DNA from: Owenia fusiformis
Taxonomy: Eukaryota; Annelida; Polychaeta; Sabellida; Oweniidae
NCBI GenBank assembly: GCA_903813345.2
Contig: CAIIXF020000010.1
Location: 14,629,181-14,693,180, forward strand
Direction of reading: 5' to 3'
Length of the DNA stretch: 64,000 nucleotides
Within the stretch, counting starts at the first letter, position 1, and each line of letters opens with the position of its first letter. The notes under the pieces were generated by a model that was not told the origin of the DNA, did not search any database, and saw only the letters and a list, made by a program, of their open reading frames with translations. Below are positions 1 to 64,000 of this stretch, in pieces. The translations under genes and the position numbers were made by a program.

Positions 1-60
1 GCAAGGAAGGTGTATCAGAGTGTTGAATGATTCTTATTCAAATGAAAGATTAAGTTTATT

Positions 61-235
61 TATTGTGATGACATATTGTTATAGTCTCAAACTTTTTGTG
101 GCTGTGGTTGGTGTTTGTCTGTTGAGTTCAGCATTAGGGTGTCTGTAACAAATGGTAGGTCAGGCGTGTAATCACATCCCTTGGCTACGCTTATATAGGT
201 GGTGACATTTTGCATGTTATGCCTTGTTGTTATTC
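61..235 (+). repeat. Short copy of the hairpin-headed dispersed element (R1)
   Basis: The left side carries GATGACATATTGTTATAGTC (67-86). The right side carries GGTGGTGACATTTTGCATG (198-216) followed by TTATGCCTTGTT. The same end pair flanks the large tandem-repeat element at 19206-21852 and, inverted, the copy at 33690-33788. This copy has no tandem core, only about 170 bp, and the first hairpin arm is missing or eroded. It is recognised only by comparison with the other copies in this window. Confidence 0.6.
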
Positions 236-931
236 TGCTTCTTGGTTGTAACAAGTGTTTTATTGCAAAAGTATCTACATTCTGATGCTCATCCTGCTTT
301 GTAAGTAACAAGATTGATAAAGGAGATAACCATTGGTTTATCTATATTGACCACTAATTTAATATATTACGAACTTCATGTTTTATATATCCCTATTCAA
401 TGTCATACTAAGCCATTGACTATTGGATTAGCTTGACATGTTTTGTATCCTTGGAAAAAGTGTCTCAGCATTTGGTCAAACGTAGACTGGTATCAAAGAA
501 AATTTTTTTTTTACGTCTTGTTTATCATTTGAAATAGCTAAATGGTTAATTGCAATGAATAAAGAGTAAATGGAAATACAACGACTTTGAGGATGATTTA
601 TTTATACTAAGGTTATATTACTTAGAACATAAAACAGAATGCAGTTAATGGCCAAATCAGTATATTATTTTGCCAGACATTCTTCTTTTTAGCATAATTT
701 TTCTCATACTAATCATCACATTTCTGCTATTACACTTTCATAGCGTGATTTGATGCCATTTTATTTTGGAAACTTACCAGACTTTCATGTTGTTGTGTAT
801 TACATAATAAGGTTATTTGTTGGCACAGTGAAACTTGCCTGAAATGAACTCTTCTTAAAACAAGACAAGGTTCACATTAAGAGTTGATCTCTCAGAGGTT
901 ATGGTGATATGAAAGTCACTGAGATATTCAA

Positions 932-1071
932 GAATGGTGAGGTGTTCTCAAAGAGTGATGTTCACTGAATGATGAGGTGTTCTCTAAGAGTGGTATTCAC
1001 TGAATGGTGAGGTATTTTCTGAAAGTGGTGTTTACTGAATGGTGAGGTGTTCTCTAAGAGTAGTGTTTACT
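932..1071. repeat. Tandem repeat, 35-bp unit, four copies
   Basis: Four consecutive degenerate units start with GAATGGTGAGGTGTTCTC and end with GTGTTCACT or GTGTTTACT. The unit spacing is a constant 35 bp, with substitutions but no visible length change. There is no coding potential. Confidence 0.8.
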
Positions 1072-1700
1072 GATTGTGTTTCTATGTAGCAGGATTATAC
1101 ATCAACACCTGTCAAAATACACTAAAACATTTAGTAAACAAAAGAAAAAACATACATGCAAAAATCCCTGTTTTAAGAATTAGATAAGAGATTTCTCTTC
1201 AACCCTTATATATGTTAAAACCCCTTCTGTATTGCCTAACAGCTTTAAGATCTGATTAACCCTGACAACATTAGTGTTCAAGAAGACAAGGTTTGCTGTA
1301 TCTTTGTCAAGTAGACTTCTGCTTAGAACTGGATTCTGCTGTCAGATACTTGAATATACCAACAATACATGAATAACTCAGTGAGTCTTATGGATTTGTA
1401 ATCTGTGACTATTTTCACCATGGCTCTGGGCTGTTTTACGTAATCACTTTATAGTCGGTCATATTCAGTTTATTATCCCGAGGATAGGATTGGATACTAC
1501 CAAAGATGAAGTCTATTTTGAGATGCAAAATCAAACTTTTGCCAGGAAAAGACACTTGGTTGATTAGGATGAGGTACTGTTTTGTTAAATTACCTTCATT
1601 ACAATGAAAGATATGTAAGTGGTATTATAATTCATATGTACTAGATGCTTTATTGTATAATCTGTAAAATGAAGCCTTCTGATCGATCAGTTCTTGTGCT

Positions 1701-1800
1701 GTACCAATCTGTATTGCTGAGATTGTCCCCATTGATCATCTCCGTCGCAATACAGAAAATATTGGTACGGAGGGGACATTCTCAGTAGCAATACAGAGGA
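1701..1800. repeat. Foldback (inverted) repeat
   Basis: GTACCAATCTGTATTGC at 1701 pairs with CAATACAGAAAATATTGGTAC (about 1748-1768) with a small bulge. The inner CTGAGATTGTCCCC pairs with GGGGACATTCTCAG downstream. The nested inverted segments give a compact hairpin typical of a MITE or foldback element. I could not define a target-site duplication. Confidence 0.6.
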
Positions 1801-3280
1801 TTTTTCGAGCAGAATATATCCTGTATTGCACTTCAAATCATTCAATAACTTATATTGTAGCTCACATGTTTTGACATTTTGTCTTATTGATGATGCAAGA
1901 TTGTGGCTTTAAACTTATTTAAAGTACATCAGACATTTTAAATTTAACAAATGTTTTATTTCAAATTGCATCTATTCAATGTCTTGACACATTTAGATGG
2001 AATTACAAATGAAAGATAGCACGTTAATTATCTATTAGGTATGCCCTAAATAGCAGTAGATTATGCTGCATTACTCTGCTTCAAGAATAGTTTTAAAATA
2101 AACATATAGAATTGCCTTTAGAAAGTTTTTATTGATTTGTCTTCAGTAAAACATGTCTTAGTATCATTATTATTAATAAGCATAAGAAACAATATTTCAA
2201 AGTAGCCTCAATTGAGGTAGTAAGGAATGTTATAAACATGGAATATATTTCATTTTGTTTCCCTAGCCATTGTACCCTGCCTACCTAAAGTAAACTGTAG
2301 ATAAGGAAATAGATATGAGGTTATATGGAGTATTTTACCCTTTAAAGATTATTTTATTAAATAAGTACATGATATCATCTGATAAAGAATGATATCATTT
2401 TAATGGATGAATTGGCGAGTCATGAATGTTGATATTTCATTGCAATGAGGTGATGAATATGATATGATAACAAGAAAAATTAATAAGTTGCTGTATATTT
2501 GGTAAATGAATTACATGTATCCTAATGTTGCGTCTGGTATTCCAATCAGTGATCTGTTGGTTGAAATTTATCACAACTTACCTTATGCCTACATCCTGAT
2601 TAGATAAGTTGATGTGATCTCAACTTCATATAGAACGAGGTCGCTGTGACCATTGTTAGATTTTTATGTTTATGGCGGAAACATGAAATGTACTTTCAGA
2701 GAATAAAATCTGTTGGTTGGATTTAGTGATTCAGGGGTCAGTTTCCCAAAAATATCTAAAATTGCAATACTACTAGATGCAAGAAGAAATAATCTTGATT
2801 TACACCAGTAATTATTATATCACTGTCATATTCCCCACTCTCTCATTGGTCTACACTCTACTTGTGACATAAAAATAAGAAGACATATTCAAATGCCAAG
2901 CCTGTGACATCTGTCCGGTTATTCATTACCTTTAATAATATTACCATACCTGCATCCTGAGAATTTCAGAGACTTCATCTTCAATATTTTCTAGAAACAG
3001 ACCCCGGTATGGCCTGAACCATATCATATTGACTTCTACTGGAGAAACCACTCAGCCAGGTCAATAACACTGGGAGTATTCATGAATTAAATATTTTTCA
3101 TTGAGGTGAATGATATGTTGTTTCTGTCAGTGATAAATTATTGTGATTAAAGTATGTTAATGTATATTAACAATTTTTGTAAAGGGGATGCGTATTGAAA
3201 TGTGTTAAAATTAAAAACCACATATCCCATGTTATTTTCCCAAAGGGAAAACTCGTGGTATCCATTGTTTGCAGTGTATC

Positions 3281-5890
3281 AAGTTCAGTATATCAATGGT
3301 TTGTTGTATCAGTAGTTCAGTGTATCAATGGTTTGTTGTATCAGTAGTTCAGTGCATCAATGGTTTGTTGTATCAGTAGTTCAGTGCATCAATGGTTTGT
3401 TGTATCAGTAGTTCAGTGTATCAATGGTTTGTTGTATCAGTAGTTCAGTGTATCAATGGTTTGTTGTATCAGTAGTTCAGTGCATCAATGGTTTGTTGTA
3501 TCAGTAGTTCAGTGCATCAATGGTTTGTTGTATCAGTAGTTCAGTGCATCAATGGTTTGTATCAGTAGTTCAGTGTATCAATGGTTTATTATATCAGTAG
3601 TTCCGTGCATCAATGGTTTGTATCAGTAGTTCTGTGCATCAATGGTTTGTTGTATCAGTAGTTCCTTGCATCAATGGTTTGTTGTATCATTAGTTCAGTG
3701 TATCAATGGTTTGTTGTATCAGTAGTTCAATGTATCAGTGGTTTGTTGTATCAGTAGTTCAGTGTGTCAATTGTTTGTTGTATCAGCAGTTTAGTGTATC
3801 AATGGTTTGTTGTATCAGTAGTTCAGTGTATCAATTGTTTGTTGTATCAGCAGTTTAGTGTATCAATGGTTTGTTGTATCAGTAGTTCAGTGTATCAATT
3901 GTTTGTTGTATCAGCAGTTTAGTGTATCAATGGTTTGTTGTATCAGTAGTTCAGTGTATCAATGGTTTGTTGTATCAGTAGTTCAATGTATCAATTGTTT
4001 GTTGTATCAGCAGTTTAGTGTATCAATGGTTTGTTGTATCAGTAGTTCAGTGTATCAATGGTTTGTTGTATCAGCAGTTCAGTGTATCAATGGTTTGTTG
4101 TATCAGTAGTTTAGTGTATCAATGGTTTGTTGTATCAGTAGTTCAGTGTATCAATGGTTTGTTGTATCAGTAGTTCAGTGTATCAATTGTTTGTTGTATC
4201 AGCAGTTTAGTGTATCAATGGTTTGTTGTATCAGTAGTTCAGTGTATCAATGGTTTGTTGTATCAGTAGTTCAGTGTATCAATTGTTTGTTGTATCAGCA
4301 GTTTAGTGTATCAATGGTTTGTTGTATCAGTTGTTCAGTGTATCAATGGTTTGTTGTATCAGTAGTTCAGTGTATCAATGGTTTGTTGTATCAGTAGTTT
4401 AGTGTATCAATGGTTTGTTGTATCAGCAGTTCAGTGTATCAATGGTTTGTTGTATCAGTAGATCAGTGCATCAATGGTTTGTTGTATCAGTAGTTCAGTG
4501 TATCAATGGTTTGTTGTATCAGTAGTTCAGTGTGTCAATTGTTTGTTGTATCAGTAGTTCAGTGTATCAATGGTTTGTTGTATCAGTAGTTCAGTGTATC
4601 AATGGTTTGTTGTATCAGTAGATCAGTGCATCAATGGTTTGTTGTATCAGTAGTTTAGTGTATCAATGGTTTGTTGTATCAGCAGTTCAGTGTATCAATG
4701 GTTTGTTGTATCAGTAGATCAGTGCATCAATGGTTTGTTGTATCAGTAGTTCAGTGCATCAATGGTTTGTATCAGTAGTTCAGTGTATCAATGGTTTATT
4801 ATATCAGTAGTTCAGTGTATTAATGGTTTGTTGTATCAGTAGTTCTGTGCATCAATTGTTTGTTGTATCAGCAGTTTAGTGTATCAATGGTTTGTTGTAT
4901 CAGTTGTTCAGTGTATCAATTGTTTGTTGTATCAGTAGTTCAGTGTATCAATTGTTTGTTGTATCAGCAGTTTAGTGTATCAATGGTTTGTTGTATCAGT
5001 TGTTCAGTGTATCAATGGTTTGTTGTATCAGTAGTTCAGTGTATCAATTGTTTGTTGTATCAGCAGTTTAGTGTATCAATGGTTTGTTGTATCAGTTGTT
5101 CAGTGTATCAATGGTTTGTTGTATCAGCAGTTCAGTGTATCAATGGTTTGTTGTATCAGTAGTTCAGTGTGTCAATTGTTTGTTGTATCAGTAGTTCAGT
5201 GTATCAACGGTTTGTTGTATCAGTAGTTCAGTGTGTCAATTGTTTGTTGTATCAGTAGTTCAGTGTATCAATGGTTTGTTGTATCAGTAGATCAGTATAT
5301 CAATGGTTTGTTGTATCAGTAGATCAGTGCATCAATGGTTTGTTGTATCAGTAGTTCAGTGTATCAATGGTTTGTTGTATCAGTAGTTCAGTGCATCAAT
5401 GGTTTGTTGTATCAGTAGATCAGTGCATCAATGGTTTGTATCAGTAGTTCAGTGTATCAATGGTTTATTATATCAGTAGTTCTGTGCATTAATGGTTTGT
5501 TGTATCAGTAGTTCAATGTATTAATGGTTTGTTGTATCAGCAGTTCAGTGTATCAATTGTTTGTTGTATCAGCAGTTTAGTGTATCAATGGTTTGTATCA
5601 GTAGTTCTGTGCATCAATGGTTTGTTGTATCAGTAGTTCAGCTACAGTTCAGTGTATCAATGGTTTGTTGTATCAGTAGTTCAGTGTGTCAATTGTTTGT
5701 TGAATCAGCAGTTCAGCTACAGTTCAGTGTATCAATGGTTTGTTGTATCAGTAGTTCAGTGTGTCAATTGTTTGCTGTATCAGTAGTTCAGTGTACTAAT
5801 GGTTTGTTGAATCAGTAGTTCAGTGTATCAATGGTTTGTTGTATCAGTAGTTCAATGTATCAGTGGTTTGTTGTATCAACAGTTCAATAT
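3281..5890. repeat. Minisatellite, 32-bp unit, about 80 copies
   Basis: A 2.6 kb array of a 32-bp unit containing GTATCAATGGTTTGTTGTAT and CAGTAGTTCA. Common variants are ATTG for ATGG, TTTAG for TTCAG, GATCAG, and a form 3 bp shorter that lacks TTG. Because 32 is not a multiple of 3 and the unit has no stop, apparent reading frames of 80-100 codons appear with a 32-codon period; these are artefacts. Variants recur in blocks (for example ATTG units followed by GCAGTTTAG), which suggests higher-order amplification. Confidence 0.95.
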
Positions 5891-6140
5891 GTCAGTTGGC
5901 TAATGTTTGATAGTTTAGTTGATCTGTGTATCAATGTTTCAGTGTGGAAATAGTCGTAATATATGAATGCTTCAGTGAATCAATATTGCATTGGTTCAAT
6001 GTTCCAGTAATCAAATAACCAATGGTACAATGATTCAGGTTCAATGTGTAAATGGTTCAATGTACCAATGGCTGGATAACTGATATAAGTGATGCAATGT
6101 ATCAATGTCTAAAGTGGTGCAAAATCATTACATGGCAGGA
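5891..6140. repeat. Degenerate edge of the minisatellite
   Basis: Sequence right of the array keeps recognisable but unphased pieces of the unit (GTATCAATG, TTCAGTG, CCAATGG, TTCAATG). It looks like an older, decayed portion of the same array. Confidence 0.55.
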
Positions 6141-7027
6141 TGATTCAATGTTTTTCATTAGATGTTAGAATTATAAGTAAAACAGTATTTATCAGCCATT
6201 TATTACCATTATGATCAATTGGATTGTTTTCTCTGGCAACTTGAAAATCAGTTTCAGAATCTCAGTTTCCTTAATATGAATCATGCACGGATAAAAAAAA
6301 ACAATGTCAGCATCCAATATGTGACAGTGTATGATTCAAACACTGTTTATCATGTGCTTTATATATAGTAACCACACCTACTTTGTTCTTAGGTTAGGCT
6401 CCTACAAATTAAATCGTCTGTTTAACGATGTCTGCTTGCCATCCCTTCTCAGTTTTTATGATTTGCTTTTTAGAATTGTAACAATTTCTTTCATTCATTT
6501 GCAATCCATAAATCAACAAAAAAAGTTTGGCTTCTTGTTCCTTTTATCAAAACATATCTCAGCTAAAGATGCAGTTTAACCTTTTGAGGCCTTACTAGAC
6601 CGTTCAGATAGATGGTTCAAGAAGGGTGGGTGGATTGGTATATCTGTCTTGACTTGACGCACTGATTCAATCATAGGAGATCGCAATTTAAAGCAGTTTA
6701 ACAATTCCATTTGTTAATTTTTATATGGATAGATGTTTGCTCAGTTCTTCAGTCATCACGTTGATTTCTTCAAGATTTTATGCGGTAATCAAAAATTTAA
6801 CAAATTGATGAACTTACAGAGTAGTTTTATTTTATGATTGCCTTACAGTATCATATTCTTGACATATTTTGTAGGTTTTAGTTCGTTAGTGCAGTATATG
6901 AGTTTATCAATCTTGCATTTAGTATTTGGACACCCATATAGTTCTTGCAGAGGTGAGGATTGTTCAGAGTTGCTCTGTAACAAAATGTCATACTTTTGTA
7001 ATTAAAGTGCATCGTTATGTTTTTCAG
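6141..7027. other. Non-coding stretch before the first coding exon
   Basis: AT-rich and without a convincing gene. It ends in the pyrimidine-rich acceptor TTTTCAG (7021-7027), which suggests that the first coding exon is preceded by an intron and that a 5' untranslated exon lies further upstream. Confidence 0.45.
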
Positions 7028-7154
7028 AAGAATTATGAGATGACAACAATGTAGAATCAAGGAACGAAGGAACAATGAGATATGGATGCGAAACTGAGTG
7101 CGTTTATCGCTGAAACTGGTGCAGATCCTGGACTCGCTAGAGATTTACTTGAAG
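7028..7154 (+). CDS. OTUD7: OTUD7 exon 1: 5'UTR end and UBA-like N-terminus
   Basis: The acceptor TTTTCAG ends at 7027. Coding starts at ATG 7082 and gives [20 protein letters not shown], then DLLE plus the first base of Gly25. The donor GTATAA is at 7155. An in-frame TGA lies at 7076-7078, so translation cannot start upstream. A separate ATG at 7075 opens a 12-codon out-of-frame upstream ORF that overlaps the true start and might damp translation. Confidence 0.9.
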
Positions 7155-10100
7155 GTATAATATTATATATTACATTATTTTGATATATATTTGTGACAAG
7201 AGGGTTTTGTTTTCTAATTTCAGATTGTACAGGGTGTCTATTATACTTTGTACAGACTTCGTACTAAAATGTTTAAGATTTTTAGCCATTTTATTCTGTT
7301 TACAAGAATTTTCAAACTTGAAAGGCTTTGGAAGGTTAGGAGAGTGTACAGAGTCTTACTACAAGTTCAGTATGTGACCTTGACCTAATGGGACCTTGAC
7401 ATGACCTTGACATGAAATGTTCTCAGTAATGTTCAACATCTCCTGAGCATTAAATTAACAGGATGGAGGATCCAGTTGAAAATCTGAAAATTTCATTCCC
7501 CTTTTGAAAATCTCCTTCTACCCTGCCAAAAGTGTGAGATGTTGAGGTATTTTGACCAAAAACATAGAATGAGGATCAGAAGAAGTGAGTAGCTCCCATA
7601 ATACTATCATATTCTATCGTATTCAGGGATTCCCCTTGGCCATCCTTATGGTCATGCAAGCCTATCTATCACATGATATTCAAAATGGCGGACAACCATC
7701 AGTTGGATTCCTATATGGTCATGTAAGCCTTATATGGATCTATCACATGATATTCAAAATGGCGGACAACGGTCATTTGGATTCCTATATGAACATGCCT
7801 TATATGGATCTAGCACATGGGTACCACGTGATCGAATATGAAGGCTGAACTTTGGGAGATCTCCCCCCCTGAATGAGGATTTATCACACAGTGGAGAAAA
7901 TATCCTTGTATATCAGTAGTAGACTGATGATGTATATAGTTGTGTAATACACATTATTCATAGCTCAGACTTCCCAGCAAGACAAGATAACTACAAAGCT
8001 TGTGAATAAAATATGTTTTCCCCAATATCTAAATCACAGGAAGCATAAATCTTTGATGTCCTGATTAATAGAAGCTTTGCTAGGATTTCGTTGGATTATT
8101 AAGAGATCAAAAAAAACATTAACTCTAACTTGTATTCACTTTCCCCTGTGTAATGGTTACCATGTTAATCTCAAGCTTCATTGCTAATAAAGGGAATAAA
8201 TGGAAAATACATGTGTGTGTGTGTAATACATTGCTTCAAGTCATGTTTTAGGCACGTTCATTAAATTGTGTAAGTAGGGTTGCCATTGTAACAGTTTAAT
8301 CATGATATGGAATTATTTCTCAATAAATGCAGCAAAATCTAAATGAGAAGAAAACACTAAGCTGGAGGTGTTCATATTTATTGGAGATTCTGATGGTACA
8401 GAGTGATCTCAAAATGGAGCTGAAGTGTTCATATTCGGATCTGATCATATACACAAGCTTAACTGTATGTATACTTGAGAACTCTTTCTTGCCTTGTAGA
8501 AATTGTTTTTAATCTGCATACCTTGAGCTGCGCTTGCCAATTAATCAAGTTTCATTGTCACTTATTTCTCTTTGATGTTTCCCTTACGTTCACATGAATA
8601 TAGAAGGTAAAGGGAATGACTTGTCATGTCTAGCTTTTGTATTTTTATATACCCTTTGCCAGAAAGGTCCATCTGTACTCTTGCAATAGGAGGTGATTCT
8701 TTGAACTAGTCTACGTCGAGTTGAATATGATGTCAGGGGACTATAGAATTATAATTCTGGCTGTCTCATTCATATAACATCCAAACTCCCCAAGTTTAAG
8801 GCCAATTTTAGATTTGAGCATCGAAAAACTGAAAACATCCTTTATTAGTAAGAGTGTAAGGTGACTATCCAGTGAGGATTCAGGGTTTGCATAAACATGT
8901 CCTCAAAGCAAAAGTATCATTTCAATAACACTTCTTGATGCATAAAAATGCAAATAAGTTAATACTTAATGAGAACAAACTAAATTTGAATTTCGCCTGA
9001 GCTGTGAGCTTGCATATACATCATGTATTTTGCTCAAGGCTTTTTATTAACTAACTTCATTAAGGTGTATAAAAAGTACTTGAGCATTATTTTACTTCAA
9101 TGTAAGTTATTTTATGATAGTTTAGTTTTACTTATGTGACGGCTGTTCCCTGAGGTTTATCTGTGTTGCAACCATTTAGTTTATCATTCAGAAAAACTAA
9201 GAGTATATTCACCCTTCATTATGCAAAATGCTTTCTAAATCATAATTTGGTTAAATAACATAATTAAAGTTAAATACATAATTTTGGAAAGTGTAACACA
9301 ATGTTTTTAAGGACAACTTTCTCACAATGTAATGTACAAGAGCTGATAAGCCAATACTCTTACCTTCAAAAATTTATTCATTTCACCATCCTTCTTGTGG
9401 TGGGAGGTGCTTTCTAAGGAGAGGATAAGATTTCAATAACCTTCAGTTCAACCAGTTTATTCTATGCAATATGAAATACCTTGAAGAATTGAGATGCTTA
9501 CTAGAAAAAGAGAAAAATAGAGCACTCCCCATTGTGACTCTTTCACATAAGCCCTTAGCACCGGATTTCAATCTGTGTTTTCATTAACCAATTCATTAAG
9601 TATTTCTTGATTTCTGTCTCAGTCTCTTAATTCTTTATACTTTTAGGAAAACAATGGAATATACAGGAGGCATTGAGAGCCTATGGGTCAATAAAAAAGA
9701 CAACCCTTTCACCAGCTAGTTATGCCAATCTTCGTACAACCCAGAATGCACCTGGAAGCCAACAGACTGTTCCAGGTCAGAGGTCAACTGTTCAAGGTCA
9801 AAGGTCACCTGGACTACCAAGAACTCAATATACAGGGGCTCACTCTAAAACTCCCACTGGTGCCCCTTCTAGGATAAACCACAGTTACAACACTGTAAGT
9901 TCCACAAATGGTGCTACTACAAAATATGTGGAAGGAGTAGTTGTAAGACATCCAATACCAACAAAACTAGCTTCAAATCAAGGTGCCTCAGTAACTAACA
10001 CAGGAATACCCAGAGGAGCCCCCAGTGCTGGTGGAGGACCTCCTAAGACTGAAGGAGGGGAAGAGGCTTCAAATGGTGGAGGAGGAGTTATCCCAGGTTC

Positions 10101-13100
10101 CCCCTCTAGACCCAGTCTGCAACGCAACTCAGCAGTAGACGATGACGAATATAGAGGTGAGAGTCAGACATTCTTGGTCAGTATTTCCTCCCTTGATATA
10201 CTGTACAAAATATATGATCCCATGTTTTTATTGTATTACTTAAAAATTAAACATAGGAAATGGTAAATATAGATGTTTGACTAAATAACTAAAATTGATA
10301 TTGAAACCTAATCAGCTACCAGCTTATCACAAGTCACAGTTTCCTGAATATTTGAGACTTCTTGTCAGAAAATAGTTTATAATATGAATCTATAAGGATG
10401 ATTCTCTCTTACATCAAAGTCTGTTCAAATTGAATATTACTTACTGTATGACTTATGTCAAGGGAATTGAACTTTAAATATTTTGCCACGAGTGGTTTAT
10501 GTAAGTTACCATGCTATGTAATCAATACCTAATATGATCCAAATGAATCTGACTTTATGACCTGGCTTATAGTGCAATTAATCAACCCAAACAGACAATT
10601 TAGTTAATCTAGTTCAAGAATCTCATTTTATTACCCTTTCTATGTTATTCTTACTTCAGCTATGCTATTCAGTAGAGCTCCCACTATTTCTCTGTTCGGT
10701 TCAGGTTCAGGTTTTTTTCTGTTCAGTTTCTGTTCAGGTTTTCAGTTCTTATCGCACTTTAATGAAAAGATATCTCAAACTTCATCTTGCAAAATTTCTT
10801 TCTTTCATGCGAACCTCTCTCATGTATCAGAACAACTTTGCACAACCTGCATATCATCTTTTCCACGATCTGGACAGTATTCATTGCTGGAAAGCCAAAA
10901 TGGCCCCAAAACTGAGCTTTATAGAATTGAAAAGCATCGATATGTTGAGTTCTTTTTTGTTTGATGCCATTCATTCATTCTTTTCAAAAAATTTTGGTGA
11001 GTTCATGTTCGAATCGTAATATAGACCTCAGGGCAGGTGTAATATCGACAAATACATCCCTTAGCCCCAAAAGCTTTTGAACCCCTCACTCCCTTCGATC
11101 GGTCATTCGTGGTACAGAAAACGTTTGTGCCAAGCCCTGCGGTGTGTATTCATTGATATAACACCTTGCCTTTGGTCTATATTTCTTAATCAAACAGATA
11201 TTTACAAAACTACATGACAACATTTCATATTTTTACAATTCATATATTTATATTTTGAAGTTCATTATAAATACGCTCATTTAGTTCAATACACAGCAAC
11301 AAGAAAATATTTATTGTTTTCTGACAGGGTTGTCTCAACTATGAAGTATTTTGACAGGGCACGCAACATACTAAATATACGTATTGATTAAATGGCACAA
11401 GGAAAACATCTTCATGAAAAAATGCTTTTAAACTGGTTTAAACTTTTCATAATTAAAGGTATGAACGAATATCACATTAGACAATAGAATATCTAAATTT
11501 GCTCTGCAAAAATACAGTTTCGCAAGGGTCACAACTAAGGTTGAAAACATGATTGTTCAATTTTACAAATTAAGTTCATTGCCAAAAGTGAAAAGTGATT
11601 GCCTTTGGCAGTCAGACAGCTGTGAGTTAGGAACCATGATAGTTTGTTAATTCAGTGTTTACCTAAGCTAAGCACTCACAAATTCAGCCACTTGCTACAT
11701 TGGCTAACAGATTAACAGCTATTTTACTATTCATATTATTGAAATAAATGAGTTGGACATAGAAATAGTGGTTAATCCGCCAGCCAACAGCGGGCAGTTG
11801 AATTCGCAGATGCTACCTAAGCTTATATTCGCAAATGCAACTTCGGCTGTCAATTACCTATACCAGATTAACTTATGATTTTATGACCAACTTATTTCAA
11901 TGGAATAGTGGAAGGTTCTATAATATTTAAATGAGTTGCCCATATAATAGTAGGTTAATCCGGTAGCTGAAAGTTGCATTCCGTAGCTGAAAGTTGCATT
12001 CGTGAATATAAGCTAAGTTAGATATTGCATATATAATATTGAATAGTAGAACTAAGTAGTAGTGCAGACAGGACAGGTTCAGCAATAAGCCTTAGTTAGC
12101 CATGATTGCTTATGGCCAGACATTGTTATATAAGAGAAATTGGTGATTGTCCATACCAGACTTTGGTGAAAATTGATTCTATCACATTTAATTTAGTTAT
12201 CTTTCACTAATTTACTCTCATCTACGATTCCTTGGCTATTCAGTAAGCTTGAGGTTTCTTCAGTACACCTAACTCGCTTCAACAATAGGAGCACTCATTT
12301 TAGTCAGTATGTATTTGGTGTGCAGTCCATATATACAAATGAAGCACAATCAATATTATTGATACATATCCAGGTTTCTATCTATTCAGAATTGTTATTC
12401 GTTTCTGTTTAAAATTAAATATAAAGTTATTTGATTGCTTTAAGATGATAATAGTCATCTGATCCAGTCAGATTAAACATATCTGTAAGTTAGATGTTGT
12501 CATAAATATCAGTTTGGGTTTGCCTAATTTGCCGCCCCCACCTAACAAGATTTCTACTTATGCACAAATCAGTTTACAAATAAATCAAAGACCGTACACC
12601 TATGAAGATCAAACAGAATACTTTTCAAAGAAAAAATAGTTGATTATTCAGTTTTTTTTTCTGAACTTCAATATATCATCTTTGCTGATTCGAGTGCTAG
12701 TGAATCTCCTTTGTAAGATAATATGGTAAAACTTCTGTGAAACTGGATTAGAATTGACATGTTTTTCTCCACTATTAATCTTTTAAATATAGTGATATAA
12801 TTTGTTATGTAGGAACAGTGAGTGCATAGTAAGTTGTTAAAAGAGCAGTGGATCAACATCCTGGTTCTTTGCACTCTTGCTCTTGTGATCAGTCTCTTGT
12901 GGATGGCAAACCATTTGAAATTTTCTTTAAATTTTGTCTGTGAGTTTTGTCCATTGTTAAACTTTGGAATAAGCTCACTTTCTAAGTAATTAATTTCTAA
13001 AATTGACATACCTAACTCAAAGCTGCAATAATATTCATAGTAGCCAGGACAGAACAGTGGAACAAGTCATTCCTCTCATTTTCTTGATAACTTTCAATTT

Positions 13101-16100
13101 TCAATGATTTTTCATGACATTTTCATCGGATAAACTTTAAAGCATCCCTAACTTATATTAGATTTCGTTTAATTCAAAATCAATTTTCATTATAATTATA
13201 GGTTTTCAAAAATGATGGCCAAATGTAAAAAAGTTATCAGGAAAAAATAGAGGTATAGTTTGCTCTATCCCGGTTACTATTATTACAGGGGTTTCAATTG
13301 CAGCAGGCAACAGGCGATTTCCACGGGTTGATTTCTCAAAATCGCCTGTTGTTTTTAGGGGTTTTCAACTTTTCCATGTGGAATTTATGATTTCCATTAA
13401 TTTTGCCTGTTGTTTTCATTTATTTAGCCTGTTGTTAGAAATTCTAGTGAAACCCCCTGTAAATTAGTCCTGGACATTGAATGATGGATAAAAAAACAAT
13501 TCCGTTGTTGTTAACCTTTTGAAGGAATGAAGAGAACTTTCTTTATTGCATTACTCAGAAATAATTAATTGATATTTGATTTTTTTATCTGCAGATAAAA
13601 AACTAAAGAGAGGACTTTCTAAAGCATTGGAGAACCAACAGATTATAAGCAATGCACGTAGACAGGTTCTCGGTGATATCAAGGAGTCTTCAAATGATCA
13701 TGTGCAGTACTTTATGGAGACTCCTGAATACACTTTTGTGCTTCCTGATCTGACGGTGCATTCTGAAGATTTCCGAGCGTTCCTAGAGAAGGACCTCATC
13801 GAGACATGTACTCTTGTGTCCTTGGAACAGTCAGGTATGTGTCAGTGTAGGATAAATAGAGATTATCCTATATGAGGTTCAGGATATTGGGATTATCCCG
13901 AGGCCAATATAATATATCTGCCCGAGGGCCGTAGGTCCCGAGGGTAGATATATTATATTGGCCAAGGGATAATCCAAATATCCTGAACCGACTATAGGAT
14001 GATCTGTTTATCCCATACCAATCACATTGTTCAATTTGCCAAAGTTCAGAAACTTTGCAACCAACCGTGGAATATTCTTAAATATTCATGTCCAGTTTTG
14101 TATTCCTGTTTCTTTCCAATTCAAATCGTTGATTATTAACGCCGGTGTGAAAGAAATGATGGTCCCCCAGGGATTATGGTCCCCTTTCTTAACGGCCCTT
14201 ACTGGCCCTGATTGCGTATAAGATAATGAGGGAAAGTGTTGTATTTAGGTCACCATATAAATCGATGGAGAGTAGGACCATAATTTGATAGGACCTCCTA
14301 CCCTTTTACACCGGTACACTGCTCCTTCCCTTCTTTAAAGCATCAAACAGGTAGAGATTGTCTGCGTTTTTCTCCATTGTCGTTTACAGTATGCGAACGT
14401 TACAAAATAGAACCAATACGGGAACAGCGATTATGACGTAGCGGGCAGATATAGTATATCTGCCCGCTCGGAGCGGGACGTAAAGCTATATCTGCCCGCT
14501 GATGAAAATATAAGTTTTTACAAACCGGCTTTATGTACCCGTAACACCTCCAAGTATGGGATAAATTGCTTTATCTTAGGTAATAGTTTATCCCATACAT
14601 AGTAAGGTTACAATATAAAGTTATATCTGCTAGCAAGGTGGGATATAAAAGAAGTCATTACTACAGGTTTTGAATTTCTCATTTACACAAACTTAAAGTT
14701 CAAGTTAAAATCAAGTTATTTGTAAGAAAATTTAATAAATTCCACATTACCCAAATATTGTATGCTATTCAAACAACATTGAATAATGTATTCAGTATTT
14801 GTGAGTTAGCAACTTTTTAGTTTGATTTCTTTTATAATGTCAACATCCTCCCCCTCAATTCAGCCTACATTAATATGAATATGATAAGGATTTACTGTAT
14901 AAATATAATATGATTGCTATTAAAAAGTCTAGGAGCTGCTCCGCTTACAGATTTATTAGTCAGTTGAACTTCTCTTTAGTATAATTAAGATATCTTGTTG
15001 TTTCTTCACTCCCACACACAGCAGCTTACGACAAGGGTTGTTGTAGTGCAGAAGTAACATATTATCCAGGAATGTTTATTTGTTTGGTGTTTGTTAGGCT
15101 TGGATAACAACAACTTTTCTGAATATTTTCATCTTCTGACCATAATTGAATTTATCTGAATGGAAATTGCTAGGTAATTAATAACTGTTTCTACCACAGC
15201 ATTTCATTAATCTATTTTGGGGATATGGGAGTCCTATCTATTTTGCTTTGGATTTTTCAAAAGTACATGTACCTACTCTCTCTTTTACTGAAAAAGTAGA
15301 ATTGTGGTTAAACGTTATTAATCAGATCGGCTTTAAAAACAAGAAACAATCCTGGTATTAAAACCTAAGAGATAAATGTACACAATAACGTAAATGCATG
15401 GCACCCCCCCTCTTCTTTTTCACCGGGGGGGAGGGGGGGGGGTGTTGTCATACATAAAGGAATCTCCAATTACACAAAGTCAGATTCATATCTGTTTATA
15501 ATCAAGGATGACTTATATCATTGTGTTTAAGATCAAGATCAGATTAATATTGATTCTGCATTTTCGATATTTAACAGATTAAAGTGACAGTTCATTAACG
15601 CCTATTGCATATATTGGGGTGTTAAAGTTGTTATTTCCACATTGAAGTAGAGCTTTGTACATTGACATTGAGGAATTGATGGATTCTGGCCTTGATGTTC
15701 AATCATCCAATAAATCAACTGCCTTAACATTGGTATGATTCTGAAGCCTGTCTATTTGCTATTCAGGTTTCAAGGATATTGAATTGTTAATCCATCAGTC
15801 CTTTTGGCCAGATAATATGATAAGAGTGATCATATCCTGTCTAGAGTTTTAAAGGTTGATGCATGTAGGTCACTTACTTAAGAAATATTTTTTTAAAACC
15901 CATCAAAACCTTTCTGGAGCAATGGTCTGATCCAGATCAAGTATTGCATAAGTAAAGCATGCCACACTTTCTTTGCAAGGGCTGACACTAATCCTGGGTC
16001 AAACTAAAAAGTACATCATTATTTTATCTAATCATATTGGCTGTTACAAGGAGCATTGATATTAATGAAGGCCAGTTGTTAGACCCACTATCATCTTCGA

Positions 16101-19100
16101 TGATTGATTTTCTTGACTTCTGGTTATGGCTTTCTGTTATTGAATTAAAAAACCTTACCATTCTTACTTGCCAATATAAATCTAAGTCTTATCTTCTGGT
16201 ATTTAATAAACCAATAACTAGGCTTGCCCTGTTATTTCACATACCATATTCTCTGTAATTAGAACCCATGCTGCTTTGAAATTGGAAATACATCCTTCAG
16301 ATCATTCTAATAAGAACCCATATATGAAAGAACTAAAATATCTCTGGGAGATTTATGTATGGCAACTTTTCTTGCCAAGAATGCCTTATTTGCAACATCA
16401 AAACGAAGTAACAGCATTTTTTGGGCGCTAATTACTGAGAATACGGTATGTAATGTGCAGTAATCTATAACAGGTTCAAAGAATGTTTCATTGCCAGTCT
16501 CATTCCCATGGTGCTATGAGGTCATGATTTAATGGTAGATTAATTAATCCTCATGGGGTAATATGAAATGGTTGATTTTTCTGGTGTTTTTGATTAGATA
16601 TATTGAACTAGCTAGTAATTAAAGCATAATGGAACCTAGATATGTGTTACTGTGAACTTGTTACCAACAGCTCATCAGTCAAGGAAACCCAAAATCATTT
16701 CACCTGATCTGACAAAGTTGATCTATGAGCTCTAACACCTCAAAAACTTTAAAATGTTTACAGTAGAAATCGCTTACTGACAAAAGACACGAAAAAAATC
16801 TAAGACTGATGTTCAAAATTGTAAGAAAGGAAGTGCCCTATTATGTCCATAGTCTTTTTGACCAACATCGCAACCAAGCAACTAGAATTTTAAGACACTC
16901 TTTACCCTTTTCCTGCCCAAGAAATATTTCAATGAGACTCTCCAAAGCACCAGTTTTAAAACTTATAAATGATTGGAACCAGCTAAGCCAGACTTTTCGT
17001 GAAATTCAAACCATTTCTAGATTCAAAAGCTCTATTAAACAGATATTTATCCCTATTTCAAACTTCATACCAACTACAAAACTAAATTTAAGTAGAACCA
17101 ACGAAAAACTGCTAAATAGGCTTCGAGTTGATTTTGCCCTTAAAGACCATTTCTTTACTCATAATTTTACTGGAATAACTGACAACAAATGCCTCTGTGG
17201 CTCTACTGAAGACACAAAGCATTTCATTCTAACCTGCCCTCGCCATACCCATGAACGTAATAAAATGATGACTGCACTTCGTGAACAAAATTTATTGTTT
17301 GATACTCAACTTATTTCTAGTAAGACAGAACAGGTCAAATACTTAATTTATGAAAATGAACTCACTATTGATTCTCAGAAAATCCTGATAGATATAGTGA
17401 TGCAATTTGTACAGGCCTGTTATAAGTTTCCATCAAATTGATGTTATTCTCATTTGTATCTTGTGACAACCCCCCCCCCCCCTCCCTCCCAACCTTTCAC
17501 ATTACCAATAAACCATCTATGATTACTATAATTAATCCTCTATTGTAATTTAAACTACCTAGAATGCCTATGGCGATTGGTAGTAGATATTTTGTGTATT
17601 TTTTGATTATGAAGGAAATAAATAATATGTTAAAAAAAAAAAAAGTTGATCTATGTTCAAGAGAAATCTTCAAAATGTCCTCCAAATTCAAAATGACTTC
17701 CATTTTTGACATTTGCTTTTTAAATACTGTTTGATTGTTTATACATACAGTAAAACCTGTGTATATTGAACATTTTTTGCAGAGAAAAAATATTTACTTT
17801 TTGTATGTGTTCATAACAGAGATTTAATTTATACAGTAATCAATAGAGTATGTGTAGAGGAAGGGTGTTCACTAGTGACAGATTTTCACTGGATTGATAT
17901 TCAAGTATGTAATCAATGTGTTTGCTGGTATAATTCTATGAGGTCAATTCTTGTCATTTTCAGATTAAGATAAAATATTTTTCTATCAATCACATGTTAT
18001 AATGGTACCAGAAAATAGCCCTTTCTTCAATTTGAAATCCAGTCATGAAAAAGTGAGAACCTTTTAAGCCCAAAGCTGTGATCAATAAATAATCATTTCT
18101 GTAGAATAAGAAAGAAAAAGGGTCTCCCAGGATCATGTTTAAAGAAGGATCAATATCATTTTCATCTTAGTTCATTTGGGAACTTTATCCATATCTTGAC
18201 TTATTTAATTGAATGTCTAAATTGGTTTGAGATGGTGTAAAGGGGATTTATTTGAGAAAAGCACACTTCAATACAGTAAACAGAAACTTAACAGATAATC
18301 TTGCATGAAGGGCCTCTCCTTCCAAACTTTGAATTTCTCTATCCAGTATGTTTATAATGGCATGGGGGGGGGCTTACAAGGATTTGATTCAGTACGTACT
18401 AAAGCATCCAAATGCATATTAAAAAATTACATATAAACAATGTGACATTATTCCCTGTCAGTATTGTGACTATCAAAATAACTTTAATTGTTACATCCTA
18501 TTCTGGTTAGACACCATTACCCAGTTGATGGATATTAGTTATACATGTAACATGTAAATATCCGGTAACTACTGGCCTATTAGACTGCATTTCCATCTCA
18601 TATCAAACTCATTTGATCAGGCTTTTAGATTTCATTTTCTTCTAAAAATTGCAAAGGACACCTCTGAGTGAAAATAATAGTCCGAAACATTTAGAAGTTA
18701 AGAAAGAAGGTTTGACCGGGAGTTTTGGGATAAACTTGCTGAACAGATAACTTATTTGTAAGGGGCTAATGGAAATATAATCTCATCCTGTTAAAATGCA
18801 TAATATGTTTTACATGTATTTCATAATTGTGACTATTTGTGTTTTAGGTCGCCTGAACTGGTGGGCTGAAGCAGGTGCCTGTCAACGTTTGTTGCCCCTG
18901 GCAACTACAGGTGACGGCAACTGCTTGTTACATGCAGCTTCCCTAGGTATGTCCATTATCTTCTTTACATTATTATTAATTTCATTATTACTATATCTTG
19001 TTTTCATTATTTATGATGACACTTTGACACTTACATTTAGCTTTACATAGATTGCACTGTAAAAAATTAAGATTTAATTAGCACGGTTGTACATACTGTA

Positions 19101-22100
19101 TCTGTCAAAGATCTGCAAATTAACAGAAATGATAATTATTATACAATATTGTTATAATTCCATAAATAATTATGCACATATTTTCGATTCATTTTCTGTC
19201 TAATTATGTCACCACCAAAAGTGGTGACATATTGTTATGGTCTCCGTTTCTTTGCGACGGCGGTTGGTTGTTGGCGTCCTACGGTTGGCGTCCGGCGGTT
19301 GGTGGTTGGAGGTTGGCGTCCGGCGTCTGTAACAATTTCTTACAACTTCCTATAACTTAACAAATACTGTTTAGACTGACTTCAATTTTTTCTAAATCAT
19401 CTACATGTTCTCAGAAGTTCAAATCTGACTTTAGATTTGACATTTGACCTTCAATGACCTTCTCAAGGTCAAAAAGGTCTTTTTTCATCTTGCTTCACAT
19501 TGACTAAATTTTTTTTCAAAATCATCTACATGTTCTCAGAAATTCAAATCTGACTTTAGATTTGACATTTGACCTTCAAATCTGACTTTAGATTTGACAT
19601 TTGACCTTCAATGACCTTCTCAAGGTCAAAAAAGCTCAAAAAGGTCTGTTTTCAACTTGCTTCAAATTGACTTAATATTTTTTTCAAAATCATCTACGTG
19701 TTCTCAGAAATTCAAATCTGACTTAAGATTTGACATTTGAACTTCAATGACCTTCTCAAGGTCAAGAAAGCTCAAAAAGGTCTGTTTTCAACTTGCTTCA
19801 AATTGACTAAAAAAAATTTTCAAAGTCATCTACGTGTTCTCATGAATTCAAATCTGACTTTAGATTTGACTTAAGATTTGACATTTGACCTATAATGACC
19901 TTCTCAAAGTCAAAAAAGGTCAAAAAGGTCTTTTTTCAACTTGCTTCAAATTGACTAAATCTTTTTTTCAAAATCATCTACATGTTCTCAGAAATTCAAA
20001 TCTGACATTAGATTTGACATTTGACCTTCAATGACCTTCTCAAGGTCAAAAAAGGTCAAAAAGGTCTGTTTTCAACTTGCTTCAAATTGACTAAATTTTT
20101 TTTTCAAAATCATCTACGTGTTCTCAGAAATTCAAATCTGACTTAAAATTTGACTTAAGATTTGACATTTGACCTTCAATGACCTTCTCAAGGTCAAAAA
20201 AGGTCAAAAAGGTCTGTTTTCAACTTGCTTCAAATTGACTAAAAAAAATTTTTCAAAATCATCTACGTGTTCTCAGAAATTCAAATCTGACTTTAGATTT
20301 GACTTAAGATTTGACATTTGACCTTCAATGACCTTCTCAAAGTCAAAAAAGGTCAAAAAGGTCTTTTTTCAACTTGCTTCAAATTGACTAATTTTTTTTT
20401 TCAAAATCATCTACATGTTCTCAGAAATTCAAATCTGACTTTAGATTTGACATTTGACCTTTAATGACCTTCTCAAGGTCAAAAAAGGTCAAAAAGGTCT
20501 GTTTTCAACTTGCTTCAAATTGACTAAAAAAAATTTTCAAAATCATCTCTGGTTCTCAGAAATTCAAATCTGACTTTAGATTTGACTTAAGATTTGACAT
20601 TTGACCTTCAATGACCTTCTCAAAGTCAAAAAAGGTCAAAAAGGTCTTTTTTCAACTTGCTTCAAATTGACTAAATATTTTTTTCAAAATCATCTACATG
20701 TTCTCAGAAATTCAAATCTGACTTTAGATTTGACATTTGACCTTCAATGACCTTCTCAATGTCAAAAAAGGTCAAAAAGGTATTTTTTCATCTTGCTTCA
20801 AATTGACTAAATTTTTTTTCAAAATCATCTACATGTTCTCAGAAATTCAAATATGACTTTAGATTTGACTTTAGATTTGACATTTGACCTTCAATGACCT
20901 TCTCAAGGTCAAAAAAGGTCAAAAAGGTCTTTTTTCAACTTGCTTCAAATTGACTAATCTTTTTTTTTCAAAATCATCTACATGTTCTCAGAAATTCAAA
21001 TCTGACTAAATTTTTTTTTCAAAATCATCTACATGTTCTCAGAAATTCAAATCTGACATTAGATTTGACATTTGACCTTCAATGACCTTCTCAAGGTCAA
21101 AAAAGGTCAAAAAGGTCTGTTTTCAACTTGCTTCAAATTGACTAAATTTTTTTTTCAAAATCATCTACGTGTTCTCAGAAATTCAAATCTGACTTAAAAT
21201 TTGACTTAAGATTTGACATTTGACCTTCAATGACCTTCTCAAGGTCAAAAAAGGTCAAAAAGGTCTGTTTTCAACTTGCTTCAAATTGACTAAATTTTTT
21301 TTCAAAATCATCTACATGTTCTCAGAAATTCAAATCTGACTTGAGATTTGAGATTTGACATTTGACCTTCAATGACCTTCTCAATGTCAAAAAAGGTCAA
21401 AAAGGTATTTTTTCATCTTGCTTCTAATTGACTAAATTTTTTTCAAAATCATCTACATGTTCTCAGAAATTCAAATATGACTTTAGATTTGACTTTAGAT
21501 TTGACATTTGACCTTCAATGACCTTCTCAAGGTCAAAAAAGGTCAAAAAGGTCTTTTTTCAACTTGCTTCAAATTGACTAATCTTTTTTTTCAAAATCAT
21601 CTACATGTTCTCAGAAATTCAAATCTGACTTTAGATTTGACATTTGACCTTCAATGACCTTCTCAAGGTCAAAAAGGTCTGTTTTCAACTTGCTTCAAAT
21701 TGACCAAATTTTTTTTTCAAAATCATCTACATCTTTTCAGAAGTTCAAATTTGACTTTACAAGTTCTCAGAAATTCAAATCTGACTTAAGTTTGAACTCA
21801 TAATATTGTGAGCAACTAGGTGGTGACATTTTGTCATGTTAATGCCTTGTTATTTTTATATAATCTACATACATGTACACTGTATTTTGAAGATAGACAA
21901 GAAATAACAAAAAGATATATCTTGCCTTCAAAAGTAACATCTCATTGAATGTCTACATTATTTGTCCGAAATCATAAGAAATAATTTTCATTTTTCAGGA
22001 ATGTGGGGTTTCCATGATCGTTTGCTTACATTGCGAAAGACTCTGCTTGTGACGATGACTAATAGCGATACAAAAAGTGCCTTTAGACGCCGGTGGAGAT

Positions 22101-25100
22101 GGCATACTGAGCAGTCAAATAAACAGGTATATTGTTGTTTTATCTATTTTCCAGTTAATGTCAATAAATGTGAATATCAATAAGTTTATTGTTGTAACTC
22201 CGTAAAAATATTTTAACAGTTTGTATGGTTTGTTCAGCTGGGCAGATTTGACAGTTCATTTTGCGCTTAGTCCTCTTTTTTCAAATCATATAAGCAGTGT
22301 GAGGGAACCAGGGTAACTTATAACTTATAGGTGGAAGTAACCTCGGTAATCTTCATTCATACTCAAAGGAGGATTGGCAGCCTGACTGCAACATCAATAT
22401 TCTCTAACAAAGCTAGCGTCAGTCCTGGAGTAATATTTCTCAGTTCAAAATTTGAATTGCAAATTTTGGTCTTATTACCAAACAAAAAATTCAAAACACA
22501 CATGAAATGATCAAGATCATTAGTTTAAATATTTCAAATTTTGATTGTGAATTTACAGCCAGGTAAATATCGACAATAATGACGCCAGCTTTGTTGGAGA
22601 ATATCTTTAATACTCCCTGCAGTTGGAGAAATATACAGGCATGATCGGCAATATTGCATTACTTGGAGATTAAAGAATATCGAGTTGGAACCCTGGCTTT
22701 CAATCCTCCATGTTCATACTCATATCTGTCCTGCTAAATCATTCATTTTCACCATCTATATGACATGAAGTTTTGTTTTAACATCCTTTATGCAGATACT
22801 TTACCATTTATTTCTCCCAGTCACATCAGCAGGATTGGTCAGCACAATTGTTTCACTTTTTTAAACAACAATGTTTGACATAACATGGATGAATTGAATT
22901 GTTATGAGAAAAACTATTGTGAAATACTGTAAAACGGGTAATTTTGACACCGGAAAATTTTAGCGATTTTTTTCAATTTTAGGGGGTTTTAGTGCGGGAA
23001 ATTTTAGCGAAATGAAGATTAATCTTTAAAAAATCAAATTAGCGAAATGCATTAGAAATTTTATCATTTATGGCAGAAGAATGAATAACGGACATGACAG
23101 AGGAATTATCAAAATGTAAGACTTCTAACGCACATGGTATTGGTCCAAACTGGATGGATGGCTATTTATCCTTCAGATATTGAAAGAAACATACGATTTA
23201 AAAATATTTACCTTTTTCAAATTACAAACCTGGAAGTCGAGCATTGAACGAAAAGCTCCTTAAATACTAGTATTCATGTAGTTTCCCGGGAATTTTCAAA
23301 TTTTAGCGCCCGGTTTAATTTAACCCCGGTTTATTTTAGCGAATTGAATTTTTAGCGAAACTATAGCGATCGCTAACAATCGCTAACAATTACCCCTCGC
23401 TAACAATACCCGTTTTACAGTAGTATTTTCCATCCATTTGAAATATTTATCACCTAAGGATTTAAGCCCTGGACTCACTGTTTGTGAACATTATTTTATG
23501 AACTGCTGTCATGTAAAAATACTGTGTTCAGATTGGCTGGAATCGGACACACCTTGCCTAGCCATGTGTGAATAATCATCTCATTTCATGTCATGTTTTG
23601 AAATCCAAATAATTTTATCGGAATTAAGGAAGGAATTGTTGTGACAATGGCTATAATGTGTTGATGTATGCTTGTGTTGATTGCAGTCAGAACTGGTTCT
23701 GTCCGAGGAAGAGTGGGACACTGAGTGGCAGAGTCTGTTGAACCTTGCATCTACCAGCCCCAAGACACATACAGGCAAAAGAGGGAGCTGTTGTGACAGC
23801 CCAGCAACTCACGGGTAATTTAAAATTATTTTATCAAAGAGCTCAATTTCTAAGTTTGACCCCAAATTCCCGAAGACCTAACACATTGTCACTAAAAATA
23901 CCCAAACTGCATCCATAACCATGACAAATAACAAAAAATAGAAGTCATATTGTTTGATGCACGCTAAAACATATTTATAACCGCACCCCTGAGAGTATAG
24001 ATGGTACTTTTGAAGTAAGCCATTTGAGAGAAAAACTAATTTTACTTATTTAAAAGTTCATTTTGGTCTCAAAATCTTGTCTACACATTTCATTGGTCAT
24101 AATGATATCAAACTATACAATCATTGTAATATTGCCAAACAGTAGTATATTATAACATTTCTACATGTTAGGTTCAAGGATCCAATATTCTTCACCCTTT
24201 GTTTTCTCCATATTAATCCTTGGTAGATAAACTTTCCAAATTATGTACTTGAACAGGTAAGTTCTCATTTGATACTTTTGAAATATTTTAGAATTATCAG
24301 GAATCAGAATCATAACAAATGAAGTCAGAGGAATGATATCATTTAATTTTGAATAAACACATAAAATGTTGTTCTTCATCTTTATTACAAGTTGTACATT
24401 TCCTTATTTAGAGCTTTATGAAAACCTCAACAATAGCTCCAAGTCCCAATATGTAACTGGTGTGAACTTGATCTTTATCTTGCTTTAAGATACAGTACTA
24501 TATTTTACTATTCAAAGGCGGTTTTATTTTTTAGTATATCATCACCTGATGTTAGGCATTGGTCATTGGTGTCAGCATATGTAACAAATTGCTACACTTT
24601 TGTAACCATTTATAACAACAGCAGCCTAACATAAAAACATTTTAAGTACAGTATCACATCATTTTCAGAAGTCCCCAGATAATTTTGAACTGTTCTGTAA
24701 AACCAATATTATCTCATAACATAACAGTCCACGTTCCAGTTACTCCGAATCCTGTAGTGAACTGTACTGCGTTCACAGAATGCGGAGATGGATCATCCCA
24801 CTGCAGGAATGTGTCTGTACCATACACATGGCCCTTGCCCACCTCTATATAACCATCTGCCCAACTAATCTAAAATTAAAAATTGGATATATGACAACTT
24901 AGTGTTTAGGTGTTATTATTGAAAACTCTAAGCCTGCACAGTAACTTAAACTACCACAATGACATATGTACAAGGACAATGACTTTTAATGAGGTGTTCA
25001 CTTGTGTATTGTAGGTACAGGAAAACACTTGGTGAAGCTTGGCTTACAAATTTGACATCTATGACCTTCGTATTACCCTATGATCGATTTTCAAAAATAT

Positions 25101-28100
25101 TGTTGAGAACAGTGATTTGATTGAATTAATTTCTTACCCAAAATGAAGTTGTGGCATCACAGAAAACAATTTGTTCATTATGAGAAACCTTCAGGCTCCC
25201 CTGCCTTTCATCTCTTATAGCCGAAGTCTTTGTGGTAGAATCCCAACCTTGGAGCAATATCTCATAGGTGTCAACATCAAGGTTTCCTGCAGTCTTTGAA
25301 AGTTGGACATGTCCATCATGGCACGCTTGTACATCAAATGTGAAAAAGTCTTTGCCAGTAACGTCTATTGGTGTATGTGTGAAGTAATAGTCGTTCGGGG
25401 TAATAATTGGTACTGTAATGTAAATTTGATATGGTTATGATATAATATATACGGGATATATATCTTTATCATTTTAAGTTATCTACATGAATTAGTGCTG
25501 GTAATGATGGCAGCAAGTTGATGTAAATGTTATCATATTCTATCGGAGTGATTTCAATTTTAAATCCTTTCTTCCTATAATAACTATTAACACCAGTGTT
25601 TGGGTCTAAGAGATCATAACTTTATTTCTTTAAACACACACATATTAACAAATAAAACTCACAACACATGACATTATGTCAACACAGTATGATCCCTATT
25701 TATAAAGCAGAAAACATCAATTAACTTGTGGAACTACTGATGCAACTACACATTTATGTATAATATGACAAAAGGGTGGGAGGGGGGGGGCCTGAATTTT
25801 TTACTTCCTGTACAAAAGTTGCTACTGGTTAGGAATATTCATATTGTGTTTTAGCACAATCAGGCACCTGGCACAACCCACCCATCCATCCATATTTAAT
25901 CTCAATTCTTCACAGAATATCATTTAAATCCTTTCTTCCTATAATAACTATTAACACCAGTGTTTGGGTCTAAGAGATCATAACTTTATTTCTTTAAACA
26001 CACACATATTAACAAATAAAACTCCAACTACCCAAACACTGAAAAAAAAGAAAAGAAAGGAAGAAAGTGGTAGATGTAAATTAAGTATTAGGATGCCGAA
26101 CCTATACCCTACGATGTCAAATTATAAAACAGACAGTTTTGCTTTAGCACTGAATTGCTTACAATATTTCAGTTGAACATTAGATGGTATTTCATCAAGG
26201 TAACCTAAATAAGCCATACTCTTCCAATCCCCCATACCTTTAATTATTTCTCCAGGTATTCCACATGACATTGCAAAAACAGCGGAGCCCCTTCGAAAGC
26301 TATGAGTTCCAAACTTAGAACTGTCTTTACCAAAGCTCTTAAGAGAACTCTTGAATTTCTTTGCAAAACACTGGCCTGTGAAAGGCTTACCTGATTGGGG
26401 GTTTACAAATAATGGATCTGACATGCATTTAACTGGTGTTTTTGCCATTGCAATTGACAATGCACTAACAGGACATAATTTGTGAGGATACGTGTTTACC
26501 AAATGCACTACTCTTGACTTCTCTTTGTATTGATTATTCTTGGCCCATTTTACTGACAATTGTATGTTACCTTGATTGTCAATTTTAACTGAGTTCCTAC
26601 AAAATTGTTTTTCATTGTTAAACCCACCTACAGTATCAGGCATCAAATTTGATTTTCTGAACATTCCATAAAACAACACGAGGCAAATAGCCCAAAAAAC
26701 ACAATCAAGGGTATCACATAGATCTAATGTATCTTTCATTTGTGACAATAAAGTGGGGGTAACTGGTTCTTTTTTATGAACTTCAGCACCAAGTTGCCTT
26801 TTTATCCCCATCAATGTTGATTTAACTAGCCAACTATCTTTATAAGGGTGCTCAAATCCACATTCCAAGTGAATAAGTCTCACAATATTGAGATATTGTG
26901 GTATGCTCGTGTATTTCAAACGTCTTGCTAAATAAGCAGCATATTCAGCAACAGTCTCTTCTGTTACTGGGACAGGTTGTAATCCAAGTTCATTACAGAA
27001 ACGCAAATACGAATTACGTTGAGAAGAGTATGTTTTCTTTGTATTGTCAGAGAAAGCTTGTAGTCTATACTTTGCTACCTCTTGCTGTAATTCTTCTTTG
27101 AAAGCCAGTGACATACCTGTGGTAATAGAGACAATACAGTTTTCACTGACATATGTTTATGCAACACATGAAACAATACATAGTTGCCATGGAACCAATT
27201 AGACAGCAAACTGCTTAGATGAGATAATTGGCCATATGTATGGAGTCTTGAAATCGTATCAGCCATAATATTCACTTTAGTTCCAATAGATTTCACAGAG
27301 AATGTAAAATTATTCCTGGCACTTGCCCAAAATGTATTTCTAAGCAGTTGCATTATATAATCATTATGATTACACCTCCCTTTATTGACAATGCCCCTGG
27401 CCACTGAACTGTCAGAGTAGATATTGACATGGCAATCTTTCCATAATGTGCCCCATCGATTCACTGCTGCACATATAGCTATAATTTCCTTGTAATTTAT
27501 ATGTAGATGTTTAGCACTTTTCCAATCTAACTCAAAACATATATATTCCCAATCGCCTTGAGAAAATATCCCAGCACCATCACTGCTGGCATCCACAAAT
27601 ACACTGATTACTTCCTTTGTATTATAATACACTGTACCATCGCATATATCCAACATGGCACACCACCACTGGACATCTTTTTTGAATGCCTGAGATAACA
27701 ACACTTTATCTCTACTACCTTTCATCTTCCTGAGATTATCCAATATACGTCGCAGAAAAAATTTGCCTCCACGAACCGCATGTGTTGCATAACTTAAGGA
27801 CCCTACCAACGATTGTAGTTGACGTTTTGATGCACGTTTTTTATTACGAAATAACTCCAACTTGTCACGTAACTTATTTCGTTTTGCCTGGCCTAATGAG
27901 ACCGTACAGTCCACAGTATTGATTTCCACACCTAAGAAGGTAACCATCTGACTTGGTCCACATACTTTAGACCAGTTTATCTGGAACCCAAGTGTCCTCA
28001 ATAGATTAATCAATACATTTAAACACTTTTGACAGTCTGCTGCTGTCTCCTGTACAATGAGAAAGTCATCGAGATACGCTACAATCCCAGAATAGCCTTT

Positions 28101-31100
28101 CCTATTCATGATACGTTTCACTGCTTGTGATATACGTGTAAAAATTGAACATCCTTGATTAGACCCAAAAGGCAATCTGCTATCAAAGATATTAGTCACA
28201 GTTTCATCACCTTGAAATTTCCATTGCAGGCCTGTCATACAATAGTCAATACAAGATATAGGAACACTACGATAGGCATTTTTCAAGTCAATTTTTGCGA
28301 TGAAGTAATTAGGTTTGGCTAAACGTTTTGCTTTATCCAATGTTTCATATTTCACAGAATTACTTTCTGAATAGTCATTCATAGCACAGCCTACAGGTCT
28401 ACTACCATCATGTATAAGTCGAACATCCACTCCACTTGATTTTGGAATCGCCGCAAGTGGACTAACAATTTTTGGAACAGTTTTGGCAATGATATAACAT
28501 CCATGTTTTATTTGGGTTTTCAATTCCTTTTCAACTAATGTCCTATGTTCAAATGCTGACTTGTGGTTTTGCATATATACAGATTTTACTTTCACTTCAT
28601 TATCAATGTCTGTGATTCTAAATCCACTTTTAATACCATTCATTATATAATCATAATCACAATCATTCTTCATTAAACGTTCCCATTCCTCATGCTTAGA
28701 GGATATTGAATAGTAATTACCAAGGAAATCAGTATTACATGGGTCTATCAAACCAAATGGAGACTGTTTATTCTGCGACTGTCTGTCCTATTCATCTTTT
28801 GTACTTGAAGACTCGGTCTTCGGATGATCTTTCCCATGATGTTCACTTTTATTACAGGTTTTGCATTTATGCGCAAACTTGCAGGCGTCCCCATATGAAC
28901 AAGTCCCTTTATTGTTCCATTGATCACAGTACAGTACCCTATTAGATGACCATGTTGAAGTTTTCTTTTTTCCAATGGCATTTGGTTTGTTAAAATCGTT
29001 TTTAGGGGGCCTCCTTTCTAAATGTACCTCTGATAGATGGGGAGTATCCGTTCCCCATCTAAACATGTATACATTTTGTTTTTTCCTATAGTCATCGTCA
29101 TATTTTAACACTGATGGCCATGTATACCTACACGCTAAGTTACCGATCTTTGCAGTATATGCTACATAATCCAAAACATCAATACTGCTCGACAAGAGAT
29201 GTTTACGCATGAGTTCCGCTTGTATTGAAGCATTAGCAGAAACCCATTGTGCTGGGGTCACATTTTCAATTTTTAATTTCGCTGTTTTACGTTTGAATGT
29301 ATATTCTCCAAAATCAATATCTGTGTCCTCCTCATGTTCTAGGCCAGGGACATAGTCAACTATTTTGAGATATGAATTATTACCTTTATCTCCTTTCCTA
29401 AAGAGGTAAACTTGAGGATCCATGTAATCGGCCTGATGGCGTTCTGCAGCTGTAGCTGGTTTGTTGCCAAGTAAGTCTTCGAGAAATTTTAATCCAACCG
29501 TAGCCTCTGTTGATTTTCCTGGCTGAACTTTCGAAATGTCTTCAAGGAGGGGGCCAGTGCCAGCCTCACGTTGTAACTGTTTTACCCCAGCTAGTAGGGA
29601 TCGTATTTCACCTTTTTTCAATGCAACACCGTCCAAATCCTCACTACTCATGTTGATAAGTGAAGAAATGTTGTCAAATCCTTCTGACAAGAGCCACTTT
29701 TGAGAGTCTTCTGTTATTTCAGAGAATTTAATCCACTTATCAAACTCAAATTTTTCCATGATGAGCTTAATTTTACTAACTATTACTAACAAAGATCAGC
29801 TTATTTGCAAATAAAGAGAAAACTACTGAGTAATTCCATATCACATGGCCTGAATTTTTTACTTCCTGTACAAAAGTTGCTACTGGTTAGGAATATTCAT
29901 ATTGTGTTTTAGCACAATCAGGCACCTGGCACAACCCACCCATCCATCCATATTTAATCTCAATTCTTCACAGAATATCATTTTATTTTGACATGATATC
30001 CTATGAATATCACAGTAATTATGGAATTACAAATAAAACATCAAAATATGCTAAATCAATGCATTATTATTATTCATTAATATCAACATAATTATTATGA
30101 TATTATAATATAATTGCTCGCCATTTTGAAAAAATAGGTATTATACCAGGTTGGTTGCATGTTTCTCCAGAGATCCAATGCACACAATCACATATGAAAT
30201 CAAAGGGAGATGTTCCAGTCACTGTGCACGTACCACCATTCTCACATGGACTCTGGACACATGCATCTGTAAACATTGGCATTTGAAAAAAAATATTTAA
30301 AATTAATGGATTAATACATGTACATTGTATACAAAATCTAAGTTGTTGAGTTTTTTGAGGTTTTTTATCCGAAGAGATAATTTGGTCAAGAATTGTCAAT
30401 TATGAAGTGTGAGTTCCAAGATCGTAGAATTTTGTCAAAGTTGCATATTGGTCTTGTTATTCATGGTATTTTTCTTTGCCTGCATTACCATTCATGGTAA
30501 GGTAAAAATATGATATTGCATGTACACAAATTCAATGAATTGAAACAGCATCTGATCTATGCACAGTTCTCTCCTCATTCAATGCTTTTTGGACAGGATG
30601 TACAAAATGTATGTTAGTAATTTAGAATTTCACACAATAGTAACTACTTTGTTTCTATCATTAATTTAGCCTAACCTTAACCAAATTACCTTAGGATTTC
30701 CACTGATAAGTTTGTTTGTCTCGGTTTGTAGAATTTTGTTCTGTTTTGAATTAGTTCTTGATATTTCTGTTCTTAGTTGACACAATATTGATCTCAAGGT
30801 TTGTATTATGGCATTTGTTATCACCATATTAGTCAATATATGGCACAGTTAGATTGATTTTTATTTTTCATGTATTGATTTTCAATTTTCTAATGAAAAA
30901 ATCATGGTGCTGAATATCTAAAATTAAAGGCTGAATGTTTTTAAAAGGGTAGTCAATATCACTTACCACACAAAGGGGCTTCTCCCTCTGAAACCTGAAA
31001 CAATAATTCTAATGATTAATTAGCGATTCCTTCTGCTGGCAAAAATCTGTCAGTGAGTGTAATATATGTGTCTCGTTGCAAATAAGGCATTATTGGCAGG

Positions 31101-34100
31101 AAAAATTTCCATGCATGAAATTTTCGGGAATTTTTTACTTTTCTATTTGGGTGCTTTTTATAATGGTCTGAAGGATGTATTTTCAATTTTCTAAATGCCC
31201 GGGCGCTAATTGCAGAGAATATAGTAAGTATTAACATGGAAGAATGTTTTTATCACACCCTAAGGTGCTATATTGTAATCAGTTTGCCGGGCGGTTGGGC
31301 GGGCGGGCGGTTGGACGGGCGGGCGGTTGGACGGGCGGGCGTCTCGAATAATCTTGTCTATAGGTTTCCAGCCAAACCGTTTGAGGGATTCATTTGAAAT
31401 TCTCAGGGATGTTTCTACCTATGAAAGTTTAGAACTGATTAGTTTTTCGGCATTCTGGGTAAATGTTAAGGCAGCCATTTTGGATTTTCCATCCTAAAAT
31501 CTTGTCTGTCAAGGCTTGTCTACAGGTTTCCAGCCAAACCGTTTGAGGGATTCATTTGGAATTCTCAGGGATGTTTCTACCTATGAAAGTTTAGAACTGA
31601 TTAGTTTTTCGGCATTCTGGGTAAATGTTAAGGTGGCCATTTTGGATTTTCCATCCTAAAATCTTGTCTGTCAAGGCTAATGTCTATAGGTTTCCAGCCA
31701 AACCGTTTGAGGGATTCATTTGGAATTCTCAGGGATGTTTCTGCCTATGAAAGTTTAGAACTGATTAGTTTTTCGGCATTCTGGGTAAATGTTAAGGCGG
31801 CCATTTTGGATTTTCCGTCCTAAAATCTTGTCTTTCAATTGGCTTGTCTACAGGTTTCCAGCCAAACCGTTTGAGGGATTCATTTGAAATTCTCAGGGAT
31901 GTTTCTACCTATGAAAGTTTAGAACTGATTAGTTTTTCGACATTCTGGATAAATGTTAAGACGGCCATTTCTGTTCAAGGGTGCGATATTGTTCACCGTG
32001 TGTATTTTTTGTGGTTCACATCATTCTGAGTTACATTCCATCAACATAAAAACCAATTACAATCGGTAAAATTGATTATCTGTGGATGTGAAAGCTCCCA
32101 AGTAATTTTCGCACCGATCCATATTCTTCAATTGTGAGCTTTTTATCATTTGGCTGTAGTTATAAATGATTTCCAAAAACCATTACAGCTGTTAGCTTCC
32201 TGTTTTCAATGATACCTTTTGGAGAGATGTCTCTATGTTGTTGGACATTTTTTTGAAAATAATTCTTAGCTGATTAGGTTTGGGGCAGACTTTTTGAATG
32301 TTTTAAGAAATGACTGGATGTATTATTTAATTTAGGCCTAATTGGATTTTATTCAAATTGTATTGGTTAATACCTTATTGGCATAGCAAAGCTGCATTTA
32401 AAATGGCAGCATTTTTTGTTAAAAGATGTTCTTTAATTTAAATACGATACGAGTTATGTTATTTTGTCCAAATTTTATAGGATTTTGTCTTATTGGAACA
32501 GGACCTCTGCTCGAGAGGGATTTTCAATATGGCCACTGAATTCAAAACTCAAAGTCTATCCACTTGAGATTTTTGTGCAGTTTTGTAGGTATGGGGCTCT
32601 CCCCAAGAGGGTGTCATGTCACATAAAAGGTGTAGATTTTGCCAAAAGGAGCAACAATACTATTTGTTACAACAAATAATTTTCCATGAGTGCCATTGAT
32701 ACAATGCTAAGATTCTTTGAAACCTTCGTTTATTTGTTTGACAATCAAAATTTTCATGGTTAATCACAACAAGTACATTGACACCTGATCATCCCATAGA
32801 ATGTCATTTGAGTTTTAGACAGATTCAGCCATCACTGTTTGATAAATCATGAAATTAAGTGATTATTGCAAGCTTTTAACATTGAAGTGAATTGCTGTCT
32901 GGCCCAAGCAAAATGAAGAATGACAAGGATGACATCAGTTATTTCAGCTTTAAGCTGTTAGCTTTCAGCTACTTTGTAGACTATAGAAACTATACTATTA
33001 TTTGAGAATTGTTCAAAAATACTACTTCAGACCAAAAACATTCTTACCTGCTTGTAATAGGTCATATCAGTGTTAGGAACTAATGCAGAATTATTTCCTT
33101 CAGCAATACACGGCACCAGATCACATTGTGCCATCCCTGTTTTACCAAGCTCAAAATTGAATGAATAACAATCATCTTTTTTCTCACATAAGAGGCTACA
33201 TTTAAGAGCACTTTTGACAGATCTATTCTCTAGTGTATACCCATCTAAAGACTGGCCGTCAACTCCTTTCTTGAATAAAGTATTAGATGTTGACGATAGT
33301 GAAACACCAATCAAGACCAAAAAATATATAATGTACTTTTTCACTCGTCCCATTGTGATAGGTTCCTTTTTCACTACTCCATGAGCTACTGCTTATTATA
33401 AAAAACCTTAAGATTTCTCCTGTATAAATGTTTTCTCATTATTGGGGCAGTGTATTTTGTATGGTTATAGATTACCCAATAACATTCTTTTATTTTTTGC
33501 ATTTCCTCATCATCGATTACATGTTAATTGAAAATAGGAATGTTTTGATACTACTGAATTAAAGGAGCCATTGTAAGTCTAAACCATATGACATATTTAG
33601 TGATGAAGACCTGGCAATGTATGAAGCAGCTGACTGAGTCTAATCAGTAGTAATAAGATTGTAGCTATGAGAAACTTAGGCATTAACATGCAAAAAATCG
33701 CCACAATTTGTTACAGATTCCAACCCCCAACGCAAATCGTCAACCACCGCCACAAAATGACGGAGACCATAACAATGTGGCGACATAAAAATGAGAAAAA
33801 ATGTACAGTGATTTGTTGTAAACAGGTGCTTTAAGTCATGATTCAAAAAGTTAAGACAAACTTAGTTAGGTGAGGCTTGTGAGAGCCTTTAACATTTGGA
33901 ATAATCAATGGAATAATCAAAACACATTGAATGAAATCTCTATTGATGAATAGACATTCAATACAAAATCTAAGTATGAAGTTGTATTGCTGGGACCTCC
34001 ATTGTGTTTTTTTCAATTATGTAACAGAATCTATGATTCTTTTAATTTGTCAGATACTTGCTTGATTTGAATGGCTATTATTGTTAACTTTTACTGTATA

Positions 34101-37100
34101 CAGTAAAATCTGTCTAATTTGAATGCCTCTGGGATCAGACAAAAGTGTTCGGATTAGCAGGTGTTCACATTTCAAGGTTTATGACTTCATGCAATTACTT
34201 TGCAATATCATATATTAGTTTGAGTTTTCATACACAGAAGTTAAAATTGTTGTTGTCTATCTTCTTTACAACCAAATAGTCCATTCTCCACTTGCTCCAA
34301 ATCCTGAAGTGAACTGTACTGCATTCACAGGATGTGAAAATGGATCATACCACTTCAGGAAGGTTTCTCTACCATACACATGGCCCTTGCCTACCTCTAT
34401 GTAACCACCTGCCCAGCTGATCTAAAATTGAAAATATTGAAATTCGACAAATATTATATGATGTCAAGCAAGGTTTTTCTGACTCAGTAAGTTTAAAATT
34501 AACATTGACTTTTACTGGAACATTGATTTAGAGAAAAAGCTTTGATCAGGGACAGACTTACATAATACATTTTTGTGATCTGACGATTATCATTATTAGA
34601 TGGATTAAAAAAAAGCATTTGAATTTGAATGGAATTGTTTCTCACCCAAAATGCTAATGTGGCATCACAGTATACAACTTGTCCATTATGGTACACTTTG
34701 AGTTTCCCTTGCCTTTTATCTGTTATGGCTGAAGTCTTTGGGCCATTATTCCAACCTTGGAGCAATATCTCATACACTGTAGGTGTCCTTATCAATGTTT
34801 CCTGCTGTCTTTGAAAGCTGGATATGTCCATCGTGGCACGTTCTTACATCAAATGTAAAGAAGTTAGTGCCAGTGACGTCTATTGGCTTGTGCTTGAAGT
34901 CATACTTGTTAGGGGCCGTCCAGATAGTTTTTACTCCTTCATTCAAACAGTTGCCTAGTGCCAGGTGTACCACACATAGTACAATGATGCATACACACAG
35001 CATAATTACCTTTAAATATTATTAAATTCAAATCAGAGTGCAAATCTAGGATGATCAATTTATATTTAGAAAAATAGGTTACTAATATAAAATCAAAACC
35101 CATATACACTAACAATAAGGAAATGAACATTTTGTCTAATTTTAATGTTCCTTTGAGGTATGTGATTTTGCAATGGCATTTTAAAAAGGCAAAAATGGAA
35201 AATACATAAATACTACCATGTCTTGGTCTTTCTGAATTTATACATTGGATATACAATTTTTGAGACAATAAACCCCAACTCTGGAGAGGTACTAACAGAT
35301 TGATTGCTGATTGTATTTGCTTGTACTATCATGGTACTCCTGATGTCTTCATAGTCTGAATGTTTATATGTTTAATGCATATGTCATAAGTGCTTTCATC
35401 CATGGGTGCTTTAAAGTGAGTGTGAATCTATATAGAGTGCACGGGTGTCTGTACTCGGGGACTATAAATGGGCTCAACCAAAGTTTGGCTCAGATAGGTG
35501 TCAGAGGACGGTCGAAACACATGCTTTACAATAATCCATATGCTTGCAAGTCTAACTATGTAACATATTTTATATTGCAAGTACGTATTCAAGATGTTAC
35601 TCATAAGGCATATTTTCATGTATTGAGTTTTGAGTATATATTTTGGATAAATATTGAAAATGTATACTGCATTATTTATCAGACCAACACCACAGGCTGG
35701 TATCGAAACATTTGTCTGCTTTGACGGAGCATGTTATTTTTCATAAAAAAACACTAAGAAAACCACATAATTTGTTTTTAACTCATATGTTTCGTTAAAC
35801 CAAAGAAAATTACTATTCCATGCAATGGATACATCATTTGCGGGTAACTTTCACTTCTGTTTGAAGTCCAATAACGCTGGGAGGAAAAGCTATTGAAAAT
35901 GGTGCCGGAAACAATAGTCTATAGAAACGATTGCAACATATGTTTATTTTCTATAAAATATGTGATAATCAGGGTTTTGTGTCAAATAAATGCCCTTTCA
36001 AATTAGTACATTTCCTTATTTATGTACTTTTTACCCATTTATAGAGAATGATGAAACTTTATGCAGTGCTTTAGTCGTACATTTTTTCTCAAGAGGGGTT
36101 TACCGCCACCTGTCCTTTGAAAAAAATTAAAAATGTGTTAAAATGCATTAATTTATTTGCGAATAATTGATGCTTCTACCGTATCTGTATTTTTACCATT
36201 GTCAACATTTAAAGTTGTAAAAAACACTTAGATTCCATCAAATAACGTCCTTGAAAAAAATTTCCTGGGGAAGCATACCCCCCGACCCCCGCGATACGTG
36301 CATGGCCTTCGGCCGCGCAATCAGGCATCCCTGAGTGTGCGTACCAACTCAAAATATAGCCCTACGCCCATGTTTACAAAGTGTAGATTGAAATGTGATA
36401 TTTTGAATATTTCAGATTTAATTATGGTAATATTTTTATTTCTTTCATAAAACTAATATTAGCGAACCCCCATCGTCGTTATTAAATTCAGAGGGCCATT
36501 GAAATTGATATTTACTCTAATCAAAATGAAATCTTACATAGTAGAGATACATGTAATGCATGATTGTACTTGAAAATGTAGTAAACAGCTAGTTCCATCT
36601 CTAAACATTCCTGGTGACAGAAAGCTCAATTTTCCTAGATGACATTAATGGGGGATTTAAAACATGAAATATTGGGCGGTTCGCTAATATTTGTTTTATA
36701 AAAGAAATAAAAATAGAACCATAATTAAATCTTAAATACTCAATAGATTACAATTCAATCTACACTATGAAAAAGAAATCAAAATTGTTGGTGACATTGA
36801 TAACGTCCAAATAAGGCGACAAACTCATTCTCCAAACCGAGAATGGTTCTTTATAGGTACATATATCAGTTAATGATATTTTATATGGAAAATATTAATC
36901 GCTATAACCAGAAAACGATCAACCATATTCAAACATAAGAGATCCGGTTGTGTAGTTGAACAAACGTTTAGGGTATGATATGAATATTTTATTATTTTTT
37001 TATGATTTTTTATTTGAAAAACAAAGGATGTATTCTTCGAAAATCCACCCATAAATTGAGCTGCAAGACCACATCACAATATATATGTCATGTGGTTAAA

Positions 37101-40100
37101 CAGGGTATACATGTAATTAAATGCATAGGAATATATGCAGAACGCTTAATGATATTCATTTATATGGAAAATATTAATCGCTATAATCAGAAAAATGAAA
37201 ATGCATACAAAATGTTATTGCCATACTCAAATGATCTTACAAAAGAATGCAGAGGTGACATCTACGTGTAAAAGAGATTAAGATGATTGGAACTAGGCCT
37301 AAAAATTACTTTACATTAAAGTGTGTATTTTTTATCGCACTTTGCTATATTGTCGTCGTCTTGTGCTGTTGGGCGGGCGTGCGGGCGGGCGGGACATAAA
37401 CCAAATCTTGTCATCAAATTTCCAGGATAACTGCATACCTGTTCAACTTGAAATTTTTACAGATGCAAGAGCAGACTAGTACCAAAATCTGATTAGGTTA
37501 AGGGCATGCTGGGTAAACTATGTGGCGGCCATTTTGAATTTTTCAACAAATCTTGTCATCAAAATTCCAGGAAAACCACTTATCAGTTCAACTTGAAATT
37601 TTTACAGATGCAAGAGCAGACTATTGCCAAGATCTGATTAGGTTTTGGGTATGCTGGCTGAATTACATGGTGGCCATTTTGAATTTTTCAATTTGGCGGC
37701 CATTTTGAATTTTTCAACTTGCTCCAAATTGACCCAATTTTTTTCAAAAACATCTACAAGTTCTCAGAAGTTCAAATCTGACCTTAGATTTCAGATTTGA
37801 ACTTTCATTCACCTTCAGTGACCTTGAAAAGGTCAAAAAAGTTGATTTTCTAAATTGATATTTTGGATTTAAATTTAGGTCAGCTTAATTACAAAACACC
37901 TACTGAGGTCTGAAAAAGTTAAATTTTCAACGTCGAAGGTCAAGGTCATTAAACTAGGTCACAAATGATGTTATCCAAGTTTCTCAAAGTTTGAGACTAC
38001 AAATCAATTCTTGTCATCAAAATTCCAAGAAAACCGCTAACCTGTTCAACTTGAAATTTTTACACAAGCAATAGCAGACTAGTTCCAAGATCTGATTAGG
38101 TTAAGGGCATGCTGGGTAAACTACGTGGCAGCCATTTTGAATTTTTCAACAAATCTTGTCATCAAATTTCCAGGAAAACCACTTATCCGTTCAACTTGAA
38201 ATTTTTACACATGCAAGAGCAGACTATTGCCAAGATCTGATTAGGTTTTGGGTATGCTGGCTGAATTACATGGTGGCCATTTTGAATTTTTCAATTTGGC
38301 GGCCATTTTGAATTTTTCAACTTGCTCCAAATTGACCAAATTTTGTTTTTAAAAACATCTACAAGTTCTCAGAAGTTCAAATCTGACCTTAGATTTCAGA
38401 TTTGACCTTTCGTTGACCTTCAGTCCCCTTGAAAAGGTCAAAAATTTGATTTTCTAAATTGATATTTTGGATTTAAATTTAGGTCAGCTTAATTACAAAA
38501 GACCTACTGAGGTCTGAAAAAGTGAAATTTTCAAGGTCGAAGGTCATCAAATTAGGTAACAAACAATGTTATCTAAATTTTCCCAAAGTTCAAGACTACA
38601 AATAAATTCTTGTCATCAAAATTGCAGGAAAACCGCTGACCTTGTCAACTTGAAATGTTTACAGATGCAAGAGCAGACTAGTGCCAAGGTCTGATTAGGT
38701 TTTGGCCATGCTGGGTAAATTGCATGGTGGCCAGTTTGCTCTTCAAAGTGCGATATTTATCACTGTGTGTCTTGTTTGTATTAAAATCTTAACATCATTC
38801 TGCTTCATATTCAGGCATAAAAAATGGGGGTCACTGACTTTGTTTTTTACTTAAACATAGAAAACATTTTGGTACTCCATGTTAGGGTGTAGGCGAGTAG
38901 GCATGGGCGTAGCGCCTATTACGCAAAATACGCACAGGCGTACCAAATGAATTTGAAAACAATTAAAAATGTGTTAAAATGCATAAATTTATTTGCAAAT
39001 TTATTGATGCTTTAACCTATCGTATCTGTATGTTTACCATTATCAACATTTAAAGTTGATAAAAACGCTTAGATTCCATCAAATAACATCCTTGAAAAAT
39101 ATGCTCCCCCGGACCCCCCGCGATGTGCGGCCTTCGGCCACACAATCAGGCATCCCCGAGTGTGTGTAACAACTCAAAATATAGCCCTACGCCCATGGTA
39201 GGGGATTTAGAGGATGGAATATCTCAAAATCTGAACGATCAGTTTTTTAAAATTTTGCACACATGTTAGTTTATTAAGCATAATTGATCTTAAGAAAATA
39301 AAAATTATACGTCACTGACTACGTTTTTTAATAAAGGTCCTCGAATGAATATTTTTGCGATGGTTTTACATTTTCATTCAACTTATGGAGTGATTAATAT
39401 TCATAAACTTCCTATTATTTACTCTAAAAAGAATCTTCTTGTGTGTCAGACTTTCAGACCAGAAGTACAAAGGGCAACATAAAAATATATAAACTTATTT
39501 TTGCCAATAACCTAATCATACTCATATAAATTATTATGCAAAATAATGATACATTTGTTGTAAAACTATTCAAATCTAATTTCTTCAATAAATCGTCCTT
39601 TTTCCTAGAACACATGTTGATATATAGCTATCAGCTGTACTGTATTTGTAATGTCGATAACAGAAAATTAACACTATTTGAACAGACACCAACAACATAC
39701 ATTTTTATTCTAAATTCCTTTGCTTTGCATTTCATAACCATTAAACAAAAACATTTTCAGCTCATGAATTTATTATAATTTCAGAACAACTATTTGGTAC
39801 AGATCTATCTCTCTTTATCTAATATCCTCTGTAAAGCCAGTAATGTTCACTATTAAACATAGACTGTCCATGTTCCATTTGCTCCAAATCCTGAAGTGAA
39901 CTGCACTGCATTCACAGGATGTGGTGATGGGTCCTTCCACTGCAGGAAGGTATCTCTACCATACACATGGCCCCTGCCCACCTCTATGTAACCACCTGAC
40001 CAGCTAATCTAAAATTTAAAAAGTTGAAATTTTATGAATATTTTTTGATGGCAAATAAGATATATTCTGACTCACTTACTTTTAAACTGTACATTTTTAC

Positions 40101-43100
40101 TGTAACTTTTATTAACCAAAATTACAATTTTTCTGATCTAAATACTATCATTATATAGATTTACAAAGAGCTTTTGAATTTGAATGGAATTGTTTCTCAC
40201 CCAAAATGCTAATGTGGCATCACAGTATACAACTTGCCCAATATGGTACACTTTGAGTTTCCCTTGCCTTTTATCTCTTATGGCTGAAGTCTTTGGGTCA
40301 TTATTCCAACCTTGGAGAAGTATCTCATAGGTGTCCTTATCAAGGTTTCGTGCAGTCTTTGAAAGCTGGATATGTCCATCATGGCATGTTTTTACATTAA
40401 ATGTGATGAAGCTTTTGCCACTGACATCTATTGGTGTGTGCTTGAAGTGATAGTCATTTGGGGTTGAGATTATTTTTAATGGGGCTTCGTACATGTATGT
40501 CCATGTTCCACCTGCTCCAAATCCAGAAGTGAACTGTACTGCGTTCACAGGATGTGGTGATGGATCCTTCCACTGCAGGAAGGTATCTCTACCATACACA
40601 TGGCCCTTGCCTACCTCTATGTAACCACCTGACCAGCTTATCTAAAATTAAAAAAAATTATTAGATAATGAAGTTGTGCAAATCTCTTATCTTTCTGTAT
40701 ATAATGAAACTGAAAGTTTATCTTCGAGCTTGTGGATGGCATTTCAACCAAGTGACAAGACCAAGAGAGTCCATGGTTCAGTTACAAGCTGACTTTTATT
40801 ACGTCCCCACCACATAGTGTGGGGCCATATTGTCCGCCTAGGTGCTTCTGTCTGTCTGTCCGAGAGTTTTGAGTTCTCACAATAAATTATTTAGTAGGTT
40901 TAAAAATAATTACTGGTGTCCTTTACAGAGAAACTCATGTCCCAGTTCACAATAGGTATACAATAATTTTGTTTAAAAAATTGAAAAACAAAAATATATG
41001 TCTGCATTTTTATTGTCGGTAAGTCTTCTTCTTGTTTTCAGGCAAATCATTTTAGGGATCAATTTTCAGGGATGATTCTTAGTATTGTAAACTTTAACTG
41101 ATTATGTTTTGGTGTTCTGGGTATATGTTAAGGCGGCCATTTTGAATTTTCCATCCTAAAATCATGTCTAAAGTGTTGTCTACGCGTTTTCAGGCTGATT
41201 GTTTCACAGATCAATTAAATTTTTCAGGAATGGTTCATAGTATGCAAATCTCGAATCTAATTTTGGATTTTCCATACTATCTTGTCTGTAATGTCTTGTC
41301 TACGCACTTTCAAGCTAATCGTTTCATCAAATTTTGAGGGATGATTTTTAGTATGAAATTCTGGAACTGATTAGGTTTGGGCATTCTAGGTAAATGTTAA
41401 GGTGGCCATTTTGGATTTTCCGTCCTAAAATGTTATGTCATGTGATAGATCCATATAAGGCTTGAAAGATGTATGGAAAGCTAAGGGGAATCCCCGATCC
41501 AAATACCAAAGAATTATGGGAGCCACTCACTTCTTCTGTTATGTAACTCTAGAAGTGATAAGTTTGTATGCCTGGTAAATATTCTACAGCCATTTTTCTT
41601 TCTTGTTTCCATCAATCTCAGTTAGTCTGATTCATCATTAATCACAGATTTGTCAAAGATAATCATTTTCTTACCCAAAATGAAGTTGTGGCATCACAGT
41701 ACACAACTTGTCCATTATGGTACACTTCTAGTTTTCCCTGTCTGCTATCTCTTATGGCTGAAGTCTTTCTGACAGTGTTCCAACCTTGGAGAAGTATCTC
41801 ATAGGTGTTCTTATCAATGTTTCCTGCTGTCTTTGAAAGCTGGATATGCCCATCATGGCATGTTTTTACGTCAAATGTGAAGAAGGTTTTGCCACTGACA
41901 TCTATTGGAGTGTGCTTGAAGTCATAGTTGTTTGGAGTCAAAATTGTTTTTATCTCTGGTTCTGATGTTCCTTTGATTATAATACAAATGTATGAAAACT
42001 ATATATATATTCTTTTATTGACTCCTATATATGTGAGTCTCTCCGACACATGGGTCACTGTACAGTTATTTACATGTGTTTTATATACAAAAAGTCATAA
42101 GCAAAATATAAAAATCATTACAACATGATTCTAATGTAGCGTTGATATCAGACTGAAAACACCTTTTCAAATAGGCTTAACAAACATGATTGCTACAAAA
42201 TGTACATTCTATGATACAAACTAAATTTACAAACATTTACAAACTATGATGCCTTGGGGGACTTGGGGTGTTCGGTACTAGATCAGGGGGGAAATTTCCA
42301 AAAGATCACCTTTCATATTGGTATGTTCGATAACCAATTTTATAAAAAATGCCTCATTTGCCATTGAAATGGATCTCTCAATGTTTGCTTGTGTTCTATG
42401 AGTATTCTCTGAAAGTTTTGATCGTGTAACTTCAATAATATTACCGTAGTTTTGAAATGATAATGTTGAACTGATGTTAAACTGAAAAAACGTCATTTGA
42501 ACGATTTCAAATTTTACTTTGTGCATGCGCTGCACTGAGAAAGAATGTGCTCATGATCGTTCACGTGATCACATCCTGCAATTTGATTGGAGATCTAAAA
42601 CGGGGAATCCCCAAATACGATAGAATATGAAAGAATTATGCGGGAGCCACTCACTTACTGGTACTAGATATTATATATTCCTACATCAAGGCATATGCAA
42701 ATGAGATACAATTCACATCTTGTGGGCATAATATTGTATGGTGCGGTTTTAAAAAACTGCATAATATTGATCTGTGTGCAGCTTGAAAATGACAGGGGTT
42801 GCCTATCAGATATCATTGGAAAAAATGTTAAAGCTGTAATAAATTTTAAGAATTTTACTTCATTTAAAAATCTCTATAAAATTAGGGAACTTCTAAACAT
42901 CCCAAGGTATCATAGATTTCAAATTTTACACAAAAACTCAATATTAAGCATTTAGGTACTAGTAACTAAAATCAGGAATAACCATTACATTAGCCTGGTC
43001 CATAATCGGTAGCTGCATCTACCATTGTTTAGTAGTTAGTAAAGCGCTAGGATGACATACCTTGCTCACCTATCTTTACAATTTCATCTAGTATTGCTTG

Positions 43101-46100
43101 TTTTGTAGCGAGGATTTCAGCTTTTAGTTCTTTTTCCAGTTTAGTTATTTGTTCTGATGTGCAAGTCTTCATCTTCTGTTTCCCTGATGACATATGTACA
43201 GCACATAATACCAAAATGTATATGTGCATGACGGTCACCTGTAAAATCAAATCAAAGTACAGAATCACTAGTAGCAATTGCTTTTTATCGCACTTTGAAA
43301 AAGTGCTATATTGTCGTCGTCTTGTGCTGTTGGGCGGGCGGCACATAAACAATCTTGTCATCAAATTTCCAGGATAACTGCTTACCTGTTCAACTTGAAA
43401 TTTTTACAGATGCAAGAGCAGACTAGTACCAAGATCTGATTAGGTTAAGGGCATGCTGAGTAAACTACGTGGCGGCCATTTTGAATTTTTCAACAAATCT
43501 TGTCATCAAAATTCCAGGAAAACCACTTATCCGTTCAACTTGAAATTTTTACAGATGCAAGAGCAGACTATTGCCAAGATCTGATCAGGTTTTGGGTATG
43601 CTGGCTGAATTACATGGTGGCCATTTTGAATTTTTCAATTTGGTGGCCATTTTGAATTTTTCAACTTGCTCCAAATTGACCCAATTTTTTTTTTAAAAAC
43701 ATCTACAAGTTCTCAGAAGTTCAAATCTGACCTTAGATTTCAGATTTGACCTTTCATTCACCTTCAGTGACCTTGAAAAGGTCAAACAAAAAGTTGATTT
43801 TCTAAATTGATATTTTGGATTTAAATTTAGGTCAGCTTTATTACAAAACACCTACTGAGGTCTGAAAAAGTTAAATTTTCAAGGTCGAAGGTCAAGGTCA
43901 TTTAACTAGGTCACAAATGATGTTATCCAAGTTTCTCAAAGCTTGAGACTACAAATCAATTCTTGTCATCAAAATTCAAAGAAAACCGCTAACCTGTTCA
44001 ACTTGAAATTTTTACACATGCAATAGCAGACTAGTGTTAAGATCTGATTAGGTTAAGGGCATGCTGGGTAAACTATGTGGCGGCCATTTTGAATTTTTCA
44101 ACAAATCTTGTCATCGAAATTCCAGGAAAACCACTTATCCGTTCAACTTGAAATTTTTACAGATGCAAGAGCAGACTATTGCCAAGATCTGATTAGGTTT
44201 TGGGTATGCTGGCTGAATTACATGGTGGCCATTTTGAATGTTTCAATTTGGTGGCCATTTTGAATTTTTCAACTTGCTCCAAATTGACCAATTTTTTTTT
44301 TAAAAAACATCTACAACACTGGTGATCCACTCGATTACGCTGGTTACCAAAACGATTCGTTTTGGTAACAAAATGTCGGAACATCCGGAAGGTACGATTT
44401 TTCTCGTTTCCTTATTTTACACGTTGTAGGCAGAATTCCCACGACATTTTTTAACACAAACGTGTATCAGTATCATATGTTTAAGAAAGTGTACATATTT
44501 GCGAACAAATAGTCCAGAAGACAACAGAATCGTCGATTTACTTCCTCACTTAAGTTACATAAACGGTTTGGGTTAAAAGTGCAGATCTTAACTGTTTTTC
44601 GAAAAACCGTTTATGTAACTTAGGTGAGGAATTAAATCGACGATTCTGTTGTCCTCTGAGCTATTTTTTCGCAAACGTGTACATTTTCTAAAACATATGA
44701 TACTGATGCACGTTGTGAGAAAAAACGTCGTGGGGATTCTGCCTACAACGCGTGAAATAAGGAAAAAAGAAAAATCGTGCCTTCGACGTTCCGACATTTT
44801 GTTACCAAAACGGTTCGTTTTGGTAACCAGCGTAATCGAGTGGATCACCAGTGTACAAGTTCTCAGAAGTTCAAATCTGACCTTAGATTTCTTTGACCTT
44901 CAGTGACCTTGAAAAGGTCAAAAATTTGATTTTCTAAATTGATATTTTGGATTTAAATTTAGGTCAGCTTAATTACAAAAGACCTACTGAGGTCTGAAAA
45001 AGTGAAATTTTCAAGGTCGAAGGTCATCAAATTAGGTCACAAACAATGTTATCTAAATTTTCCCAAAGTTCAAGACTACAAATAAATTCTTGTCATCAAA
45101 ATTGCAGGAAAACCGCTAATCTTGTCAACTTGAAATGTTTACAGATACAAGAGCAGACTAGTGCCAAGGTCTGATTAGGTTTTGGCCATGCTGGGTAAAT
45201 TGCATGGTGGCCTGAGTTTGCTCTTCAAAGTGCGATATTTATCACTGTGTGTCTTGTTGGTATATTTTTAAAATAAGTTGAAGAATTTTTACCTTAAAGC
45301 AGCTGTTGTTTCTTGGAGTCATTTTCCACATTGTCAGTAATCAGTAGTTAACTCTCAACTGCAATATTCATTATTATTTTCATGTGGTTATGTAGTATGG
45401 AAGTAGTCATTCAACCTCATCACCCCTTGTAGGACATTTGAATATTCTAAGCTGAGTAAACTTACCAATATGATTGTGGTTAAAACTAATGTTAAGTCTG
45501 AATGTTTTAAAGTATTTTTCCAACCAAGTTAGGATAAGCACCAGTTATTATCGAGAACTTTTAATTAATTTTTATTCACAGGGCTCCATGAAATTATATT
45601 TTTATATTCTATCTTAAAGTCATAAATGCACCAGCTATTATTATAATGCACCATGTTAAGATCATCCAAAGTTACACTGTTCCTGAAAAATTTCAAACAA
45701 GGAATAAAGCTGAGAAAAAGAACATGGATTTTTCTCTAAAAAAAAGCAATGGTTGTGTAAAAGCATAAAAAGTTGATTGTGTCCTTGAGGGTGTTAGTCA
45801 TGTTAACTATTGTTACCAGATGACATTTTGTAAATAATTTGAAAAAGCATGAAAAAGACAAAATGAATTTTTATTTACAATGGAGAAAATGTGAGACATT
45901 TTCTGTATATATGACTAAGGGGCAGTAAAAACATGAAGGCATTTTAGATTAGACAGGTTTTACTTCATTATAGATGAAATATATTTATAAATCAGTATTG
46001 CTGTCAGAAGGATTTGTTCTGATATTCTTCGCAGTTGTAATTCATACCTTATTTTTGCTGTGTATGGGTATTGAGTAGAGTATGGATACTCTTCTAAATT

Positions 46101-48836
46101 CTGTTAAAAAGTAGGTTCTGGTGTTTTTATGATTTCCTTTTGTGTTCTTGCAGTGCAATGCAGAGATCAGATGAGGAGGTTTACTATTATGAGAGTCTAG
46201 AGGAGTTCCATGTGTTTGTCCTTGCACACGTCTTGAGACGTCCCACAATTGTTGTAGCAGATACTGTGTTGAAAGACTCCAGAGGGGAGGACCTGGCCCC
46301 AATACCATTTGGTGGAATTTACCTTCCTCTGGAATGTGACCCTAAGGATTGCCATAGGTATGTTTAGAATTGATTGAGCATTCATGTCGCATTAGGGCCC
46401 AGGGGGATTACCACAATCCAAAGATAGGCCTAGACAATAGTTAAAGAAAATTTTCACAATATCAGTTAAAAATGGTCTGAATTAGATTTTGTAAAATGTT
46501 AGTAAAATGCAGTTGCTTCGCCTGCCTGATGAATCCGGGACCTATTGTGTTAAGAGGTACACATACTACTGCTGAGCTACACGGAGATCCCTGCATTGAA
46601 TACACACATTGGTCATATTGAGAATAACATATGGTCCCTATTTCAGATCACCACTGGTCCTGACATATGATGCTTCCCACTTCTCTGCCCTGGTTCCAAT
46701 GGAAGCAGATATTAACACAGATGAGGCACAGAAACTACCAGGTATGGAAAACTATATATTTTTCTCAATTAAAACCATTCTGTGGAATAATCTTTTCATA
46801 CGATGGAAGTACCTGTGTACATGAACATAATGGGGTCATTGGATTAAGGCATTTTGAGGCTGTGTATTAGATAATAAAGACAATATAAGTAAAGGGTCTG
46901 GACACAAATATCAATGTTAATTTTTTAACTAATTTAACGAAAGGATCAGACTACCATGTTTATTAATTTTTATGGGATACCCCTTCCCTTGATGAAAGTT
47001 TCCCTAAATGTTTGACTCCTTATGTTCAGTAAACTGAATTTCTTATAGGACAAAGCAGGTTTTCAACTCACCTTAGAATCTCAGTCTTGTGCATATTTAC
47101 CTTAAAATGATAGAAGCTGATATCAAATATTAACTTTACCCTTATATTACTTCTAAACTACAGATTAATAGTAAGATTTCACATTTCTTCCAGTGGCCAT
47201 TCCTCTCATAGATCCAGAGTTCAGGATCCTACCCATTCACTATGCAGTTGACCCCGGGGCAGATGTCCAATGGGGTAAAGATGATAATGACATCGGGAAA
47301 ACACGAAAGCTCAGCCTCAATGAAGAGAGCAAACTAACTCTATTGAGTAAATACCTAGATGTTGTTCAGGAGCCATTTGCTATAATGCCACAACTGAAAA
47401 CTGTCGGAAGTAAAGATGGGCTCCAGATTATTCAGAATGATTTACTTAGCATGGGAAGTCAGGACTCTGATGAAAGTGCTAGTACTAGCAGTGGGGAGAG
47501 CAATGGGAGGGACAAAGAGAAATCTAAGGTTACAAAACAAATGAACAGTGTAGCTAAACACTTTGGTAGCATTGGAAAAAATATGGGCAAAAAACTGAAG
47601 AAGAATTTCGGGAATATCGGCAAGGCTATGAAACAAATGAATGTTGAAGGTAATTCTGGTGGAAAGTTTACACGTAAATCATCATTTGGATCTGGTGTAA
47701 CCCAAAGTACGAAAAACACAATAACATTAGAGATGCTAAATCAGAAAGATTCAATCCTCTGTGCTAAACTGTCCTGCAAACGAACAGCCTTCCATGAGGA
47801 AATGATTAAAAATTACATGCAGTCTGCCAATGAGAGGTTCGAAATTGAACGAGAAATGCGTCTGAAACGTGCGGAGGAAATTCGCCAGAAAGCAATAGAT
47901 AGAAATTCTACAGAAGTAAGCAATAACCAGTTACCGACAAAGTGTATGAACAGTGGTTGTGAGTTATATGGTACAGCAGCAACTAGTTACCTGTGTACAG
48001 GATGCTATGCTAAACAGAAAGAAGAGGCCATCAACATAGAACGTGGCCCTGAGCAATTCAGTTATATGCCTAAACAACATAATGATCCAAAACTTCGCAA
48101 AAACTTAGATGATGGTGTTGTCATAGCATCTGGAAAATCAAAATTTTACACACCAGCTAACCAACCTGATCCTCCTCCATATAGGTCAAACAATGCCCAG
48201 CCTCAGAGGCAGGCTTTAATCTCCCCTGACCCGGATTATGAACCATCGTATAGACACCCAAATCAAAGGGCCTTTACTGAAAATAGAACATCTGAACCAG
48301 GATATCAAACAAGGAAGATTGTTCCTTCTGAAGATCGGTATTCCTACGATGACTTGAGAAGTGAGGCGTCACGTCCTCCTAGACCCCCTGTACAGCAGGG
48401 AACTCACAGGCCAAATAACACATTTAATCCTCCTCCCCAATATAGACAACCACACAACTCCAATGTTGAAACTTATGACAATGTTCCAGAAACATATGAC
48501 AACTTAAGCACACTGAATAGCAATGTGAAGCGAGGCTCACCTACGGGACAACGAGCGTTCAAAATCCAAGAGCTCAATACAGGATATAATAAATTTGATA
48601 ATGAGATGAATAAGGCTCTAAAGGATCAGTCCAAGGTGTCAATTGCTGTATCTGGTGATAGCAACCCAACTAATAAAGATTATCGAGATGTGAATAGGTA
48701 TCGAGAAAAGCGTGTGTGTAGCACGAAAGGTTGTGATTTGTTCGGGTCAGAGGAATTGGATTATCTTTGTCCTAATTGTTACCAAGAGAGAAAGAGGGGG
48801 ATAGCTTATAGAGGACGCAAAACAACAAATTTGTAG
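7082..48836 (+). CDS. OTUD7: OTUD7/Cezanne-type deubiquitinase (OTU domain, two A20 zinc fingers), nine coding exons
   Basis: Coding exons are 7082-7154, 9647-10156, 13595-13834, 18848-18946, 21999-22126, 23687-23814, 46154-46357, 46647-46741 and 47194-48836. All junctions are GT/AG, the phases are compatible throughout, and the total is 1039 codons plus TAG. The order matches vertebrate OTUD7A/OTUD7B: a UBA-like start ([13 protein letters not shown]), an OTU domain with catalytic motif DGNCLLHA (Cys300) and general-base motif YDASHFSAL (His472), a basic Ser-rich linker, and A20-type zinc fingers. OTUD7 enzymes cleave polyubiquitin (OTUD7B prefers K11 linkages) and act in NF-kB and cell-cycle control; that role is inferred by orthology. 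The protein is longer than human OTUD7B (about 840 residues) and has an extra A20 finger. An in-frame TGA at 7076-7078 fixes the start. Intron 6 is about 22 kb and contains other genes on the opposite strand. Confidence 0.93.
7155..9646 (+). other. OTUD7 intron 1
   Basis: Non-coding. It contains a dispersed, internally duplicated repeat at 7565-7850 (listed separately), a short GT run at about 8213-8224 and AT-rich filler. I see no gene inside. Confidence 0.8.
7565..7850. repeat. Dispersed repeat with internal ~84-bp direct duplications
   Basis: The segment AGTGAGTAGCTCCCATAATA followed by ATTCTATCGTATTCAGGGAT recurs inverted near 42600-42655, and part of it near 41460-41530. Inside, ATCACATGATATTCAAAATG and GGCGGACAAC occur twice about 84 bp apart, with a third partial copy. 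No coding role. Confidence 0.65.
9647..10156 (+). CDS. OTUD7: OTUD7 exon 2: end of UBA-like domain and Ser/Pro/Gly-rich linker
   Basis: The acceptor is TTTTAG (9641-9646). The frame entering from exon 1 reads [18 protein letters not shown], matching the GKNWDL-AALSDFEQL part of the vertebrate UBA-like domain. The next 150 residues (roughly 45-195) are low complexity, rich in Ser, Thr, Pro and Gly, and probably disordered. The donor GTGAGA is at 10157, phase 1. An open extension past the donor is intronic. Confidence 0.88.
10157..13594 (+). other. OTUD7 intron 2
   Basis: Non-coding. A pyrimidine-rich run with repeated TTCAGGTTT lies at 10680-10760. A dispersed repeat at about 11770-12000 (AATCCGCCAGCCAACAG, GGTTAATCCGGTAGCTG) has relatives at 52240-52370. 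A TA-flanked MITE lies at 13286-13459. Longer open frames at 10642-11019 show no domain and no conserved features. Confidence 0.7.
13286..13459. mobile_element. MITE with CAGGGGTTTCA terminal inverted repeats
   Basis: The left end CAGGGGTTTCA and right end TGAAACCCCCTG form terminal inverted repeats with one mismatch, flanked on both sides by TA (13284-13285 and 13460-13461). That matches Tc1/mariner-type integration. The internal CGCCTGTTG motif repeats several times, and similar sequence occurs near 49180-49210. Confidence 0.65.
13595..13834 (+). CDS. OTUD7: OTUD7 exon 3: start of OTU domain
   Basis: The acceptor CTGCAG ends at 13594 and the donor GTATGT starts at 13835. The exon encodes residues about 195-274, including [20 protein letters not shown] and a following LVSLEQSG. 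This is the conserved opening of the Cezanne OTU fold ([21 protein letters not shown] in vertebrates). A large palindromic repeat begins 33 bp after the donor. Confidence 0.93.
13868..13998. repeat. Long near-perfect palindrome just after the exon 3 donor
   Basis: The left arm (CCTATA, GTTCAGGATATT, GGATTATCCC, GGCCAATATAATATATCT) is mirrored by the right arm (AGATATATTATATTGGCC, GGGATAATCC, AATATCCTGAAC, TATAGG) around GGGCCGTAGGTCCCG. It would form a hairpin of about 60 bp. It starts 33 bp after the OTUD7 exon 3 donor, so it would be transcribed into the pre-mRNA next to the 5' splice site. Confidence 0.85.
14390..14610. repeat. Dispersed repeat with GCGGGCAGATATA hairpin
   Basis: GCGGGCAGATATAGTATATC, with its inverse CTATATCTGCCCGC, forms a hairpin. 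The flank AGTATGGGATAAATT followed by TAGTTTATCCCATAC forms another. A related copy lies at 57735-57832, directly abutting the LTR element, so the LTR element appears to have inserted into or beside a copy. Confidence 0.65.
16728..17641 (+). mobile_element. 5'-truncated non-LTR retrotransposon (LINE) with 14-bp target duplication
   Basis: AAAGTTGATCTATG occurs at 16714-16727 and again at 17642-17655, directly after an A-run (17632-17641). This is the signature of target-primed reverse transcription. Between them is the 3' end of a LINE ORF2. The upstream reverse transcriptase is missing. The same family is found at 58259-59574. Confidence 0.88.
16809..17441 (+). pseudogene. LINE ORF2 C-terminal fragment (210 codons)
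   Basis: This open frame lacks the reverse transcriptase core and holds only the region after it. It has [12 protein letters not shown], a conserved [17 protein letters not shown] and the terminal zinc-knuckle-like C-x-C-G...H...C motif ([14 protein letters not shown]). The protein at 58235-59413 has the same order of motifs (IFDQHRN, RIRCDF-SGHFFLHNF, CLCG, KHLIFNCP). It is a dead 5'-truncated copy within an intron, not a host gene. Confidence 0.85.
18848..18946 (+). CDS. OTUD7: OTUD7 exon 4: catalytic cysteine exon
   Basis: The acceptor TTTTAG ends at 18847 and the donor GTATGT starts at 18947; 99 nt. It encodes [20 protein letters not shown], then [14 protein letters not shown]. The motif D297-G-N-C300-L-L-H is the OTU nucleophile loop and is intact. 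Confidence 0.95.
19206..21852 (+). mobile_element. Hairpin-headed dispersed element with large tandem core (R2)
   Basis: The left end ATGTCACCACCAAAAGTGGT GACAT folds into a hairpin and is followed by ATTGTTATGGTCTC and a G-rich stretch (GGCGTCC and GGCGGTTGG repeats). The right end GGTGGTGACAT (21819-21829) is the inverse of ATGTCACCACC at the left. It is followed by TTTGTCATGTTAATGCCTTG. Between the ends lies a tandem array. The end pair recurs at 61-235 and, inverted, at 33690-33788. No protein is encoded, so the element is non-autonomous. Confidence 0.8.
19370..21800. repeat. Tandem array, ~136-150 bp unit, about 16 copies
   Basis: Each unit contains AAAATCATCTACATGTTCTC, AGAAATTCAAATCTGACTTT, GACATTTGACCTTCAATGAC, CTTCTCAAGGTC and CAACTTGCTTCAAATTGAC. 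Unit lengths vary because TTTAGATTTGAC or TTAAGATTTGAC segments are duplicated within units. Pieces of the same unit (AAGTTCTCAGAAGTTCAAAT, TGACCTT) occur in the elements at 37333 and 43286, so the arrays are related. Confidence 0.93.
21999..22126 (+). CDS. OTUD7: OTUD7 exon 5: OTU helical segment
   Basis: The acceptor TTTTTCAG ends at 21998 and the donor GTATAT starts at 22127. It encodes [20 protein letters not shown], then a basic segment [15 protein letters not shown]. This corresponds to [17 protein letters not shown] and KRRWRWQQTQQNK of vertebrate OTUD7B. Confidence 0.93.
22127..23686 (+). other. OTUD7 intron 5
   Basis: Contains the MITE at 22927-23420. Otherwise AT-rich non-coding sequence. 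Confidence 0.75.
22927..23420. mobile_element. Tc1/mariner-type MITE (CTGTAAAACGGGTA ends)
   Basis: The left CTGTAAAACGGGTA and right TACCCGTTTTACAG are perfect 14-bp terminal inverted repeats, flanked by TA at 22925-22926 and 23421-23422. The interior repeats AAATTTTAGCG and CGCTAACAAT in both orientations and encodes nothing. About 0.5 kb. Confidence 0.82.
23687..23814 (+). CDS. OTUD7: OTUD7 exon 6: OTU insert
   Basis: The acceptor GATTGCAG ends at 23686 and the donor GGTAATT starts at 23815; phase 2. It encodes [20 protein letters not shown] followed by a Ser/Thr/Cys-rich stretch. It aligns with SGLVYTEDEWQKEWNELIKLAS of OTUD7B. The next intron, 22.3 kb, hosts three antisense genes. Confidence 0.9.
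24714..24869 (-). CDS. Gene A exon 5: FAMeT domain, second part, and stop
   Basis: The acceptor AATTTTAG ends at 24870 and the TGA is 24716-24714. It encodes [40 protein letters not shown] and [11 protein letters not shown]. The 156-nt length equals that of the terminal exons of the two paralogues. Confidence 0.87.
   Translation of the reverse strand: MSWADGYIEVGKGHVYGTDTFLQWDDPSPHSVNAVQFTTGFGVTGTWTVML
24714..33353 (-). CDS. Secreted PAN/apple + EGF + FAMeT-domain protein, five exons (gene A)
   Basis: Minus-strand exons are 33353-33048, 30994-30967, 30266-30147, 25412-25138 and 24869-24714. All have GT/AG borders and matching phases, for 294 residues. The order is: signal peptide ([20 protein letters not shown]), a PAN/apple-like Cys-rich domain (residues about 25-100), a short linker, one EGF-like repeat ([14 protein letters not shown] to CDC to C) and one Methyltransf_FA-type domain ([53 protein letters not shown]). 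Despite its name this domain occurs in many secreted invertebrate proteins; a binding or lectin-like extracellular role is inference. The gene lies antisense in OTUD7 intron 6. A Ngaro-like retroelement sits in its fourth gene segment, between the EGF and FAMeT exons. AATAAA at 24528-24523 may be the poly(A) signal. Confidence 0.8.
25138..25412 (-). CDS. Gene A exon 4: FAMeT domain, first part
   Basis: The acceptor ATTACAG ends at 25413 and the donor GTAAG starts at 25137. It encodes [20 protein letters not shown], then [37 protein letters not shown] and CDATTSFW. It is a paralogue of the exons at 41970-41675 and 35003-34646. Confidence 0.85.
26122..27114 (-). CDS. Ngaro-like element ORF3, tyrosine recombinase
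   Basis: 330 residues with a SAM-like N-terminal core-binding part (residues 1-105) and a catalytic domain. Candidate catalytic residues are Arg153 (FYGMFRKSN), His271 and Arg274 ([10 protein letters not shown]), Trp297 (GDWKS) and Tyr305 (YLGYLDE). It would join circular element DNA to the target at the TTT core. The frame is open, without stops. Confidence 0.88.
   Translation of the reverse strand: MSLAFKEELQQEVAKYRLQAFSDNTKKTYSSQRNSYLRFCNELGLQPVPVTEETVAEYAAYLARRLKYTSIPQYLNIVRLIHLECGFEHPYKDSWLVKSTLMGIKRQLGAEVHKKEPVTPTLLSQMKDTLDLCDTLDCVFWAICLVLFYGMFRKSNLMPDTVGGFNNEKQFCRNSVKIDNQGNIQLSVKWAKNNQYKEKSRVVHLVNTYPHKLCPVSALSIAMAKTPVKCMSDPLFVNPQSGKPFTGQCFAKKFKSSLKSFGKDSSKFGTHSFRRGSAVFAMSCGIPGEIIKGMGDWKSMAYLGYLDEIPSNVQLKYCKQFSAKAKLSVL
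27075..28751 (-). CDS. Ngaro-like element ORF2, reverse transcriptase with RNase H
   Basis: 558 residues. RT palm motifs are [11 protein letters not shown] (Asp155), [12 protein letters not shown] and the catalytic YLDD at about 226-229. RNase H follows with VDASSDGAG (Asp387), Glu422, YSDSSVARG (Asp447) and MADTISR (Asp498), so the DEDD set is present. This RT/RH type is that of the DIRS/Ngaro order. The end overlaps the recombinase ORF by about 40 nt in another frame, as in related elements. Confidence 0.9.
   Translation of the reverse strand: MIDPCNTDFLGNYYSISSKHEEWERLMKNDCDYDYIMNGIKSGFRITDIDNEVKVKSVYMQNHKSAFEHRTLVEKELKTQIKHGCYIIAKTVPKIVSPLAAIPKSSGVDVRLIHDGSRPVGCAMNDYSESNSVKYETLDKAKRLAKPNYFIAKIDLKNAYRSVPISCIDYCMTGLQWKFQGDETVTNIFDSRLPFGSNQGCSIFTRISQAVKRIMNRKGYSGIVAYLDDFLIVQETAADCQKCLNVLINLLRTLGFQINWSKVCGPSQMVTFLGVEINTVDCTVSLGQAKRNKLRDKLELFRNKKRASKRQLQSLVGSLSYATHAVRGGKFFLRRILDNLRKMKGSRDKVLLSQAFKKDVQWWCAMLDICDGTVYYNTKEVISVFVDASSDGAGIFSQGDWEYICFELDWKSAKHLHINYKEIIAICAAVNRWGTLWKDCHVNIYSDSSVARGIVNKGRCNHNDYIMQLLRNTFWASARNNFTFSVKSIGTKVNIMADTISRLHTYGQLSHLSSLLSNWFHGNYVLFHVLHKHMSVKTVLSLLPQVCHWLSKKNYSKR
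28788..29759 (-). CDS. Ngaro-like element ORF1, gag-like with CCCH zinc finger
   Basis: About 323 residues from the Met of [15 protein letters not shown]; an in-frame Met 11 codons upstream (29792) is possible. The N-terminal third is helical, the middle is unrecognised, and the C-terminus has a CCCH-type finger ([20 protein letters not shown]) followed by a [10 protein letters not shown] motif, suitable for RNA binding. It stops 36 bp before the Met of the RT frame. Confidence 0.75.
   Translation of the reverse strand: MEKFEFDKWIKFSEITEDSQKWLLSEGFDNISSLINMSSEDLDGVALKKGEIRSLLAGVKQLQREAGTGPLLEDISKVQPGKSTEATVGLKFLEDLLGNKPATAAERHQADYMDPQVYLFRKGDKGNNSYLKIVDYVPGLEHEEDTDIDFGEYTFKRKTAKLKIENVTPAQWVSANASIQAELMRKHLLSSSIDVLDYVAYTAKIGNLACRYTWPSVLKYDDDYRKKQNVYMFRWGTDTPHLSEVHLERRPPKNDFNKPNAIGKKKTSTWSSNRVLYCDQWNNKGTCSYGDACKFAHKCKTCNKSEHHGKDHPKTESSSTKDE
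30147..30266 (-). CDS. Gene A exon 3: EGF-like domain
   Basis: The acceptor TTTACAG ends at 30267 and the donor GTATAA starts at 30146. It encodes one EGF-like repeat with six cysteines: [14 protein letters not shown], then CDCVHW and GETCNQ. Phase 1 on both sides makes it a symmetric, shuffling-competent exon. Confidence 0.85.
30267..30966 (-). other. Gene A intron between microexon and EGF exon
   Basis: AT-rich and without other features that I recognise. Confidence 0.6.
30967..30994 (-). CDS. Gene A exon 2: 28-nt microexon
   Basis: The acceptor GTTTCAG (31001-30995) and donor GTAAGT (30966-30961) delimit 28 nt encoding VSEGEAPLC plus one base. Phase 0 in and phase 1 out fit exon 1 and the EGF exon exactly, which supports this very small exon. 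Confidence 0.7.
31251..32012 (+). mobile_element. Hairpin-headed dispersed element with ~170-bp tandem units (R6)
   Basis: The left TATCACACCCTAAGGTGCTA has a short CACCCTAAGGTG hairpin, then TATTGT and a G-rich run (GGGCGGTTGGGCGGGCGGG). The right AGGGTGCGATA (31978-31988) is the inverse of the left end with one mismatch, followed by a TTCACCGTGTGTA tail. The core has four copies of a unit with TTTCCAGCCAAACCGTTTGA and GGCCATTTTGGATTTTCC. It shows the same architecture as the elements at 19206, 37333 and 43286. Confidence 0.78.
31340..31970. repeat. Tandem array inside R6, four ~170-bp units
   Basis: Each unit carries GGTTTCCAGCCAAACCGTTT, TTCTCAGGGATGTTTCTACC, GAACTGATTAGTTTTTCGGC and ATTCTGGGTAAATGTTAAGG, then a CCATTTTGGATTTTCC segment. 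The copies differ at few positions, so the amplification is fairly recent. Confidence 0.88.
32013..33047 (-). other. Non-coding gap inside gene A (intron 1)
   Basis: AT-rich. Small open frames have no support. No repeat was identified except scattered A/T runs. Confidence 0.5.
33048..33353 (-). CDS. Gene A exon 1: signal peptide and PAN/apple-like domain
   Basis: The start chosen is the Met of [20 protein letters not shown], which gives a classic signal peptide; an in-frame Met seven codons upstream (33374) would add a charged lead. The domain shows [20 protein letters not shown] and a later CDLVPC, typical of PAN/apple spacing. The donor GTAAG is at 33047. A TATA-like TTTATAATAA lies about 40-50 bp upstream of the start (around 33392-33404). 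Confidence 0.8.
33690..33788 (-). repeat. Short inverted copy of the R1/R2 element ends (R3)
   Basis: Read on the minus strand it starts TATGTCGCCACATTGTTATG followed by GTCTCCGT. It ends TGTAACAAATTGTGGCGATT then TTTTGCATGTTAATGCCTAA. GTCGCCAC and GTGGCGA form the inverted ends. The core is only about 60 bp and has no tandem repeats. Confidence 0.65.
34266..35003 (-). pseudogene. Secreted FAMeT-domain paralogue with a 7-nt frameshift (gene C)
   Basis: Exon 1 (35003-34646) encodes a signal peptide ([17 protein letters not shown]) and the first part of a Methyltransf_FA-type domain ([20 protein letters not shown]). The terminal exon (34421-34266) encodes [20 protein letters not shown] to a normal TAA. 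The donor GTGAG and acceptor ATTTTAG are intact. Near 34773-34779 there are seven extra bases (CAGTGTA on the minus strand) relative to the paralogues. They shift the frame to an early stop within the YEILLQGW motif region. Everything else looks functional, so this is either a very recent pseudogene, an allele, or an assembly error. Confidence 0.75.
35300..36100. other. Non-coding spacer between paralogues
   Basis: AT-rich. An open frame of 118 codons at 35368-35724 shows no domain or homology that I recognise and is probably chance. Confidence 0.5.
36105..36372. repeat. 5'-truncated copy of the CATGGGCGTAG element
   Basis: Shares AAAAATGTGTTAAAATGCAT, TTAGATTCCATCAAATAACG, GGCCTTCGGCCGCGCAATCA and the right end CTACGCCCATG with the complete copy at 38902-39197. 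The left terminus is not recognisable. Confidence 0.75.
36375..36770. repeat. Foldback element of about 0.4 kb
   Basis: The left arm (GTGTAGATTGAA, TTTAATTATGGT, TATTTTTATTTCTTTCATAA, TAATATTAGCGAACC) is mirrored by the right arm (GGTTCGCTAATATT, TTATAAAAGAAATAAAAATA, ACCATAATTAAA, TTCAATCTACAC). The unpaired centre is about 170 bp. It lies immediately beside the truncated repeat ending at 36372. Confidence 0.75.
36871..37200. repeat. Direct repeat pair about 280 bp apart
   Basis: TATATGGAAAATATTAATCG followed by CTATAA(C/T)CAGAAAA occurs near 36880 and again near 37160. The sequence between the copies is AT-rich and has no gene. Confidence 0.6.
37333..38778 (+). mobile_element. Hairpin-headed dispersed element (R4)
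   Basis: The left end TATCGCACTTTG is followed by CTATATTGTCGTCGTC and a G-rich run (GGGCGGGCGTGCGGGCGGG). The right end CAAAGTGCGATA (38744-38755) is its perfect 12-bp inverse, followed by TTTATCACTGTGTGTCTTG. The interior consists of diverged repeats with CAAATCTTGTCATCAAATTT, CAACTTGAAATTTTTACAG and GGCGGCCATTTTGAATTTTT. No coding capacity. It is nearly the same as the element at 43286-45258. Confidence 0.82.
38902..39197. mobile_element. Complete short TIR element (CATGGGCGTAG ends)
   Basis: The left CATGGGCGTAG and right CTACGCCCATG are perfect 11-bp inverted repeats, flanked by a GTAGG direct repeat (38897-38901 and 39198-39202), a likely 5-bp target duplication. About 296 bp, non-coding. 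A truncated relative ends at 36372. Confidence 0.78.
39853..40008 (-). CDS. Gene B exon 5: FAMeT domain 2, second part, and stop
   Basis: The acceptor ATTTTAG ends at 40009 and the TAA is 39855-39853. It encodes [40 protein letters not shown] and [17 protein letters not shown] at about 39774-39769 (minus strand) may be the poly(A) signal. Confidence 0.87.
   Translation of the reverse strand: MSWSGGYIEVGRGHVYGRDTFLQWKDPSPHPVNAVQFTSGFGANGTWTVYV
39853..45331 (-). CDS. Secreted protein with two tandem FAMeT domains, five exons (gene B)
   Basis: Minus-strand exons are 45331-45293, 43238-43061, 41970-41675, 40641-40201 and 40008-39853. The phases agree, for about 369 residues. The N-terminus, joined across the first intron, holds a hydrophobic signal-like segment ([19 protein letters not shown]). 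A short coiled-coil-like helix follows ([20 protein letters not shown]), then two Methyltransf_FA-type domains. Domain 1 spans exon 3 and the start of exon 4; domain 2 spans the rest of exon 4 and exon 5. The coil could drive oligomerisation of an extracellular binding protein (inference). The gene is antisense in OTUD7 intron 6 and upstream of paralogues C and A. Its first intron contains the element at 43286-45258. Confidence 0.78.
40201..40641 (-). CDS. Gene B exon 4: end of domain 1 fused to start of domain 2
   Basis: The acceptor AATTTTAG ends at 40642 and the donor GTGAG starts at 40200; 441 nt. It starts [20 protein letters not shown] and continues through [19 protein letters not shown] directly into a new domain start ([20 protein letters not shown]), ending CDATLAFW. 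In the paralogues these two halves are separate exons, so the intron between domains has been lost here, or the array arose by exonic fusion. Confidence 0.87.
40797..41430 (+). repeat. Truncated hairpin-headed element (R7)
   Basis: The left end has the hairpin CCCCACCACATAGTGTGGGG, then CCATATTGTCC. The interior has degenerate ~110-170 bp units with GGCGGCCATTTTGAATTTTC and ATCCTAAAATCATGTC, like R6. The right end with a matching inverse is missing; a different dispersed repeat (GGGGAATCCCC, GGAGCCACTCACTT) begins near 41430. Confidence 0.6.
41431..41540. repeat. Dispersed repeat fragment (GGAGCCACTCACTT family)
   Basis: Contains TGTGATAGATCCATATAAGG, GGGGAATCCCC and TTATGGGAGCCACTCACTTC. 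It matches, in inverse orientation, the sequence at 7565-7850, and partly the sequence at 42600-42655. Confidence 0.6.
41675..41970 (-). CDS. Gene B exon 3: FAMeT domain 1, first part
   Basis: The acceptor ATCAAAG ends at 41971 and the donor GTAAG starts at 41674. It encodes [57 protein letters not shown] and [11 protein letters not shown]. Confidence 0.87.
42600..42655. repeat. Dispersed repeat fragment (third copy)
   Basis: GGGGAATCCCCAAATACGAT, AGAATATGAAAGAATTATG and GGGAGCCACTCACTTA are shared with 41490-41540 and, inverted, with 7570-7640. Confidence 0.6.
43061..43238 (-). CDS. Gene B exon 2: signal segment and coiled-coil
   Basis: The acceptor TTTTACAG ends at 43239 and the donor GTATGT starts at 43060. 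It encodes [19 protein letters not shown], a basic Lys stretch and the amphipathic helix [20 protein letters not shown], ending with EIVKIGEQ. Phase 1 exit matches exon 3. Confidence 0.75.
43286..45258 (+). mobile_element. Hairpin-headed dispersed element (R5), interrupted by a foldback
   Basis: The left end TATCGCACTTTGAAAAAGTG C folds into a hairpin, followed by TATATTGTCGTCGTC and GGGCGGGCGG. The right end CAAAGTGCGATA (45226-45237) is the 12-bp inverse of the left, followed by TTTATCACTGTGTGTCTTG. The interior matches the element at 37333-38778 almost throughout. A 537-bp foldback interrupts it at 44317-44853. It lies in the first intron of gene B. Confidence 0.83.
44317..44853. mobile_element. 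Palindromic foldback transposon with TACAA target duplication
   Basis: The ends CACTGGTGATCCACTCGATT and AATCGAGTGGATCACCAGTG are exact inverses. The arms remain complementary almost to the centre (about 44585). TACAA at 44312-44316 and 44854-44858 is a clear 5-bp duplication, confirmed by the uninterrupted sequence CATCTACAAGTTCTC in the sister element at 37333. Nothing is encoded. Confidence 0.9.
45293..45331 (-). CDS. Gene B exon 1 (candidate): N-terminal leader
   Basis: The donor AAG/GTAAAA is at 45292. From ATG 45331 (or the in-frame ATG 45322) it reads [13 protein letters not shown] and joins in frame to exon 2, whose acceptor TTTTACAG lies nine bases before the Met of MHIYILVLC. If this exon is instead untranslated, translation would start at 43229 and still give a signal peptide. 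Confidence 0.5.
45340..46153 (+). other. End of OTUD7 intron 6
   Basis: AT-rich. A CAGTAAAA / AGACAGGTTTTACT pair at 45925-45970 resembles an eroded mariner-type MITE. No gene was seen. Confidence 0.5.
46154..46357 (+). CDS. OTUD7: OTUD7 exon 7: OTU core
   Basis: The acceptor TTCTTGCAG ends at 46153 and the donor GTATGT starts at 46358. It encodes a segment with [23 protein letters not shown] and [14 protein letters not shown], almost residue for residue the vertebrate Cezanne sequence. Phase 2 entry joins exon 6 exactly across the 22 kb intron, so the long intron is real. Confidence 0.95.
46647..46741 (+). CDS. OTUD7: OTUD7 exon 8: catalytic histidine exon
   Basis: The acceptor TATTTCAG ends at 46646 and the donor GTATGG starts at 46742. 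It encodes [20 protein letters not shown] and a short acidic tail. His472 in YDASHFSAL is the OTU general base (YDQAHFSAL in OTUD7B). Confidence 0.94.
47194..48836 (+). CDS. OTUD7: OTUD7 exon 9: end of OTU, linker and two A20 zinc fingers
   Basis: The acceptor TTCTTCCAG ends at 47193 and the TAG stop is 48834-48836. It encodes the OTU tail ([19 protein letters not shown]), a Ser-rich patch, a Lys-rich segment with [14 protein letters not shown], and a helix [16 protein letters not shown] that has a counterpart in OTUD7B. The first A20 finger uses C743, C748, C760 and C763 ([14 protein letters not shown]). A Pro/Tyr-rich disordered linker follows, then a second A20 finger with C1001, C1006, C1018 and C1021 ([14 protein letters not shown]) at the very C-terminus. 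A20 fingers bind ubiquitin; vertebrate OTUD7 proteins have one, so the pair is notable. Confidence 0.93.
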
Positions 48837-49740
48837 CACATGACCTACTCTTATTTACTCAGTTCTTGTAAGCCAACAATTAAACATGGGCTATCACCCT
48901 TGTTTGGTCTCATACAAGAACCTCATGCATGGCTGTTTTCCATTTGTCTTAAAATTATCACATACATATTCATATCTCTAGATAAGTATGTTCTCTTATG
49001 ATACCCGATATTTCAATTTCTCTCATTTGTTAAAGTACATTATACGCTGATTTGAGTTGCCATAGAATTTCTCAAAACAATGTAAATAAATGAAAATTAC
49101 AATCAAAATTAATGGAAATCATAAATCTAACATGAGAAAGTCCCTAATAACTACAGTTGGTTTTGTGAAAACAACCAGTGAAAATCGCCTGTTGCCTGCT
49201 GCTTATGAAACTGTATAACAGTTTTTGTAAACAGTCACAGACCCAACTATTGCATTAAAAGTCCAAACAAGCAAGTATAATGTGAAATGTACAACAGCAT
49301 CAATACCACCTGAATATGTGTTCTTTATGGTGTCATAACTACACCATGACTGTAGATAAATTAATGTAGAACATTTTAGTTTAATTGGTTGATTTGTGAG
49401 AAAAAAACATTAAACTCAATAAAGTTGAACAATGGAGACATTTTATCTTTTGGCAATGAATCTAGTATGGTGAGGTGTATGGTGCTGTTTTGAGAAATCA
49501 TTTTTCTCACTTTCTCACTTACTAAATGTTTGATGGGATTTGCTTCACATTGACAATGCCCTTATCTAGTTCGCCCTAGGGCTGTGACATAGAATATTTC
49601 TTGACTGAAGAAAAATGAAACATGTATCCCATGGGCTATCATGTATTTTCTTGAGTATGAAAGTGGATTTAAGAACATCATTCAGTTTTTATTGCATCCC
49701 TTCACATACATTCGAAAATCTAAAGTCAAAAACAATAAAT
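48837..49740 (+). other. OTUD7 3' untranslated region and downstream flank
   Basis: Follows the TAG at 48834-48836. Candidate poly(A) signals are AATAAA at 49418-49423 and a second AATAAA near 49735. The precise end is not determinable from sequence. Confidence 0.5.
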
Positions 49741-50537
49741 AAGGTAAATGAAATATATTCTATTATTTATTTATTCAAATATAAAGAGTGAAAACATATA
49801 ATTGTCGAATTATGACAGTCAATAATTGGTTCCAAGATCCTTTTATACCACAAGGCACAAATATATAGCATTGTATTTACAACATTATCCCGGTGTTGGT
49901 TCTTTGCTTTAGTTAACTTGTAGTTTTCATCACAAAATCAGATTGAAAGAAAAGCATTTTAATTGGATAAACGTTTTATTGAGCTTAGTGGTTATTATCT
50001 TGCATGGTTTAAAAAGTGTCTTCTATCAATACCCAAATTACCATAGTAACCATATTTTCTTCCAATCAGGTATCTTGCAACTTGCTGATAGAGAACATGT
50101 TAATAGATATTTTGTTTATACATGTACTGTATATAATATGTTATGGGTATTTATATACGAATACACAATGTGTATTAATAATGTATATATAAAAATATTA
50201 ATATTCTTTGTACATTCGATTTTAATATGCTATTTATAATAAAAGTCATAGGAATGCATACATTGATAATTCTGTTATATTTGACCATGATTTATTCAAT
50301 TGACGATAAAAGCAATACAATGATATGGAATCCCATGCTTTTGGTCAAAATCATCCCTCTTGATAAAACCCATACATGGTCCCTGCCTGTGAATGTCTCC
50401 TTGTGAAGAATAAAGAAGATTATGGTTACCTTTTACTTTAGAAGTCAACATAAATTAAACCATACCCTGTGTATTTGTCTCTTAAACATTTAAAATATCC
50501 ATATGTACTGAATAGCAAACGACAAACATTTTATCAA
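49741..50537. other. Intergenic spacer
   Basis: AT-rich sequence between the OTUD7 3' end and a MITE. The 98-codon open frame at 49943-50239 is hydrophobic and AT-driven, with no supporting features. Confidence 0.5.
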
Positions 50538-50539
50538 TA

Positions 50540-51031
50540 CCGTATTATATCTATTAAACGCACAATGCGCTTAGCAAATTCCTGTGGGGGAGAGGTTTCA
50601 AGCAGCTAAATCCCCGGGAATTCTAAAAAATTATGATGGTGGGCGATAATGGGTGAAAATTTACTTCTATACCTTAAATCGATCAAATATAGTAGATATG
50701 TGCGTTTATTAGAGAGAATATGCTATATGTTATGTTTTTACCTTGAATTGTGAGCTCCTAGCCGACAAATTTAGTATATAAATACACTATTGTGTGTTAT
50801 TTACACGGACACCTGAAGAAATTTCTTACGTTGCATGATGGGAAATCGTGACGTCATGAATCATGATGCATTATTTTAACAAACTGTGAAAATACTCTAT
50901 TATCGCCCACAATGTTTTTTTTATTAGAGCTTCGTCAGATCTCAATATTATCTGGACAGGACTTTCTAACCTGGGACAAAAAGTCGGGTGTGCGTTTATT
51001 AGAGAGTGTGCGTTTAATAGAGATAATACGG
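50540..51031. mobile_element. Tc1/mariner-type MITE with 25-bp inverted ends
   Basis: The left end begins CCGTATTATATCTATTAAAC and continues GCACA. The right end is its inverse with one mismatch in 25, ending AGATAATACGG. TA flanks both sides (50538-50539 and 51032-51033). Internal copies of GTGCGTTTATTAGAGAG suggest subterminal duplication. Non-coding. Confidence 0.85.
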
Positions 51032-51244
51032 TACTTTGAGGTGTTATCTCTTCATCCTTACTCTAGAGTGTCCATTACTATCCATCCATTCAGATGTTTC
51101 AATGTAAATCAGCCACCTTTCGATAAAGATGTCTCTCACAATCTCAGGACAGAACTTTTTACATTCTGTTTTAAAACTGTATTGCATGCAAAGTATGACA
51201 TTATATCTAACCAATATACTCATTGGTAACAATACACTGTAAAT

Positions 51245-51421
51245 ACAGTAAAACTTGTCAAAGTGGAACACATTTGGTACCCCTAAAAGTGGTCCACTTG
51301 GGATGTGTTCTACTTGAGGTTCATTTAACAGTAAGCCAGCTGATCTTGGGACTCTGTAAAGTGTTCCACTAACAGAGGTGTTTCACTTCTACAGGTGTTC
51401 CACTTTACAGGTTTCACTGTA
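51245..51421. repeat. Short MITE (ACAGTAAAACTTGTC ends)
   Basis: The left ACAGTAAAACTTGTCAAAGT GGAACAC and right GTGTTCCACTTTACAGG, TTTCACTGT are imperfect inverses of about 28 bp, next to TA dinucleotides. Half-copies of the CAGTAAAACCTGT type occur at about 17749 and 34100. Confidence 0.65.
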
Positions 51422-51578
51422 TCAGAAAATTGAATTTCTACCATGTTGGCTTAAATTAATATTGCAGCAAATTCTGTTGTGTACTGTACAAGTTTTTATA
51501 AATGCAGTACTTGAATTTCTTTTATTGCACTACAAATTTATCGTATTTTATTTTTATCCTATTTTATCGTATCATATT

Positions 51579-51731
51579 TTACTCAACTTTTGAATGTTCA
51601 TTTACAATATGTTTCAACACATTCATGCTTATGTTGGCCCCACACATCACAGCCACAACTGTTTTTCCCTCAAACATCTTCTTATTGGTCATAAGTGCCC
51701 CAACTGCACAGCCAGCAGCCCCCTCTATCAG
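51579..51731 (-). CDS. Dehydratase-like terminal exon
   Basis: The acceptor TTTTCAG ends at 51732 and the stop TAA is 51581-51579. It encodes LIEGAAGCAVGALMTNKKMF, then GKTVVAVMCGANISMNVLKH and a short tail. E-G/P-A-A/S-G and CGxN motifs line the PLP pocket in this fold; both are kept. Confidence 0.87.
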   Translation of the reverse strand: MIEGAAGCAVGALMTNKKMFEGKTVVAVMCGANISMNVLKHIVNEHSKVE

Positions 51732-53617
51732 CTGAAAATAAACATCTTCTTTATTCCTGCATTATATAGTATTCTTGGCAGATTATAGCTAAATGAAGTC
51801 TAGAAAGGCCATGATTAAAGCAGAGTCTGATATGAAGGAGTGAAAAAGTTGTGAACAATAAACAGACCAACCAATGTGTTCCTTATCCAGAGTACTTATC
51901 ATTATTCAATGTTTGAAGCCCCCCTTAAAATTATTAACCAAACTCTTAAAAAATCTGAAGAGTAAGTAAGTCACAATATTTATCCAGTTCTGGTCCAAGT
52001 GCCTTGGAAGGAAGATGTAGCATCTTTGTGAATGTAATTTTTCCACAATAATTTATTGGAACTTCTTATCTATTTAATATATTAAAAAATGATATAAACC
52101 TTGTGATGTTTCTCTAGAATGGTGTATATTCCTCTTGATATATCCTCTTCTGCTACCATTATCCAATCATCCACTAAGTCTCTACAGAAGGGGAATGTCA
52201 CCTGGAACACAATAACATGAAACCTTGTATTCATGAGTTCAACTGACGGCTGTTGGCTGATGGATTAATCTACCATTTTATGATCAACTAGTTTAGATAT
52301 GAATCGTAAATCTAGTAAAAAAGTAGGATATCCGGTAGCTGACATCCAAAAGTTCCATTCACAAAACAAGCTTACACTATTCAATAGTTTGATTTAACTT
52401 CTTGAAGAGAGAGCTCCATTTACATTGTTTTAAGAGGTAGTCCTTTATAATAGTGATCTAGACTTTGAACCCAATCAGATTTGATTAATCAAAATTCAGC
52501 TCCCAAATCAGTTTAGTAAAAAGCAGTTCGCAATTTTAATTCATGTTCAAAAGTCTATGTTGTTGGTATATATATTATGGCCATTTTTTGGTGAGCAATA
52601 AAAAAAGTAAATTTCGTGAAAATCTTGAAATTTCTTGTAAAAACGACATGCTCCACCCAATAACGCAGATGCGAGTAAGTAGTTACCAGTTTCGCCACCA
52701 GGTGGCTCGTTCGGGTCAGATAACATGGCGGGCATAGTAGAAAGTTCCCTTTAACTTAAATTACATCTGTTTTAGTGGTTCAATTTTTATATAACCCTTA
52801 TGTATCTAATTGTTATGCAAATTAAAATATGTCCAGTAAAAGAAAATGTTATCTGTCCAATACAAGAAAAGATATTTCACTTTTTGTGATTTTGTAACAT
52901 GGGGTCTATGAGGAATCAACCCGAGCTAGAAGTCACATTTTCAAAAAAAATTAAATTTTCAAAGTTGATAAACAATTTTCGAAACCATTTTTCTAGATGC
53001 ACTTTTACATGGAGATTTCAAATATGACATCACTTTGACTGAATTTTGAATATTGAATGACGTAAATCGAGATTATTTCTATTCGCATCTAGTCTATTGA
53101 TCAAATTAGTTGATGTGTCCGATGATTATGAAAAGGGGCGAGGCAATGAATAAATGTTAAAATAACTCCATTTCTGTGATATGACTATTGAAAAAAAATT
53201 CTTTACCATAATAGTGGTAGATGTACATTATGGTTGCTATAGTAGCCATATAGTAACAACAATATGATATTATTCAAAATATCACAATACAACAAAATGT
53301 GATTGATTTGGATTGTACTACTGTACTATACATTGTCATGGATAAAGCCATTATGTCACAAGGTTGGTTGTTATAGTAACAAGATAATGATTATGTTTTG
53401 TGGTATTTATACTGAATCTATTTAATTAATCATATTTATCTGAACCAACGACAGGTTTAAGAGAGATTTTATTTCTAAATGAGCAACTCACAGAATCCTC
53501 CTCTATTCCTCCTGCTGTTCCATCAGACAATGTCTCCAATGATTCCTCATAGATGATCTTCCCAGCTTTAACACTCTCATACATCACCTTAGAGTTGGCT
53601 GGTTGCACACCAACTAT
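51579..53617 (-). CDS. PLP-dependent threonine/serine dehydratase-like enzyme, last three exons (partial)
   Basis: Minus-strand exons are 53617-53492 (42 codons), 52201-52100 (34 codons) and 51731-51579 (with TAA), all phase 0 with GT/AG borders. The joined 126 residues read IVGVQPANSKVMYESVKAGK, a SDGTAGGIEEDS segment, DLVDDWIMVAEEDISRGIYT, LIEGAAGCAVGALM and FEGKTVVAVMCGANIS. That is the C-terminal half of fold-type II PLP enzymes of the threonine dehydratase/serine racemase group, which remove the amino group from L-threonine or L-serine. The lysine-bearing N-terminal half (SFKxRGA) and the GGGGL phosphate loop are not in the window, so upstream exons should lie to the right, beyond 64000 or unseen. 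AATAAA near 51551-51546 could be the poly(A) signal. Whether it is a dehydratase or racemase cannot be told from this part. Confidence 0.8.
52100..52201 (-). CDS. Dehydratase-like exon (second from the end)
   Basis: The acceptor TTCCAG ends at 52202 and the donor GTTTAT starts at 52099. It encodes VTFPFCRDLVDDWIMVAEED and ISRGIYTILEKHHK. LVDDxxxVxEEDI is the conserved segment before the C-terminal strand. Confidence 0.85.
53492..53617 (-). CDS. Dehydratase-like exon (third from the end)
   Basis: The acceptor TTTACAG ends at 53618 and the donor GTGAGT starts at 53491. It encodes IVGVQPANSKVMYESVKAGK, then EESLETLSDGTAGGIEEDS, matching the VxGVEP...VMYES...GxIV...LSDGTAGGIE signature of threonine dehydratase-like proteins. 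Confidence 0.85.
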
Positions 53618-53667
53618 CTGTAAATACAGAACACATGATAAGGAACGGGCCAGGTAAGATATAGCAA

Positions 53668-53957
53668 GCATTTTCAAAGAGCTATAACTTAAGTCCTAAA
53701 GACTCTGTGATCACAAAAACAAATGGGTCTGTTAGGTCCATGTATGTGTTATCTTCAATATCAAGCATTTTCAAAGAGCTATAACTTTAGTCCTAAAGAC
53801 TCTGTGACCACAAAAACAAATGGGTCTGTTAGGTCCATGTATGTGTTATCTTCAATATCAAGCATTTTCAAAGAGCTATAACTTTAGTCCTAAAGACTCC
53901 GTGACCACAAAAACAAATGGGTCTGTTAGGTCCATGTACATGTTATCTTCAATATCA
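53668..53957. repeat. Tandem repeat, 97-bp unit, three copies
   Basis: Three copies, at 53668, 53765 and 53862, carry CATTTTCAAAGAGCTATAAC, TAGTCCTAAAGACTCTGTGA, AAATGGGTCTGTTAGGTCCA and TGTTATCTTCAATATCAAG. They are almost identical, so recently expanded, and lie just upstream of a dehydratase-like exon (minus strand). Confidence 0.9.
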
Positions 53958-55239
53958 TGAGACATTTGACTGATAATAAAGTCGATTGGTGTGTGTTCAT
54001 ACCAATCATTAAGATCAAGTGAAGCTACTGCTTTGAGGGCCTAAGTGCTAGAACATACACATTTTAATGGAGATGGACAACAGCATATCAGTGAATAACA
54101 AAGTATAACGTTACAAGGTAATTACAATGCAAATGCCTATGAAACTTCTGTCAAATCACAGACAAGACTGCCAGAAATTCCTTAAAATGGCCATTCATGA
54201 AAAAAGTGAATATTGGGAGTTTTATTGCTCTGAAGGACATTAAAGTTCCCTGTCAAAGGTGAACGAGTTTTTATAAAACACATTCCAAAATATTCTGGAC
54301 ACCCAGTCAATTATATGTCCAAGGGTTTTTACCATATTCCAAAAATAAATATCCCAAATTCAGATAATTGGACGTATGGTGCAAAAGCATGTATAAATAA
54401 AAAACAGTTTACCATTTCATAAAACTCACATATTTTATCAAAATTGAGAGAATTGTTTAATTAGAAGGTTCATTTTTTGTAACATCCTGTATATACATAC
54501 AATTCATGTAAATATCAATTCAGAATCATTGCAATTAAAAGATATTCAAATTTGGTAATTACAGATGATTAATATTTAACATATTAATTGAGAAAACAGT
54601 ATACATGCACACTGTTTGCTGACCCTTTTAGTTGCCTGGTAACAAGAAACAAATAATGAAACAGGAGAAACAGCAACTCCAAGAAGTAGAAAATGCCACC
54701 AAACAAGGTATATGTCAAGACTAACAATACAAGGCATTGACATGCAAAATGGCCACCAAAAGGTGATGCCACCACAACTGAAGAAATCATTCATTGCCAT
54801 AATCATGACAACTTGATCCCAACAGATAATAAAAATGTCATCATTATGCTAAACCATTATCACCCCGGCAGACAAACATGCAAAGAATCGATTGGATTAA
54901 AGGGAAATAAGGCTTCTCTATAACCAAAAAAAACTTCATTCAGCAGGATATTGATTGAAAAGCTCTTTAATTGAGGCATTTAGATATGGATGTTTGTCCC
55001 AAAATGTCATTATCAATCAAATAAACAGTCTAAACATTCTGATTTGATTTCTACAAAAGAGAAATGGAAACGCATCATTTTTACAAATAATAGGATCAGT
55101 TTTCAGAACTCTAATGAGAACAGTTTGACTCCTAGTATATTACTAGTTTAGTATGCAACTATTGAGGACATAAATATCTATATGACCAATGTACATGTAC
55201 AATTTATAAAGCTTATTTAGATATTTGTTTTTAAAGGAG
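53958..55239. other. Non-coding stretch, intron of the dehydratase-like gene and GPCR upstream region
   Basis: AT-rich. Open frames around 54576-54806 overlap in several frames and show no domain. No repeat boundaries were identified. Confidence 0.5.
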
Positions 55240-55240
55240 T

Positions 55241-55279
55241 GTATTATAAATAACAAATTTGTCATAATACAGTTTCACA
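55241..55279 (+). promoter_or_regulatory. Candidate TATA box or splice acceptor before the GPCR
   Basis: TATTATAAATAAC at 55242-55254 is TATA-like, but only about 30 bp before the start codon. CATAATACAG ending at 55271 could alternatively be a splice acceptor joining a 5' untranslated exon to this coding exon. The sequence does not decide between them. Confidence 0.3.
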
Positions 55280-56248
55280 ATGGCACTAAATACTAGCAAT
55301 AGTACAGACTCAGAATTTAATAGTGATAACAATATTTCTTCATCGGAAATTATAATCCGAGTTGTATTTTTCATATGGATATGTGGAGGAAATGGCTTGG
55401 TTATAGCTGCATATTCAAGATACAAGATATTACAATCTGTCACAAATTATTGGATTCTAAATTTAGCAGTTGCAGATTTTTTTATGGGATTACAACTAAT
55501 TGTTGAGCTTTTGGAAGTTGTACTTGAGAATACTATTTCAAGCCAGGACAAGTATTTCCTCATTTGTGCATTTCTAACAGTATTCTACAACATTGCAATA
55601 TTGCTGTCACTACTATCCCTGCTTGGTGTAACAATTGACAGATACATTGCTATATTTTGGCCACTGAGGTATCAAGACCTTATGACATACAATAGAGCCA
55701 GAATTGCTGCTTGTTCAATGTGGGGTATAGTCATTGGATACAGCTGTATTTCTATAATAGAACTGCGCATAAGGCTTGTTCCATCATCGAAGACAACACC
55801 AATTTGCACGCCAGAATATCTAGCTTATTTGTATGCACCAGCATTTTACTTAATTGCATTAACTATGATCATTCTCTACATACATATCTTCACTGTAGTT
55901 CATAAACAATCCAAGATGATCACTCCCCATGAAGACACTAGCACCAGAAATGAAGGTACTAACACTAAAAAGATTTCAAAGAATAACTTGGTTATCATGA
56001 AAACTGCTGTTATAGTATTAGGAATATTTTTATTTTGTTGGATACCAGCGATTACTCTCAATGGGTTGGTTTTGTTGAGCATAATCGCTGAGAATAATTT
56101 CGTATTTCTGAGTATATTTAATTATGCTCGGCTTCTTAGCGCAAGTAACTCTGGAGTCAATCCTCTTATATACAGTTTTAGACATAAACAATTTAGAAGA
56201 GCATTCTGTAAATTGCTTCACATTAAAACTGAAAATATTGAGGAATAG
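55280..56248 (+). CDS. Single-exon rhodopsin-class (class A) GPCR
   Basis: 322 residues with seven membrane spans. Hallmarks in order: N-glycosylation sites near the N-terminus (Asn4, Asn7), GGNGLV in TM1 (Asn38), NLAVADF in TM2 (Asp66), Cys96 and Cys176 for the TM3-ECL2 disulphide, D120-R121-Y122 after TM3, CWIP in TM6 (Trp254), and NSGVNPLIYSF in TM7 (Asn294-Pro-x-x-Tyr298). A cationic helix 8 with Cys310 follows. Position 3.32 is Tyr103, not Asp, so a monoamine ligand is unlikely; the ligand is unknown. It resembles adenosine/melanocortin-like or orphan invertebrate receptors only in general pattern. It is an intact single-exon frame on the strand opposite the dehydratase-like gene and probably nested within that gene's upstream intron. 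Confidence 0.92.
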   Translation: MALNTSNSTDSEFNSDNNISSSEIIIRVVFFIWICGGNGLVIAAYSRYKILQSVTNYWILNLAVADFFMGLQLIVELLEVVLENTISSQDKYFLICAFLTVFYNIAILLSLLSLLGVTIDRYIAIFWPLRYQDLMTYNRARIAACSMWGIVIGYSCISIIELRIRLVPSSKTTPICTPEYLAYLYAPAFYLIALTMIILYIHIFTVVHKQSKMITPHEDTSTRNEGTNTKKISKNNLVIMKTAVIVLGIFLFCWIPAITLNGLVLLSIIAENNFVFLSIFNYARLLSASNSGVNPLIYSFRHKQFRRAFCKLLHIKTENIEE

Positions 56249-57734
56249 ATTAACAATCTGTGGCTTAAAGAGAACTGCTTTAATACAGGGTGACCCCCAA
56301 AAGTGCAACCCTCTAATCTTGAAGTATCTCAATTTGGTGGATCATGGTGAAATAATTGGTGTAAAAAACATACATTCAAAAATTAAATGATGGTGTAAAT
56401 TCTAATTATGAATGTATTATCAAAATTCTAAATATTGAAATACTGTCCATTGTATATGTATGTATAGATGTATTTTTTAAACTAAATGGAATATGATAAA
56501 ACTATAATTGATTGTTAACTTTTGCTTCTGTAATAACTTGAAATTAAACTTATTTGAAAAAAGTTTTTTTCATTTTGACTTCATTGCTGCCCATAAAAAT
56601 GTAAATGTTGCCTCGAAACTACATAGGCTCTCTTGCTCTGGTGTCAGATAATTGATTTTTACCAACAACTAAAACTGCCCACAAAGTTCTACCTATGTGT
56701 TCCAGATTCTCCAAGGGCATTTGTTTTCATAACATTCCTTGTGATATCTATTATATCACAATTATTGTCTCATTTTATAAGACCAAACAAAATTTAACAG
56801 TAGCACTTAGTTTTAATATTTAACTGCTTAATTAAAGCATTAAACATTTTCATGACATGTTTAAAGTTTTGTAAACAAATATATACTATTAAGTGTTAAT
56901 TTGTGTCATATTATGTAATGTAAAAATATTATGTGATACTTCTTATATGAAATTAAGAATAAAACAGCTTAAAGCTTAAACATCTCACCACAACTTTCAA
57001 AGGGAAAGACCAAAAGCAAACTGTAAGTCTACCAGTCAAAAGAAAAACAAAACACATAATCCCAAACCCATGTGAAAAGAAACAATGTCTAAAACCCCTT
57101 CCCCCACTATTCAAGAACCTAAACCACAATCCAAGAAAGGAATATATACCAAGGGACATTTCATTCATACTGAAGTCATCACAAGTTCAAGGAAAAATTG
57201 GAAATTGATAGTCATATTCATAACGATCAAAAATAGTTGTACATACAAGTACTCATACAAGATAGAGCATTCAGTCTCAAATGATGTGGGATAGCAAAAA
57301 TCCAGTTTCAAAGTCCATAGGCATTTTAAGGGGCCAGCATTCATTCGCAAAGCCATTTCAACAATCCATAAAACACTAAAACTCACTATAATGGTCACCA
57401 GGAATTAAAAATGGTCTAATAAATACTAAATTGACCCAAACTTTACATCTTGGCCTAAACAGAAATCAGGAGACTTTATGAGACTTCAAATCTCATTTAT
57501 GTTTCCGTATATCAATGTGGTTCATGCCTCTTTTAGTAACTTTGTATTTGATCATTAAAGACTTCCAACAAATTATATGCAGTAGCACGGTTGACATTGT
57601 CATTGCATAATGTGCTGGTTCATTTTTTCTGAGAATAAGCATCTTTTCAGTTAAAAATATATTGTGTGAAAATCTTGAAATTTCTTTAAAAATTCCAACC
57701 AACAGTGAATATTTTAGAATATCTACATCCAGTA
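56249..57734. other. GPCR 3' flank and spacer
   Basis: AT-rich, with no further gene seen. The part at about 56650-56860 (TTTTTACCAACAA, TATCACAATTATTGTCTCAT, TAATATTTAACTGCTTAATT) is recognisably similar to 63335-63440 plus 63940-64000, which suggests a duplicated segment. Confidence 0.6.
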
Positions 57735-57832
57735 TGCAAATGGCAATTATGACGTAGCAGGCAAATATATAATATATCGCTGATGAAACCTGCTTTATGT
57801 ACCAGTAACACGTCCAAGTATGGGATAAATAT
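57735..57832. repeat. Dispersed repeat copy at the LTR element insertion site
   Basis: CAGTATGCAAATGG, ATTATGACGTAGCAGGCA, CTGATGAAACCTGCTTTATG and CCAAGTATGGGATAAAT match 14390-14560 in order. It ends exactly where the LTR element begins. Confidence 0.7.
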
Positions 57833-57880
57833 TGTGGGAATTTTGAGGAAACTCCCACTGTGTTTTATTAGCATTATTGG
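57833..57880 (+). repeat. Left LTR remnant (48 bp)
   Basis: Identical to the first 48 bp of the right LTR, then the two diverge abruptly (TTGCAGCGG here, CGTTTAATTG in the right LTR). About 1.5 kb of the left LTR is absent, most simply by a deletion reaching the leader region. Confidence 0.75.
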
Positions 57881-57923
57881 TTGCAGCGGTGGGATCTGGT
57901 GCAGTTGAAGGAGAGACCCCATT

Positions 57924-58258
57924 ATGGATAGCAGAGAGGCAGAGAAGGTTGTGGGTGAGCCAGAAACCCTGAAGCGAAGAAGACAGAAGTTCCTCGAAAA
58001 GAGAGATGGGGGAGATCCAGTGAAGATTAGCAGAAGAAGAGAGAAGCTCCTAGAAAAGATAGATGGAGGAGAAACTGCAAAGATTAGCAGGAGATTAACT
58101 GAGAGTCTGATAGGACAACTGGAGATTAGGAAGAGCCAAGTGATAATGAGTGAAGAGTTTCAACAGGGACAGTTAGAGATCATGCAGGAAATGCAGGATG
58201 GGTTCAGACAAATTGGAGCACAACTTGGAGCTTCATGGAGAGTCTTAAAGAGAATGTC
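57924..58258 (+). pseudogene. LTR element reading frame, first segment (broken by LINE)
   Basis: Starts MDSREAEKVVGEPETLKRRR and contains two basic repeats of the form R-R-x-K-L/F-L-E-K and a Gln-rich helix (EEFQQGQLEIMQEMQDGFRQ). The frame runs into the LINE at 58259; its natural continuation resumes at 59575 after the duplicated target site. The function is probably gag-like, inferred from position. Confidence 0.6.
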
Positions 58259-59413
58259 AGAAATTTTCAATCTGACATAGATAAACTTTCAGAATGGTCC
58301 CTTAAATGGAAGTCAATTTTTAAACCCTCAAAAAGTGTAGAAATTATTTTTAAGGGATCAAGAAGGAAATACCTTCAACACCCACCTGTCTTTTTAAGTA
58401 ATGAAAAAATTAACAGATCAAGTGACCACAAACACTTAGGAATAATATTAGATGAACACTTATCTTTTAGGCCTCATATACTAGAAACTATTGATAAATG
58501 TAACACAATGTTAAATCCTTTGAAAGCTCTAAAAAACAAAATAAGATCAAAACATTTAGAAAAAATGTATCTGTCATTTATACTCCCCAAAATGGAATAT
58601 GGAAGTATTTTATTTGAAAAAGCGACTAAATATGACCTTGCTAAACTTGATCAGGTGCATTATAGAGCTGCCTTACTAATAAGTGGGTGTATTCAAGGAA
58701 CCTCAAAAACTAAATTATTTAAATCATTAAATTGGAATGAACTGTCTACTAGAACAGATGAAAAATATTTAAAGTTAATGTACCAGGTTAAAAACAAGAC
58801 TGTCCCCTCATACCTTCAAAGAATTTTTGATCAGCATAGAAATCCGGTACAAAATGTGAACCTTAGAAGGATTAGACATTTTACTGCCCCAAAGCCAATT
58901 GGCTCCTTTTCCAAATCCCCAGTTACTAGAGCAATACGTTTATGGGAAAAGCTCCCAACAGATCAAAAAGAAAGTAAAAGTTTTGCTAGTTTTAAGAGAA
59001 GTGTCAAAACTCATCTTAAAGATAAAAATTTACCATTACCTACATCTCAGTTAGAACTATCACGAAAGAGTGAAATATTCTTAAATCGTATTAGATGTGA
59101 TTTTATTTTCTCTGGCCATTTTTTCTTACATAATTTTAGAGATGTAGAAAGTCCAAAATGCTTATGTGGCTACAGAGAACAAACTTCAAAACACCTTATC
59201 TTCAATTGCCCGCTGTTAGTTAAAGAAAGAGAAGAACTTTGGGGGGAGCTTAGGGTGATGCCAGAACTGAACCATTTCTTTTTAATTGGATGCACTTTAG
59301 AACAAAAGACCAATACACTTTTGTTTGGAGATAATTTAGTGAATAACAAAATCAAAGGTTGTGTATTTAAGATTTTTACTAACTTTCTCTGTAAAATAAT
59401 GGAAATTATCTGA
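58235..59413 (+). pseudogene. LINE ORF2 C-terminal part (392 codons, open)
   Basis: Holds the end of the reverse transcriptase (a KHLGIILDEHLSF segment typical of the region after the palm), the thumb-like region and the C-terminal C-x-C-G...H...C motif (KCLCGYREQ, KHLIFNCP). The catalytic YxDD and the endonuclease are absent. The first eight codons belong to the LTR element upstream of the insertion. Without the N-terminal half the copy cannot be autonomous. Confidence 0.85.
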
Positions 59414-59574
59414 ATTATCAATTTATAACATTAAATCAGTTGTTTCAACAAAAAGCCATCTGTAATAATTTGTATGTTGTATTCTCACAGGGCCAATAAT
59501 GCTTTTGCCTAGGCCCTGTTAATGTATTATATATATATGATTTCAATAAATGAACCATAAAAAACTAAAAAAAA
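58259..59574 (+). mobile_element. 5'-truncated LINE nested in the LTR element, 12-bp target duplication
   Basis: AAAGAGAATGTC occurs at 58247-58258 and again at 59575-59586, right after an A-rich tail. The insert is the 3' end of a LINE of the same family as 16728-17641. It split an open frame of the LTR element without other damage, so it is younger than that element. Confidence 0.9.
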
Positions 59575-61201
59575 AAAGAGAATGTCTGCCAACTCGCAAG
59601 GCGTATCAGTGGAGCCAGCTACTCCAACAAGAAGATCTGGGCAATTGAAGTGTCCCAAGGTGCCTTTGAGAAGTGATGACAGACAAAAGGAAAGGCCGGA
59701 GCAGCCAGTGGATTCCACACCTACTGGAGCAGTAACTCCAGAATCAATGAAGACTGTATGTAACTCCGGAGGTGAGGTGAAGAGTGTTTCACAGAGGGAA
59801 ACCATGCAGAAGGAAGTGATAGATACAAGTGAGGATGAGCATAGTCTGAGAAGTGAGTCATGTGGAAGTAAGGAAACCACAGAGTCTTTAGCGGAGAACC
59901 CGATGTCTCCCCAGCAGCCAATGGATTGCAGTGATTTGACAAAGAATGGAGTAGATGAAATGAAGAGACCATCTGCTGCTCAAGATAAGAGATGTGCACC
60001 TGAGGATGATGGAGTCCCAAGGAGAGACACTGAATTGGGAGAAGTAGGGGGGAGTTGTTCACTCCCAAAGTGGAGCAGAGTAGAACCTCGTAGTAATGTT
60101 GCTCAGGAGAAGCTAGTGGAGCATAAGATTATTCCATCGGAGCAATTACGAATGATGAAGGAGAAGAAGTCTGAAACCCCTCCTTCCAAAATAGTGATGA
60201 CTGATCAGAGAATTAAGAAGGCGCAAGAACCAATACATGGAGAAAAGTTGAAAGGAAGCTCTGGTGAGAAGACTGAAGAAAAGTGTCAACTTATCAATAA
60301 AAAGAAGGAAGAAAACAGAAAGAGGAGAGAAAACAGAAGAAACTCAGAGCAATGGAAGTTAATTGACTGCATGGTACAGCAAGCGTCTAAATGTTTTGGA
60401 TGCAGGGCAATGATAGATGAGCAACATAAGAGCAAAGAGACGCCAAGAAAATCAAGAAAGAGATCAGAGGAGTTGAAAGGAGTCAAAAGTAAAGAAGAGA
60501 AGAATAAAGAGATGGCTCCGGAGCACAAAGGAGAAACAAATAAGAAGATAATGGCAAATGTGAAAGTGTGTGGTAGTCCAGTGAAGTTTCTTGTGGAGTC
60601 AGAATCTGCTGATACCATTCTTTCCATTGAGAGTTTTCAAAAGATGCATCCTTCCTGCAAACCGAGAATGAGACTGCCAGATAAGGTTCTTTTTCAAGCA
60701 GATGGCACTCCAATAGCAGTGTTAGGCGTGTTTACGGGAGACGTAGAAGTGGATGGCCTCCACACAACTTTGGATGTGACTGTTGCACAAGTCAACCATG
60801 AAGGAATACTAGGATCACAGTTTATGAGAAAGAGTGGAGCTGTACTTGATTTCCACTCCCTGGAGAATGGTTTCGAAGGGAAACCCACAGAAACCATTGC
60901 TAGTATAGAGGCCATTGGTACAGATGATGATGGACAAGTTGAGTGTGTAGTGGTTCCTAATCAGCAGAAGTTGGATGGTCATGGTAATACAGTTAAGGTG
61001 AATGGCCTAATTGAGTTTAAAAAGAAGAAATCCAGACAGAATCAAGAACATGTTGAAGTGATATGTACCGTGGAGGAAAATACAAGAATCAATAGTCCTG
61101 AGTTGAAGTCGAAGGACTTTCATGGAGCTCAAAGTCAGGGTCAGGGGAAAGCAGCAGGCACTGTCGGAGGACCTAGCCAGGAACTTGGAGTCTGGATTTA
61201 A
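59575..61201 (+). CDS. LTR element reading frame with degenerate retropepsin-like domain
   Basis: About 540 open codons. The first 300 residues are hydrophilic, with Ser/Glu/Lys-rich low complexity. A Lys/Arg-rich stretch and a Cys pair (KCFGCRAM) follow, then an aspartyl-protease-like fold (60560-60870): VKFLVESESADTILSIES, LDVTVAQVNHEGILGSQFMR and SGAVLDFHS. The usual D-T/S-G active site reads E-S-E, so the enzyme is probably inactive or the fold is reused. The frame ends at TAA 61199-61201, with no RT downstream. Confidence 0.6.
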
Positions 61202-61740
61202 GTCAAGACATTGTAGAAGAAGAAGGAGAGTAGCACAGAGAAAGAAAACTGAAAGCAGTTCCTTTGTCAGGGAATCCCCAGAAAGAGAAATGGGACAAAA
61301 AAGAAGTTCAACATGTTGGAATGGATCAAAGAAGTATCCGAGATTAGGAAAAGGAGAAAAGCTGTGCTCAAGAAGTTATGAAGAAGATTGGAGATCAAGC
61401 AGTCCGATGCGCCAGAGAGAAGCTGAGAAGTGTCAGTGCTCAAGGAGTAATCAAAAAGATAAGGCGGATTCAGATGAGACTAGAAGTTGGAGGAGGAAAG
61501 CAGTTCCTATGGAGCGTTCCAGAGGAGGAGAAGTTGCAGTGAGGAGTATTGGGAGTTGGAGGAGTAGGAGTACCTTGGCAGGAACACTCGCCTCCGCTCC
61601 TATCCAGTTGTGAGGAGATCGTAGTTTAGGAGCATGGAGTTTGGAACATTTAAATAAGGACAATCGTATAAGTTATGTTATTGTGTTGTATAGCGTCTAG
61701 AGTTCTTTGTGCGAGGGCGCACAAACTAAGTAGGGGGGTA
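61202..61740 (+). other. Interior of the LTR element between last frame and right LTR
   Basis: Purine-rich, with overlapping open frames of up to 163 codons (61122-61613) made of Lys, Arg, Glu and Ser; I recognise no domain. It ends in the polypurine tract AGTAGGGGGGTA (61729-61740). Confidence 0.5.
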
Positions 61741-63317
61741 TGTGGGAATTTTGAGGAAACTCCCACTGTGTTTTATTAGCATTATTGGCGTTTAATTGTG
61801 AGATTTTTATGATGATTTGGACTTGTTGAATTGATGTAATTATGGAGTAAAAGTGCAAACATTTGGTGCTACTGACGTTCGCTAATTGATTAGTGTACCG
61901 GAAGTTGTAATGGGATAGCCATGGAGAATCCATAGAAATGACGTGACGCGATGTATTGATGTATTGAGCAATTGATAGACCCCTCTCGGTGAATTGGTAC
62001 ATGCGTTCAAGATGGCTGACGGCATGCAGAAGATGTAATCGCTCCTGGAAAAGTGGATATTGTGGCATCTAGAGACTGAGTTAAGTCAATTAAAGTGTTC
62101 AAGCAGATGTGTTACGTTGTTGAGCAATACTAGAAGAAGTCTTGCGAGACCTATTGGAGGTTGAAGGCAGGAATTTGCTGATGAAAAGTTCGTGACAACT
62201 TTGATGTAAGTGTTGACCTACATTTGTAGAATCATCCGTTAGATACATTCCAGGCAGTTGAGATATATAGTGACGATTATTGGGGAAAAGTAGAACATTG
62301 TTTCGTTCTTTTTGGCGTGTGCTTATGTTGCTGAGTGATTCAGAAGCGAGATTAACCCCCCCCCCCCCCTTGTAAGCTGTTGCATTGTGCCGTGGTCACG
62401 TGATCAGTCACGTGATTGGGTCCTAGTTGTTACGTCAGCCAGTGATAGGTCGTTGTGGTCAAAGGAGCAATCCTGGGTTAAGAATTATTCATAACCCAAG
62501 GAAGCCTCCCGGGTATCAAGCGATCTTGATCAAACCCTCAGAAGACACTCAGGAGAGGAGCTGTGAGAGCCCAGAGTAGAGGAGATCTTGTGAAGTAGAG
62601 TTCTTGAGAGTAGCCGTGAAGAGAAGAAATACCCGGAGCGGAGTGAGAGTCCGGAGCAGTAGACGAGGAGACAGTCCTCCTGGAGAAGAGGAGTAGTAGT
62701 GAAGAGAAGACGTTACCTGGAGTGAGAGTCCAGAAGCCGGAGTGAGAGTCCGGAGAAGTGGAAGAGTTACTTGGAGAAGAAGAGTAGAAGTACCTGGAGT
62801 GAGAGTCCAGAAGCCGGAGTGAGAGTCCGGAGAAGCAGAGAAGAAGTCCTCCTGGAGTTGGAGCAGAAGTCCTCCCGGAGTTGGAGAAGTGAAGTATCCC
62901 GGAGTTGGAGAATTCCTCCTGGAGAAGTGAAGTATCCCGGAGTTGGAGAATCCCTCCTGGAGAAGTGGAGTAGAAGTTAGCCAGAGCTTTGAGAGCTGGA
63001 GAAGAGGAGAAGATTGAGAGAGAGATAGAGTCACGCTACCGCAAGTGGAGATCAGAGGAGAGAGAGAGAGAGTTACACTACCATAATTAGAGACAATCAG
63101 AGATAATCAGAGACATTTGTGATTTGGAGTGATTTTGGAGATAATTGGAGCTAAAAGAGACATTTTGTTATTTTACTGTAATATTTGTTGTTAATATATG
63201 TGATAAACGTTAATCCATTCTTGTGTGTTTCTTATCGACTGTACCTCCAGACCACCAAACCAGGTCTGGGCCCACAAGAGTAAAGTAGTAGTTTCTAGAT
63301 CGGCGAGAGTTCCGACA
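61741..63317 (+). repeat. Right LTR (about 1.58 kb)
   Basis: Begins TGTGGGAATTTTGAGGAAAC immediately after the polypurine tract and ends CCGACA before the ATAT duplication. It includes a C11 homopolymer (62350-62360), a purine-rich tandem block (62540-63010) and TTAATATATGTGATAAACGT near the end. It is long for an LTR. Confidence 0.72.
62540..63075. repeat. Purine-rich degenerate tandem block inside the LTR
   Basis: Repeats of GGAGTGAGAGTCCGGAGAAG, CTGGAGTGAGAGTCCAGAAG, CCCGGAGTTGGAGAA and TCCTCCTGGAGAAG. The strand is strongly purine-biased, so it may form triplex or unusual structures. Open frames of 70-160 codons on both strands are by-products. Confidence 0.8.
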
Positions 63318-64000
63318 ATATATTTATGTCAGACCATCTACAGTATTTTTACCAACAAAACAAAACTGCCTTTCAACCCATGTATATAATATTTCTTGTG
63401 ACATTGATTATATCACATTTATTGTCTCATTTAATAAGACTAATAGGATAGTTTCTAAATAGCAGAAAAACAATGAAATCTAGTGCTGCCATCTTTTATT
63501 CAGCTTTTAATTTGGGCTAGATTTCCATTCACTTACATGCTAAAATCTTGGAAAAGTGGCTTAATTTCATGATTTATCAAAGAGTGTTAGTTGAATCTGT
63601 ATAAAACTTGAATGATATACCACATGATGGCCCTGTTTATGTACATGTTGTGATTAAACATGCAAATGTTGGTTGACATACAAATAATCCAAGGTTTTAA
63701 AGAATTTTAGCATTGCATCATGGAGATTTGGCCCAAGTTTTTTTAAATTGTCATAGAAAATTATTCAAATTACATAACTGTCAAAGCTATTATCGGAGAA
63801 AACATTTCACTGAATTCAAATATGCCATTTAAGAGAAGGTAATGGAAGTCAATAGAGGTTTAATATGCAAATCTCACGAAAAACGAGGTTTAGAGAGATT
63901 TCAAAAGCTATATGGAAACTATACTATTGATCAGAACAATATTTAATAGCATCACTTGGTACAAATATTTAACAACTTAATTGAAGCAAACATTTCCATG
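63318..64000. repeat. Segment resembling the GPCR 3' flank
   Basis: TTTTTACCAACAA, AAAACTGCC, TTCTTGTGACATTGATTATA, TCACATTTATTGTCTCATTT and AATAAGAC at 63340-63440 parallel 56660-56790. ATATTTAACAACTTAATTGA near 63970 parallels 56816-56840. The middle 0.5 kb has no counterpart. It may be a decayed segmental duplication or a low-copy repeat. No coding sequence seen. Confidence 0.6.

Follow-up and report, generated by a model that had tools for sequence, protein, structure and literature searches.

Repeats with inverted ends and satellite cores in a 64-kb window of Owenia fusiformis DNA are very probably non-autonomous Helentron-group transposons

Introduction

Over a 64-kb stretch of Owenia fusiformis DNA (the window, meaning the whole stretch analysed), repeats with inverted ends recur, most of them around tandem cores, which raises the question of what they are and how they are related to each other. 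A sequence-only reading had listed seven hairpin-headed copies and proposed a relation to HINE/Helentron elements. All seven places were inspected by reading and by exact word search. Automatic alignment of the left ends misplaced the arms; the words were set by eye and then checked for presence in the window. An eighth, short copy (a54) was absent from the earlier list (Table 1).

Table 1. Positions and parts of the elements in the window
Element	Position	Strand	Left side	Interior	Right side
A	19206..21849	+	hairpin 19206-19230, box to 19235	G-rich microsatellite ~19270-19325; ~136-bp satellite units 19386-21742	word 21819-21829; tail ends CTTG at 21849, then TT
a61 (short family-A copy)	65..226	+	first arm lost; second arm 65-72	no core	198-226; CTTG, then TT
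a33 (short family-A copy)	33675..33791	-	first arm kept, second arm lost	no core	CTAAG replaces CTTG
B1	37329..38774	+	T-run 37329-37333; first arm 37334-37344; second arm lost	composite core of C-like and A-like units	38742-38774
B2	43282..45256	+	T-run; first arm 43287-43297; second arm 43300-43306	composite core like that of B1, split by nested fold-back element	45224-45256
C	31247..32007	+	31247-31276 with 4-bp hairpin	16-bp G-rich microsatellite 31288-31341; 164-bp units 31353-31970	starts 31978; ATTT replaces CTTG
D	40794..41434	+	hairpin 40805-40824, ATATTGT	GTCT microsatellite; three diverged C-like units	
a54	54730..54771	-	hairpin joined directly to family-A right tail		CTTG, then TA

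Results

The repeats proved to be real, but the hairpin head is not common to all of them. Of the listed copies four bear a left hairpin (A, B2 and D, with a weak one in C), and these are also the ones in which a second inverted repeat stands beside the 5' subterminal inverted repeat (subTIR). One left arm is missing in the other three, namely the second in B1 and a33 and the first in a61, which retains the arm of the second inverted repeat alone. TTTTTAT is located upstream of the word in B1, B2, C and a33. Folding of the left ends yielded z values of -5.3 (A), -3.4 (B2), -2.0 (D), -1.0 (C), -0.6 (a33) and 0.1 (B1), the ends of C, B1 and a33 folding no better than shuffled sequences.

The inverse relation between both ends, said to be kept within each element, is exact in A (11 bp), B1 (12 bp) and B2 (14 bp), comprises 10 of 11 positions in C and is shorter in a33; a61 has lost the left arm, and in D no right copy was found. 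The inverted score of a left end against its own right end was matched by 4 (A), 3 (a33) and 0 (B1, B2) of 1000 shuffles, while the scores of C (74/1000 shuffles) and a61 (362/1000 shuffles) were not significant. That the words differ between families is true only in part, since the left end of C scores 11 against the right end of A and 9 against its own. Covariation was detectable at a few end positions (A versus a33, B versus C), but between B and C there are also uncompensated changes, one in L1 and one in L2. Because covariation is partial and the copies are few, selection on structure may be regarded as no more than plausible. There is moderate support for the second left arm together with ATATTGT being a direct copy of the right end.

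A third copy of the word, expected at each right end, is present in six of the seven (A, a61, a33, B1, B2 and C) and was not found in D, where the sole GTGGGG between 40.7 and 44 kb is the element's own left arm. Five of seven right ends (A, a61, B1, B2, a54) are closed by CTTG; the next base is T in all five, and TT follows in four of them. Short right palindromes were recognized by eye; for B2, C and a33 their folds did not surpass those of shuffled sequences, and that of A was marginal (12/200). Usable empty sites were found neither for C, whose related repeat at 16227-16396 stops short of its left end, nor for D, for which a relative of the right flank alone was obtained.

Tandem cores were confirmed in A, B1, B2 and C, and D contains three diverged C-like units; the small copies a61 and a33 possess no core, as had been stated. 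In A, B1, B2, C and D, the left end is followed by a G-rich (14-16 bp) or GTCT microsatellite and then by the core. B1 and B2 are 97.5% identical over the aligned bases, the nested insert being left out; A, a61 and a33 are mutually alignable (77-90%), and the ends of C can be aligned with those of B (74-79%). Given these relationships, the seven listed copies are not independent cases; they make up about four families, whose ends are related in part. Family B has a core that combines C-like and A-like units, though the ends of A and B differ.

It is this homology between separate copies that constitutes the firm evidence, loose statistics on the whole window being weak. A loose scan of the masked window for triples gave 190 (92 + 98), whereas 40 simulated windows averaged 147 and reached at most 184; the excess is slight and unspecific to these elements. 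Requiring an exact 8-bp word in all three copies, the de novo scan recovered only A among the listed elements, and with 9-bp words the array of A dominated the output. When a YATTGT box was added to the triple scan, five triples remained, against 47 across the 40 simulations (maximum 5), and only two of the five are listed elements (A, B2). ATATTGT directly following a stem of at least 6 bp occurs at three of 36 sites (A, B2, D), compared to 14 cases in 40 simulated windows (0.35 per window).

No protein-coding capacity was seen inside the elements in ORF scans. The window also harbors a satellite at 3275-5886, and no Rep/helicase family was found among the 94 ORFs of at least 72 aa outside it. 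Since OTU domains can occur in Helentrons, an OTU-domain match adjoining B2 was examined; it fits a host gene like OTUD7B. With the words tried, the 4 kb upstream of a54 yielded no left end.

No relatives were found in the viral-contig and prokaryote collections searched. The right-end patterns of families A and B matched neither viral contigs nor prokaryote genomes, and two core patterns had no match in viral contigs; a core pattern matched one bacterial contig (L011), whose likeness is limited to 21-23 bases. The left-end patterns gave one (L001) and nine (L002-L010) viral-contig matches, all of which were taken as chance: the surroundings of L001 were read, and L002-L010 revealed a single 5-bp stem before the motif (L003) and, in L005 and L010 alone, the tail word ATGCCTTG at a distance of thousands of bases. 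A full-text literature search with a left-end word returned no paper.

Discussion

The elements are very probably non-autonomous rolling-circle transposons of the Helentron/Helitron2 group (HINE, DINE-1-like, pearl/Cg_HINE type), belonging to about four families, most of them with satellite cores. This assignment is based on the recurrence of the ends in separate copies and on the order of parts observed here, i.e. T-run, subTIR, partner repeat, G-rich or GTCT microsatellite, satellite core, right repeat, short palindrome, CTTG and a following T. It is the plan published for oyster Cg_HINE and DINE-1/HINE, a kind that has already been described, and the relation proposed by the sequence-only reading is supported by the part-by-part agreement with the published anatomy (PMC7492417, PMC4067079, PMC2374699). 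By analogy with the known family, a Rep/helicase from an autonomous element elsewhere in the genome would most likely bind the ends, nick one strand, and peel off and copy the element. Copying would stop near the right palindrome and CTTG, and the copied element would be joined next to T residues without target duplication. The bases following CTTG are consistent with a preference for T. Canonical Helitrons, summarized as starting with TC, ending with CTRR and inserting between A and T, were rejected, since the ends here are a T-run and CTTG and the next base is T.

A related but unlikely alternative is that a Helitron2 lacking the Helentron endonuclease moved the same elements, in which case HINE would be a loose name. 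It gains from the oyster study, in which no autonomous Helentron could be linked to the HINEs (PMC7492417), yet satellite cores, microsatellite and the apparent T target are as reported for HINEs (PMC7492417, PMC2374699). Far less probable are MITEs whose terminal inverted repeats were acted on by a DDE transposase, with the satellite cores secondary. Inverted repeats at both ends and the lack of coding capacity would suit them, and for such reasons DINE-1 itself was once classed as a MITE (PMC2374699). However, the inverted repeats are not both at the very ends: in A, B1 and B2 the right one is set approximately 20 nt inward of CTTG. MITEs also have neither a second left arm nor a fixed CTTG tail, and on reading the flanks no duplication beyond T runs was noticed. 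This explanation was rejected. Coincidence among unrelated satellites and palindromes, which the unspecific scans and the poorly folding left ends of C, B1 and a33 might suggest, was likewise rejected and is hardly credible in view of ends that align between separate insertions with different flanks, the hairpin z values of A and B2 and the number of boxed stems.

With the Helentron-group assignment the repeats have a name, and several HINE families are found side by side in one 64-kb window. It is conceivable, though rather doubtful, that satellite units pass from one Helentron family to another whose ends differ, as the C-type and A-type units in B may indicate, and that in addition the ends function through a direct repeat, the word followed by ATATTGT, which would occur once just within the left end and once more at the right end. 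Such a signal would suit a single Rep protein that has to nick the same strand at either end. Recombination between the direct end copies would delete the interior and might leave minimal hairpin-plus-tail relics such as a54.

Among known systems, the Helitron2 elements FoHeli1/2 of Fusarium share a 5' terminal hairpin with an arm of which an inverted copy lies within a hairpin close to the 3' end, but they are autonomous, begin with TCAG or similar and end with ATTTT (PMC5148889). The bivalve pearl elements (CvA, CvE, CvG), DTC84 and MgE are likened by description only, being HINE-like with short arrays of ~160-bp repeats (PMC7492417, PMC11136912). The DINE-1/HINE elements of flies, mites and mosquitoes (PMC2374699, PMC4067079) have in common with our elements a subTIR of ~13 bp, next to which on the 5' side stands a partial inverted repeat, as well as a microsatellite and central repeats. 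Their 3' stem-loop and TT preference may have counterparts here in the short right palindromes and in the T that follows CTTG. What separates them are the words, the short and weak right palindromes found here, and the distance from the right repeat to the end, ~20 nt as against ~38-60 in mite HINEs. Cg_HINE of Crassostrea gigas (PMC7492417) has a 5' subTIR of 11-12 bp followed after 1-12 bp by an inverted repeat of 7-12 bp, a microsatellite (often GTCY, paralleled in D), satellite repeats, a 3' subTIR, a palindrome and a T-rich target. Part order, subTIR and inverted-repeat lengths, microsatellite, satellite units, double-array elements and apparently the target are shared, a likeness of anatomy as described and not of sequence to sequence. 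The same paper states the rule that each satellite cluster is tied to a specific end pair (PMC7492417). Unlike in Cg_HINE, units that are found apart in C and A come together in family B. This is a tangible instance of satellite units lodged between different end pairs, and it is relevant to the spread and assembly of satellite DNA by rolling-circle elements.

Ends, order of parts and coding capacity

The left end of element A aligns with those of the short copies a61 (77%) and a33 (82%), and its right end with those of a61 (90%), a33 (86%) and a54 (88%), the latter being an eighth copy absent from the original list of seven. The ends of the two family B elements, B1 and B2, align at 86% (left) and 96% (right), those of C and B1 at 74% and 79%. 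As judged from sequence, this homology across separate copies is firm evidence for elements. In the left half, a T-run is followed by the first arm of the hairpin (L1), a loop, the second arm (L2), ATATTGT and a G-rich or GTCT microsatellite. The right half comprises the satellite core, the right copy of the hairpin word (R), a short palindrome, CTTG and T. The core is absent in a61 and a33, as the sequence-only reading had stated for the short copies. Exact CTTG was found at five of seven right ends (A, a61, B1, B2, a54; not in a33 and C), followed by T in all five and by TT in four.

A matching plan of parts is described for oyster Cg_HINE elements (PMC7492417) and for elements of mites, mosquitoes and flies (PMC4067079, PMC2374699). 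The published plan supports the suggested relation to HINEs (non-autonomous Helentrons), and the repeats are classed by sequence as a set of HINE-type elements. Neither a Rep nor a helicase family was detected by Pfam (E 0.01) among all 94 ORFs of at least 72 aa outside the 3275-5886 satellite, a scan which misses smaller or broken pieces.

Elements with their hairpin words, and other features of the window
Feature	Position	Strand	L1	L2	R	Remarks
A	19206-21849	+	ATGTCACCACC	GTGGTGACAT	GGTGGTGACAT	
a61	65-226	+	absent	GTGATGAC	GGTGGTGAC	
a33	33675-33791	-	GTCGCCAC	absent	GTGGCGAT	
a54	54730-54771	-				
B1	37329-38774	+	present	absent	present	
B2	43282-45256	+	ATCGCACTTTG	AAAGTGC	CAAAGTGCGAT	
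C	31247-32007	+	ATCACACCCT	AGGTGC	AGGGTGCGAT	
D	40794-41434	+	CCCCAC	GTGGGG	none detected	
Fold-back element	44317-44853					nested in B2; long inverted arms; ends CACTGGTGATCC; flanking 5-bp direct repeat TACAA (44312-44316, 44854-44858)
Three ORFs	26122-29795	-				RVT_1 (E 4e-17), weak RNase H, weak phage-integrase SAM-like, CCCH finger; presumably a DIRS-like retrotransposon
Two identical stretches	near 25625 and 25989					possible repeats of this retrotransposon
OTU domain, OTUD7B matches	46098-48836					ORFs; point to an OTUD7B-like host gene immediately downstream of B2
Farnesoic acid O-methyltransferase domain	25129-25434, 34502-34843, 40138-40641, 41666-41998	-				matches in 5 of one batch of 86 ORFs; 34502 ORF under curated cut-off
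32-bp satellite	3275-5886					about 82 copies
97-bp tandem copies	53661-53957					three, nearly identical
Inverted repeat copies	7577-7679, 41435-41538					related to each other; second starts right at end of D
7tm_1 receptor	55268-56248					reading frame, rhodopsin-type seven-helix (E 2.5e-38)

Hairpin words and covariation of the arms

The words of the seven copies were located by reading the sequence and confirmed by exact search. A left hairpin, claimed for all of them, is present in four; B1 and a33 are devoid of L2 and a61 of L1. The inverse word at the right end was recovered in six but not in D, where the words tried gave no copy from 40.7 to 44 kb. D may be truncated by another repeat, which begins where it ends.

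Covariation was compared by eye on placed end sequences. Within family A, L1 GTCACCAC corresponds to GTCGCCAC in a33 and R GTGGTGAC to GTGGCGAT, i.e. one compensated change and one giving a G-T pair. B and C, whose ends are homologous, show two compensated changes (L1 CACTT to CACCC, R AAGTG to GGGTG). The first is also matched in L2, as it is on the downstream side of the right palindrome (AGTG-N10-CACT to GGTG-N10-CACC), but the second is unmatched in L2, and L1 ATCGC to ATCAC has no matching change in R. When all ends were scored in inverted orientation, A and a33 fitted best to their own right ends and B1 and B2 to B right ends, while the left end of C scored 11 with A right and 9 with its own, and a61 fitted a33 and A better than its own right end. 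Inverted matches between own ends were equalled by few of 1000 shuffles for A (4), a33 (3), B1 (0) and B2 (0); the values for C (74) and a61 (362) are not significant. These sequences suggest that the likeness of L1 and R is maintained, as it is in every subterminal inverted repeat. Selection on structure, as claimed for the inverse words, is plausible, but the covariation is no proof of selection on the hairpin, which is lost in three of seven copies.

Chance tests of the architecture

With arrays masked, a loose scan of both strands gave 190 triples built on an inverted word (8 bp or longer) and an inner partner (5 bp or longer); 40 simulated windows averaged 147, the richest having 184. When a YATTGT box was required, five remained, two of them listed elements (A, B2), against 47 in total over the simulations (maximum 5). 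The excess is slight and unspecific to the elements. Three of 36 ATATTGT sites (A, B2, D; 14 over 40 simulated windows) lie directly 3' of a stem of 6 bp or longer, and four (35 over 40) when stems of 5 bp are admitted. Equally good DNA folds among 200 shuffles numbered 0 (A), 1 (B2), 11 (D), 29 (C), 50 (a33) and 92 (B1) for left ends, and 12 (A), 55 (C), 65 (B2) and 94 (a33) for right ends; a54 gave 3.

Direct copies of left and right ends

In A, B2 and C, L2 and the next bases form a direct copy of R and its next bases: GTGGTGACATATTGTTATG and GTGGTGACATTTTGTCATG (A, 17/19 alike), AAAGTGCTATATT and AAAGTGCGATATT (B2, 12/13), GGTGCTATATTGT and GGTGCGATATTGT (C, 12/13). Likeness of the words is forced by pairing with L1, that of the following bases is not. 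Over the eight bases after the word, L2 and R agree at six (A), five (B2) and seven (C) positions, values reached at 19/219 background sites for B2, 3/219 for C and 17/1195 for A, the latter being a rough figure because it was taken after GAC instead of GACAT. Among 1000 shuffles, the direct score of the whole end was reached 0 (A), 31 (a61), 427 (a33), 236 (B1), 66 (B2) and 28 (C) times. Given the relatedness of B and C, support for L2 and R as direct repeats is moderate. By inference, a rolling-circle enzyme would require sites on one and the same strand at the left and the right end. According to its computed fold, a54 is a hairpin fused to a right tail and resembles what a deletion between L2 and R would leave, though this is a single case.

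Composite cores and comparison with known HINEs

The units of A (~136 bp) and C (164 bp) have no mutual similarity at the score cut-off used. Both B elements contain C-like and A-like pieces in their cores. In B1, identities per alignment columns are 57/75, 48/61, 59/79, 48/61 and 39/48 (C-like) and 53/61, 70/91, 54/61 and 70/92 (A-like); a stretch of B matches A units down to E 6e-20. The order of two C-like pieces and then an A-like stretch is repeated after ~603 bp in B1 and ~606 bp in B2. D also carries C-like pieces (116/147, 29/33, 92/107). The composite may have arisen by capture, by recombination between elements or from a shared genomic satellite. For the B-type composites and the direct-repeat reading, newness is not claimed beyond the literature searched.

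In mite HINEs, the right repeat lies ~38-60 nt from the end (PMC4067079), while R lies ~20 nt from it here. In oyster, the Cg_HINE study ties a satellite cluster to a specific pair of ends, not vice versa (PMC7492417), a rule to which the A-like units flanked by B ends are an exception.
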